IMG/VR virus record: IMGVR_UViG_3300030331_006345
Coordinates: 1-43,523 of that record
Origin: a virus
Length of the DNA: 43,523 bases
Strand: one strand, 5' to 3'
Shown here piece after piece: positions 1 through 43,523 of this stretch (positions are counted from its first letter, which is position 1; every line of letters begins with the position of its first letter). The translations under genes were made by a program, and so were the position numbers. Below the pieces are notes generated by a model that was not told the origin of the DNA, ran no database searches, and saw nothing but the letters and a program-made list of their open reading frames with translations.

Positions 1-1
1 C

Positions 2-187
2 CCTTACTTCCCCTTAAATTATGCAAATATAACCGATTGTAACGACGGTAAAGGCGGGAAATTCGAATTAAATGACTTGAGTTTTGAGGATGTAAGTTTT
101 TGCCAGAATTGCTACAAAGATACAGGGATCAAACCAAAAGTATTGGCTCCTTTAAGAGTAGGGCATTACAAATCATTTTTTGTTTGA
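2..187 (+). CDS. 3' end of a rightward gene (5' end outside the window)
   Basis: An open frame runs from the window edge to a TGA at 185-187, giving the last 61 residues of a protein whose start lies outside. It has no internal ATG, so it is easy to miss. Composition looks like a genuine protein: it is acidic in the middle (SFEDVSF), has a CxxC pair (CQNC) and an earlier Cys (TDCNDGKG), and ends KSFFV. The CxxC could be half of a small metal site, but the fragment is too short to assign to a family. It converges on the leftward gene ending at 166, with a 22-base overlap of the two 3' ends and no terminator between them. Function unknown. Confidence 0.6.
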   Translation, partial: PYFPLNYANITDCNDGKGGKFELNDLSFEDVSFCQNCYKDTGIKPKVLAPLRVGHYKSFFV

Positions 188-339
188 TCTGTAACTCTAA
201 ATGCCTGGAAATGAGGAGTTTTTCCATCACTAAAATCATTCTTAAAAATACAAATTGGTATCGTTTTACCATCAACGACAATATTGCCAGATAAAAAAGT
301 ATTTCCGTTAGACTTTTTCTTGGTCCAAAACGCTCCCAT
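166..339 (-). CDS. Small DUF736-like protein
   Basis: A 57-residue protein starting MGAFWTKKKSNG, then TFLSGNI, KTIPICIFKND and HFQAFRV. This is the pattern of small phage and plasmid proteins of the DUF736 type: Lys-rich start, LSG turn, beta strand with FKN, and an aromatic final strand. The frame is open up to an ATG at 402, but that start would add a Lys/Ser-rich stretch and overlap the upstream gene by 95 bases. The internal ATG at 339 gives the family-like start and a shorter overlap of 32 bases. Molecular function is not known for the family. Its 3' end overlaps the convergent gene at 2-187. Confidence 0.55.
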   Translation of the reverse strand: MGAFWTKKKSNGNTFLSGNIVVDGKTIPICIFKNDFSDGKTPHFQAFRVTDQTKNDL

Positions 340-511
340 CTTGTTCTGGTTCCACTTGGATGGTTTTTTCTTTGAGTAATTCGATGAAGTCTCTTTTTGC
401 ATAATGTGGCAGTGATTTATATTGTGATTTAAGTTTCCTGTAAACCCTTCTTGTAAATGGATTCATAGGAGGGCAAATTTTTCTTAGTTGTTTAGCAACT
501 CTTCCGTTCAT
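308..511 (-). CDS. Small basic hypothetical protein
   Basis: A 67-residue Lys/Arg-rich protein. The core (FTRRVYRKLKSQYKSLP, then FIELLKEK) resembles small basic phage proteins of unknown function. Its ATG at 511 overlaps the TGA of the upstream GNAT-like gene in an ATGA junction, which strongly suggests translational coupling and supports this start. The last third overlaps the following gene in another frame. The many basic residues would suit nucleic-acid binding, but no fold is recognisable. Confidence 0.55.
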   Translation of the reverse strand: MNGRVAKQLRKICPPMNPFTRRVYRKLKSQYKSLPHYAKRDFIELLKEKTIQVEPEQDGSVLDQEKV

Positions 512-966
512 AATTTAGCTATATATGTTTCTGAATCTTTTAAAAAGCCAATTTTTTTATAAAAATTAGTAATCTTCTCTGATTTTTCATGATTAGAGAC
601 TGACGACATCATTATATACTTAAAATCATTATTTCTAGCAAATTTCAAAGCTTTTGCAAATAATATATAACCAACTCTTGGATTAGCAGAAGCCCAAACA
701 TATTCACTAAAAATTTTTTGACCAAACTTTTCATTTTTATTATTAAGAAATGATATAACAGCATCATAGTTGCCATTATCTGATAAATTAGCCCAGCAAA
801 AAAAATCCCACGTAAGTACTTTAGTGTTTGCAAATGCTGTTATTATACTATCTTTATCATGAGGTAAAAACAAGTGGTAATTTGTTTTATCTTTTTCTTC
901 AAAAAGATTGTAAATGTCATTTACTACTTTTTTAAAATCTACAGGATTAACAATTCTTTTTATCAC
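508..966 (-). CDS. GNAT-like N-acetyltransferase
   Basis: A 152-residue protein with the layout of a GNAT acyltransferase. A central strand (KIFSEYVWASANP) is followed by a helix (AKALKFARNN), a strand (FKYIMMSSVS) and a C-terminal NFYKKIGFLKDSE, which matches the usual 'FYEKLGF' end of GNAT domains. The typical Q/RxxGxG/A acetyl-CoA loop is degenerate (PRVGYILFAKAL), so activity is uncertain. The start is a GTG at 966 overlapping the TGA of the gene upstream (GTGA), a coupling junction. Substrate unknown. Phage GNAT proteins may modify host proteins or small molecules, but nothing here says which. Confidence 0.6.
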   Translation of the reverse strand: MIKRIVNPVDFKKVVNDIYNLFEEKDKTNYHLFLPHDKDSIITAFANTKVLTWDFFCWANLSDNGNYDAVISFLNNKNEKFGQKIFSEYVWASANPRVGYILFAKALKFARNNDFKYIMMSSVSNHEKSEKITNFYKKIGFLKDSETYIAKL

Positions 967-1739
967 TTAGATTTAAGTACTGGTATCAACTTCCTGGCCT
1001 CTTTTGCTGATATATCAGAATAAGAGGACCAATTTTTAGCCTCTTCATTACGATATTTTTCTTCTTTCCAAAGATCTCTTAACAAATTTTTAAAAGCTTC
1101 AAATGAATCTACTCCATGTTTATCCCTAAGTATTTTTTCAAGCAATCCTGTTGGTGTAATAGCTGGAGCATCATACTCAACAGTGGTAGAATTATCGGCC
1201 CCTTTTGATTTATCTATCTCATCTGCCCCAACAATATGAACATTTAGATAATTTCTTACACACCTAACAAAAGCACGATTACAAGCGATTGTTTCTAAAA
1301 ATTTAATGCAAAAATCATCAGTATTTGACTTTGTTGCATTAGCTATGTCTACATAAGTTGTGGTAAAATCACTTACGGTTTCATAATTATTGCACCAACA
1401 TATAGTGCATTTAGCTGTTACATAGTTTTCAGAAACATTTTTAACGTCAAAGTGAACTGAAGTATAACCTCTTAGCTTTGCTAATTCTTTTATGCCACCG
1501 AGCATAATAAGGAGTTGTCTGTCTTCTAGGCCATCAATTGATTTAGGTATTTCTTGACCCCTGATAGAAAACCAATCCTTGTTTGGATATAAAAATTCAG
1601 GTTTTATCATAGCTCTCCAATTTATAGAGCCATCATCATTAAATTTATAATCTATATTTTCTAATAGGCCATGCTCATTTCTCTTATAAATGTCTGGACC
1701 ATATTTTTTTTTGGGCTGCGCTTTTTTAGTTTTGCTCAT
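963..1739 (-). CDS. Possible Rad52/Erf-like single-strand annealing protein
   Basis: A 258-residue protein starting at ATG 1739. The frame extends to a TTG at 1784, but the ATG fits better with the upstream gene's stop at 1726. A Lys-rich start (MSKTKKAQPKKKYG) precedes a region of alternating strands (YTSVHFDVKNV, YVTAKCTICWC, SDFTTTYVDIA). These are followed by a helix, FLETIACNRAFVRCVRNYL, which resembles the 'AxTxAxxRALR' helix of Rad52/Sak-type annealing proteins. A linker with TVEYDAPAITPTG separates a helical C-terminal domain (residues about 205-258). Annealing proteins are common in phage recombination modules. The resemblance is structural and short, so this call is tentative; otherwise it is an unknown conserved protein. 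Confidence 0.45.
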   Translation of the reverse strand: MSKTKKAQPKKKYGPDIYKRNEHGLLENIDYKFNDDGSINWRAMIKPEFLYPNKDWFSIRGQEIPKSIDGLEDRQLLIMLGGIKELAKLRGYTSVHFDVKNVSENYVTAKCTICWCNNYETVSDFTTTYVDIANATKSNTDDFCIKFLETIACNRAFVRCVRNYLNVHIVGADEIDKSKGADNSTTVEYDAPAITPTGLLEKILRDKHGVDSFEAFKNLLRDLWKEEKYRNEEAKNWSSYSDISAKEARKLIPVLKSK

Positions 1740-2868
1740 ATATATAAAAATACTCTGATTCTCTCCAATAATCAGCACTATCAATCACTTTATCACTATT
1801 GTCAATATTATTTTTCCAATGAGCATAACTTGAGTATTTTTTACCATTTGCAATTAAGTGTTTAGTGCATAAAAACCTACTTTTTGATGTCACTTCATCT
1901 GGTTTTTTAGAATTACCATTATAGTGCTTAACAACTAAATCAAAATATTTGTTTCTAACAGCAGATAAGTGTTCTTTTTCATTAACTAAGATCACTGGAT
2001 TAATATTAAGTGATTTTAAATCATTAAAATACTTGTCTGGTATTAAATCATCATCTGGATGCACAAAAAGAAAGATGTTTTTTATATTTTTAGATAAAAA
2101 GCTAATATTTTCTATATTGATTATTTGTTTTGTAAATATTGTGCATTTATGTTTTTTGCAAAACTCTGTAAAAGCTTGTTCATTAAAACCATAATCTACT
2201 CTTAAAAAAATTTCCTGGTCATTGGCCGTTTGTATATTACAAAATGAATTAGGTACAACTTCAATTATAGTCTGATTAAAAGCTGAGCCTTGATAAATTG
2301 TTTTAAAATTAACTTTTGCTTTTTCTTTTTTTAGTAGATCTATAATGGATTGAGCGATTTTTTCTGGTTTTATGTTATTTATTTGTTGTTTTGGGTCAAC
2401 ATTACTAAAACAAGGGTTTTTGTCCCAATTAGGTTCTAAATTTACATTTATAGATGAGCTTGAAAACAAAGGCTTATTTATATTCGCATAAATGTTACCA
2501 AATAAAGTCACAGTAGGTTTTTTTCTTAAGCTAGATAAATGATTTAAAGCTCCATCAACTCCGATATGTAATAAACCTTTTGAGATAATATAAGCTTGCT
2601 GTTTAAAAGGTATATTTATAAATTTATCAACTCCGTTTATCTTAGATTTGCCAGATATCTGAACGACTTTTATATTATGTTTTTTTAAAAATGGCTTCAA
2701 TATAAAAAATACTATATCATAGTTTTTATAATATTTTGATTGATTTTCATCATCAATAGATATGGTTATATAGTTATCAAACTCAATTGGGAAAAAGTGA
2801 TTATTAATTATAGGTTTTGATATTTTAACGCCTAAATTTTTAGCGTATTCTCTTAGTAAATGTGGCAT
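1726..2868 (-). CDS. Glycosyltransferase family 9-like protein, C-terminal half of a split domain
   Basis: A 380-residue protein. Residues about 1-190 look like the C-terminal, donor-binding half of a GT9 (heptosyltransferase-like) domain: ITISIDD, IKVVQISG, then LLHIGVDGALNHL and KKPTVTLFGNIY. These match the family's 'GVDGGLMHLA...KPTVALFG' signature, and the next segment (NPCFSN) is also GT9-like. The N-terminal acceptor half is missing here but is found at the end of the gene upstream, whose stop is only 1 base before this ATG and in a different frame. Residues about 200-380 form a second alpha/beta region (IFLFVHPDDD) of unknown function. It is either half of a two-subunit enzyme or the product of a frameshift mutation. 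The acceptor sugar is unknown. Confidence 0.7.
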   Translation of the reverse strand: MPHLLREYAKNLGVKISKPIINNHFFPIEFDNYITISIDDENQSKYYKNYDIVFFILKPFLKKHNIKVVQISGKSKINGVDKFINIPFKQQAYIISKGLLHIGVDGALNHLSSLRKKPTVTLFGNIYANINKPLFSSSSINVNLEPNWDKNPCFSNVDPKQQINNIKPEKIAQSIIDLLKKEKAKVNFKTIYQGSAFNQTIIEVVPNSFCNIQTANDQEIFLRVDYGFNEQAFTEFCKKHKCTIFTKQIINIENISFLSKNIKNIFLFVHPDDDLIPDKYFNDLKSLNINPVILVNEKEHLSAVRNKYFDLVVKHYNGNSKKPDEVTSKSRFLCTKHLIANGKKYSSYAHWKNNIDNSDKVIDSADYWRESEYFYIYEQN

Positions 2869-2869
2869 T

Positions 2870-4759
2870 TTAATTAACTGAAAACTGCATTTTATCTTTA
2901 GCGTTATGAATATAACTTATATGCTTTTGAGTTGTGGAGTGGGGGTAAAATATTGCTTCAAAGTACCCTTCATGATCTGATATGCCTTCCATTAAAAATG
3001 TATCCTCTACAATAGGAGAGTAAGGCAAAAGCTTTTCAATATAAGGGTTGTCATCTATATATGGAAAATACTTATTTTGCGTAAAAACATATATTTTATG
3101 CTTTTTATAATTATTTTTTAGATTTTTTAGCAAAGAATTTACTAGTAAAACATCAGTTTCCGATTGAGGTATTACTACAGCTATTCTTTTTGACTTTTTC
3201 TCATCGCCCAAAAACTTACTTAAATCTGGTGTCGTGTATTTAGCTTTTTCTTGTATGGCAACATTTTTAAAATATGTTACAATTTCTTGAGGTGACATAC
3301 CGCCTTGCATTTTTGCCATCCAATGTTTAAATCCACCAGAATTTTTATCTACATCGTCGTTTAGAATCTCTTTATATATATCTATTAAAAATTCATCTTT
3401 GGTCACATAATTTTCTTTTGGAATATAATCAGGATTAAATAAACATTTTTTGAGATCGTAGTCATATTCAACTTCTGGCATTGCATCAATAATCTCTTCT
3501 AATTTAGAACCAATCACAGGAACTGAAAAATTATCTATTACCCATTGTCTTGATTTTTCTCCCAAAGACTTTCTTTCAGACTCAGTCATCTTCCAAACTT
3601 TTTCTAAGTTTTCAAAAATACTTTTTGGAGATGTAGATGCTTTTATAAATTGAGTTCCAGGCTCCCTATATTCAGTCCAATCTAAAGGTAACCCACCGCT
3701 TTCCTCTGAGCAACTATCCTCTCCACATGAGTAATTAGTTACTAAAGTTATCAATTCTGTTAATTTAGCCTCTTGGACAGGTATTTCTTGCCCTCCACTT
3801 GTAAAAGGATGACAATATACATCCATCAGGTTATAAACTTCATTTAACTGCTCCTCAGTTACACCTCTGCCAGTATTAGTTGTATTTACCGTTTTTTGCG
3901 AACCGCATTTTTGACAATTTTGCTCTTGTCCAGAAAATGATCTGACTTGATAGTCCCCACATTTAGAGCAAACATAAGTAGTCAAAATATCAGAAAAAGA
4001 TATGTTTTTTTCTTCCAGCATTCTGCCTATATCCCATCCCTCTGACCAGTGTGTATGCAGTAAAAGTTTGGCTTTTGGCTCTACTTTTTTGAATAATTTA
4101 TAGCCATCTAATATATTTGGAACGCTTTTTCTTAGTTGGTTTCTAAAGACAAATCCAATTATGTACTCATTACTTAAATTATGTCTAGATCTTAAATTAG
4201 AGCGGGTTTCATCACAAAATCTGTAAAAACAGCTCGTATCTAAAGACCCTCTTAATGTTTTTATGTGTGTGTAGCCTAACTTTTTAAATGCATTCTCTGC
4301 AAAAGTGGACCAAACAAAGTAATTTTTTGCTTTCGGTGCAAAATCCACAGCTTGAGGCAGTAATGGCAAACTGTCTAAAGTTGTCCAAACCATAGTGTTT
4401 ATTTTATTCCACCAAGGTTTATTTTGATACCCACCAAAAGCCCAAATATCCTCTATACCTATGTAAACATCAGGTTTAAATTCTTCTATGGCTTTATCTA
4501 CTAATTTGTTACCGTAGCCCTCTGCTCTTTGTTGTTCTGCACTTAAACCCTGTAGTTCATTTTGAGGTGGCAAAGCGCCTCTACAAGTCCAAGGCACATT
4601 TTCTGTCGATGGATCTTGCCAGTGAACGCCATTCGCTAATTCTACAATATTATATTTACCAGTATTAAATAAATATCTTAAAATATTTTTTTTGTTTTTA
4701 CCGAAACCAGTAAAAGCTCTGCAAAAATTAGAGTGAACAAGAACAGTTTTCTTTTTCAT
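2870..4759 (-). CDS. GT4 glycosyltransferase with zinc-ribbon insert, fused to the N-terminal half of a GT9 domain
   Basis: A 629-residue multidomain protein. Residues about 1-425 are a GT-B, GT4-like glycosyltransferase: a Gly-rich N-terminus (RAFTGFGKNKKN), a central IIGFVFRNQLRKS strand, and a GGQEIPVQEA donor-site motif at about 322-331, equivalent to the EX7E region. A zinc ribbon is inserted at 264-285 (CSKC...CQKC, four Cys). Residues about 455-505 (FLIDIYKEILND..., HWMAKM) resemble the DUF4214 repeat. Residues about 523-629 (KRIAVVIPQSETDVLLVNSL, IYVFTQNKYFPYI) match the N-terminal half of GT9 enzymes. The rest of GT9 continues in the next gene, one base after this stop but in another frame. 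It probably acts in phage or host glycan synthesis. Confidence 0.75.
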   Translation of the reverse strand: MKKKTVLVHSNFCRAFTGFGKNKKNILRYLFNTGKYNIVELANGVHWQDPSTENVPWTCRGALPPQNELQGLSAEQQRAEGYGNKLVDKAIEEFKPDVYIGIEDIWAFGGYQNKPWWNKINTMVWTTLDSLPLLPQAVDFAPKAKNYFVWSTFAENAFKKLGYTHIKTLRGSLDTSCFYRFCDETRSNLRSRHNLSNEYIIGFVFRNQLRKSVPNILDGYKLFKKVEPKAKLLLHTHWSEGWDIGRMLEEKNISFSDILTTYVCSKCGDYQVRSFSGQEQNCQKCGSQKTVNTTNTGRGVTEEQLNEVYNLMDVYCHPFTSGGQEIPVQEAKLTELITLVTNYSCGEDSCSEESGGLPLDWTEYREPGTQFIKASTSPKSIFENLEKVWKMTESERKSLGEKSRQWVIDNFSVPVIGSKLEEIIDAMPEVEYDYDLKKCLFNPDYIPKENYVTKDEFLIDIYKEILNDDVDKNSGGFKHWMAKMQGGMSPQEIVTYFKNVAIQEKAKYTTPDLSKFLGDEKKSKRIAVVIPQSETDVLLVNSLLKNLKNNYKKHKIYVFTQNKYFPYIDDNPYIEKLLPYSPIVEDTFLMEGISDHEGYFEAIFYPHSTTQKHISYIHNAKDKMQFSVN

Positions 4760-5257
4760 CTACCTGTTTTGCTCCAAAGACTCTTTATAGCTTTTAGCTT
4801 TTTCAAGACGATGTAAGTATAGCTCTTGTAGATAGACCCTACAAAACTCTAAAAGACCATAAGCCTCAGACATCTCTACACCTATGCCAAACTTGTTAGC
4901 TGAGTTTCTAGTTACGCCAAAAGAGAAAGCTTTTGTGCCGTCTTTTTTAGTGTAAGGCTTGAAAGATATAGAGGTTTTATTGTCTTGATAGGAGTGAAAA
5001 GCAGAGAATTCACAATAGTTCTCTATTGCATTAATTAATCCACCTATCTCTATCTCATTTAACTTCAAAGATAGAGAGTTGTCTGGATTTTTTGCGTTTT
5101 CAGAAAAAGATCCAGTTCTTGTTTTATCGTTCCAGGAAAACTGTTTTATAGCCCTTACAAATACGCAAGGCTCTTTATTTTTTTGATTCGGGCCTATATC
5201 AAAACTAAAAGCGCACCCGCTGTTTTTGGAATTGGGTTTGTAATACTGTACAATCAT
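4760..5257 (-). CDS. Possible Whirly/PC4-like single-stranded DNA-binding protein
   Basis: A 165-residue protein. An N-terminal beta-rich part (YYKPNSKNSGCAFSFDIG, CVFVRAIKQFSW, TGSFSE, LSLKLNEIEIGGLINAI) is followed by a repeat of the same pattern (FSAFHSY, TSISFKPYTK, AFSFGVTR, FGIGVEMSEAYGLLEFCRVYL). The arrangement of strands ending in a helix, twice over, with 'KxSGxAFSF' and an acidic 'LxLxEIxGLI' turn, resembles the Whirly/PC4-type ssDNA-binding fold seen in some phages. No catalytic motif is visible. It lies directly upstream of the GT4 gene, with its stop 1 base from that gene's ATG. The assignment rests on fold-like pattern only. Confidence 0.45.
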   Translation of the reverse strand: MIVQYYKPNSKNSGCAFSFDIGPNQKNKEPCVFVRAIKQFSWNDKTRTGSFSENAKNPDNSLSLKLNEIEIGGLINAIENYCEFSAFHSYQDNKTSISFKPYTKKDGTKAFSFGVTRNSANKFGIGVEMSEAYGLLEFCRVYLQELYLHRLEKAKSYKESLEQNR

Positions 5258-5310
5258 GTAGGATATTAGGCATAATTAGCCTTTTTTCTACACGATTAAA
5301 TGTATTTGTT

Positions 5311-5448
5311 TTATTTTTGAGCTTTTTTTATTTGATCAGCTGTAGGAGCGCCTTTATCTCCTTTTTTACGCATTTTTTCACCTGAACCACTTTTAATGCG
5401 CTGTCTTTTTTTTCTAATATTTTCCCAAAGGCTGCTATTTATTTGCGT
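5311..5448 (-). CDS. Out-of-frame C-terminal extension or small protein after an A10 run
   Basis: The frame after the A10 run encodes a coherent basic peptide: NSSLWENIRKKRQRIKSGSG, then EKMRKKGDKGAPTADQIKKA and a TAA at 5311-5313. The pattern 'SLWENIRKKR.RIKSGSGEKMR..G.KGAPT' is familiar from many marine phages, so it is probably translated. There is no ATG, GTG or TTG at a sensible position. The only ATG gives the last 20 residues. The frame becomes continuous with the upstream gene if one A is removed from the A10 run (or with +1 slippage), giving a protein about 45 residues longer. Either slippage, or a homopolymer error in the assembly. Confidence 0.55.
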   Translation of the reverse strand, partial: TQINSSLWENIRKKRQRIKSGSGEKMRKKGDKGAPTADQIKKAQK

Positions 5449-6367
5449 TTTTTTTTTCTTTTAAAAGCTGATCATGCCTTTTCATAAATTCCTCATGATT
5501 TCTCCCAGGCATATAAACAGGTTTACCATCTTTTCCTCGATGTAAATGAACACCTGTTAAACCTAATTTTTTGCCTTCTTCCATTGCCTTCTTGGCTGTA
5601 GGATGTCCGTGAGCCATTGGATCTTCAGCGGCTCTCATTTTCATTTTTTCATCCTTTTTAGGCATGTCCATAGCTTTCATTTTTTCATCCTCTTCAGTCT
5701 TAGGCTTATCCATGGCTTTCATTTTTTTATCTTTATTTTCCATATCCATAGCCTTTAAACTTTCTTCAAGTCTTTTGTCTAATTCAGGATAAGGTCTACC
5801 AATGCTAGCCTTAGTTTCTTTTTTCTTACCGTAATGATGAGCTTTGTTCTCCTCTTTCATCTTTTTAAGAATAGCTTTCTGTAAAGCAGGAGGAAGTTTT
5901 TTCTGTTTTTCTGTAAGTTCACCATTTGAATTTTCCATCAACATTGGTCTATCCTTGTCATACTGAACAGCACATGCTTTCATTGTATTATCCATATTCA
6001 TATCTTTTGTGTCTACCATTTCTGCATCATTCATAACGCAGTGGCTCATATAAGATTTGAATACTTTACCTTCTTCTTCGTCCATTTTTTTATCTTTGGA
6101 CATTTTTTTATCTCTAGCTTCGCTCATTTTAGTTTGTGGTGTGTTGTATATAAAAAATAAATCTTTATCATTCCATGGGCCTTTACCGTCCAGGAATTCA
6201 TTACCAACGCTCAAAGAGGCTTTTTTAGATGCTTTTTCAAATTGAGATATGCAAACAGCAACTCTTTGATCGTTACCCTTAAACTCTCCTTTTGTAGACA
6301 AATCAGCAACGCATCTGGTTATAAAATCAGAGCGTTTTTCCTTATCATTTGGAGATGGGAGTGGCAT
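5435..6367 (-). CDS. Conserved phage virion-associated-type protein, Met/Lys-rich
   Basis: A 310-residue protein. The N-terminus (MPLPSPNDKEKRSDFITRCV, then RVAVCISQFEKA) matches a short conserved domain common in marine phage proteins near head or protease genes, 'DFIxRCxxDLxxKGEFxxxxQRxAVCxSQ'. A second, diverged copy follows at about residues 100-140 (KSYMSHCVMNDAEM, MKACAVQYD). The middle is a low-complexity Met/Lys/Asp region with three near-repeats of KMKAMDMPKKDEK. The end (HGHPTAKKAMEEGKKLGL, HLHRGKDGKPVYMPGRNHEE) is His-rich and resembles another recurring phage module. It ends just after an A10 run, where the other frame encodes a conserved-looking tail. No enzyme motif; structural or scaffold role inferred. 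Confidence 0.65.
   Translation of the reverse strand: MPLPSPNDKEKRSDFITRCVADLSTKGEFKGNDQRVAVCISQFEKASKKASLSVGNEFLDGKGPWNDKDLFFIYNTPQTKMSEARDKKMSKDKKMDEEEGKVFKSYMSHCVMNDAEMVDTKDMNMDNTMKACAVQYDKDRPMLMENSNGELTEKQKKLPPALQKAILKKMKEENKAHHYGKKKETKASIGRPYPELDKRLEESLKAMDMENKDKKMKAMDKPKTEEDEKMKAMDMPKKDEKMKMRAAEDPMAHGHPTAKKAMEEGKKLGLTGVHLHRGKDGKPVYMPGRNHEEFMKRHDQLLKEKKNANK
5448..5457 (-). other. A10 homopolymer, candidate slippage site
   Basis: On the coding strand ten consecutive A residues follow GAA-codon G at 5458. Bacterial RNA polymerase and ribosomes can both slip on runs this long. Removing one base joins the frame of the 5435-6367 gene to a conserved-looking basic peptide ending at 5311. A miscounted homopolymer in the source data would look the same. 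Confidence 0.5.
5665..5770 (-). repeat. Degenerate tandem repeats coding KMKAMDMPKK-type units
   Basis: Three similar segments (starting near 5668, 5710 and 5756 on the plus strand, each with CCATRGCTTTCAT or a shortened form) are spaced about 42-46 bases apart. They encode the repeated Met/Lys/Asp units in the middle of the 5435-6367 protein. Confidence 0.6.
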
Positions 6368-6378
6368 ATATACAATAA

Positions 6379-7446
6379 TTACACCTTTTTGCCAAAAATA
6401 GGCTCTGTAATTAGATTAAATAAGAATTTTTTATTATCTAAGAAAATGTCTAAATTTTTAAATTTTGACAAACAGTTGTTAAACTCATTAGAGATATCTA
6501 TTATTACGTCCAATCTAGTGGATTGAAACATGTAAACCTCTCTTAAATAAGAAAACAAAAGCTCTAAAAGCTTTTTTTTAGTTTGCATGATATAAAGCTT
6601 ATCGTAAAAAGGTTGATCATGTACTATGTTGTAATAACGATAAAATTTATCTAAGATTTCTTCTTCTAATTCTTTTTTAACGCCAAAGCTTAAAAATATG
6701 TCTACTAGATCTAATAATGGATGGTATAAACATGTATTTTCAAGGCAATTGAAATAAAAAAGATTCTTTGAAAAGTAAATAGTGTCTAAGGACAAAGATG
6801 AAATACAAGTTATTTCCTTATCTAATTTTGGAATATTACTCAGTAGATCTTTTGATATTTGTTTTTGTATTGAAATTATTTTATTATAATTAGAATTTGT
6901 CTTTATAGAATTTTTAGCTGTCTCAGAAAATGTTTTTTCTATATTTGAGTAATTTACAAAATTCGAGAGTACTGTTTTATATTTTATCTTAGATGGTTTT
7001 GTTTGACAGAAAAATTTATAACAGTCTAGAAAAGATTCTAAGTTATCTAAAAGAAGACCTCTGCCTAAATTTCTTATAGAAAAACAATTTGGAAATTGGA
7101 AAAGTAAACATGTTATTTCTTTATCCAAATTAACTTTACCATAATATTTAACAATTCCAGATGCTATACCCTGGGTTTTTTGTAAAATAAAATTTTCTCT
7201 TTCTAAGATTTTTGAATCACTATCAAATGAAATTTTAAGATAAAAAACCTTTTTACATTTTGTAATTAATTTATAGCAATCATAATTTTGATCATTGCTT
7301 TCGTGGTAAAAATTTAGAATATCTAAGTCTATATTTATTTTAGTTAATAGAAATCTAATGAATGTTTTTATAGAGTCCCAGTCTTCAGAAGAATTTATTA
7401 TGTAAGTTCGGTTATTTAATAAATGAAAGTCCACTTTTAAACACAA
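6379..7446 (-). CDS. Unknown protein with weak kinase/phosphotransferase-fold resemblance
   Basis: A 355-residue protein. Parts of the N-terminal half resemble the small lobe of the aminoglycoside phosphotransferase/protein-kinase fold: a strand with Lys (FYLKISFDSD), a helix with Glu (ERENFILQKTQGIASGIV), then a strand and hinge (ITCLLFQFPN). Later, LYHPLLDLVDIFLSFG recalls the C-lobe 'DPxxDLA' segment. No clear HGDxxxxN catalytic loop is visible, so it may be inactive or unrelated. No ATG is available. The start is either TTG at 7446 (10-base overlap with the clp-like gene) or GTG at 7434, 2 bases after that gene's stop. Position suggests co-expression with the unfoldase. Confidence 0.45.
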   Translation of the reverse strand: MCLKVDFHLLNNRTYIINSSEDWDSIKTFIRFLLTKINIDLDILNFYHESNDQNYDCYKLITKCKKVFYLKISFDSDSKILERENFILQKTQGIASGIVKYYGKVNLDKEITCLLFQFPNCFSIRNLGRGLLLDNLESFLDCYKFFCQTKPSKIKYKTVLSNFVNYSNIEKTFSETAKNSIKTNSNYNKIISIQKQISKDLLSNIPKLDKEITCISSLSLDTIYFSKNLFYFNCLENTCLYHPLLDLVDIFLSFGVKKELEEEILDKFYRYYNIVHDQPFYDKLYIMQTKKKLLELLFSYLREVYMFQSTRLDVIIDISNEFNNCLSKFKNLDIFLDNKKFLFNLITEPIFGKKV

Positions 7447-9869
7447 GTTATAGTTTTATTTATAACTTTGATTTCTACTTTTTCAACATTTCTATTTTTA
7501 ACTATATAATGAGACAAAGGAACTTGAATTAGTCTTTTAACTAAATTTTTAATATCTCTAGCATGTGTTTTTTGATATTTTAATTCATTAAAAATACATT
7601 TTTTTATTCTAGGGGAATATTTGAGTATAATATTCTTACTAGCAAGTCTTTCTTTTACTAGCATTAACTCAGTAGAAATTATTTTTAACAAGTCATTTGG
7701 CTTCAAATCTTGAAACACAAGAGTTTCATCAATCCTAGATATCAATTCAGGTCTAAGATATTTGTGTAAAGCTTTTTTATATAAATCTTCAACATTTTCC
7801 TGCTCTTGTACAAATCCCATGCTTCTTTTGCTTTTTTCTTTGAAGCCTATATTTGAAGTCATGACTATAATTGTATTACTAAAATCTATATGTCTATTTA
7901 AATTATCAGTGCAGTAACCCTCATCAAGTATATGCAATAGTAGATCTAAGATTTTACTTTCGCATTTTTCGATTTCATCAAAAAGTATTACTGAATTTGG
8001 GTTATTTCTAACGTACTCTGTCAATAATCCGCCTTCTTCATAACCAATATATCCAGCATTCGCTCCAATAAGCTTAGCCACACCAGTTTTATCTTGATAC
8101 TCACTCATGTTTAATTGAATGAATGATTTAGGATTACCAAAGTAATACTTAGATATTTTCTTTGCCGTATGAGTTTTACCCACACCTGTGCTGCCAACTA
8201 ATAAAAAATTACATAAAGGTTTATTTTTATCGTTTAAGCCAACTTTAGCGCAAGATAGGGCATTATAAATTTTCTTTAAATTTTCATCATGGCCGAAAAT
8301 CTCAGATTTCATATTTTTTAGAAAAGAAGAAAACATTTTTGATTTTTTAGCTATAATTTTATGAGAAACACCAGTTTTTTCACTTATAACTTGGACTATA
8401 TCCTTATATTTTACTCTTTTTTTCCTGCCTTTATTATCAAAGCTTTTAGCCATTGTTTTTATGTAATCTTTCAAGATTTCAGTAAAAGCTTCTTCGTCTA
8501 TATCTTTTTCAGATTCTGCTTTTTTCAATAATTCAGAAAAATGCCTCCTGGCTTTTGCAACCTCATTAGATTCTTTCCTGTATTGTATTTTTGTTTTAGC
8601 TCCGACTTGATCGATTACATCAAAAGCTTTATCGGGAAAATTTTTATTACTTAAAAACGACTCACACAAGTTTAAGATATTATCAATATCTTCTTCTTCA
8701 TACTTAACGCCGTGAAAGTCTTCGTAATAAGGTAAAGCATTAGTGATTATATTTTTAGTTTCTGCTTTTGAAGGCTCTTCAACTTTGATTTGTTCAAACC
8801 TTCTCTTCATTGCTGAGTCTTTTTCAAAAAACTTTTTATATTCTTTAGGTGTTGTAGCACCTATACATTTTATTAAACCTCTGGCTAGAGCTGGCTTCAG
8901 CATGCTTGATGCATCTATTGCGCCTTCTGAGTTTCCAGCACCTATGATTGTATGTATTTCATCAAAAAACAGTATGAGATGATCTTCATTTTCTACTTCT
9001 TTTAGTAGCGCTTTAAATCTACTTTCAAACTCTCCTCTATATTTAGTGCCAGCTATCATTGAGCTAATGTCCACAGAAAATATTTGTGTTAAAGACATGT
9101 GTTGAGGTACTTGTTGATTAACTATTTTTTGAGCCAAACCCTCAATTATAGCAGTTTTACCTACACCAGCTTCACCGACTAAAATAGAATTGCTTTTATT
9201 TTTTTTTGATAAAATTTCAATAAGTTCATTTATTTCACAATCTCTACCTGAAATTACAGGATTTTTTTTACTTAGAAACTCATGATTTAAATTAATACAA
9301 TATTTATCTAAAGACCCGCTTGATCCAGCAGATTTATGCTCTTTAATTCTCTTAGTTTTTTTTGTTTTTCCCTCTATATGTAAAATATTTTTAACTTGAT
9401 CTCCTGATGGTATGCTTGTTTCTAAAACATGAGATTCAATTATATCTTTTACATATTGCAGGTCTGTTCCATTTTTAATCAAAAATTCTACAAAAGAACC
9501 GCTCATGTCTATTATGACATATAAAATGTGTTCAACTCCTATAAAATAACTGTCAAAGTTATCAGAAAACTCTTTAGCAAAAAATATTACTTCGTTTATT
9601 TCATCGTCCCAGCCCTGCTTTTTATTATTAAATAAGTCTGGACTGCTTTTACAAAAATCTTCGAATTTTTTCAAAAACTTTTTGTTATTAAAATCTACAT
9701 TGTAGGATTTTAACTTCATTGCACAACTATCAGATAAGTTTGTTATGCAAGCGTAAGTTAAATGAGAAACGTTTACAAGTGTGTGATTTTTAGATTCAGC
9801 AAAAGATTTTGCATCTTTTATACACTTTTTAGCTTTTGGAGTAAGATTATAATCTGTTAAACCCATCAT
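7437..9869 (-). CDS. clpA: ClpA/ClpC-type AAA+ unfoldase
   Basis: An 810-residue double-AAA+ protein of usual ClpA size. Residues 1-150 are a Clp N domain (LTPKAKKCIKDAKSFA, VEHILYVI). D1 has Walker A GEAGVGKT at 232-239, Walker B LILFFDE at 298-304, pore loop KYRG at 276-279 and arginine region KRRFEQ. D2 has Walker A GSTGVGKT at 559-566, Walker B VILFDE at 627-632, pore loop GYIGYEEGG and sensor-2 region HARDIKNLV. There is no long ClpB middle domain between D1 and D2. The loop KRSMGFVQEQ (about 681-690) sits where ClpA has IGL and ClpC has VGF for docking ClpP. It would unfold proteins using ATP and probably feed host ClpP, since no clpP is in the window. Confidence 0.93.
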   Translation of the reverse strand: MMGLTDYNLTPKAKKCIKDAKSFAESKNHTLVNVSHLTYACITNLSDSCAMKLKSYNVDFNNKKFLKKFEDFCKSSPDLFNNKKQGWDDEINEVIFFAKEFSDNFDSYFIGVEHILYVIIDMSGSFVEFLIKNGTDLQYVKDIIESHVLETSIPSGDQVKNILHIEGKTKKTKRIKEHKSAGSSGSLDKYCINLNHEFLSKKNPVISGRDCEINELIEILSKKNKSNSILVGEAGVGKTAIIEGLAQKIVNQQVPQHMSLTQIFSVDISSMIAGTKYRGEFESRFKALLKEVENEDHLILFFDEIHTIIGAGNSEGAIDASSMLKPALARGLIKCIGATTPKEYKKFFEKDSAMKRRFEQIKVEEPSKAETKNIITNALPYYEDFHGVKYEEEDIDNILNLCESFLSNKNFPDKAFDVIDQVGAKTKIQYRKESNEVAKARRHFSELLKKAESEKDIDEEAFTEILKDYIKTMAKSFDNKGRKKRVKYKDIVQVISEKTGVSHKIIAKKSKMFSSFLKNMKSEIFGHDENLKKIYNALSCAKVGLNDKNKPLCNFLLVGSTGVGKTHTAKKISKYYFGNPKSFIQLNMSEYQDKTGVAKLIGANAGYIGYEEGGLLTEYVRNNPNSVILFDEIEKCESKILDLLLHILDEGYCTDNLNRHIDFSNTIIVMTSNIGFKEKSKRSMGFVQEQENVEDLYKKALHKYLRPELISRIDETLVFQDLKPNDLLKIISTELMLVKERLASKNIILKYSPRIKKCIFNELKYQKTHARDIKNLVKRLIQVPLSHYIVKNRNVEKVEIKVINKTITCV

Positions 9870-9880
9870 AATTATTTACA

Positions 9881-12451
9881 CTACTTTATGTCAGAAAGCT
9901 TCATATAGATTTTATCTTTTAGAGGAATTATCTTATCTATAAAGACGACATCATCAGAAACTGTACCATGTATTATTACTATGTCTGTCTTTTTTGGTAA
10001 TTTTTTACCAGAATTCATATAATTTGTTAATCTTTGTTCTCTACCTGAATCCAGGAATAATCCATTAATAGTACCACTTTCATCTTGTAATTGTAGTCTA
10101 GCATATTTATTACCATTTTTACTAGTTCTTTTTATTATATCTATAAGAACACCAACAAACTTCACATTTGAAATATCAGGCATGAAATTATCTCTGTCAT
10201 CTATAATTTCACCTGCTGATGTAAAATCATCACCGCAATCAAATATATCCCTAAGGTTGTGTGAGTAACTATATCCAAGCAGCTTTTCTTCAAAATGCCA
10301 GTTTGCATACTTTAGGTGGCTTTTATTCATCTCATAAATATTTTTATAAGGCTCGTATTTTTTCTTGAATGTTTGGAATCTACGATCAGTAAACAACGCT
10401 CTGTTATCATCTCCAACAGATTTACTTTTATAGCTATCATGTATTGAGGTTAGAATGTCAAAATCATACTTTTTACCTAGCTCTATAAAATTTCTTTTTT
10501 CTCTATCTGTTAAGATATTGAATGTTTGAGCTTCAAGAACTAATCGGCATCTATTTGTAGAAACAAAAGAGTCTAAAAGACCTGCTTGTATTAAAGCAGA
10601 TAAAACACCAATGTTGAGACCTGCTTGCTTAGCTGAAATAAAAACTTCATATTTATTGTCAAAAGAATCTTCTCTAAATTCTAGAAGAGACAACAAAACT
10701 TTATCTGAAACACCTTTGATTGAATTTAAACCATATCTTATGTTTTTACCCTCTATCTTAAAATCAATATCAGATTTATTTAAGTCTGGGGGCAGGAGTT
10801 TTATATCAAAGTAAGAAAGCTCTTGGCTTATCTTTGCTATTTCTTCATGGGAATTAGGTTCGTATTTAGCGTACTTCAACAAGCTTAAAAAGAACTCCTG
10901 AGGATGATTAAATTTTAAGTAAACAGTTACGGCAGCTAGATAAGCATAACTTATAGAGTGAGATTTGTTAAAAGAGTAGTTTGCAGAATCCTCGGCAACT
11001 TTCCACAAAACTTCACCTATCTTGGGGTCTAATTTATTTTCTTTTATCTTATCATCAATTTTTGCTTTCCAAGCTGGCATCTGATCAACTTTTTTCTTGC
11101 CAATAATTCTCCTTAATTGTTCAGATTCGTCTAGACTAAACCCTACTTTTACAGCCATCTTCATCAACTGCTCTTGGTACAAAGGAATGCCTCCAGTATA
11201 GCTCAATATGTCATCAAAATACTCATGAACAGACTGGAACTCACCAGTCCTGACATAATCAGCATATAGATCTTTAAAATCTAAAGCTCCAGGTCTCGCA
11301 ATAGCTACAACCGCAGATAATTGTTCCAGGTTTTGTGGGGCTATAGTTTGACAAACCTTAAAGTTTGTTTCAGCTTCAATTTGAAATAATCCTTGAGGAC
11401 TTTTTAATATTTTTAACGCTGCATAGATTGATGGGTGATGAGGATCTATAGATGATTGAGTTATACCTAACTGTTGGCAAACATCATTGACAACAGATAA
11501 TGTTCTAAGACCTAGTATATCAAACTTGACGCTCAAACTAGCGACATCATTCATATCGTATCCAGAAACTAAAGCTCCATCATTAGTTAACTGTAGTGGC
11601 ATTATATCATTTAAATCATAATATGATATTGAAATACCTGAAGGATGAACTCCTGTATTCTTATTAAGACCTTCTAACTTTTTTGCTATTTCAAAAGCTT
11701 TACTGTATTTTTTTGCATGCTTTTTGAAAGACTCACTTTCTTCATAAGCAACATCTAAAGATGCAACTTTCCCAAAGTGTTTTGGTATGCTATCGCTAAT
11801 TATGTTTACATTAGTCTCAGAAAGCTCTTCTACTATCTTGCCACACTCTTTCATGCATAGCTTTCCACTAAGAGTATTAAGTGTTAAAATTTTAGATGTT
11901 CTACCTTTAAATTTTTCTTCAATATATTCTATGACTTCAGCTCTTCTGTCGTAAGAGATATCGTTATCAACATCAGCAAGCAAACTTCCATCAAGATATA
12001 TTTCTCCCTTGTGTTCTATTTTTCTAGCTCGACTTTTAGATACAAATCTCTCAAAAAATAAATCATGTTCTATTGGGTCTATATCAGTGACTCCGATTAC
12101 GTAAAGAACTAATGATCCCGCAGCGCTACCTCTACCAGCTCCAACTGGTATTTTATTTTCTATACAAAAGTTTATAATGTCCCAGTTGAGTAAAACATAA
12201 TCAATAAAACCAAGCTCTTTAAATATATCAAGTTCCTCTTTTAGCCTACCATAGTAAACCTTAGCATTATCCTTTGTGTCTATACCTTTTTGTTTAACTT
12301 TTTCAAAGCAAAGTTTTCTTAAAAATTGGTAATTACTTGCGTCTTGTGTAGCTCCAACTTCATCATAGTATTTTTTTTCTATGTTAATTTCTGGTAGTTT
12401 TACTCCAACTGGAAATGGAACATCATAAGCTGTATATTCTTTTATGTTCAT
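9881..12451 (-). CDS. dnaE: DNA polymerase III alpha subunit, polymerase part without PHP domain
   Basis: An 856-residue replicative polymerase. The fingers/palm signature VGAGRGSAAGSLV is at about 103-115. The catalytic aspartates are seen as DVD at 160-162 and in VKFDILGLRTL (D311). Further DnaE signatures are GIPLYQEQLM and SFNKSHSISYAY. Near the C-terminus an OB fold (KFVGVLIDI, NKYARLQLQDESG) matches DnaE order. The usual N-terminal PHP domain is absent from this polypeptide and is encoded two genes upstream. Normal DnaE is about 1160 residues, and the missing piece matches the PHP. Its ATG overlaps the exonuclease TGA (ATGA), so the two should be made together. Replicates the phage genome. 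Confidence 0.93.
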   Translation of the reverse strand: MNIKEYTAYDVPFPVGVKLPEINIEKKYYDEVGATQDASNYQFLRKLCFEKVKQKGIDTKDNAKVYYGRLKEELDIFKELGFIDYVLLNWDIINFCIENKIPVGAGRGSAAGSLVLYVIGVTDIDPIEHDLFFERFVSKSRARKIEHKGEIYLDGSLLADVDNDISYDRRAEVIEYIEEKFKGRTSKILTLNTLSGKLCMKECGKIVEELSETNVNIISDSIPKHFGKVASLDVAYEESESFKKHAKKYSKAFEIAKKLEGLNKNTGVHPSGISISYYDLNDIMPLQLTNDGALVSGYDMNDVASLSVKFDILGLRTLSVVNDVCQQLGITQSSIDPHHPSIYAALKILKSPQGLFQIEAETNFKVCQTIAPQNLEQLSAVVAIARPGALDFKDLYADYVRTGEFQSVHEYFDDILSYTGGIPLYQEQLMKMAVKVGFSLDESEQLRRIIGKKKVDQMPAWKAKIDDKIKENKLDPKIGEVLWKVAEDSANYSFNKSHSISYAYLAAVTVYLKFNHPQEFFLSLLKYAKYEPNSHEEIAKISQELSYFDIKLLPPDLNKSDIDFKIEGKNIRYGLNSIKGVSDKVLLSLLEFREDSFDNKYEVFISAKQAGLNIGVLSALIQAGLLDSFVSTNRCRLVLEAQTFNILTDREKRNFIELGKKYDFDILTSIHDSYKSKSVGDDNRALFTDRRFQTFKKKYEPYKNIYEMNKSHLKYANWHFEEKLLGYSYSHNLRDIFDCGDDFTSAGEIIDDRDNFMPDISNVKFVGVLIDIIKRTSKNGNKYARLQLQDESGTINGLFLDSGREQRLTNYMNSGKKLPKKTDIVIIHGTVSDDVVFIDKIIPLKDKIYMKLSDIK

Positions 12452-13080
12452 AACTCTAAATCAAATAATTGTTTTTTGAAAATCTTAAAGTTCATTTCAA
12501 TATCATACATGGCATCATGAAGCTTTTTAGGATCATGCGGTATATTATATTTTTTTAACAAGAAACCTTGAGATGTTTTGAGACCTCTTTCTTTATAATT
12601 TAAAAGTCTGTACTGCCAAGTTATAAAGTTTTCACCGTTGTATGGTATTTCTTTTGCTATGGCTGTAGCTAAAGCCTTTGTATCAACAATTCTGTTTATA
12701 TATTCTTGATTTAAATCGCGAGACATCGCTCTACGCCAAACGTCAATCATATAGACATCAAAGCCTAATAAATTTTGACCTACAATCAAGTTTCTTTTGT
12801 CGAAAAGAACTTCAGAAAACTCTTCCCAAACCTTATTAGGAGCCAAGCTTTTTTTGTTATATTCTTTCATAGAAAAGCCTGTGACTTTTGCAGCACCTTC
12901 TGACACATTTAGATTAGGCCAATGAATAAATCTATCGCATTTTGCAATTATGTTATTACCTTCTGCTAAAATCCAGGCAATTTGCCAAGGTCTAGATTTT
13001 ATTAAATTTAGACCCTCAGTCTCAGTGTCGAAAATTACATACCTTTGTTTTTTATCAAATCTTAAATTATTATTTGTCAT
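12448..13080 (-). CDS. DnaQ-like 3'-5' proofreading exonuclease (DEDDh)
   Basis: A 210-residue exonuclease. Exo I is FDTETEG (D18, E20), Exo II is GQNLLGFDVYMID (D108), and Exo III is HDAMYDIEM (H188, D193), so all DEDDh metal and base residues are present. It resembles the epsilon subunit and would proofread for the polymerase subunit encoded next (ATGA overlap). The 5' end overlaps the PHP-domain gene by 11 bases. Thus the order is PHP, exonuclease, polymerase, the same order as domains in Gram-positive PolC, but in three genes. No clear beta-clamp-binding motif was identified by eye. Confidence 0.9.
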   Translation of the reverse strand: MTNNNLRFDKKQRYVIFDTETEGLNLIKSRPWQIAWILAEGNNIIAKCDRFIHWPNLNVSEGAAKVTGFSMKEYNKKSLAPNKVWEEFSEVLFDKRNLIVGQNLLGFDVYMIDVWRRAMSRDLNQEYINRIVDTKALATAIAKEIPYNGENFITWQYRLLNYKERGLKTSQGFLLKKYNIPHDPKKLHDAMYDIEMNFKIFKKQLFDLEL

Positions 13081-13792
13081 CAGCTAACTCTGTATATGAT
13101 TCAAAACAAAACTCGTCACTACCAAAGTGGTCTAAGTTTGGACAGCTCAAAGTAGAAGGTCTGCCAAATTTTCTGCCACAAATTATTTTGTATGTTTGTA
13201 GAGCTTCAACATCATTTTTATTTTCATAAAGGATGGTTTTAACTTTTTCAATATGGTGTTTGTCTTTGCAGTATTCATCCACGTATTTATTAAGTATTTT
13301 ATCAAAAGGCAAGTTGTTATTTTCTACCCAAAAGCTTGGATTTATGTTGGTAAAATCAGGCACACAATTTTTTAAGTAAAATTTATTTTTATAAATAAAA
13401 GAATCATAAAATGGTATTACTAACCCTAAATTATCTTGCTCCCAAATAGAATTTAAGTAACTAAAATCTACCTTGCTATTACCTTCAAGTTCTTTGAAAG
13501 AGTAAATTTTATTTAAAAGCTTACAGCCATTATCGTTTTTTGCCAATATTACAATTTTATGATCTGAGTTACAATCATCTTCTTGTACATCGTTGCAGCA
13601 AGTCAACCTAAGACCAAAAACTAAATGAATATCAAGTTCTTTGCATAAATTGTGACACTTTACAAACCCTGTCATGGAATCTTCAACTAACAAAAGAAAA
13701 TTATTTTCCTGGCTTTTGTAAAGCTCTAGTATTTTTTCTATATTTAAGATGCTTTTACCAATTGAATAAGTTGATTTGAATACTGGAAGCAT
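13070..13792 (-). CDS. Detached PHP domain of DNA polymerase III alpha (degenerate)
   Basis: A 240-residue protein matching the N-terminal PHP region of DnaE. It starts VFKSTYSIGKSILNIEKILE, which aligns with 'HxHSxYSLLDG'. It continues with NFLLLVEDSMTGFVKCHNLC ('DHGNMFGAxxFYKAC'), IHLVFGLRL ('IKPIIGxE') and KIVILAKNDNGCKLLNKIYS ('LLAKNxxGYKNLxKL'). It ends CFESYTELADDK, corresponding to 'FYLKSPEEM'. The N-terminal His-x-His metal pair is replaced by Phe-x-Ser, so metal-dependent activity is probably lost and the role is likely structural. It stops where the polymerase body would begin in DnaE. Confidence 0.8.
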   Translation of the reverse strand: MLPVFKSTYSIGKSILNIEKILELYKSQENNFLLLVEDSMTGFVKCHNLCKELDIHLVFGLRLTCCNDVQEDDCNSDHKIVILAKNDNGCKLLNKIYSFKELEGNSKVDFSYLNSIWEQDNLGLVIPFYDSFIYKNKFYLKNCVPDFTNINPSFWVENNNLPFDKILNKYVDEYCKDKHHIEKVKTILYENKNDVEALQTYKIICGRKFGRPSTLSCPNLDHFGSDEFCFESYTELADDK

Positions 13793-13822
13793 TCCGTAAG
13801 AGTATCATTGATTATGCTGTTG

Positions 13823-14848
13823 TCAATAACAATGTGCAGGACAACCCTCATAATATTTAATTTCATATGTGCATCCATCTGGAATTAGATCTTCTGTAAA
13901 ATCTTCTTCAAAATAAGAAGCTATAACATCTCCATTTTTATTTTTGACATGATAGTAAAAAAAATCAAATTTCATAGAACAATGCCATTTGGGATTACCA
14001 TCTAATTTAAGTTCACCTTTTTGTTTAGCAAAACCACAAAGCAACTTACCAGTGAAAGATCCATCATTAGGAAACCCTTTATGTGCAGCAAAGTTAGATT
14101 CGGCATGCTTGCGAGAAAAGTTGTCTAAATACTTTTGTATTTCTGTCAATTGTAATTCAAAACCATATAACTCTTCATCGTCTAAGGGTTTCATCTGCAT
14201 CAATCCAGAATTTGATGATTGATTATCTAGATCAAATTTTAAAAATAAAAATTCACTTACTCTTTTAGAATACTCTGGAAATAAATTTTTTACAGCAAGG
14301 CTATACATTAAGTCTTGTAAATTATCTGTAGCATCCTTTCCTTTGAAAACAGATTTACTTGTTTTGAAATCTCTAATTAAAGCAAACTTTTTCTTTTTAT
14401 ATAAAAATAGTTTATCTATAAACCCTCTTATCTTATAAGATATTTCTCCATCATTTTTTACTATTTCAAAATCTTTTTCCGAAAACTCTTTTGTTGGTTT
14501 GTCTAAATCTCCACCAAAAAAATCATAAGTTAAGCCATTATAAGTCATTTCTTTTATTAGCTGTATATTTTCAGCATCATCGACCTCATCTCTGATAGCA
14601 TGTTTCATGACCAACCTTTTTATAGATGGAATAACAAATATATCCTGAGCTTTTAATATTTTATTATAGTATTTTTTTCTTTTTTTTTCGCCTAAAAGCT
14701 CAAAAATCAAGTGACATATAGAACCTCTTTTTGCACCATCATTACTTTTATCAGGTAGGTTTAGCTTATATTTACACCAATAAAGCCAAGAACAAGACTG
14801 TGCGGTCTTAATTCTGCTTGCAGAAAGTGGTGTCTCAGGACGATTCAT
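13823..14848 (-). CDS. RecB/Cas4-like PD-(D/E)XK nuclease
   Basis: A 341-residue nuclease of the PD-(D/E)XK superfamily. It starts LSASRIKTAQSCSWLYWC, like 'SxSxLxxyxxCPxxFxY'. RGSICHLIFELL gives the conserved His (H46). IRGFIDKLFLYKKKKFALIRDFKT gives Asp145, Asp160 and Lys162, and LQDLMYSLAV gives the QxxxY motif. Several cysteines near the N-terminus (C19, C25) and at the C-terminus (CPAHCY) could hold an iron-sulfur cluster as in AddB/Cas4, but the spacing is not canonical. The 3' side is followed by the PHP gene 31 bases on. It overlaps the primase gene by 14 bases. Likely a DNA exonuclease in phage replication or recombination. Confidence 0.8.
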   Translation of the reverse strand: MNRPETPLSASRIKTAQSCSWLYWCKYKLNLPDKSNDGAKRGSICHLIFELLGEKKRKKYYNKILKAQDIFVIPSIKRLVMKHAIRDEVDDAENIQLIKEMTYNGLTYDFFGGDLDKPTKEFSEKDFEIVKNDGEISYKIRGFIDKLFLYKKKKFALIRDFKTSKSVFKGKDATDNLQDLMYSLAVKNLFPEYSKRVSEFLFLKFDLDNQSSNSGLMQMKPLDDEELYGFELQLTEIQKYLDNFSRKHAESNFAAHKGFPNDGSFTGKLLCGFAKQKGELKLDGNPKWHCSMKFDFFYYHVKNKNGDVIASYFEEDFTEDLIPDGCTYEIKYYEGCPAHCY

Positions 14849-15902
14849 TGCTTAACACTAACGAAGTCTTTATCTCTTTTTTAGTGAAGCAAGTTTTGTT
14901 GTCTTTAACAAATTTTAAAATATATTCTAATTGTTTTAATTGTTCTATCTCTTGAGACAACCAATCATTTAAATTATATTTTGCCACATGAGCATCACCA
15001 AAATCATTATATGGTTTTGGTGGGAATTTTACACTTAATATATTTAAATCAAAGTATTGTGATAATTTTAAATAATTTTTAATAGCCGCAATAAATCCTC
15101 TATTGTCCTCACTATTGTCGTCATTATTAGTAGAAATAATAATCCGATTAATTGGCATACTACTAAGATAAGAAATAATATTGCTGTTAACAGACAAGCC
15201 AAAAATAACCAAAATGTTTTTAATGCCTTGTTCATATAATGCTAATGCGTCTCCTATGCTTTCAACTAAAATTACTTCTTGTTTTTCTAAAATAAACTCA
15301 GATACTTCGGTTTTTATATTAAAAACTGGATAAACCCAGCTATTTCTTTTGCCTATGTGTTTCCATTTAGGATAATCATTGTTGTCATCAACTTTTCTTC
15401 CTGAAAATCCAATAATTTGTTTTTCTCTATTATATATAGGAAACACCATTCTTCTATACATTTTACCCACACCAGCTAATCCAACATCAAACTTTTTTTG
15501 AGTTTCTTCTGATATAAGTTTATTCTTATAAAATTTATAATTTGGGAATAAATTTTGCAGACAGTTTTCAGGGTAAATTTTTTCCATTTCTAATGCAGCT
15601 TTTTTCTTGTAAGTTTTTACATCACTAAGATTTACTTTAGATAATACACTTTTTAAATCTGTGTTATTATCTTTTAAGGTCGCTTTTAGTAAAGCCTCAA
15701 AAGGTTTAGATCCTTTGTTTTCAACAAAATCCATCCATACGCCTGTATTCTTATAAATTTTTAAGGCTGTTTTATTGTCTCCGTCCCTATAAAGAGCTTG
15801 AGTTCTCCAGTGATCACCGCAGTCAATTAGCTTGTAGCCTAAGCTCTCTAATATCTCCTGGAATTGTTCAGAACTGGTCAAAGTCTGGGATTGTTTCTTC
15901 AT
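14835..15902 (-). CDS. DnaG-type DNA primase with degenerate zinc-binding domain
   Basis: A 355-residue primase. The RNA-polymerase core appears as RRMVFPIYNREKQIIGFSGR (matching 'RIMFPIxDxxGxxIGFGGR') and the TOPRIM fold as EVILVESIGDALALYEQGI (E214), followed by ISTNNDDNSEDNRG. The N-terminal region (GDHWRTQALYRDGDNKTALK, VWMDFVENKGSKPFEALLK) follows the outline of a CHC2 zinc domain but has lost its cysteines. It lacks a long C-terminal helicase-binding domain, so it is shorter than bacterial DnaG. Its start lies within the 3' end of the helicase gene (35-base overlap), so primase and helicase are tightly coupled. Makes RNA primers at the phage fork. Confidence 0.87.
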   Translation of the reverse strand: MKKQSQTLTSSEQFQEILESLGYKLIDCGDHWRTQALYRDGDNKTALKIYKNTGVWMDFVENKGSKPFEALLKATLKDNNTDLKSVLSKVNLSDVKTYKKKAALEMEKIYPENCLQNLFPNYKFYKNKLISEETQKKFDVGLAGVGKMYRRMVFPIYNREKQIIGFSGRKVDDNNDYPKWKHIGKRNSWVYPVFNIKTEVSEFILEKQEVILVESIGDALALYEQGIKNILVIFGLSVNSNIISYLSSMPINRIIISTNNDDNSEDNRGFIAAIKNYLKLSQYFDLNILSVKFPPKPYNDFGDAHVAKYNLNDWLSQEIEQLKQLEYILKFVKDNKTCFTKKEIKTSLVLSNESS

Positions 15903-17385
15903 CTCCTTCTGTATTCAAGTCAACTTCTCCATTTAATCTTCTAGCTATATCTCTTAAGTCACCACACTCACTTATATTAAAATTATTAAAATTTAAGTTA
16001 ATAGAATTTTTTCTTAAAGCGTCATTTATTCTAACTGGCTCAACTGCACCAGCAATGTCGCTACCAAGGTGTCTTGCTTTTACATTTATCAATTTATGAG
16101 TACCGAATTGTGATCCCTCTAACTCTATTTCATCCGCTGTCTTATTTCTCAATATAAACATGTGAGAACAAAATTGAGTAATTCTATCTGATAATGAAAC
16201 AATTGACTCATCATCAACTATTGATTGAGCCGTTCTATTGTTTGTTATGCCGTACCTATTAGACTGAACAGAAGTAATCATGGGTATGACAGGCTCTCCT
16301 TCATATATAATTTCTTTTTGAACGCACTTCTTAAATTTATCCACCATTTCCCCAACTATCTGCCACTCTGATTTATTAGCGGATGATTCTGATGTTGTTT
16401 TAATATAATCAAAGGAAAAAACCATTTTATTTCCTCTTCCTACTTTCGAATAGTAAAACCTTTTGAGTGTGTTTACCATTGAATCAACATCCATGCCACC
16501 TACATTGTAGTAATAAAACTTTAGTTCTTTTATCTTAGGCCAAACACTTCTAACCTTAGAAACTACATCTTTACCAGCCTGTCTCCATTTGCCGCTTTCT
16601 AATAAGTGCATTGGTACACCAGATAATGCCGCACACTGTCTCATTATAAGCTCTTCCTTACTCATCTCACCATTGTCAAAATGTAAAACAGGCACATCAT
16701 ATTCTAAACTAACTTTTGTAGAATAATCCATACAAAACTGAGTTTTTCCAACACCAGATCTAGCTACTATAACAGTTATGTTACCTGCTCTTAGTAACGA
16801 GCCATATATTTCATTAACTTTGGGATGTGGACCCATCATCCCAAATTCTGTTAATGGATTGTTTCCTCTATCCTCCACTAAATTTTCCATCTCTTCATAG
16901 ATGTTAACTGGAGTATCGTTACCTAGCTCATAAAGATTAATCCTGGAATTGTATATTGAATCAGAAGCCTCAACTATATCTCTATAAGAAGCCTCTGGGG
17001 GCATTTTTTTCATCTTACGAGCTATTTGTTCAGACGACGCTAATATTTCTCTTCTTATAGAATATTTTTTTAATTCTTTCGCTGTCTTTATTACATTACC
17101 TTTTGGAACTTTTCTTAAAGCTAATGACTTAATATAATCAGATGGGTTTAAATTATCTTCAAAAGATAATCCTACCTCGTTAACTCTTTGAGCTATAATT
17201 ATTTCATCTATATCATCGCCAGCATTGACTGCTTGCTCTACTATCCTAAAAATAGTTGAATTTAATGAACTTTGATCAGAATAAAAATCTGAAACAGATA
17301 TAAAGTTACATATCTCTGTTAGTGAAGAAGGATCTTTTAATAAACCTGCTAACAGCTGTTTTTCTAACTCGTAAGAATATATCAT
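15868..17385 (-). CDS. dnaB: DnaB-type replicative helicase
   Basis: A 505-residue helicase. The N-terminal DnaB domain (residues about 1-100: EKQLLAGLLKDPSSL, FYSDQSSLNSTIFRIV) precedes a RecA-fold ATPase. Walker A ARSGVGKT is at 208-215, followed by VPVLHFDNGEMSKEELIMRQ ('FSLEMS...RxL'), Walker B-like VFSFDYIK, and IPMITSVQSNR with a C-terminal VSLSDRITQFCSHMFILRNK. It is somewhat longer than typical DnaB (about 470). It unwinds the fork and is coupled to the primase. The stop codon is within the primase gene and the start overlaps the small upstream gene by 4 bases. Confidence 0.92.
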   Translation of the reverse strand: MIYSYELEKQLLAGLLKDPSSLTEICNFISVSDFYSDQSSLNSTIFRIVEQAVNAGDDIDEIIIAQRVNEVGLSFEDNLNPSDYIKSLALRKVPKGNVIKTAKELKKYSIRREILASSEQIARKMKKMPPEASYRDIVEASDSIYNSRINLYELGNDTPVNIYEEMENLVEDRGNNPLTEFGMMGPHPKVNEIYGSLLRAGNITVIVARSGVGKTQFCMDYSTKVSLEYDVPVLHFDNGEMSKEELIMRQCAALSGVPMHLLESGKWRQAGKDVVSKVRSVWPKIKELKFYYYNVGGMDVDSMVNTLKRFYYSKVGRGNKMVFSFDYIKTTSESSANKSEWQIVGEMVDKFKKCVQKEIIYEGEPVIPMITSVQSNRYGITNNRTAQSIVDDESIVSLSDRITQFCSHMFILRNKTADEIELEGSQFGTHKLINVKARHLGSDIAGAVEPVRINDALRKNSINLNFNNFNISECGDLRDIARRLNGEVDLNTEGDEETIPDFDQF

Positions 17386-17618
17386 TCGACTTCTTCAGGC
17401 TTTTCATCTCGATTTATAAAACCCTCTAAAGCTTTAAGAAGAGCGAGTTCTGTCATTGAACAATCAAACCTCTGGTAAATTAAAGGCTGCCCGTTTTCAG
17501 AGGATACAGCCATTATAATTCCTTTATATTTATCTATCCCCCCAGATAATTCATATAACTTATCAACCATTTCAGAGGGGATGCTAAATTCCGCCTCTAC
17601 ATCGTCATCTTCTATCAT
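17382..17618 (-). CDS. Small acidic hypothetical protein
   Basis: A 78-residue acidic protein (starts MIEDDDVEAEFSIPSEM, ends NRDEKPEEVE) with a predicted strand (YKGIIMAVSS) and a helix (MTELALLKALEGFI). No family recognised. It sits between the PD-(D/E)XK protein and DnaB, with 4-base overlaps on both sides, so it is probably a genuine operon member. An accessory or helicase-loader role is possible only from position. Confidence 0.6.
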   Translation of the reverse strand: MIEDDDVEAEFSIPSEMVDKLYELSGGIDKYKGIIMAVSSENGQPLIYQRFDCSMTELALLKALEGFINRDEKPEEVE

Positions 17619-18022
17619 AGGTATATTTGTTGATCCACAAAAAGAGATGCTGTTATTTCATCTTGTGGATATATTTCTGCTAATTTTATATTATTGCTTT
17701 TGCAAAACAATAGTTTATCTTCGTCTCTTTTGAGCTGATCGCAATACTTAAATCTATTCTTATGAAAAAATTTAACATATTTCGTATGTTGCTCTCCTTG
17801 AACTTCTACTGCTACTTTTTTATTAGCGTTGTAAAAGTCTAAAGTCAATCTAGTTCCAACAACTCTAAATTCTTCAAATACAATATCGTGTATCCAAAAT
17901 GGCTGTAAAAATTGTTTTACCCTAGTTTGAAACTTGCTTCTACTGGGTTTATCCCAGTTTATGAGGTATTTTTTTGCGTTTTTTAGATTTCTTTCTCGGC
18001 CATATACATCAATAAATTTCAT
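17615..18022 (-). CDS. PD-(D/E)XK-type endonuclease-like protein
   Basis: A 135-residue protein of the Vsr/DUF559-like restriction fold. The core is RLTLDFYNANKKVAVEVQGE, giving the D...ExQ catalytic arrangement, followed by QHTKYVKFF. The LKRDEDKLLFCKSNNIKLAEI segment matches the usual 'RDxxKxxxcxxxgixLxxI' end of these enzymes. The small size suggests a nicking or structure-specific nuclease. It lies directly after recA (stop and start share a base at 18022), so a role in recombination or repair is likely. Substrate unknown. Confidence 0.7.
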   Translation of the reverse strand: MKFIDVYGRERNLKNAKKYLINWDKPSRSKFQTRVKQFLQPFWIHDIVFEEFRVVGTRLTLDFYNANKKVAVEVQGEQHTKYVKFFHKNRFKYCDQLKRDEDKLLFCKSNNIKLAEIYPQDEITASLFVDQQIYL

Positions 18023-19134
18023 TAGGAAATCTCTTGAATGTATTTTTTAAAGTAATCAAAAAGAAAATTAGAGATAGTTGGGTTGTCCTCTATATATTTA
18101 AAAACTTTATTCATGCCTTGAATTTTTTCTGGAAATTCCAACTTATTTTCTAACAGAAGATCTTTAAAATCATCAGTGATACTTATCCAAGCGCCACTCT
18201 TTTTAATGAATTCAAAAGACTCCAAAAGATTTACAATTTCTTTTTCAATCCATATTGATGTGCCTCCTTTTCTACCATATCTTATGGGGTATGTTATTTT
18301 TTGATTGGTTTTCTCATTAGGAGATTTTTTTACTGTCACCTTAGCATGAACTCCAATAATTGGATTCGTTTTTGGGTCATGTTTTTTTGTTGGGTCTTCT
18401 AGAATTTGATCTCCAGCAAATCTTGGATCATATTCTATAATCCAGTTAGCGAAATGCAAAAGAGCGTTTCCGCCTGTAGCTGTAGTTTGTCTAATAGGAG
18501 CTTTGCTATAAGGATCAAGCTTTATGTCGGCCCTAACTTGAGATATAAAAATAGCCATGTGACCTCTTTTAGCTAATTTAATAGACATCTTTTTCATGAA
18601 TGTAGCAGCTACAACTGCTCCACCTGCAACTTTTACAGAATCTTCATATCCTTTTGCTTTGTCATTTTTTAGTATCAAGCCATCAACAGAATCTAAAACA
18701 AAGCAGTACTTTATACCTGTCTCGTTATGGTCAATAAGTTTTGTTATTATTTCAGCGACCGCTTCATAGATATTGCTTTCAAAAACAAAGCAAGAACCAT
18801 TTTCCCATTCATTGTGTTCTGTTACAAATTTTAGACCAGATCTTTCTTTCATTTCTGGAGATAGCCTACCTTCAGCTTTGATATAGAACCCTCTTGAGTT
18901 AGGCACGGTTTCCAAAAAGTTTTTCATAACCTGTAATGACTCAGATGTTTTGCCACCTTCGTTCATGCCTGTGAACCTATGTAACCCAGGACCAAAGCCT
19001 CCTCCAAGCTCTACATCAAATTGTAAAGAACCGCTAGAGACTTTATAGTTTTCCTCTACCTCAAAATTGTAATGATCTTCTTTGTTTGTTTTCAAGAAAT
19101 TCTCTAATATTTTTTCTGGATTTATATCACTCAT
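18022..19134 (-). CDS. RecA/UvsX-like recombinase
   Basis: A 370-residue RecA-fold protein. Walker A is GMNEGGKT at 56-63 (RecA has GPESSGKT), preceded by SGSLQFDVELGGGFGPG ('TGSLxLDxALGxGGxPxG'). KYCFVLDSVDGL is Walker B. HMAIFISQVRAD and the L2-like QTTATGGNALLHFA are typical of RecA and UvsX. The N-terminal helix is short, and the C-terminal part (residues about 285-370) differs from bacterial RecA. It performs strand exchange on ssDNA. It starts inside the previous small gene (8-base overlap) and shares its last base region with the nuclease gene. Gene name left open because it is intermediate between UvsX and RecA. Confidence 0.9.
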   Translation of the reverse strand: MSDINPEKILENFLKTNKEDHYNFEVEENYKVSSGSLQFDVELGGGFGPGLHRFTGMNEGGKTSESLQVMKNFLETVPNSRGFYIKAEGRLSPEMKERSGLKFVTEHNEWENGSCFVFESNIYEAVAEIITKLIDHNETGIKYCFVLDSVDGLILKNDKAKGYEDSVKVAGGAVVAATFMKKMSIKLAKRGHMAIFISQVRADIKLDPYSKAPIRQTTATGGNALLHFANWIIEYDPRFAGDQILEDPTKKHDPKTNPIIGVHAKVTVKKSPNEKTNQKITYPIRYGRKGGTSIWIEKEIVNLLESFEFIKKSGAWISITDDFKDLLLENKLEFPEKIQGMNKVFKYIEDNPTISNFLFDYFKKYIQEIS

Positions 19135-19462
19135 CTAAAAAGTCTTTAATTGTTTTTTTCTTAAGTTTTATTTTAGCATCTTTGCCAAATTTTTCACCTA
19201 TATTATATTTCGGATATTTAGAAAAGTCTACTCTAAAATTAAAAGCCCTAAACTTTTCGTCGAGTGTGCTTTTAAGCTTTGGACTTGTCAAGTATGCTAA
19301 GGAGTCAAATTTATTTTCAAAAGATATACAAGACATAAATTCTTGAGAATATCTTTCTATGAGATCATTTAACATTTTCATTTCCCTAGCAAAAAAAGGT
19401 CTTCTGCCTTTTTCTGGTACGTCAAGCAAGCGAAAAAGTATCTCTCTCTTATTTAAAATCAC
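19127..19462 (-). CDS. Hypothetical protein upstream of recA
   Basis: A 111-residue basic protein with a helical N-terminal half (EILFRLLDVPEKGRRPFFAR, then MLNDLIERYSQEFM) and a Lys-rich end (KIKLKKKTIKDFLDE). No family recognised. The start is a GTG at 19462 that shares its G with the TAG stop of the gmd gene (TAGTG), a coupling junction. It overlaps recA by 8 bases. The conserved position suggests it may help the recombinase, for example as a loader, but this is only inferred from context. Confidence 0.6.
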   Translation of the reverse strand: MILNKREILFRLLDVPEKGRRPFFAREMKMLNDLIERYSQEFMSCISFENKFDSLAYLTSPKLKSTLDEKFRAFNFRVDFSKYPKYNIGEKFGKDAKIKLKKKTIKDFLDE

Positions 19463-20529
19463 TAATTATTATCTAACAATTTTATATCATTATCAACCAT
19501 CTTTTTAACTAAACCTGGAAAATTAGTTTTAGGCTTCCATCCAAGCTCTTCTCTTGCTCTGCTAGAATCGCCCCAAAGCAAATCAACTTCTGCTGGTCTA
19601 TAAAATTGCGGATCAACTTCCATCAATAAATCACCACCATGAAAATATTTACAATCTTCATCTACTCCTTCCCATCTACACATTGATCTATGAAACCCTG
19701 CTGCGTTAAATGCCTCTTCAACAAACTCTCTAATTGTGTGAGTCTCATTAGAAGATAATACATAGTCATCGGGTGTTTTGCGCCAAATATTAATCCAGTA
19801 CTTCTCTTGATTTAACATTCTCCATATACCATCCATAAAATCCTCTGAATCACTCCAATCTCTTTTGGAATCTACATTGCCAAGCCTCAAAGGCTCAAAA
19901 GATTTTTTACTAGCATACTCATGGCTAATGCGAGCAACGTTCTGGGTAATTTTTCTTGTTACAAACTCAGATCCTCTTCTAACGCCTTCATGGTTAAAAA
20001 GCCAGCCTTGAATAGCATATAAACCATAAGAATCTCTATATACTTTAACTAAGTGCCTAGCAGAGCATTTAGAAGCCCCATACGGACTCCTGGGTCTAAG
20101 GGGGTGTTCCTCTGTTTGAGGTTCGGTTACAACGTCTCCAAACTCCTCAGAAGAGCCAGCGTTATAATATCTACACTGTGGACAATGTCTTTTTATAGCT
20201 TCAAGCTGATGTAATACAGCTAACGCATTTGTCTCCATATGCTGAGTAGGCATTTTCCAACTTGTACCCACAAAAGAATTTGCAGCAAAGTTGATAAAAT
20301 AATCAGGTTTGTGTTCAGCTATAACTCTATCTACATTTTGAGGATCAGTTACATCTAAATCAATTAGAAAAAACCTGGGGTTGTCTAATAAATGAAGAAT
20401 ATTCTCATGGTTTTTAACGCTTAATCTTCTAGCCCCGCCAATTATAGTGTGGGAAGTATTTTTTAAAAGATAGTCAACCATATTGCTACCATCTTGTCCT
20501 GTTACTCCTGTAATAATAATTTTTTTCAT
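19462..20529 (-). CDS. gmd: GDP-mannose 4,6-dehydratase
   Basis: About 355 residues, the usual length for Gmd. The Rossmann motif GVTGQDGSNMV is at the N-terminus. Catalytic and cofactor motifs are SSEEFG, then RPRSPYGASKC (YxxxK). Substrate-specific features are NHEGVRRGSEFVTRKIT, LRLGNVDSKRDW and YYRPAEVD-type FYRPAEVDLLWG. It converts GDP-mannose to GDP-4-keto-6-deoxy-mannose, feeding GDP-fucose, rhamnose or related sugars. The ATG at 20529 gives a TAATG junction with the upstream gene; an alternative ATG at 20535 adds two residues. No partner reductase (fucose synthase) is seen in the window. Confidence 0.95.
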   Translation of the reverse strand: MKKIIITGVTGQDGSNMVDYLLKNTSHTIIGGARRLSVKNHENILHLLDNPRFFLIDLDVTDPQNVDRVIAEHKPDYFINFAANSFVGTSWKMPTQHMETNALAVLHQLEAIKRHCPQCRYYNAGSSEEFGDVVTEPQTEEHPLRPRSPYGASKCSARHLVKVYRDSYGLYAIQGWLFNHEGVRRGSEFVTRKITQNVARISHEYASKKSFEPLRLGNVDSKRDWSDSEDFMDGIWRMLNQEKYWINIWRKTPDDYVLSSNETHTIREFVEEAFNAAGFHRSMCRWEGVDEDCKYFHGGDLLMEVDPQFYRPAEVDLLWGDSSRAREELGWKPKTNFPGLVKKMVDNDIKLLDNN

Positions 20530-21296
20530 TAGCATTCTCCTCTTATTGCTGGGTCAATATTATATTTTTTAAATAAAGGTTTTAATCTTTCTCTATATAA
20601 AGATGTTTGCCATTTTGATGGATTTCCATAGCTTGCTCCATGTAAAGCTGAAGACATGTAAGGAAAAGTGCTTGAATCTGAGTGAGCGGCAGTAACATCT
20701 CCTTGACATAATTTATCATTATTCCAAACAAATAAACCTTTTAGATTTAATTTTCTAGCTGCATGAGATCCTTTTATCTCAGCCTCATAAAAATTTTTAG
20801 GTTTGTATGAATTAAAATGATTTATAAGTGATTTTTTTTTCCATAAAGTAGCCTGTAAGCTATATAAATATTCACAGCTAAATGGCACTTCATAAAGATT
20901 TAGATCTTTATTAACTAATTTATTTGGTCCTGTATGCGACTCGTTTATACCTGATCTTATTAGCCTTATAAAATCATAGTCTGAATCTATTAAATAGTTT
21001 ATCATATTAGAGATCTTTGTTTCTTCCACGGCCGAATATAATACAAAATCCTCAAGTGAAAATAAAACTATGTCTTCTTCAATATGCTCTAAACTCTCAG
21101 TTAGCCTTTTGTAAAACGGGTCTGTCTCAATGTTAACAATTTGTTTGAATCCAGGATTTATTTTATCGCTCTTTTCATTAATAATCACACAGTGTTTAAA
21201 AAACGGAGCCATTTCTTCGTACTGACCATAGTACATAGGCCAAACATCATCATAGCTAGAATGTGTCCAAGTTGATACTATACATTTACTTATCAT
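20529..21296 (-). CDS. Probable glycosyltransferase, GT-A-like
   Basis: A 255-residue protein of the type often found in polysaccharide loci. It starts KCIVSTWTHSSYDDVWPMYY, has EEDIVLFSLEDFVLYSAV (a DxD-like acidic segment, LEDF), then DFIRLIRSG and LQATLWKKKSLI. The pattern of early Rossmann strand, acidic strand end and 'W' region is like GT-A enzymes, but no family signature is certain. It overlaps gmd and the phosphatase gene, so it belongs to the glycan cluster. Donor and acceptor unknown. Confidence 0.6.
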   Translation of the reverse strand: MISKCIVSTWTHSSYDDVWPMYYGQYEEMAPFFKHCVIINEKSDKINPGFKQIVNIETDPFYKRLTESLEHIEEDIVLFSLEDFVLYSAVEETKISNMINYLIDSDYDFIRLIRSGINESHTGPNKLVNKDLNLYEVPFSCEYLYSLQATLWKKKSLINHFNSYKPKNFYEAEIKGSHAARKLNLKGLFVWNNDKLCQGDVTAAHSDSSTFPYMSSALHGASYGNPSKWQTSLYRERLKPLFKKYNIDPAIRGEC

Positions 21297-21655
21297 AGAT
21301 TTAAATTTTTTACGCCTTCATTCCTATCTAAATTTATTGCTATAGCATAATCTTCACTTCTATCTAATTTTCTATCATTTATTAAAATTCTTTTACCTCC
21401 ACCTATGCCCATTATCAAAAAGTCATATATTATACCAGCCTCCTCTAATTGTTTTTTTGTAACTCTTCTTAAGCTTTCTTTTCTGCCTGTAGTTAAAATT
21501 ATTGTAAAGCCATTTCTTTCCCACTCTTTTAACTTTTCTAAAGTCCCGTCAAGAACGTTTAACTTATGTGTTGGTAGCTGTGCCTGAGTAGGACTGCTAT
21601 GTTCAACTAAAGTGCCATCTAAATCACAAAATATAGTTATAGGTCTCTCTTCCAT
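21293..21655 (-). CDS. HAD-superfamily phosphatase
   Basis: About 120 residues. HAD motif I is TIFCDLDGTLVE, motif II is FTIILTTGRKESL, and the end GGGKRILINDRKL carries the Lys and Asp region. The small size without a large cap is like KdsC/GmhB-type sugar-phosphate phosphatases or capsule phosphatases. The ATG at 21655 overlaps the methyltransferase TGA (TGATG). A TTG at 21658 would also be possible. It probably removes phosphate from a sugar intermediate of the glycan pathway; the substrate cannot be read from sequence. Confidence 0.8.
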   Translation of the reverse strand: MEERPITIFCDLDGTLVEHSSPTQAQLPTHKLNVLDGTLEKLKEWERNGFTIILTTGRKESLRRVTKKQLEEAGIIYDFLIMGIGGGKRILINDRKLDRSEDYAIAINLDRNEGVKNLNL

Positions 21656-22791
21656 CAAATAAAAGTTGTTTCTGGATTTATGTTTTCAAGAATATCTAAT
21701 TTTATTTCGTCATTGTAAATTCCAGCTTTTAAAATTACAATTGGAGTTTTTTCATCTTTAAGTATTTTTGGAGATTCACAAATTAAATTTGTTCCATAAA
21801 GTCTATTACCATGTTTAGCAGTGTCGTTATCTAATATATGGCAAATCGAATCTTCCTTCAAACCAAAATTGATAAGATATTGAGAGAATATATGAGCGCC
21901 AAATAAGTATATAGGTTTATTAGTGCTAGATATTTTATTATTTAAAATTTTTACTTGCTCTTTAATATTATTTATAAAACATAAAAAAGTATTTTTATTT
22001 TTAATATATAAGTTGTCTGGTAATTTTTTTTCTTTGACTAAAGAGTTCTTTTTGAATGCATAGAAGATGCTATGATCATCTTTAAAATATTGTTTACTCT
22101 CTAAATAAAATTTAAATTTAGAAAAAATATTTTCTATGTATGGTTCAGTTAAGAAACAGGTATGCTCAAAGTTAAGACAATTTGTATAATTTCTTTTTAA
22201 CATTTCTTCCATGTTTGGTATGGAAAAAATTAACATAGCACCATTTTTCAAAACTTTTGATTTTTGGCTTACAAAAGGCTCTAAATCATAGATATGCTCA
22301 ATGACATGTGAATGTACAATCGTGTCATAGTTTTTTTTACTATTAAATTTATCATCAAAAAAATCTTTTATGACATCAACATTTAAATCTTTGGGTATGC
22401 ATGGATTTGGTTCTATTATTGTCCAGTTACAATTAGGAAATTTTTGCAAAAACTTTTCTGCTAAAATGCCATGAAGACCACCTATTTCTAAAACGTTTTT
22501 TAAATTAAATTTACTTATAAAATCACAAAAGCTATTATGATGTTCATTCCATATCTTACCAATTTTACCTGAGCCATGTTCATTAGCATATACTACATTT
22601 AATGGTAAAAGAGGATTTAGTTGTATAAATCCAGAATTTTTGTCTATGTACCAATTCATATCCTCAACCAAGTCGTCATTTTTTGGAGTATCGACGCAAC
22701 CCATGTATACTGGGAAGTTTTTATAGGTTTCTAAAAGTTCTAAATTTTTATATTTAGAAAAAGGTGTTGTTCCCCTATGTATATAGTTCAT
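21655..22791 (-). CDS. Sugar C-methyltransferase-like SAM-dependent methyltransferase
   Basis: A 378-residue three-part protein. Residues about 25-90 resemble the N-terminal domain of NDP-hexose C-methyltransferases but without the four zinc cysteines. Residues about 90-245 are a class I SAM domain: NVLEIGGLHGILAEKF (motif I), NWTIIEPNP, YDTIVHSHVIEHIYDLEPF and GAMLIFSIPN. Residues about 265-378 match the C-terminal domain of that family: IYLFGAHIFSQYLINFG, CHILDNDTAKHGNRLYG and IVILKAGIYNDEI. Such enzymes methylate a keto-sugar nucleotide carbon. It overlaps the aldolase gene by 17 bases. The exact sugar is unknown. Confidence 0.78.
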   Translation of the reverse strand: MNYIHRGTTPFSKYKNLELLETYKNFPVYMGCVDTPKNDDLVEDMNWYIDKNSGFIQLNPLLPLNVVYANEHGSGKIGKIWNEHHNSFCDFISKFNLKNVLEIGGLHGILAEKFLQKFPNCNWTIIEPNPCIPKDLNVDVIKDFFDDKFNSKKNYDTIVHSHVIEHIYDLEPFVSQKSKVLKNGAMLIFSIPNMEEMLKRNYTNCLNFEHTCFLTEPYIENIFSKFKFYLESKQYFKDDHSIFYAFKKNSLVKEKKLPDNLYIKNKNTFLCFINNIKEQVKILNNKISSTNKPIYLFGAHIFSQYLINFGLKEDSICHILDNDTAKHGNRLYGTNLICESPKILKDEKTPIVILKAGIYNDEIKLDILENINPETTFI

Positions 22792-23716
22792 TTAATTTTT
22801 TAGTGACCTCTAATTTTATTTGCTGATCTATATTAGGCTTTATAGACATAAATTCTTCATCTGAAAAGACGTAATGCCCACAGATTTTTATTAGCTGTTC
22901 TTTTTGCTCTTTAGGTTTAAAACTTTGATCAACCCACTTCATCCATTTTTTAGACTCAAAACAAATCTGCCAAAATTTTTCAAAGTTTATTCCCGATTTT
23001 AAATAACACTCTGTTTCAATTAGTCCAAATTCAGGGGCTATATTTATTGAATCTAATCCAAAAGATAGCTTTTCTTTAATTAAATCAGCTCCAATATAAT
23101 CTCCATTATGTTCTTTGCTTAAAAGATTATGTTTTTTACATACATTAACCATTTTAATCAATCTGTTTTTGCAATATTTGCCAGTGTTTTGGTTGCCTTT
23201 TAGAGACGTTCCAGATTGTATTACTAAATAATCTATCTTAGAAAAAACTTCGCTAGATAATTTTTTTTCTAAATCAATTACAAATGTAGAAAGCTCATCC
23301 GCTGTAAATCGCCTAATTGACTCTTCAGTTCCGATCTCATATCTGATTTCTGAATTTAAATCACTACAAAAATTTATCATTTCAACAGTTGCATGCAAAC
23401 CGTCTTGGTATTCTGGATATTTTTTCCAGGGATCTAAATGAATATAATCCATGTAACCACAATCTTCTTTTAAAGATTCAAATCCATCGTCTTCTTTTTG
23501 ACCTTGACCTGGACCAGCGTGATCTCTTTTTATTAAAATATCACTACAGTATGATGCAAAAGTTTTTGTATTCCATCCATTAACATAACCTCCATTTTTT
23601 TCTACTTGTCTGCGAGATGGTATTAATCCTAATTTGTTTAAACCTTTGTTAAAATCAATACAAGAGTCAACTATGTTTTTAGACATTGGCCCCACGAAAA
23701 TTTTTGGCATATTCAT
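22775..23716 (-). CDS. GatZ/KbaZ-like TIM-barrel aldolase-type protein
   Basis: A 313-residue protein whose ordered motifs follow the tagatose-bisphosphate aldolase subunit family: KRDHAGPGQG (family 'GGDHLGP'), YIHLDPWK ('KIHLD'), RYEIGTEE ('VYVIGTE'), YLVIQSGTSL ('ALVVQPG'), KEHNGDYIGADLI ('EAHSTDYQT') and INIAPEFGLIE ('LKVGPALT'). It probably acts on a sugar phosphate in the adjacent pathway, either as an aldolase, a kinase-like or a partner subunit. Immediate neighbours are a nucleotidyltransferase-kinase fusion (3 bases away) and a sugar methyltransferase. Such a combination suggests an unusual activated sugar. The reaction itself is inferred. Confidence 0.6.
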   Translation of the reverse strand: MNMPKIFVGPMSKNIVDSCIDFNKGLNKLGLIPSRRQVEKNGGYVNGWNTKTFASYCSDILIKRDHAGPGQGQKEDDGFESLKEDCGYMDYIHLDPWKKYPEYQDGLHATVEMINFCSDLNSEIRYEIGTEESIRRFTADELSTFVIDLEKKLSSEVFSKIDYLVIQSGTSLKGNQNTGKYCKNRLIKMVNVCKKHNLLSKEHNGDYIGADLIKEKLSFGLDSINIAPEFGLIETECYLKSGINFEKFWQICFESKKWMKWVDQSFKPKEQKEQLIKICGHYVFSDEEFMSIKPNIDQQIKLEVTKKLNELYT

Positions 23717-23718
23717 AG

Positions 23719-25272
23719 CTACTTCAAAAGTTTGTATAAATTAAATTTCCCAAAATTGAATAAAAATTTATTGAATGGATACTCATGAAGTGGGGACATA
23801 TTGATCCAAATCAATGATGTGAGAATTTCTACTTTTTTAAAATCTAAACCTTTTGCTAAAATAAATTCTTTTAAAATCGACTTACATCTTAAGAGAGTAG
23901 TGTGGCACAAAATGTGACAATTTTCTATAGAGTAATCAAATAATCCTTTATCTACTATAGTATGATTAACTGTCAAATTGTGATTTAACTTTGCTAAATC
24001 GTAATACAAATCTCCAAATTTCAATTCTCCAGCAAAATCTTGCCTCCAGTCTATTAAGGTAAAATCATCCCCATCGTATAGAATATTATCTAGTATGAAG
24101 TCTCCATGAAATGGTGATTTTACTCCATCGCAAAGCCAATCTAAATCTATATTATCTATAAGTTTATCTATAGGTGGAATTATTTCACCGTTAATTTTAG
24201 AATAATTATCAATTTTTCCATCAAGTATTTTTTCAACTCTTTCTTGTGTTTTAGTTATGTAAAATCTTTTACAATATGTTTTTATAGATTCACTATTATC
24301 AAATTCCCAAAGATTATCACTAGCCCATTCAAGAAGTTTGCTAAAGGAATCTTCTGTCACAGTGTGTGAAAAAAGATTTGATTTTACTTTTTTGTATTTA
24401 TAAAAATTTTCGGAATACTCTAAAATTTCAGGAACAATGCCCTCTAATATTTTTGCTCTATATACCCTGTCTTTATTTATTTTTTTACTATGAAAAAATT
24501 TAATTACAAAATCATCAAAAAGATAAACTGATTCATTTTTTTTATCTAATACCTCTAAATCTCCTTTAAAGTAAGAACTAGTTTTAAAAAGCTCAGTAGT
24601 ATTTCCTGTGTCAAACCACTTTTTTGATTCTAAAAATCTAAAAGAGGTTTTTGATAGCATTTTATTTATTACCACGCCTTCAAATAGCTCTGAGTTATTT
24701 GGATCTTCTAAGTAAAGATATCTTAATTCTTTCCAAAAAAGATCATAATCTTTTATTCCACAAACTCCAACGTAAGCAAAATCAAAATTTAACTCTCCTT
24801 TTGGATTAATGTTTTTTACCAATCCAGCGTCTACATTTAAAGAAGTATATTGAGATGAATCTTCTTTTTTTGAACCAATGCAAAAATTTTCTTCCAGGGA
24901 ATATTTACAATCAGGTACTATTGTATCTGTAGCATGAAAAATAAATGGACACTTCAAATGACTTTCAGCTTGAAGAATTGAATAGCCTAAACTGCTACCT
25001 TTACCTTTAAAGTTATCAACATAAACAAACTCAAAGTTTTTGTTTGGATATGCTAAAAGTAAAAATTGTTTTACGTGAGTCCCAAAATGACCTAAAGTTA
25101 TTACAAAGTTAGTATTAGTTGGATAAGATTCTATTATATGAGAAATAACAGGCTTATTACCTATTCTTACTAAAGATTTATTAGTAAAATTAGTTATCTC
25201 TCCTAATCTACTACCTATACCACTTGTAGTTATTAAGACCTTTTTTTTTACATCAGATTCTACCATAGTCAT
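23719..25272 (-). CDS. Fusion: sugar/choline-type nucleotidyltransferase plus APH/choline-kinase-like kinase
   Basis: A 517-residue bifunctional protein. Residues about 10-235 are a nucleotidyltransferase: SGIGSRLGEITNFTNKSLVR then GNKPVISHII, VITLGHFG, FHATDTIVP and KWFDTGN. Residues about 245-500 are a kinase of the aminoglycoside/choline kinase fold: FVIKFF (K258), FHGDFILDNIL (H389, D391, N396), FTLIDWRQDFAG (D408) and FGDLYYDLAKL. A kinase joined to the transferase that activates its product is known for LicA/LicC-type phosphocholine and for sugar salvage. Here it could make a nucleotide-activated sugar or alcohol for glycan decoration. It overlaps the cupin gene by 20 bases. Confidence 0.8.
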   Translation of the reverse strand: MTMVESDVKKKVLITTSGIGSRLGEITNFTNKSLVRIGNKPVISHIIESYPTNTNFVITLGHFGTHVKQFLLLAYPNKNFEFVYVDNFKGKGSSLGYSILQAESHLKCPFIFHATDTIVPDCKYSLEENFCIGSKKEDSSQYTSLNVDAGLVKNINPKGELNFDFAYVGVCGIKDYDLFWKELRYLYLEDPNNSELFEGVVINKMLSKTSFRFLESKKWFDTGNTTELFKTSSYFKGDLEVLDKKNESVYLFDDFVIKFFHSKKINKDRVYRAKILEGIVPEILEYSENFYKYKKVKSNLFSHTVTEDSFSKLLEWASDNLWEFDNSESIKTYCKRFYITKTQERVEKILDGKIDNYSKINGEIIPPIDKLIDNIDLDWLCDGVKSPFHGDFILDNILYDGDDFTLIDWRQDFAGELKFGDLYYDLAKLNHNLTVNHTIVDKGLFDYSIENCHILCHTTLLRCKSILKEFILAKGLDFKKVEILTSLIWINMSPLHEYPFNKFLFNFGKFNLYKLLK

Positions 25273-25597
25273 CTTCTAGCCTTACAATATCATCTTCACC
25301 AAAATATTCTCCTCTTTGTATTTCTATAAAAATAAGATCCTCTGAACCAGTATTTCTTATTTGATGTTTAGCTTCAGTTGGAATGTGTATTACAGACGAT
25401 GATTCTATCGCATGAATTTCATCGTTTAATTTAAGCTCTCCCTGGCCTTGAATTACAACCCAAATTTCTTCTCTTTTGTAATGATATTGATAACTAGGAG
25501 CATTATTGGGGCTTATAACTATTTTTTTTACCTTACATGAAGTTTCATCTAAAAGATTTTCAAATGTTCCCCAAGGTCTACTTTCTTTATAATTCAT
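25253..25597 (-). CDS. Mannose-6-phosphate isomerase-type cupin
   Basis: A 114-residue cupin matching the C-terminal domain of type II phosphomannose isomerases: RPWGTFENLL, CKVKKIVISP, YQYHYKREEIWVVIQGQGEL (metal-binding H and E), IHIPTEAKHQIRN and GEYFGEDDIVRLEDDYGR. A stand-alone cupin may isomerise mannose-6-phosphate and fructose-6-phosphate, supplying GDP-mannose for Gmd. The nucleotidyltransferase half found in bacterial ManC is missing, unless the next gene provides it. It overlaps its neighbours on both sides. Confidence 0.85.
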   Translation of the reverse strand: MNYKESRPWGTFENLLDETSCKVKKIVISPNNAPSYQYHYKREEIWVVIQGQGELKLNDEIHAIESSSVIHIPTEAKHQIRNTGSEDLIFIEIQRGEYFGEDDIVRLEDDYGRI

Positions 25598-26232
25598 TTC
25601 AATGTAAAAAATATTTCCTGATGACTGTATTCTACAAAATTTACAGGTTGATCAGGTTTATGTGTTTTACAAATATAATTGTAAAGTTCCTTATATTGTT
25701 TCTCTCCAAGTTGATCGTGTAATTCAATTGCAATATATTTTATATTTTTTAAATTTTTACCCATCAAAAGCTCGTATTCTGAAGTTTCACAATCTATTTT
25801 CATGTAATCTACTTTGTTGTTAACTTTATCTAAAATACTTTCTAAAGAAATAGATTCAACTTGACAGACAACATCTAAACCATTCCAATCTGGTCTAACA
25901 TTTTGCTTTTCTATTGCATAAGATCCATCTTCCATGGATTCATGACCTTTTAAGTTTAATATTTCTCCATCATTTTTGCTCACCGCTTTATGAAATATCG
26001 AAATATGTTTATCATTAAACTTTTGTTTTAGTTTTTTTACCAAGAAGTAATTGGCTTCGTAAGCGTGAATTTTAGAAAAAGTATTTTTGTGAAGGTCTAA
26101 AAAGCAACCATTGTTGCAACCAATATCAATAGCGACTTTCCCTTGTGCATTCTTAGGAATAGGGTAAGAACCAATGTTTTTTCTTAGTTTTTTTTGAGAG
26201 TATATCTCCTCATATTTTTTATTTATATCCAT
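25594..26232 (-). CDS. FkbM-family methyltransferase
   Basis: A 212-residue SAM-dependent methyltransferase. Motif I is VAIDIGCNNGCFLDL, then KIHAYEAN (acidic loop), HKAVSKNDGEIL, and VESISLESIL with DYMKIDCETSEYELLMG, which is the FkbM signature 'DxxKIDVEGxE'. Such enzymes O-methylate sugars or polyketides. In the glycan cluster it probably methylates a sugar hydroxyl, protecting or varying the glycan. The 3' end overlaps the cupin ATG (4 bases). The 5' side has 19 non-coding bases. Confidence 0.88.
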   Translation of the reverse strand: MDINKKYEEIYSQKKLRKNIGSYPIPKNAQGKVAIDIGCNNGCFLDLHKNTFSKIHAYEANYFLVKKLKQKFNDKHISIFHKAVSKNDGEILNLKGHESMEDGSYAIEKQNVRPDWNGLDVVCQVESISLESILDKVNNKVDYMKIDCETSEYELLMGKNLKNIKYIAIELHDQLGEKQYKELYNYICKTHKPDQPVNFVEYSHQEIFFTLK

Positions 26233-26251
26233 AATATCATTAATTTAAAAT

Positions 26252-26941
26252 TTACCAAATGCATTTTCTTGTAGAAAAATGTCCTCCGCTATAATAATCT
26301 CTAGCAAAACCTTCAGATTGCAACCATGGGTTTAATGTTGATCCAGCGTCTATATACAAATTATTTTTATTACTTTCAAATAATTGATGACATAGCATGT
26401 TTCCAAAAGGTCCACAACAAAAAAGAAAAAGTTTATTTTTTAAATTATTGTCTTTAATTTCTTTTATTAGAGAATAGTTATTAACCCAAGCGCTAAATCC
26501 TACCTTATATATTTTTTCAGGTTTGAAAGGTAGTTGATCAAATTTACCTCTTTCATTAGCTACTAGGTGAACATCATGATTACTATACTCTTTTAAAAAA
26601 GTTTCTTTATATATTTCATAATTTGTATTAACAAAAACATTTGCAAAAGTCATATGATCCTCATCTTGTTCACTGAATTCTCGCATTTTTTGCGCCCTAT
26701 CACCGTTACAGCATGGACAGCAAGTTCCTATATAATAATTAGGATCTTTAAATTTTATTGCATTTATAAGTTCTTGCCTATATTTTTGTTCAGTAGTGGG
26801 AGTATTTTCAAACTCACTATTATTTAAATTTTCATTAAGCATCGCTGCCCACTCACCATCTGCAAATTTAGAAAAAGCAAACGGTTTGCCTTTTTTAAAT
26901 TTTTCAAAAAGATTGTATATTTCTTGAGTAAAATCTTTCAT
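26252..26941 (-). CDS. GT-D-type (DUF1792-like) glycosyltransferase
   Basis: A 229-residue protein. FAFSKFADGEWAAML contains the D-x-E metal-binding motif typical of GT-D enzymes ('RFGDGE'). A CCPCCNGDR cluster is unusual; four Cys in five residues could bind metal. Later, YKVGFSAWVNNYSLI, KLFLFCCGPFGNMLCHQLF and YIDAGSTLNPWLQ fit the Rossmann part and the end of the family ('xDxGs'). It would transfer a sugar to a growing glycan. Its start overlaps the dehydratase stop (ATGA). Confidence 0.7.
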   Translation of the reverse strand: MKDFTQEIYNLFEKFKKGKPFAFSKFADGEWAAMLNENLNNSEFENTPTTEQKYRQELINAIKFKDPNYYIGTCCPCCNGDRAQKMREFSEQDEDHMTFANVFVNTNYEIYKETFLKEYSNHDVHLVANERGKFDQLPFKPEKIYKVGFSAWVNNYSLIKEIKDNNLKNKLFLFCCGPFGNMLCHQLFESNKNNLYIDAGSTLNPWLQSEGFARDYYSGGHFSTRKCIW

Positions 26942-27948
26942 ATTTTAAGCCACTCATCTCTATCTAAACTCCATTTTATTGTGGACTCTAATGACTGCTC
27001 GAAAGACACTGGATGATTCCATCCAAGTTTTTTCATTTTTTCTCCATCAAGAGCGTATCGTAAATCATGTCCTGGACGTTGACTATGAAAGTCAACCATT
27101 TCGTATTTTAATTCTTTACCTAATATGTCAGCTATTAATTGTGCCAATTGTAAATTATCAGTTTCTTTTTCACCAACTATATTAAATCTGCCCTTTGATG
27201 CATCATAGTTATCTAATGTTTCATCACAATTCTCTAAAATATGCAGAAGAGCATCAGCAATGTTTCTAGCATGTATGTAAAACCTACTTCCAGCTTCAGT
27301 TTTTTCTTTATTACTATGTATTGTAACTGTTTCATTATTCAGAACTTTATTGATTACTTTTGGTACAAACTTTTCTGGATGTTGTCGTTCACCTATAACA
27401 TTCATTGTATTCGTAATAATTATAGGTATTTTATAAGTATTAGCGTAAGACTGACAAATACACTCAGCGGCTCCTTTTGATGCAGAATAAGGGTTGCCAC
27501 AGTTAAATCTTTCTCCTTCTTTATAGTTTTTACCAATTGGCGCTGATCCATAAACTTCATCTGTAGAAAAATAAATGAATTTTTTTAGATTAGGAAGGCT
27601 CCTGGCATACTCTAAAATATGTAAAGTAGAGTCAATATTATTTTGAACAAAAGGGACTGGGTCAGATATTGAGTTGTCTACATGTGAATCGGCTGCTACA
27701 TGGAATATATATTCGATATCTCCTAATTCTTTTATTAACCCTTCTTGAAATGGCAAAGACAAATCTGTGGTAAATATTTTTACTCTGTCATCGTTAAACA
27801 CATTGATATCTCTGATTCTATCATGGCCTGAACTAGCATAGCTTAGCTTATCTAAGCAGTAGATTTCCCAATCTGTTTTCTTCAGAAAATGTTCTAATAT
27901 ATGATGTCCAACAAATCCATTGGCCCCTGTTAAGATTACTTTAGTCAT
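26938..27948 (-). CDS. NAD-dependent dTDP-glucose 4,6-dehydratase-like enzyme
   Basis: A 336-residue extended SDR. It shows KVILTGANGFVGHHILEHFL, then IFHVAADSHVDNS, IYFSTDEVYGSAP (the RmlB 'STDEVYG'), PYSASKGAAECICQSYA (YxxxK), NTMNVIGERQHPEKFVPKVI and RFYIHARNIADAL, and the C-terminal RPGHDLRYALDGEKMKKLGW. These are typical of RmlB. It makes a 4-keto-6-deoxy sugar nucleotide. No RmlA, C or D partner is in the window, so the substrate may be UDP- or GDP-linked instead. Overlaps its neighbours by 1-4 bases. Confidence 0.9.
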   Translation of the reverse strand: MTKVILTGANGFVGHHILEHFLKKTDWEIYCLDKLSYASSGHDRIRDINVFNDDRVKIFTTDLSLPFQEGLIKELGDIEYIFHVAADSHVDNSISDPVPFVQNNIDSTLHILEYARSLPNLKKFIYFSTDEVYGSAPIGKNYKEGERFNCGNPYSASKGAAECICQSYANTYKIPIIITNTMNVIGERQHPEKFVPKVINKVLNNETVTIHSNKEKTEAGSRFYIHARNIADALLHILENCDETLDNYDASKGRFNIVGEKETDNLQLAQLIADILGKELKYEMVDFHSQRPGHDLRYALDGEKMKKLGWNHPVSFEQSLESTIKWSLDRDEWLKI

Positions 27949-28907
27949 TACTTATGTGTGTTTACGGTTTCAATATATTCTTTAAATTCATTTTGTTGAT
28001 CATACCACCAACTGCTAGCTTTGCATTTATCTCTATTTATATCTAATTCTAGAGACTCCCATTTAGGACCAACAGGATCAGTCACAACTAAATCTTCAGG
28101 TAAGCTAGATAGGGATCTTAGCTTATCTCCATCCTTTATAAGCTCTCTCCATTGTTTGACTCTCTCCTCAAATGTTCCCTCAGGTGGTTGACCTTTACAA
28201 AAAACACCTGAAAGTCCTACATGCATTGATCTGCTTTGATCTGGTTTTAAAACAAATAATTTATTTTTATCCATTATCCTTTCTATGGCTCCATCGTGAT
28301 GAGTATGATCGTATGGTGCTATCCTAGATATTGGATATTTTAATCCATAGTATAATGTTGGATTAGAATACAGTAATGGATCAGATAATATGGGTTTTAA
28401 ATATTTATTAATTGTATCTGTAGATATGACAGATAAAGATGTGCATTGGTAATCTCCCATTAAAATATCAGGACAGCCTTCTTTTTCTGCTTCTGGTCTT
28501 CTTTTATGTGCAGCACCCATTATCCTTGGGTATTTTTTAAGAAAATTATCATATATGTATTTATTAAACCTTACATAATCCTGAGTAGGTATCATGTCTT
28601 CCTCTCCTACTATCATAAAATCACCAGCTCTGCTTTCATCTGCTGCATATATATAAGTAGATAAAATATTATGAAAACCTGGGAGTGGACAACTTGTTTT
28701 TGGTTTGATAATTTGCTCTATTGTTGAATCAGGGAATTTTGTTTTGTAATACCTTATAACATCATTTTGATCCGCATCATGACCCTCTTCAGTATGTATT
28801 TGTATTTGATAATCATTTATCGTAGGCTCACAAAATATTTGCTCTAAGTAAAGATACAATAAATCTGACTTATTATAAGCTGCTATAGCTATTGTATTTT
28901 TATTCAT
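27948..28907 (-). CDS. Glycosyltransferase family 2-like protein
   Basis: A 319-residue protein starting NTIAIAAYNKSDLLYLYLEQ, a GT-A first strand, and containing DFMIVGEEDMIPTQDYVRF, the strand with an acidic pair where GT2 enzymes carry DxD. HTHHDGAIERIMD and SRSMHVGLSG could be the catalytic and acceptor regions. Conserved His and Asp residues in HTHHDG may coordinate metal. It is a likely sugar transferase in the cluster; the sugar is not identifiable. Overlaps the 2-epimerase gene by 8 bases. Confidence 0.68.
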   Translation of the reverse strand: MNKNTIAIAAYNKSDLLYLYLEQIFCEPTINDYQIQIHTEEGHDADQNDVIRYYKTKFPDSTIEQIIKPKTSCPLPGFHNILSTYIYAADESRAGDFMIVGEEDMIPTQDYVRFNKYIYDNFLKKYPRIMGAAHKRRPEAEKEGCPDILMGDYQCTSLSVISTDTINKYLKPILSDPLLYSNPTLYYGLKYPISRIAPYDHTHHDGAIERIMDKNKLFVLKPDQSRSMHVGLSGVFCKGQPPEGTFEERVKQWRELIKDGDKLRSLSSLPEDLVVTDPVGPKWESLELDINRDKCKASSWWYDQQNEFKEYIETVNTHK

Positions 28908-29898
28908 AACTATCTAGTATGGTATTAATTTTATTTGCGGCAGTTCCGTCTCCATAAGGACATGGGCTATTTATAGTACTATCCCTTATAACTGTTTCAA
29001 AAATTTTTGGCAAATCGCTTGGTTGTGGACACATAAATATGTGTCCAGAATCTATACCTTCTGGTCTTTCAGTAGTTTTTCTACAAACTATAATTTTTTT
29101 ACCTAAAAAAGACCCCTCTTCTTGTATTCCTCCAGAATCTGTAATAACAGCAGCGCATCCTTTTAAAATATTTAAAAAATCATCATGCTCCATAGCGTCA
29201 ACTTTTACTATGTTTTTTAAATTATTAGCTGCCTTTTTTATAATTGGATTAGGATGAATTGGATAAATAAATTGATTTCTAATGTGTTGTTTTGCTATTT
29301 GATCTATTTTTTCAAGCCACTCTTCTAACAGTTGTAAATTTTCATTTCTGTGCAAAGTAATAAGAATATCTTTGCCATAAAAAGCATCTTTTTTATAATC
29401 TATTAAATTATCCAGGGCGGTGTTTCCAGTAACAAAAACATCTCCTAAAACATTTTCGTTTTTTAAATTTTCAGAAGATAGATTAGTAGGACAGAAATTG
29501 ACAGTCGCTATTCTAGAAACCATTTGCCTATAAGCCTCTTCAGGATATGGATTTTCTAAATCAAAACTTCTTAAGCCAGATTCTATATAAAATATATTTT
29601 TTTTAAGATTATAGGCGGCTAACGCTGTGGCTGCAACAGTAGCTGTATCACCCTGGATTATAATGTTTTTGTAATTACTTAATATTTTTTCGCTTTTAAG
29701 AATAATCTGTTGAAAAATAGAATTCAATCTATTGTCACAAGTATTATCAAGTTTAACACAATGAGTGGGTTTTCCAAAATTAATTATATCAACATGTTGT
29801 TTGATGAATAAACTATGAAGAGATGGGTTATCTTTCAGTAAAGGCTTTACCTTTAAGTATTCTGGACGAGTGCCATAAACAACTAACGTATTACTCAT
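28900..29898 (-). CDS. wecB: UDP-N-acetylglucosamine 2-epimerase
   Basis: About 332 residues from ATG 29898, which forms an ATGA junction with the upstream gene; an upstream ATG at 29943 would add 15 residues unrelated to the family. The sequence has LVVYGTRPEYLKVKPL, IIIQGDTATVAATALAAY, FYIESGLRSFDLENPYPEE (family 'HVEAGLR...PxPEE'), VTGNTALDN, ILITLHRNEN, IYPIHPNP, VITDSGGIQEEGSFLGKKII and CRKTTERPEG. These are the full WecB/NeuC set. It interconverts UDP-GlcNAc and UDP-ManNAc, or releases ManNAc. Confidence 0.93.
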   Translation of the reverse strand: MSNTLVVYGTRPEYLKVKPLLKDNPSLHSLFIKQHVDIINFGKPTHCVKLDNTCDNRLNSIFQQIILKSEKILSNYKNIIIQGDTATVAATALAAYNLKKNIFYIESGLRSFDLENPYPEEAYRQMVSRIATVNFCPTNLSSENLKNENVLGDVFVTGNTALDNLIDYKKDAFYGKDILITLHRNENLQLLEEWLEKIDQIAKQHIRNQFIYPIHPNPIIKKAANNLKNIVKVDAMEHDDFLNILKGCAAVITDSGGIQEEGSFLGKKIIVCRKTTERPEGIDSGHIFMCPQPSDLPKIFETVIRDSTINSPCPYGDGTAANKINTILDSYE

Positions 29899-30635
29899 AT
29901 GTTCAATAGTTTCCAACCTTTTGAGTGATAATGTTTTAAACATTTTACAAACAATGTAGTATGGTGATTCACTGAAATAGCATTTTTATCTACTCCAAAT
30001 TTGTAAGCTAATTCTGGATCGCTTCCCCATAAACTCTTATCATCATTTGGATGAGGGGGAACATAAGTATTTAAATCTAAATATTTTTGAATAGTGTATG
30101 AAAAATGCATGTCTTCTCCAGCTATGTGACTAATTGGTACGTCAACCTCTCTCCAAAAAGCTGATAACAGGTCTCTATGAAAGAACCATGCATGACCACC
30201 CATATCAACTTGCTTTGTTTTTTGATTTGGATTAGACCAACCATCATTAATATAAGAATTATATTCTAAATCATTAAATGTAATACCGTTAGATAGATAC
30301 AGACCATTTTGTTCGTTCTCAATACAGTTGATACAATTTTCAAACCATTTTTCAGATGGTATTGTATCATCATCAAAGACGCAAATATAATCTGATGTCG
30401 CATTTAGAGCAAAAGCAAATCTTGCCCAGACTCCATAATTTGCGTTGTTAGCAGATATTGCAATATCATTATATTTAGAAAAATCGAATTGCGTTTCATC
30501 TTCTGGGTGATTTTTCCAAAAAAATATTTCTTTTGCTGGTATAGACTGCTTTTTTATAGCGTCATACTGTTTCTCTAATGTAAATGGTCTTCTAAAACCA
30601 TTTAATACAACTGATACCTCTTTACTTTTACTCAT
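29895..30635 (-). CDS. Glycosyltransferase family 2
   Basis: A 246-residue GT-A enzyme. It begins VSVVLNGFRRPFTLEKQYDA, has DYICVFDDDTIPSEKWFENC with the DDD metal-binding motif, and HAWFFHRDLLSAFW followed by HIAGEDMHFSYTIQKYL, where the ED pair matches the catalytic base region. Length is typical for a single-domain GT2. It is encoded between the GT4 gene (8-base overlap) and wecB (ATGA), so it probably acts on the same glycan. Confidence 0.85.
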   Translation of the reverse strand: MSKSKEVSVVLNGFRRPFTLEKQYDAIKKQSIPAKEIFFWKNHPEDETQFDFSKYNDIAISANNANYGVWARFAFALNATSDYICVFDDDTIPSEKWFENCINCIENEQNGLYLSNGITFNDLEYNSYINDGWSNPNQKTKQVDMGGHAWFFHRDLLSAFWREVDVPISHIAGEDMHFSYTIQKYLDLNTYVPPHPNDDKSLWGSDPELAYKFGVDKNAISVNHHTTLFVKCLKHYHSKGWKLLNI

Positions 30636-31479
30636 TATTTATTTTAGACCAAAAATTTTCTGCTGCATTTTCGCAACCTTTTTTAAAGTTATCGTAACCT
30701 ACTTCCTTAAATTCAAGATAAGCACCTATGCGATCTGTTTCTCCTATTATTTCTTCAATTCCACATAGTAAAGCTTCACCTACCATTCTACAAAAAGGCT
30801 CGTTTACTATGGGCGAATGAAATAAAGCTTTTGATTGTTGAAATATTTTAGAAATCTCCTCATGTGATTTCATACCAAAAAATTCAACATTATCAATACT
30901 ATTAAGTAATTCACTATAATCTTGATCTCCCCATCCAAAAATACTTACGCTTCTATCTGGATTTTGCTGAGCAAAAGAGATTAAATTATTTAAGCCTTTA
31001 AGGTGGTGTAAATATCCACAATACACAACATCGTATATTTTTTTATCTTCACTCTTTTTAAATATATTAGTGTCAATTGGATCGTAGACTATCTCTACAT
31101 TTTCAAAATAATTGCCATAAAGTTCAGTAAAAAACTTATAGTGATATTGAGTTAAAAAGAAATTTGTTTTTGAGTTTTTAAATAGCTCTTGTCTATCTTT
31201 ATGATTGAGATAAAGACAAGAATCATGTTCTAACCTAACAGAATTAGGTAACTTTTTTATATAATTAAGCTTTTCTGGAGATGTTTGAGTTATAGCTTCT
31301 AAATTAGAATTTATGACTAACTCATAAGAGCTAAGAAAGTCTACGATTGATGATGTATGATCATGCTCTTTTATTTCATGACCTAATTCACGACCCTTTT
31401 TTATAATTAAATCATTGCTGACTTGCGCCCCACCTTGACGTTGTTTTAAAGTAAAGTCAGATATAAAAAGTATTTTCAT
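30628..31479 (-). CDS. Glycosyltransferase family 4
   Basis: A 283-residue GT-B enzyme of the short GT4 type. KILFISDFTLKQRQGGAQVS is the Gly-rich N-terminal loop. IYDVVYCGYLHHLKGLNNLI is the start of the second Rossmann domain with the usual His-Lys-Gly. ALFHSPIVNEPFCRMVGEAL carries the E-x7-E donor site (E...GEAL). It is the first gene of the glycan cluster reading leftward. A promoter-like sequence lies just upstream. Donor and acceptor unknown. Confidence 0.85.
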   Translation of the reverse strand: MKILFISDFTLKQRQGGAQVSNDLIIKKGRELGHEIKEHDHTSSIVDFLSSYELVINSNLEAITQTSPEKLNYIKKLPNSVRLEHDSCLYLNHKDRQELFKNSKTNFFLTQYHYKFFTELYGNYFENVEIVYDPIDTNIFKKSEDKKIYDVVYCGYLHHLKGLNNLISFAQQNPDRSVSIFGWGDQDYSELLNSIDNVEFFGMKSHEEISKIFQQSKALFHSPIVNEPFCRMVGEALLCGIEEIIGETDRIGAYLEFKEVGYDNFKKGCENAAENFWSKINNE

Positions 31480-31490
31480 GCAGTAGCATG

Positions 31491-31518
31491 ATTATACCTT
31501 ATAAGTCCTCTTCTTCAA
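31491..31518 (-). promoter_or_regulatory. Possible sigma-70 promoter for the glycan cluster
   Basis: On the minus strand TTGAAG (31518-31513) is followed after 16 bases by a perfect TATAAT (31496-31491). The start point would fall about 5 bases before the ATG of the GT4 gene at 31479, so the transcript would have a very short leader. The -35 box matches 4 of 6 positions and lies inside the end of the preceding gene. Confidence 0.4.
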
Positions 31519-32479
31519 TAAAAATAGAAATATTTTCTAAATCAGGATTTTGAGCTAGTAAATCACTTTGATTATAAAAATTTTCATCATTCCAACCCCA
31601 CTCACTTAGCACTTCTTCATCATCCCAAGCTACTGCGTCACTTGATGTCATTTTGCTTACAGGTTTTTTACTCCAAAACCTACAAGACCAATATCTAGCC
31701 TTATACTTTGGACCTGGATTTGTATCACACTTATGTCTAGCTCTAAAATTTCTTCTTCTCTCTGGATCGTCTCTTTTTATCTCCATGTTTGGATCGCCAA
31801 ACTTAACCATGACAACATTACCTTTTTCATTTTTTACATACACACCAAACTTCTTTTTAGAGCCTGATGGTAACCTGAACGGCTTATTTAGAGTTTTTTT
31901 TTGAGCCTCTGTATAATCTAAATCTTCAGCCTCGTTGTCCATTTCCTCCTCAGATACACCAGCTTTTAAAAGATCGATTTTCGCCATAGTGAAGTTAAGA
32001 TCGCTAAATTCTATGTACTCACGACCTAGCTCTTCATTGTAATATTCTTCACTACCTCTAGCTATATCTGAATCAGCGGCACGGTAAGATTTCTTAACTT
32101 TGCCGCCTCTCATCATTTTTAGAAATGTATTCACTCTAGCCATAGCCCACTGGCCCCTGCTTTTTCCAGGTCTGTGGCTACTTGAAAAAGCTCCAGCGCC
32201 TCGCCTATAAACTTTTTTAAGTTGTCCTAATGTTACTTTTCTAGAGTGTTTGGAGTTATGCTCCTTTACTTTGTTTTTAAGAGCTGTTACTACTTTTTCA
32301 GAAAAAGTAATCTTAGGAGCTTTTTTGCCTCCGCCAGCTGACCCTTTAGGATTTTTCTTTGAACCTCTTCTGCGCTCTGAAGGTTTAGCTGGAGTCTGCG
32401 CTCCACTTTTGCGGCCAGGTCTCTTAGCAGCCTGTGACTCTAAAAAGTCTTTTGCTCGGTCTGAAAAATCATACTCCAT
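31499..32479 (-). CDS. Basic phage virion-type protein, hypothetical
   Basis: About 326 residues from ATG 32479 (a TTG at 32497 is also in frame). The N-terminal 70 residues are a Lys/Arg/Pro-rich tail (KRPGRKSGAQTPAKPSERRR). A domain follows with VTLGQLKKVYRRGAGAFSSS, then HRPGKSRGQWAMARVNTFLK, a recurrent phage module of unknown function. Its C-terminal part (FGVYVKNEKGNVVMVKFGDP, then RRRNFRARHKCDTNPGPKYK, ARYWSCRFW) is another module common in marine phage genomes. The end is acidic. It could bind DNA or act in capsid assembly; function not known. Confidence 0.7.
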   Translation of the reverse strand: MEYDFSDRAKDFLESQAAKRPGRKSGAQTPAKPSERRRGSKKNPKGSAGGGKKAPKITFSEKVVTALKNKVKEHNSKHSRKVTLGQLKKVYRRGAGAFSSSHRPGKSRGQWAMARVNTFLKMMRGGKVKKSYRAADSDIARGSEEYYNEELGREYIEFSDLNFTMAKIDLLKAGVSEEEMDNEAEDLDYTEAQKKTLNKPFRLPSGSKKKFGVYVKNEKGNVVMVKFGDPNMEIKRDDPERRRNFRARHKCDTNPGPKYKARYWSCRFWSKKPVSKMTSSDAVAWDDEEVLSEWGWNDENFYNQSDLLAQNPDLENISIFIEEEDL

Positions 32480-32518
32480 ACGAAAAAATTTACACAAAAA
32501 ATGATTAAAAATGAATTT

Positions 32519-34165
32519 TTATCCTTCGCAAGAGGAACAAGATAGAATAGATCTAGCTAACTCTTGGCTTGGGTTAGCACTTCTTTGGTAGTAAAACGTC
32601 TTAACTCCCTGCTCCCATCCAAATATCAGTAGCTCGCTTACTTGTTTTGGTGGGCATTTAGGTGAAATCATAAGGTTCAGACTTTGGCTCTGGTCTATGT
32701 ATTTCTGCCTTTGTGCAGCCTGAATTACTATTTCTTTTTGTGATATCTCTCCAAAAGTCTTAAATACATCTTTTTCTTCATCAGTTAAGAAATCTAAATG
32801 TTGAACTGATCCACCTTTAAGTAGAATAGATTTCCAGGTTTTTTGCGTGTTCTTTTTCTTTTCTTCTAAAAGATTTTCAAGATAAGGATTTTTGTAAGTG
32901 AACTTACCCTTGGCTAAATCCTTTGTAAAATAATTACTATTCAAAGGTTCTATGGATGGAGAAACTTGCCCTAGTATAAAAGAGCTTGAGGTAGTAGGCG
33001 CAATAGCCATTGTGGTCATATTACGCCTACCATAACCCTGGAGATATTCAGGTTCTCCAAGTAGGACAGAGAGATCTTCTGTTGCTTTGTCACATTTTTC
33101 TCTAATAAATTGATGTATTTCTTGGTTTAAAAACTGCGCTTGTAATCCCTCAAAAGGAATCATTTGTTTCTGCAAGTAAGAATGCCAACCCAAAACTCCT
33201 ACTCCAATTGCTCTTTGTCTTTTAGCAAACTCATGAGATGATTTCATGAATGGCATCCCAGAAGTTTTTTGTATATATTCTTCCATGACAGCATCAAGAA
33301 AAAATGTCAAAGTCTCTACAGCGTCAGTTTCTTTTATTTCGTCCCAATGGACTAAATTCAAAGAGGCTAAACAGCAAACAAAAGACTCTTCTTCAGATGA
33401 GCTTAGAGCTATCTCACTACAAAGGTTAGATGCATGTACTTTTAAATTTTTATCCTTATAAGCTTTGGGTGCAGCATCATTTACACTGTCAGTAAAAAAT
33501 AAATAAGGATATCCTGTTTCAAATCTTTTTCTTATAACAGAGGCCCATATAGATCTTTTTTCTTTGTCGCCATCCATAAGATCTCTCATCCAAGAGTTAT
33601 CAATGCATACTCCAAAAGATAAATCCTGTATGGGATGGCCCTCACTTCTAATTCTTAAAAACTCCTTAATATCTGGATGGTCTATTGGTAAATATCCAGC
33701 AAAAGATCCTCTTCTTACATTACTTTGTGAAACAACAGATGAAACTTTGTCAAAAAGCTCCATGAAATGTACTGATCCGCTAGATGTGCCTCCAGATGAT
33801 ATTTCTTCTCCCCTGCCTCTTAAAGAACCAAAATACGCTGATGTCCCAGCCCCATGTTTAGTTTGTATTCCTACTTCAGCTTGCTTTTCTAAGATAGAAT
33901 CCATCCTGTCTTCTATATAGACTCCATTACAAGAGATAGGCAAACCTCTTTCTCTGCCAAAGTTAGCCCATACAGGACTAGATAAAGAATAGAAACCCCT
34001 GGCTACATATTCTTCAAACTTTTCAGCAAATCCTTTTACATTTAAAATTTTTTCAGCAGACTTGGCTATATCGGCAACTCTTTGTTTCGGGGACTCGTCT
34101 TTTTCTAAATAACCTCTTTTTAAGAACGCTTTAGAATCTTTGTTTAACCAGTAATATTTTTTCAT
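32519..34165 (-). CDS. nrdA: Ribonucleoside-diphosphate reductase, large (alpha) subunit
   Basis: About 548 residues. Active-site features are PISCNGVY (redox Cys79), ASNLCSEI (N247, C249, E251), the VCCLASLNL Cys264, and AIAPTTSSSFILGQVSPSIEP. The C-terminal CSSCEG holds the Cys pair (C543, C546) that re-reduces the active site. The N-terminal ATP cone of bacterial NrdA is missing, so the enzyme lacks the usual overall-activity switch. It is shorter than bacterial NrdA (about 760) for this reason. The ATG at 34165 overlaps the nrdB stop (TGATG). It makes dNTP precursors for phage DNA. Confidence 0.95.
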   Translation of the reverse strand: MKKYYWLNKDSKAFLKRGYLEKDESPKQRVADIAKSAEKILNVKGFAEKFEEYVARGFYSLSSPVWANFGRERGLPISCNGVYIEDRMDSILEKQAEVGIQTKHGAGTSAYFGSLRGRGEEISSGGTSSGSVHFMELFDKVSSVVSQSNVRRGSFAGYLPIDHPDIKEFLRIRSEGHPIQDLSFGVCIDNSWMRDLMDGDKEKRSIWASVIRKRFETGYPYLFFTDSVNDAAPKAYKDKNLKVHASNLCSEIALSSSEEESFVCCLASLNLVHWDEIKETDAVETLTFFLDAVMEEYIQKTSGMPFMKSSHEFAKRQRAIGVGVLGWHSYLQKQMIPFEGLQAQFLNQEIHQFIREKCDKATEDLSVLLGEPEYLQGYGRRNMTTMAIAPTTSSSFILGQVSPSIEPLNSNYFTKDLAKGKFTYKNPYLENLLEEKKKNTQKTWKSILLKGGSVQHLDFLTDEEKDVFKTFGEISQKEIVIQAAQRQKYIDQSQSLNLMISPKCPPKQVSELLIFGWEQGVKTFYYQRSANPSQELARSILSCSSCEG

Positions 34166-35136
34166 CAAAATAGGTCGTCTGCATCAAATGTCTGTGAATT
34201 TTTTGAGTATTCGACAGGTCTAGAATGGAAAAAATCTGTGGCATTATTTCCCATTAATTCCTCTTCGAACCACATTGTATCTTCTAGTATAGAAGTTTCA
34301 ACATTAAATGCAGGTTCAAAACCTATTTTTTCTAAAGAATCATTGATTCTATTTTTTATGAATTCTTTTAAGATATCAGCGCTCAAGCCTTTTTCATTAA
34401 AACCGTTAACCATCCAGTCAATAATCTTACCTTCTGCAATAAAAGCTTCTTTAGCTTCATGCTTTATTCTTTCTTCTAGCTCTTTATCAAAAAGCTCAGG
34501 GTATTCGCTTCTTATGGTGTTGATTATCTTAATCCCAGCCAACGCATGAATGTTTTCTTCATTTCTAGTATACTTGACTTGCTGTCCAGTATCTTTAAGG
34601 ACGTTCCTATAACGATTAAACCAGTTAACAATATAAAACTGCGAAAAGAGAGAAACATTCTCCACAAAAAGCGTGAAAAGAATGATGGAATATACATATT
34701 GTTTTTTTGAATCTTTATAAAATTTGTGATTGTATTTTCTAAGATATTTTACACGACCTTCGATAAAATCTAATTTTAAATTTTCCTCAAATACATCCTC
34801 AAGCCCAAGCACTTTGAGCAGTCTTTCATAGGCATTATTATGGATTACTTCAATATTAGCCATAACATATCCTAGATCAGTTAAGCTAGGGTGAGGAAGG
34901 TTATCACCCAGTTTACTCCAAAACTTTTTCACGGCGACTTCTATCTGCCCAATAGCAGAAAGTGTGCGGATAATCATATCCCTCTCTTTGGGGGATAAAT
35001 TAACATTAAAGTCTTGTATATCGCTGCTAAAACTGAATTCTTTGTCTGTCCAAAACCCGTTGTGCATTGCCTCGATAAATTCTTGCGCCCAGGGATAATG
35101 ATCGGGCTTACGTGATAATTGTTCTTGGAAAATCAT
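34165..35136 (-). CDS. nrdB: Ribonucleoside-diphosphate reductase, small (beta) subunit
   Basis: A 323-residue ferritin-like protein. Metal ligands are E66 (QIEVAVKKFW), E96 and H99 (NIEVIHNNAY), E159 (LFVENVSLF), and E194 with H197 (NEENIHAL). The radical tyrosine is Y103, four after H99 as in class I enzymes. The first ligand is Glu rather than the usual Asp. It generates the radical for NrdA, which follows immediately. First gene of the long leftward block: a promoter-like sequence ends 9 bases before its ATG and there is no clear Shine-Dalgarno site. Confidence 0.95.
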   Translation of the reverse strand: MIFQEQLSRKPDHYPWAQEFIEAMHNGFWTDKEFSFSSDIQDFNVNLSPKERDMIIRTLSAIGQIEVAVKKFWSKLGDNLPHPSLTDLGYVMANIEVIHNNAYERLLKVLGLEDVFEENLKLDFIEGRVKYLRKYNHKFYKDSKKQYVYSIILFTLFVENVSLFSQFYIVNWFNRYRNVLKDTGQQVKYTRNEENIHALAGIKIINTIRSEYPELFDKELEERIKHEAKEAFIAEGKIIDWMVNGFNEKGLSADILKEFIKNRINDSLEKIGFEPAFNVETSILEDTMWFEEELMGNNATDFFHSRPVEYSKNSQTFDADDLF

Positions 35137-35145
35137 AGTTAGAAA

Positions 35146-35174
35146 GTTTTACACTTGAGTAGCTGTATCGTCAA
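35146..35174 (-). promoter_or_regulatory. Leftward sigma-70-like promoter upstream of nrdB
   Basis: On the minus strand TTGACG (35174-35169), a 17-base spacer and TAAAAC (35151-35146). The -35 matches 5 of 6 and the -10 matches 4 of 6 consensus positions. The predicted start is only about 3 bases before the nrdB ATG, so the message would be nearly leaderless. A second weaker pair (TTGTCA, 18 bases, TAAATT) lies further upstream. Confidence 0.45.
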
Positions 35175-35194
35175 ATATTAAAATCAAATTTAGC

Positions 35195-35237
35195 AAAAAA
35201 ATTTTTTTCTTGACAAATTTTAAGTTAGGAGTATAAT
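35195..35237 (+). promoter_or_regulatory. Near-perfect sigma-70 promoter with A/T-tract for the sigma-ssb operon
   Basis: TTGACA (35210-35215), a 16-base spacer, then TATAAT (35232-35237): both boxes match consensus at 6 of 6 positions. An A7T7 tract (35195-35208) directly upstream could act as an UP element or bend the DNA. The start is expected near 35244, leaving a leader of about 110 bases before the sigma gene. This looks like a strong early promoter read by the host polymerase. Confidence 0.8.
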
Positions 35238-35263
35238 ACCGTGAAACGGAACAAGGACGCTAT

Positions 35264-35313
35264 TGTAACTATAACGTAACAGGTATGAATTACGTATACT
35301 GTAACGATAACGT
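35264..35313 (+). promoter_or_regulatory. Operator-like direct and inverted repeats in the sigma-gene leader
   Basis: TGTAACTATAACGT (35264-35277) and TGTAACGATAACGT (35300-35313) agree at 13 of 14 positions, with starts 36 bases apart. Between them is an imperfect dyad (GTAACAGGTAT at 35276-35286 against ATACTGTAAC at 35296-35305). A TATAAT at 35316-35321 follows. The layout fits a repressor or activator site. The rest of 35244-35355 is AT-rich with no gene. Confidence 0.45.
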
Positions 35314-35355
35314 TTTATAATATATTTAATTATTATATAATTATATATAAATAAA

Positions 35356-35964
35356 ATGGAAAAAAGTGAAATAGATGCTAACATAGATCCTGTGCAGAGC
35401 GATTTAACTTTAATCAACAGGATTAAGGAAGATAATGATCAAGATAGTCTACTTGAGCTGATCAATAGGCATTCTGGAATTTACCACACTATGGTCAATT
35501 ATTTCCTATCTGGGTCTAACAATAACCTGGAAAAAAATGTTTTAAATCAGGAAAAAGATTTAGCTATTTACGACTCAGCTAAAAATTATGATCCAAATAG
35601 GAAAACTAAATTTTCAACGCATTTGGCTAATCAAACTAAATGGAAATGCCTTAACATTTTAAATAAAAAGAAAAAAGTTAAGGAAGTTTTTTTAGATGAT
35701 GAGGAATGCTTTATTGAGCCGTATTCTGATTCTTTCTATGAAAATCTTAAAAAAGAAGAGGCTTTAGCGGCTTTTTCAAAATGCTTGAAAAAAGAGCAAG
35801 ACGAAAGAATAAAAAAAATTATTGACAGGAGATATAATGTGAGTAATAATAAGCTCACTCCTTGGAGAGAAATAGCAGAGGATCTCGACATGAGCATTCA
35901 AGGCTGTATAAATCTTCATAATAAATTTATAGATAAAGTAAAAAAACAAACTCATAATGTATAA
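35356..35964 (+). CDS. Phage RNA polymerase sigma factor (gp55-like sigma-70 family)
   Basis: A 202-residue protein. Region 2-like sequence spans about residues 30-105: LLELINRHSGIYHTMVNYFL, then LAIYDSAKNYDPNRKTKFST and HLANQTKWKCLNIL, which matches 'AvxkFDPxxGxkFsTYaxxxI'. Region 4-like sequence is in the C-terminus (ERIKKIIDRRYN, TPWREIAEDLDMSIQGCINL) with a helix-turn-helix. No region 3 is evident. Like T4 gp55, it would direct host RNA polymerase to phage late promoters. First gene of the rightward operon, read from a strong promoter. No Shine-Dalgarno site; TATAAATA stands 2 bases before the ATG. Overlaps ssb by 8 bases. Confidence 0.83.
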   Translation: MEKSEIDANIDPVQSDLTLINRIKEDNDQDSLLELINRHSGIYHTMVNYFLSGSNNNLEKNVLNQEKDLAIYDSAKNYDPNRKTKFSTHLANQTKWKCLNILNKKKKVKEVFLDDEECFIEPYSDSFYENLKKEEALAAFSKCLKKEQDERIKKIIDRRYNVSNNKLTPWREIAEDLDMSIQGCINLHNKFIDKVKKQTHNV

Positions 35965-36331
35965 TTCAATAACATCAGCCGCATATCTTGTAAAAGATCC
36001 TGAAGTAAGAACTACCAACACTGGTAAAAAAGTAACCAACCTTAGGGTCGGTGTGTCATCAGCAAACGCTAAAACAAAGTGTTTTATTGATGTAGAATAC
36101 TGGGATAAAACAGCAGAACTAGCAGAAAAATATCTCAGCAAAGGTAGAGAGTTTATTGTTCAAGGAGAACTTTGCATGTCAAGCTGGGAGAAAGATGGCA
36201 AAAACTATAGTAAGTACTTTATTAGAGGTAAAGATCTTCAGTTCTTGTCTAACTCTAAAAAGAGTGACTCTGATGGCGGTGGCGATCAGAAAGATAGTGC
36301 AGATAATTCATCTGACGATGTTCCATTTTAA
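35957..36331 (+). CDS. ssb: Single-stranded DNA-binding protein
   Basis: A 124-residue SSB. The OB fold is clear: NSITSAAYLVKDPEVRTTNT, KKVTNLRVGVSSA, KCFIDVEYWDKTAELAEKYL, KGREFIVQGELCM and WEKDGKNYSKYFIRGKDLQF. A Ser/Asp-rich linker leads to the acidic tip SSDDVPF, like the DDIPF tail of bacterial SSB used to recruit partners. It protects ssDNA at the phage fork. Starts within the sigma gene, and its TAA shares a base with the next ATG (TAATG). Confidence 0.95.
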   Translation: MYNSITSAAYLVKDPEVRTTNTGKKVTNLRVGVSSANAKTKCFIDVEYWDKTAELAEKYLSKGREFIVQGELCMSSWEKDGKNYSKYFIRGKDLQFLSNSKKSDSDGGGDQKDSADNSSDDVPF

Positions 36332-37410
36332 TGAAGTTGCTTTTAGAAGTTCCTTTAAACAGGCTTAGCTTCGGGAACGTAGCTTTTAATTTAATACGAG
36401 AGCTACATAAAAAAGAAGTTGATATAGGTATATTTCCAATTGGAGATCCTGATCTTTCAGCTTACGATTTTTCCGAAGATCTTAAAAAGTATATAGAAAA
36501 TGCTATAAATGCCAGGTTTGATTATTTATCTCAAGACATACCTAGCTTTAAGCTTTGGCACTTAAATGGTAGTGAAAATAGGAAAACTAAAAATCAGTAC
36601 CTTTTTACTTTTTATGAGTGCAATCAACCTACGCCAATAGAGTCTGCAATATGTAACGTGCAAGACCATGTTTTCTTTAGCTCAAATGATGCTATAGATA
36701 ATTTTAAAAGAGTCGGTTGCAATAATACAAGTTTCCTACCTTTGGGTTTAGATGAGGATTTTAAAACAACTGGGAAAACTTACATGGAGGGTGTCACTCA
36801 TTTTGGGCTTATGGGTAAGTTCGAAAACAGAAAACACACCCAAAAAATAATACAGACTTGGTTAAAAAAGTACGGCAACAACAGTAAATATTTATTAACT
36901 TGCTGTATTACAAATCCATTTTTTAAGGAAGATCAAATGCAGGGTTTGATTAATAATACTCTAGGAGGAGTACATTATAGCAATATAAACTTTCTTCCTG
37001 TGCTTCAAAAAAATAGCGAAGTAAATGAGTTTTTAAATTCTATAGATATTGATCTTACTGGATTATCAGGAGGAGAGGGTTGGAATTTGCCAGCTTTCAA
37101 TGCAACTTGTTTAGGTAAGTGGAGTATAGTTTTAAACTGTACATCTCACAAAGATTGGGCAACAAATGAAAATAGTATTTTGATTAACCCATCTGGCAAT
37201 ATGCCTGTTTCTGATGGAATGTTTTTTAATGAACAGCAACCATTTAATCAGGGAACTTTTTATACTTGGACTGAGGATGAGGCAGTTTGGGCAATGGAAG
37301 AAGCCGAAGAAAAGGTGGGACAGATTAACACAGAGGGTGTCAAGCTTGGAGACAATATGACCTACTCTAAAACTGTTGATTGTATTTTATCCCTTGTTTT
37401 TAAGGGTTAA
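36331..37410 (+). CDS. GT-B glycosyltransferase (GT4-like)
   Basis: A 359-residue protein. The N-terminal start (MKLLLEVPLNRLSFGNVAFN) has the Gly-rich first loop. THFGLMGKFENRKHTQKIIQ is the typical second-domain strand with Arg-Lys. DIDLTGLSGGEGWNLPAFNA carries the GGEGWNLP donor loop, equivalent to 'GxxEGFGxxxxE'. NCTSHKDWAT and SILINPSGN follow as in GT4 proteins. It lies apart from the main glycan cluster, in the early-type operon with sigma and ssb. It could modify phage or host surface molecules early, or glucosylate DNA, but no evidence selects among these. Confidence 0.72.
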   Translation: MKLLLEVPLNRLSFGNVAFNLIRELHKKEVDIGIFPIGDPDLSAYDFSEDLKKYIENAINARFDYLSQDIPSFKLWHLNGSENRKTKNQYLFTFYECNQPTPIESAICNVQDHVFFSSNDAIDNFKRVGCNNTSFLPLGLDEDFKTTGKTYMEGVTHFGLMGKFENRKHTQKIIQTWLKKYGNNSKYLLTCCITNPFFKEDQMQGLINNTLGGVHYSNINFLPVLQKNSEVNEFLNSIDIDLTGLSGGEGWNLPAFNATCLGKWSIVLNCTSHKDWATNENSILINPSGNMPVSDGMFFNEQQPFNQGTFYTWTEDEAVWAMEEAEEKVGQINTEGVKLGDNMTYSKTVDCILSLVFKG

Positions 37411-37446
37411 AGCATTGGCACGAATACTGTTAATATATAAGGTATT

Positions 37447-37749
37447 ATGACTACATTATTTAATATATTAAACGATATACAATCCCAGGTAACTCCAACA
37501 GATGATAAAGACGCTTACGAGGTTGAATTTTCATTTGCTGGTTTTTCAAAAAGCCAAATTAAAATAACCGCTACTGATGAGCTACTAACTGTTGAAGCTA
37601 AAAACAAAAAAGATTCTAAGAAAAAGACTGTTGGTTTATACAACAAAATTTCTTTAGAACATATTGTGGCAGAATACAGCCATGGCCTTCTAAAGTTAAC
37701 ACTTCCAAAAAAAGGTGTAAACGGAGGTAGAGAAATTAAAATAACTTAA
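37447..37749 (+). CDS. Small heat shock protein (Hsp20/alpha-crystallin)
   Basis: A 100-residue protein that is almost entirely an alpha-crystallin domain: YEVEFSFAGFSKSQIKITAT, ELLTVEAKNKK, GLYNKISL and the signature GLLKLTLPKK. The N-terminal arm is short and the C-terminal IxI motif is absent, so large oligomers may be limited. Such proteins hold unfolded proteins and occur in many marine T4-like phages. It is preceded by 36 non-coding bases with a weak AAGG ribosome site. Its TAA overlaps the next ATG. Confidence 0.9.
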   Translation: MTTLFNILNDIQSQVTPTDDKDAYEVEFSFAGFSKSQIKITATDELLTVEAKNKKDSKKKTVGLYNKISLEHIVAEYSHGLLKLTLPKKGVNGGREIKIT

Positions 37750-38135
37750 TGCCAATTTACGTATATAAACACCCTGAAAAAGAAGAATACATTGAAGTCC
37801 TTCAAGGCATGAATGATGAACATGTATATGAACAAGATGGTTTAGCTTGGGAGCGGGTTTTTCTCGCTCCCAACGCATCTATCGATAGTGATGTAGATCC
37901 ATTCAATGGTAGACAGTTTGTTGATGCAACAGCAAACAAAAAAGGCACAGTAGGAGATATGATGGATTTTTCAAAAGAACTTAGCGAAAAAAGAGCTAAA
38001 TCAAATGGGGGTGTTGACCCTGTAAAAAAACAATATTATAAGAATTACTCTGAAGCTCGTAATGGAGCTAAACATCCTAAAGAAATTAGAGAAAAGGGTT
38101 ACGAGAGTAAAAATGTAAAAATAGATTTTGATTAG
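37749..38135 (+). CDS. Small conserved phage protein, FmdB-like N-terminus
   Basis: A 128-residue protein. It starts MPIYVYKHPEKEEYIEVLQG, resembling the FmdB family ('MPxYxYxCxxCG'), but the zinc cysteines are missing. The middle (WERVFLAPNASIDSDVDPFN) and the end (GTVGDMMDFSKELSEKRAKS, then GGVDPVKKQYYKNYSEARNG) follow the pattern of a protein common in marine phage genomes. Role unknown. It converges on the tail gene that ends at 38132; the two stop codons overlap (TAG at 38133-38135, and TAA of the opposite strand at 38134-38132). Confidence 0.72.
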   Translation: MPIYVYKHPEKEEYIEVLQGMNDEHVYEQDGLAWERVFLAPNASIDSDVDPFNGRQFVDATANKKGTVGDMMDFSKELSEKRAKSNGGVDPVKKQYYKNYSEARNGAKHPKEIREKGYESKNVKIDFD

Positions 38136-39538
38136 GTATAATAAGTACCACTCAATCTTAATCCTCTCTTCTCAGTAACCTCAAAAGTAAATGAAGCATT
38201 AAAAGTCATAATGCCATTTACAGGTAAAGAGTAGCTAAAATTTTCAAGCTTTGCTCCATCAATGTTGTAAGACATATTTTTACCAGAACCATCTAAAACT
38301 AAATCAAAAGTATAATCTGTTTCGTTAGCTAAGATACCAGATATTGTTCCATCATCATATCCAGAAACTAATGAACTAACATTAAATGTTCCCTGGGCTG
38401 GCATTTGAGCTTTTCGGTTATAAGCATAATCACTTCCTAAGCCATAAGAAGATGTTCTCTGTAAGGCAACAGATAAATCTAGAGATTGTACGAAATGAAT
38501 TCCAGAAAGATTTTGTCCACCTGCCTGTAGATTTTGTAGGGTTATAGTGCTATCAGAATTTTTTGGATTAACTAAAACAGGATTTTTTGTCCCAGTTGTA
38601 AACAAAAATCTAGCTCTACCTACATTGTTTGCGTTACCACTTTCTAGATTTATTGCAGGAGAAGCCATACTGGTTCCAGTAAGTCCTTCAAACTTCATAT
38701 TAGAACAAACATAACTTGTTGTTACAGTTGGTAAAGAATCAACTCCATAGGTAAGGCCATAAGAGCTTAAAAAGCAATTTCCAAAAGCCGCACTTTCAAA
38801 ATTATTTAGATTGTTCGCTGCGCTTGGCGTATTAGCTTGACCCCCCATTGCAGAGTGGTATTGACAATAATAGTAAAGAGTTGGTGCGTCATCAGCTACC
38901 ACTATGGTAGTTTTATGATTACCGTCGTCTTTTGTAACTCCGACTGTATATTCTGAACCTCCTCCATGTGTTCCATTTGGTGTTGTTGAAAATCTTACTG
39001 GGTGACTTGTGGCAGCTGACCAATCAAATATGTATGTATTACCTTCAATTAGTTCTAAAGTTGGTTGCTGAACTCCATCAATAAAATACTTGTTACCACC
39101 TCCAATGTTCTGAAATGTAACAGTAAAAGTAGTGGTTGCACCGTCTTTTAAATTAATTAAATTTAAAGCATCAAGCTCTTGATCTGGATTATTTAATAAA
39201 TAAAAATTTGTATTATTTTCTAAAGTGCCAGAGAAAGCTTGTATTGAGTTGTTATAACTATCAACTGTTTTTATAAAGTTGCCATGAACCTCGTTTTCTA
39301 GTTTTGGTTCTGGATAGTATGAAAAACTTAGTTCTACATCAGGCTGGATAAAAACATCATTCAAACTAAAATCCTGAGTGCCAATTTGCTTAGAGGGTTG
39401 ATGCTCTATAGCTATTGCAAAACTTGTATTCTGAACAGCATTAAACAAATTCATATCTTGTGTACCAGTGCTAAAAGCCTCTGTACCAGTTGATACAGCC
39501 ACGATTGCATTGTTACTTTTTATGATATTTCTAGGCAT
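38132..39538 (-). CDS. Tail protein with cupredoxin-like insertion
   Basis: A 468-residue protein in the tail module. The two ends look like tail-tube or adaptor sequence (ALQRTSSYGLGSDYAYNRKA, GIMTFNASFTFEVTEKRGLR), related to its neighbours by place and composition. Residues about 135-237 are a cupredoxin-like insertion: TTFTVTFQNI, YFIDGVQQPTLELIEGNTYI, FDWSAATSHPVRFS, YTVGVTKDDG and TLYYYCQYHSAMGG. The four usual type-1 copper ligands are all there: H179, C225, H228 and M231, with C-x2-H-x2-M spacing. The module resembles the 'YYYCxxHxxMGG' repeats seen in marine phages and bacteria. Copper binding is inferred. Its role could be adhesion, stability or redox. Confidence 0.75.
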   Translation of the reverse strand: MPRNIIKSNNAIVAVSTGTEAFSTGTQDMNLFNAVQNTSFAIAIEHQPSKQIGTQDFSLNDVFIQPDVELSFSYYPEPKLENEVHGNFIKTVDSYNNSIQAFSGTLENNTNFYLLNNPDQELDALNLINLKDGATTTFTVTFQNIGGGNKYFIDGVQQPTLELIEGNTYIFDWSAATSHPVRFSTTPNGTHGGGSEYTVGVTKDDGNHKTTIVVADDAPTLYYYCQYHSAMGGQANTPSAANNLNNFESAAFGNCFLSSYGLTYGVDSLPTVTTSYVCSNMKFEGLTGTSMASPAINLESGNANNVGRARFLFTTGTKNPVLVNPKNSDSTITLQNLQAGGQNLSGIHFVQSLDLSVALQRTSSYGLGSDYAYNRKAQMPAQGTFNVSSLVSGYDDGTISGILANETDYTFDLVLDGSGKNMSYNIDGAKLENFSYSLPVNGIMTFNASFTFEVTEKRGLRLSGTYYT

Positions 39539-39539
39539 A

Positions 39540-40517
39540 TTATGATCCTGTTGGTATGATACCCAGCGGGTCTTCTACTAGAGTTACAGTTAAATTATTA
39601 GAATTAGCATAAATCCAAGTATGGCTCCATTGTGGGGAATAGTAAACTTTAGGTCTATTGTAGACGCTTGGAATATCGTGTTCAAATCTTCTATATCCAC
39701 CTTTATTTTCCAGGAAGTGCAGCATTGATTTTAACTGAACATCAGTGATGTTTGTATAGGAGTACGATGTATCAAACTTCGCTATGTTTTGAGTATTTTT
39801 CTTACCACCTAATCTTTGTACAAAAGAATTTTTGAAGTTTGTTTTATCTGATTTTATACCAACATTAAACTGCTGGGTTTGATCTGGTTCAAAGAAAAAC
39901 TTTTGAGTCCACATTGTAGAGGCTCCTGTAGGAGAGTTTGTCGCTGAACTAGTATGATCCCCTGTGCAGTAATAAAAATTATTTAAATTATTATTATTCA
40001 CGCCAGAATGAACCACATCATATTTTTTATATGCATTTGAAGGAACCCAACCCTGAAATTCTAAATTAGTAAAATTATTACCAGACCAATTAAATAAATT
40101 AGGCGCAGTATCAACAGCAACTTTTGCATTAAATGTTAAATTTTGATTATTGTTTACTTGTATAGAATACTGCTCGCAGAATCCAGACAAGTTTTTGTAA
40201 ATTCCTGAATTGTCAGCATTAAATTCAAAAGCAATAAATCCAGACTTACTCTCAAAAAAGTTTGCTAAACCGCTAGCATTATGTTCATTTACAGAATATT
40301 GAACATCAAATTCAGCTGTTAAACTGTTTTCAGATAAAGGAACTAGCTCATAATAAAAATCATCTGTAGTATAAGAGTTGAAAGAAGATTTAAAATTTAC
40401 GCTAGATCCATAGTTAGGAGTTAAGCTGTATTCATCTAACCTTCCTGACGCTTGTAAAGCTGCACCATCAGCACCAGAAAAGTTACGATTCCTATTATAA
40501 AATAAACTTTCGCTCAT
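39540..40517 (-). CDS. Minor tail protein (gpM-like) with chitin-binding-like insertion
   Basis: A 325-residue protein. The C-terminal part (LKSMLHFLENKGGYRRFEHD, then WSHTWIYANSNNLTVTLVE) matches the 'FLEaRgGxexFxW...CrxWsxxxxxxxxxTLxatfeE' pattern of phage minor tail proteins of the lambda gpM type. Residues about 157-206 form an insertion like CBM5/12 chitin-binding modules: W157, then NAYKKYDVVHSG, FYYCTGDHTSS and STMWTQKF (W203). It could anchor the tail tip to a surface glycan. Its TGA overlaps the next gene (ATGA). The N-terminus is specific to this phage group. Confidence 0.72.
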   Translation of the reverse strand: MSESLFYNRNRNFSGADGAALQASGRLDEYSLTPNYGSSVNFKSSFNSYTTDDFYYELVPLSENSLTAEFDVQYSVNEHNASGLANFFESKSGFIAFEFNADNSGIYKNLSGFCEQYSIQVNNNQNLTFNAKVAVDTAPNLFNWSGNNFTNLEFQGWVPSNAYKKYDVVHSGVNNNNLNNFYYCTGDHTSSATNSPTGASTMWTQKFFFEPDQTQQFNVGIKSDKTNFKNSFVQRLGGKKNTQNIAKFDTSYSYTNITDVQLKSMLHFLENKGGYRRFEHDIPSVYNRPKVYYSPQWSHTWIYANSNNLTVTLVEDPLGIIPTGS

Positions 40518-41329
40518 GATGAATGACCCATATAGTTTAAAGTTAATCTAAGAGAACCATCAGAAGAAGCATTTAAAGATTCACTTACTAAACAAGCATT
40601 TGGTATTGATGTATTAAGCAATGTAGATGTACCATCTCTTCCTTCAATAGTTAAGTTGACACTTCTGCTACTTTTGCCAGTCTCTAAAAATCTCCTACCA
40701 CTCTCCATAAAAGCATCATCAACTTCTATTTGTATTGTGGCATTAACTTGTAAGGGATTTAAATATTTAACTTCTACTGGCCCTTTTTGACCTACGCTAT
40801 AGTAAGGCTTTCTTCTTGGGCTTACGCTGTAATCAAAACCTATCACTCTATTCGTAGTACTATTATCACAAGTTGCAGTTATGCTTCCTTGGGATGGAAT
40901 AAATATAGATGGAGATGCAACACTTCCTGATGCACTGACACCAGTTCTCATTTCATCATAAACAGCAAAAGTAGCCGTCTCTTTGACAGGAGCGCCCACT
41001 GCACAGCTTACGGACCAATTGTTCAAATATCCACTTTGGAAGCCATATGAGTTACCCTCGTAGTGAATACTGCCCGATAAATTAGTGTCACCAGTGTAAG
41101 CTGGGCGACCACCTATACCAGACCCTAAAATAGAATTAGAAATTAAATCTCTAGTAAAAGAAAAAGTTTGATCAACATTACCCGCAACGGTTGTTAAACC
41201 CTCCGTATAACCAAGTGGGTTAACAACGTTTGTCGAATTACTGTAAGAAATGTCTACAGAATTGATGCCAGAAACCTCTTGTCCATCAAGAAACAATAAT
41301 GTATCATAATTTAACTTTGTACCAAACAT
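40514..41329 (-). CDS. Tail structural protein (tube-like)
   Basis: A 271-residue beta-rich protein, rich in Ser, Thr, Asn and Gly. It starts MFGTKLNYDTLLFLDGQEVS, then SYSNSTNVVNPLGYTEG, QTFSFTRDLISNSIL and SGYLNNWSVSCAVGAPVKET, and ends VNLTIEGRDGTSTLL and SDGSLRLTLNYMGHSS. The two-half beta pattern resembles phage tail tube proteins, but no family signature was recognised. Its start lies at the TAA of the tape-measure-like gene (TAATG), and the next gene overlaps its end (ATGA). In many phages the tube gene precedes the tape measure, so here it may instead be a distal tail or adaptor protein. Confidence 0.6.
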   Translation of the reverse strand: MFGTKLNYDTLLFLDGQEVSGINSVDISYSNSTNVVNPLGYTEGLTTVAGNVDQTFSFTRDLISNSILGSGIGGRPAYTGDTNLSGSIHYEGNSYGFQSGYLNNWSVSCAVGAPVKETATFAVYDEMRTGVSASGSVASPSIFIPSQGSITATCDNSTTNRVIGFDYSVSPRRKPYYSVGQKGPVEVKYLNPLQVNATIQIEVDDAFMESGRRFLETGKSSRSVNLTIEGRDGTSTLLNTSIPNACLVSESLNASSDGSLRLTLNYMGHSS

Positions 41330-43523
41330 TATACTCTAAGCATTCCTCCCAATCTTTTCTCTTGGGATAGTACGTCTCTTACAGCATCTTTCAATTTAGC
41401 TGCTAAGTTTTGATCTTGTTGGTCGGCTGAACCAGAGTTATTTTCTCTCTCTCCTCCATCAGAGTTAACAACAATACTAATATTAGTGTCTCCTTTTGTT
41501 ATACTAGTAGAACTTCCTCCACCAACATTTCCACCAGCATTTAAAGTTTCTAGATTACCTGCGCCAATTCTCTGGGTTGCACCCGCATTCATTACGAACT
41601 CACCGCCAGATAACATTGCTGGCACTGTATCAACTCCAGCTGCATAAGGAACACCACCACCTCCAGCCATGTATGGAATCATTCCTCCCATTGGTCGCAT
41701 ATATGGGATCATTCCTCCCATGGGTCGAGCTTTAGGAAATAAAGCATTATCTATAGGAATCTCTATTTGTGGACCCTGACTAGGATTTGGTAAATATGAA
41801 TCCACAGTGTGCTTAAATTTAAAACCCATATGACTTGCTGGGTTAGAAAACCTTTCTATCAAAGAGCCTGGACCTTGATATATATCTAGTAGATTACCAG
41901 TAATGGCATTAGCTGAGGATGTTGGCAAAAAATTAATTTCACTTACCCCTACTGGCAACGCTCTTGGAGCTTTACCTAATAATCCTGGAGGCAACTTACT
42001 AGCTGATATGCCTTCAGGTCTCACATTTGACTGCAAACCTGAAGTTTTTCTTCCTCCAAATATTCCTCCTGCTCCAAATGCGCCCTTAAATAAAGCCATA
42101 CCAGCCGCCAAACCTAATGAAGCAAATAATCCTCTTCTTCTTTCTTTCTTGGCTTGAGCTAATTCTCTCTCTTGTTCTTTTCTTTGCTTGTCTGCACTTA
42201 ATTGTTGTACAAATAAATCAAAAGCATCAGCTTTAGCTCCTTGAGTTCTTCTAAATGCTGGACTTAAAGATCTTCCTAAGTTTGTTAAAGATAAACTTTC
42301 TGGTGCTAATGCGACAGATGCAAATCCAGCACCACCACCAAATCTATCAAAAGCCCCAGATGTTCCTGTTTGAGTTGCAAAGTTTAGTAAGTTTTGTTTT
42401 CCAGATATAGCTCCTTGTCCAAAACTTCCTGGAATAAACATGCCTCCATTAGCAAACCTCGGAACAGCTCCTTCGTTAATAGCATTCATGAACCCAGTTC
42501 CAAATTTTTTAACAGAGCTTTTTCTCATGACAAACTCACCACCAGTTAATAACGCTGGTACATCATCTTTATTGCCAGAGCCTCCCCTCACCATTCCACC
42601 ACTATGTCTTTTTAAAATACCCCCTAAGAATCCGAAAATTCCTCCGCCTCCGCCGCCACTTACTATACTATCAGCAGCTGCTTTCATTTGCGCTCTAGCT
42701 AATATTGTAAAGAAATCTGTAGCCGCAGAAACTAAAGTATCTTTCAAACTTTTTCCTTGAACAATAGCATCAACTAACCCATCGGCTATGTTGTTAGTAA
42801 AAGTTTCCGATGCATCTATTAAAGTCATAGATAATCTATCGGCTTGATCTAATTGATTTACTAAAGTAAAATCATTAGTTTTTTCTGCAACTCTTAACGC
42901 AGCCATCATCTTTGGAGCTGAATCAAATCTAGATTTACCTCTAATTCTATCAAAAGCTGTACCTCTTTTAGCGTCTAATTCTAAAGCTCCACTTCTTAAT
43001 TTATTTAATAAATCGTTTGCAGCAGCACCAGCTTGCTTGGCAGCACTACCAGAAGCCTTTAGAGCCTCCGTTTGCTGTTCTATAAGATTTTTTATAAATA
43101 AATCCTGCTCGGATTGTTTAATCTTTGAATCTAATAAATCATTAGATAAACTTATTTGAGTTTCAGTTAATGCTTTTATCTTTACAAAGTTTAAACCTTC
43201 CTCACCTAAAATTTCACCCAACTTTGCGCGAGCCATATCTGGACTAAATTCTCCACCAAGTGATATATCTTCAAATTTTAGAGATCTCAAAGCAATCCCC
43301 ATTTTTACTAATCCATCGATAGGAACAGATAGTTCATTTGATTTTTTTATCAATTCTTCTACAGTTCCAACGAATTTAAGAACTGTGGCCTCTCTTGTTT
43401 TTTCTGTCTCAACAGTTCTTCTTAAAGCACTTAATTCAGATTCTGGGACATTTCCAAAAACAGAACCTTCAGCAATCCTTCTTTCAGCCGCTGAAGGTGT
43501 AAGCTGCCTAGTTTTTATTTCTC
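41329..43523 (-). CDS. Tape measure-like tail protein, C-terminal part (5' end outside the window)
   Basis: The open frame continues to the right edge, so the start is not in the window; a TTG at 43353 is internal. At least 731 residues are present. The first 300 are helical and Gln/Lys/Glu-rich with Ala-rich coiled-coil stretches (ETQISLSNDLLDSKIKQSEQ), and IVQGKSLKDTLVSAATDFF resembles tape measure sequence. The motif 'DxVPAxLxGGEFVMxxxA' occurs twice (DDVPALLTGGEFVMRKSS and DTVPAMLSGGEFVMNAGA). This motif is a hallmark of C-terminal parts of phage tape measure proteins. One region is rich in Gly and Met with a repeat of RPMGGMIPYM. It sets tail length and may enter the host membrane on infection. 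Confidence 0.78.
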   Translation of the reverse strand, partial: EIKTRQLTPSAAERRIAEGSVFGNVPESELSALRRTVETEKTREATVLKFVGTVEELIKKSNELSVPIDGLVKMGIALRSLKFEDISLGGEFSPDMARAKLGEILGEEGLNFVKIKALTETQISLSNDLLDSKIKQSEQDLFIKNLIEQQTEALKASGSAAKQAGAAANDLLNKLRSGALELDAKRGTAFDRIRGKSRFDSAPKMMAALRVAEKTNDFTLVNQLDQADRLSMTLIDASETFTNNIADGLVDAIVQGKSLKDTLVSAATDFFTILARAQMKAAADSIVSGGGGGGIFGFLGGILKRHSGGMVRGGSGNKDDVPALLTGGEFVMRKSSVKKFGTGFMNAINEGAVPRFANGGMFIPGSFGQGAISGKQNLLNFATQTGTSGAFDRFGGGAGFASVALAPESLSLTNLGRSLSPAFRRTQGAKADAFDLFVQQLSADKQRKEQERELAQAKKERRRGLFASLGLAAGMALFKGAFGAGGIFGGRKTSGLQSNVRPEGISASKLPPGLLGKAPRALPVGVSEINFLPTSSANAITGNLLDIYQGPGSLIERFSNPASHMGFKFKHTVDSYLPNPSQGPQIEIPIDNALFPKARPMGGMIPYMRPMGGMIPYMAGGGGVPYAAGVDTVPAMLSGGEFVMNAGATQRIGAGNLETLNAGGNVGGGSSTSITKGDTNISIVVNSDGGERENNSGSADQQDQNLAAKLKDAVRDVLSQEKRLGGMLRV
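41668..41727 (-). repeat. 30-base tandem repeat in the tape-measure-like gene
   Basis: Two 30-base units, 41727-41698 and 41697-41668 on the minus strand, encode RPMGGMIPYM twice. The units differ at only a few bases, mostly at third codon positions. Probably a recent in-frame duplication. Confidence 0.85.

Follow-up and report, generated by a model that had tools for sequence, protein, structure and literature searches.

The window, i.e. the whole stretch of DNA analyzed here, is a 43.5-kb virus record from a marine phage that encodes a DNA polymerase, a DnaB-like helicase, a UvsX-like recombinase and a ribonucleotide reductase. According to the gene order, a tail-region operon on the minus strand ends with a gene (38132..39538) whose ORF and translation yield a protein of 468 aa. 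This protein was assigned to no family and carries an inserted cupredoxin module. In minus-strand order it is preceded by a tape-measure-like gene (41329..43353), a gene for 271 aa (40514..41329) and a gene for 325 aa (39540..40517), all located on the minus strand. The frame of the tape-measure-like gene is open at the end of the window, and its product matched PHROG tail length tape measure families down to E 2.3e-15. The 271-aa product remained without family in Pfam and PHROG searches. The 325-aa product gave a weak match to the lambda-type minor tail family Phage_min_tail (E 3.2e-7), which lies under the Pfam cut-off. Opposite the 468-aa gene, a convergent block harbors ssb-like, glycosyltransferase and Hsp20 genes.

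Attempts were also made to identify the backbone of the 468-aa protein. Outside the domain, no significant match was obtained in Pfam and PHROG searches, and a tblastn search of 50,697 phage records with the backbone gave zero matches. Paralogy with the 271- and 325-aa neighbours was rejected, as the similarity was not significant. Thus, homology of the backbone to tail proteins was not found by Pfam, PHROG, tblastn or the comparison with the neighbours. In an AlphaFold model of the full-length protein, residues 133-240 were ordered, and pLDDT values elsewhere were 22-41. Foldseek with this model returned essentially only matches of the domain and did not identify the backbone. The protein had initially been annotated as part of the tail module. 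Its position after the tape-measure-like and Phage_min_tail-like genes agrees with this assignment; the backbone itself contributed no recognisable family, so that a tail role is deduced from gene order only.

Some other genes of the window should be mentioned. The Hsp20/alpha-crystallin gene lies at 37447-37749; elsewhere, Hsp20 counts among the core genes of cyanophages (PMC3037559). At 7437-9869 an 810-aa protein is encoded, which strongly matched the phage ATP-dependent protease family phrog_4871 (E 4e-205). Moreover, there are two nucleotide-sugar epimerase-like genes (19462-20535 and 26938-27948) and two glycosyltransferase genes of a common PHROG family (2870-4759 and 36331-37410), which suggests a cassette for the modification of surface sugars.

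Fold and ligands of the inserted domain

The module comprises residues ~131-239 (38822..39146, minus strand). Its limits were deduced from the empty site in a sister phage (see below), from the ordered segment 133-240 and from the fold. The initial annotation had placed the domain at residues 135-237, in agreement with the span of homology, the ordered segment and the stretch missing in the sister phage. It had also named H179, C225, H228 and M231 as ligands, numbers which are exact in the 468-aa translation. On the minus strand, the codons of these residues lie at 39002..39004 (H179, the N-terminal His ligand within an HP motif), 38864..38866 (C225), 38855..38857 (H228, the second His ligand) and 38846..38848 (M231, the axial Met ligand). 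A further histidine, H191 of a GTH motif (38966..38968, minus strand), was invariant in close viral copies.

The 113-residue domain was modelled by AlphaFold together with 56 homologues (mean pLDDT 94.7, pTM 0.87). As had been anticipated, a beta-sandwich was predicted; it has eight strands and the Greek-key topology typical of type-1 copper proteins. In the numbering of the domain model, the four ligands are H50 (H179), C96 (C225), H99 (H228) and M102 (M231). H179 is located just ahead of strand 4, C225 at the end of strand 7, and H228 and M231 in the loop between strands 7 and 8, M231 just ahead of strand 8. This placement of the ligands relative to the strands is the canonical cupredoxin arrangement. 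The ligands also occur in the order of a type-1 site, and the C-x2-H-x2-M spacing in the strand 7-8 loop is that of amicyanin. A CuA site was rejected, since the loop lacks a second Cys.

Foldseek searches of the PDB gave the multicopper oxidase McoA, a three-domain CuNIR, rusticyanin and CueO as top matches, with E values down to 8.8e-05, followed further down by a pseudoazurin with an engineered amicyanin loop (rank 17) and AcoP. Query-normalised TM-scores to the solved copper proteins were moderate, reaching only 0.4-0.57, and the module is therefore a divergent cupredoxin. Rusticyanin, multicopper-oxidase and CuNIR domains are thus the best matches among solved structures; unlike these proteins, the 468-aa protein possesses neither a second or trinuclear copper centre nor a catalytic partner domain. 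With the PF00127 cupredoxins of the plastocyanin/azurin type, the module shares the eight-strand sandwich, the His before strand 4 and the Cys-x2-His-x2-Met between strands 7 and 8. It differs from them in that nearly all copies read HP, not HN, at the first His, and in that it resides within virion structural proteins and not as a soluble electron carrier.

At the level of profiles, the relationship was detectable but distant. By hhalign, the diverse domain alignment matched PF00127-type cupredoxins from marine genomes with E 1.3e-5; both His ligands and the Cys were superposed, and the ligand loop of the module was two residues shorter than that of the marine set. When a profile of the broad alignment was compared with all PDB sequences, plastocyanins ranked at the top with the four ligands aligned, the E value being only ~0.09. 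Sequence-only searches of the PDB with the window protein or a narrow alignment did not give a meaningful cupredoxin match. None of the Pfam and NCBIfam models passed its own cut-off for the module. The window protein did not match Pfam PF00127 (Copper-bind), the gathering cut-off not being reached, and among 56 members 16 were weakly matched by PF00127 (best E 0.0045). The NCBIfam models of amicyanin (TIGR02657) and plastocyanin (TIGR02656) gave weak matches in distant relatives only, all below cut-off, e.g. 20.5 bits for L123 with the plastocyanin model (cut-off 87.85) and 13.7 bits for L084 with the amicyanin model (cut-off 110.2). Thus, the claim of fold and ligands stands, but formal membership in Pfam PF00127 does not. 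Another family, the At5g54830-like domain (PF25489), weakly matched two secreted bacterial relatives (L123, L148) below cut-off and was not detected in the window protein.

The four ligands H179, C225, H228 and M231 did not vary among 56 distinct close copies from viruses, and 155 of 156 distinct domains, those of cellular genome assemblies included, retained them, the exception being a degenerate fragment copy. In a diverse alignment of 51 rows with a mean column identity of 36%, only Y169, H179, P180, C225, H228 and M231 were invariant. In copies from cells and in distant ones, H191 had frequently given way to other residues; it therefore lies outside the defining site. Since the ligand motif was itself part of some search patterns for loci, copies found without it were inspected for a seed bias. 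C-x2-H-x2-M was kept in all 28 viral domains without the seed LYYYCQYH, and the Cys-His-Met motif in 10 of 11 cellular copies found without a motif seed. Complete domains in isolate and single-cell phage records fetched by tblastn had H...C-x2-H-x2-M in 21 of 21 cases, down to ~30% identity. A seed bias of the pattern search as the source of the conservation was rejected on the basis of the seedless viral and the tblastn copies.

These data bear on several assumptions of the initial annotation. Its statement that the ligands do not form a random Cys/His cluster is borne out by their conservation across homologues, by which a chance cluster was rejected. Loss of H179, C225 or M231 in close homologues, which would have spoken against a copper site, was looked for, and none of the 56 close viral domains had lost any of them. 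The cupredoxin reading itself is upheld by the eight strands, the matches to type-1 copper proteins in the PDB, the conserved ligands and the profiles aligned with PF00127-type proteins and plastocyanins.

Mobility and distribution of the domain

The IMG/VR contig L168 is colinear with window positions 32114-42825, and the flanks of the domain share 89-91% nucleotide identity. In the same gene, this sister phage lacks exactly positions 38822-39146. Close relatives can thus gain or lose the domain, the backbone of 360 residues being conserved. Compared with the closest module-bearing relatives, dN/dS was 0.08-0.09 for the backbone and 0.23-0.25 for the domain. Judged from these substitution rates, the domain evolves faster than the backbone yet remains under constraint.

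After masking of the domain, the carrier proteins fell into 30 groups without detectable similarity, a count that was based on open frames and excluded carriers with short flanks. The module is mobile and resides in about 30 unrelated protein backgrounds. In a domain tree, which comprises few columns and whose bootstrap values are unsettled, the window copy grouped with a copy in an unrelated frame of 1697 aa. Virion-type and cell-type copies interleaved in the tree; supported branches forced at least seven changes of label, a number that is approximate because we assigned the labels from protein starts and contig type. In a 1,700-aa protein (L161:974-6118), the domain precedes what seems to be a peptidase of the subtilisin type with Ig-like repeats. 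In the tree, the copy of this protein is the sister of that in cyanophage MED4-213.

A tblastn search of the 50,697 phage records with the window domain yielded 176 records at E<=1e-3 and 227 at E<=1e-2. The named hosts were all marine (Synechococcus, Prochlorococcus, Pelagibacter, Methylophilales). With a divergent gp9 copy as query, 330 phage records were obtained, which belonged only to Synechococcus, Prochlorococcus and Pelagibacter phages, other cyanophages and marine viral records. The carriers are annotated as gp9, tail fibre, proximal tail fibre or virion structural protein. In many T4-like cyanophages, cultured ones included, the domain forms the C-terminus of gp9, the connector of baseplate wedge and tail fibre. 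Copies with intact ligands at this position were seen at L084:3995-4267 and in L086, L201-L204 and L207, records that do not name the domain. Tail fibres of Pelagibacter phages carry it as well. In S-TIM5 it is encoded by the second gene after the portal gene, and in S-SCSM1 by the gene of the proximal subunit of the long tail fibre, annotated as a virion protein. For the latter phage, 45 virion proteins have been identified by mass spectrometry (PMC9602691). Some marine phages contain the domain in several structural genes, and P-SSM2 has four copies in one genome. The cyanophage gp9 C-terminus (PHROG 677) and the tail fibres of cyanophages and pelagiphages (PHROG 30742, 693) hence share the domain and its four ligands with the window protein; their backbones are unrelated, and they are annotated as structural only, the domain not being named copper-binding. 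Such a domain on a phage tail had been thought to be unusual. This view has to be corrected, since hundreds of marine phages carry it.

In phage S-SCSM2R (PQ898602.1) a carrier of only 168 aa (L205:2773-3279), which adjoins an S8 peptidase gene, is annotated as PetE. For this member of the virion-domain family, the label is probably a misleading annotation. Small beta-sandwich proteins of Pithovirus/Marseillevirus (BFVD A0A481Z6J5, A0A481Z7Q7, A0A481YVH3) matched the domain model by structure.

Genome assemblies contained the domain in phage-like genes, too. In SAR86, OM182, K189A and Cellvibrionales, its carriers had an N-terminus that was lipoprotein-like (CGGGGG) or signal-like; in Flavobacteria it occurred inside very large proteins, and in a lipoprotein of marine Euryarchaeota alongside collagen repeats. 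Among the cell-type carriers there were predicted lipoprotein and secreted starts as well as cadherin and collagen repeats. Proteins with collagen-like repeats from Bacteroidetes and marine Euryarchaeota (L164:3792-5237, L165:4272-5333) ended in the domain and revealed an adhesin-like layout. Secreted-looking proteins of Cellvibrionales (L123:4560-5654, L129) contained two to three tandem copies, each with the ligand set. Plasmids searched for the domain gave no match.

Possible role of the module on the virion

Cupredoxins, the phage gene petE and tail-fibre iron are known; a description of a cupredoxin domain in virion proteins was not found in the open-licence literature. The widespread occurrence of the cupredoxin fold and site in a virion structural setting thus is apparently undescribed. 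The plastocyanin encoded by petE is, like the module, a phage-encoded cupredoxin. However, petE encodes a photosynthetic electron carrier, stands free and is known as a gene of its own in cyanophages (PMC3037559), whereas the module sits within virion structural proteins. For tail fibres, metal sites with an ecological meaning in the ocean have been proposed, namely HxH sites for iron (T4 gp37; the Ferrojan horse hypothesis) (PMC11705849). In these sites, octahedral iron is bound between histidines of a trimeric fibre, unlike the four-ligand cupredoxin pocket within one chain considered here.

Our main reading, to which we assign a probability of roughly 0.6, is that residues ~131-239 constitute an optional, self-contained cupredoxin module with a putative complete type-1 site, which would be exposed on the virion, loaded with copper and in contact with the host. 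The data agree with an accessory module for binding or decoration that would lie on the surface and depend on all four type-1 ligands for its function. We infer that copper binding by the module is likely, and its exposure on the surface of the virion appears likely to the same degree. Host contact is the leading function that we tentatively propose from the places where the domain occurs. In this reading, the module is an optional decoration that occupies a loop of a structural protein from the tail region, and it is one member of a widespread family whose copies have been exchanged between the virion proteins of marine phages and proteins on the outer surface of marine bacteria and archaea. 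Projecting from the virion, it would bind one copper ion via His179-Cys225-His228-Met231. The copper-loaded module would then participate in contact with the host surface, and the metal would determine how rigid the binding face is and possibly also its redox state. As virions are assembled in a copper-scarce cytoplasm, copper loading would have to come late.

The main rival is a purely structural copper site, at which the metal would only stabilise an extracellular beta-sandwich, the module serving as a spacer or decoration without metal-dependent contact. The many unrelated protein contexts and the absence from a close relative are expected of such a generic decoration, but the near-absolute retention of four ligands at ~30% identity exceeds the needs of a spacer. 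Moreover, many phage Ig-like decorations do without metal. We regard a merely stabilising role as rather unlikely. A cupredoxin-like or Ig-like adhesin that binds no copper, in which Cys, His and Met are kept for a structural or thiol role or for another metal, would account for the sequence divergence of the family from Pfam cupredoxins; that the invariant residues include precisely the four type-1 ligands at canonical strand positions makes it improbable.

An analogous reasoning to the iron model leads to a copper Trojan horse, where host receptors for copper acquisition would recognise copper borne by the virion. Tail fibres and fibre connectors are frequent among the carriers, the named hosts among the matches are all marine, and in the case of iron, both the metal of tail fibres and the limitation of metals in the sea have been proposed as relevant (PMC11705849). 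This idea is pure analogy, though: no copper receptor has been implicated, and copies of head-region type, e.g. that of S-TIM5 near the portal gene, do not suit a receptor ligand, so that we consider it quite improbable. Even less can be said for an electron carrier or a part of a redox enzyme active in the infected cell in the manner of phage plastocyanin, despite the complete type-1 site and the one record that labels a carrier PetE. A soluble carrier is unlikely in view of the fusion of the domain to structural proteins and of the surroundings, in which no redox partner was recognised; in the window, this applies to partner oxidases and reductases beside the 468-aa gene. In addition, cyanophages have petE as a gene of its own (PMC3037559). 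We judge this function to be very improbable indeed.

Returning to the reading of an exposed, copper-loaded module, many ocean-phage structural proteins share the domain though unrelated to each other, and a copper site on marine virions thereby becomes a testable prediction. In a wider version, which we hold to be unlikely, blue-copper centres would be general and overlooked in marine virions; copper would be loaded extracytoplasmically, and its occupancy or redox state would tune or trigger attachment to the host. If this were true, marine phage infection would be linked to copper availability. Together with the natural empty site, the module offers a defined system for asking what tail decorations do. 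If the site binds copper, many of the most thoroughly studied ocean phages, T4-like cyanophages included by way of gp9, would carry a metalloprotein centre on their particles, and there would be a concrete metal-dependent step in the adsorption of marine phages. Organically bound copper in seawater might then also be carried by virions, which would parallel the hypothesis put forward for iron.
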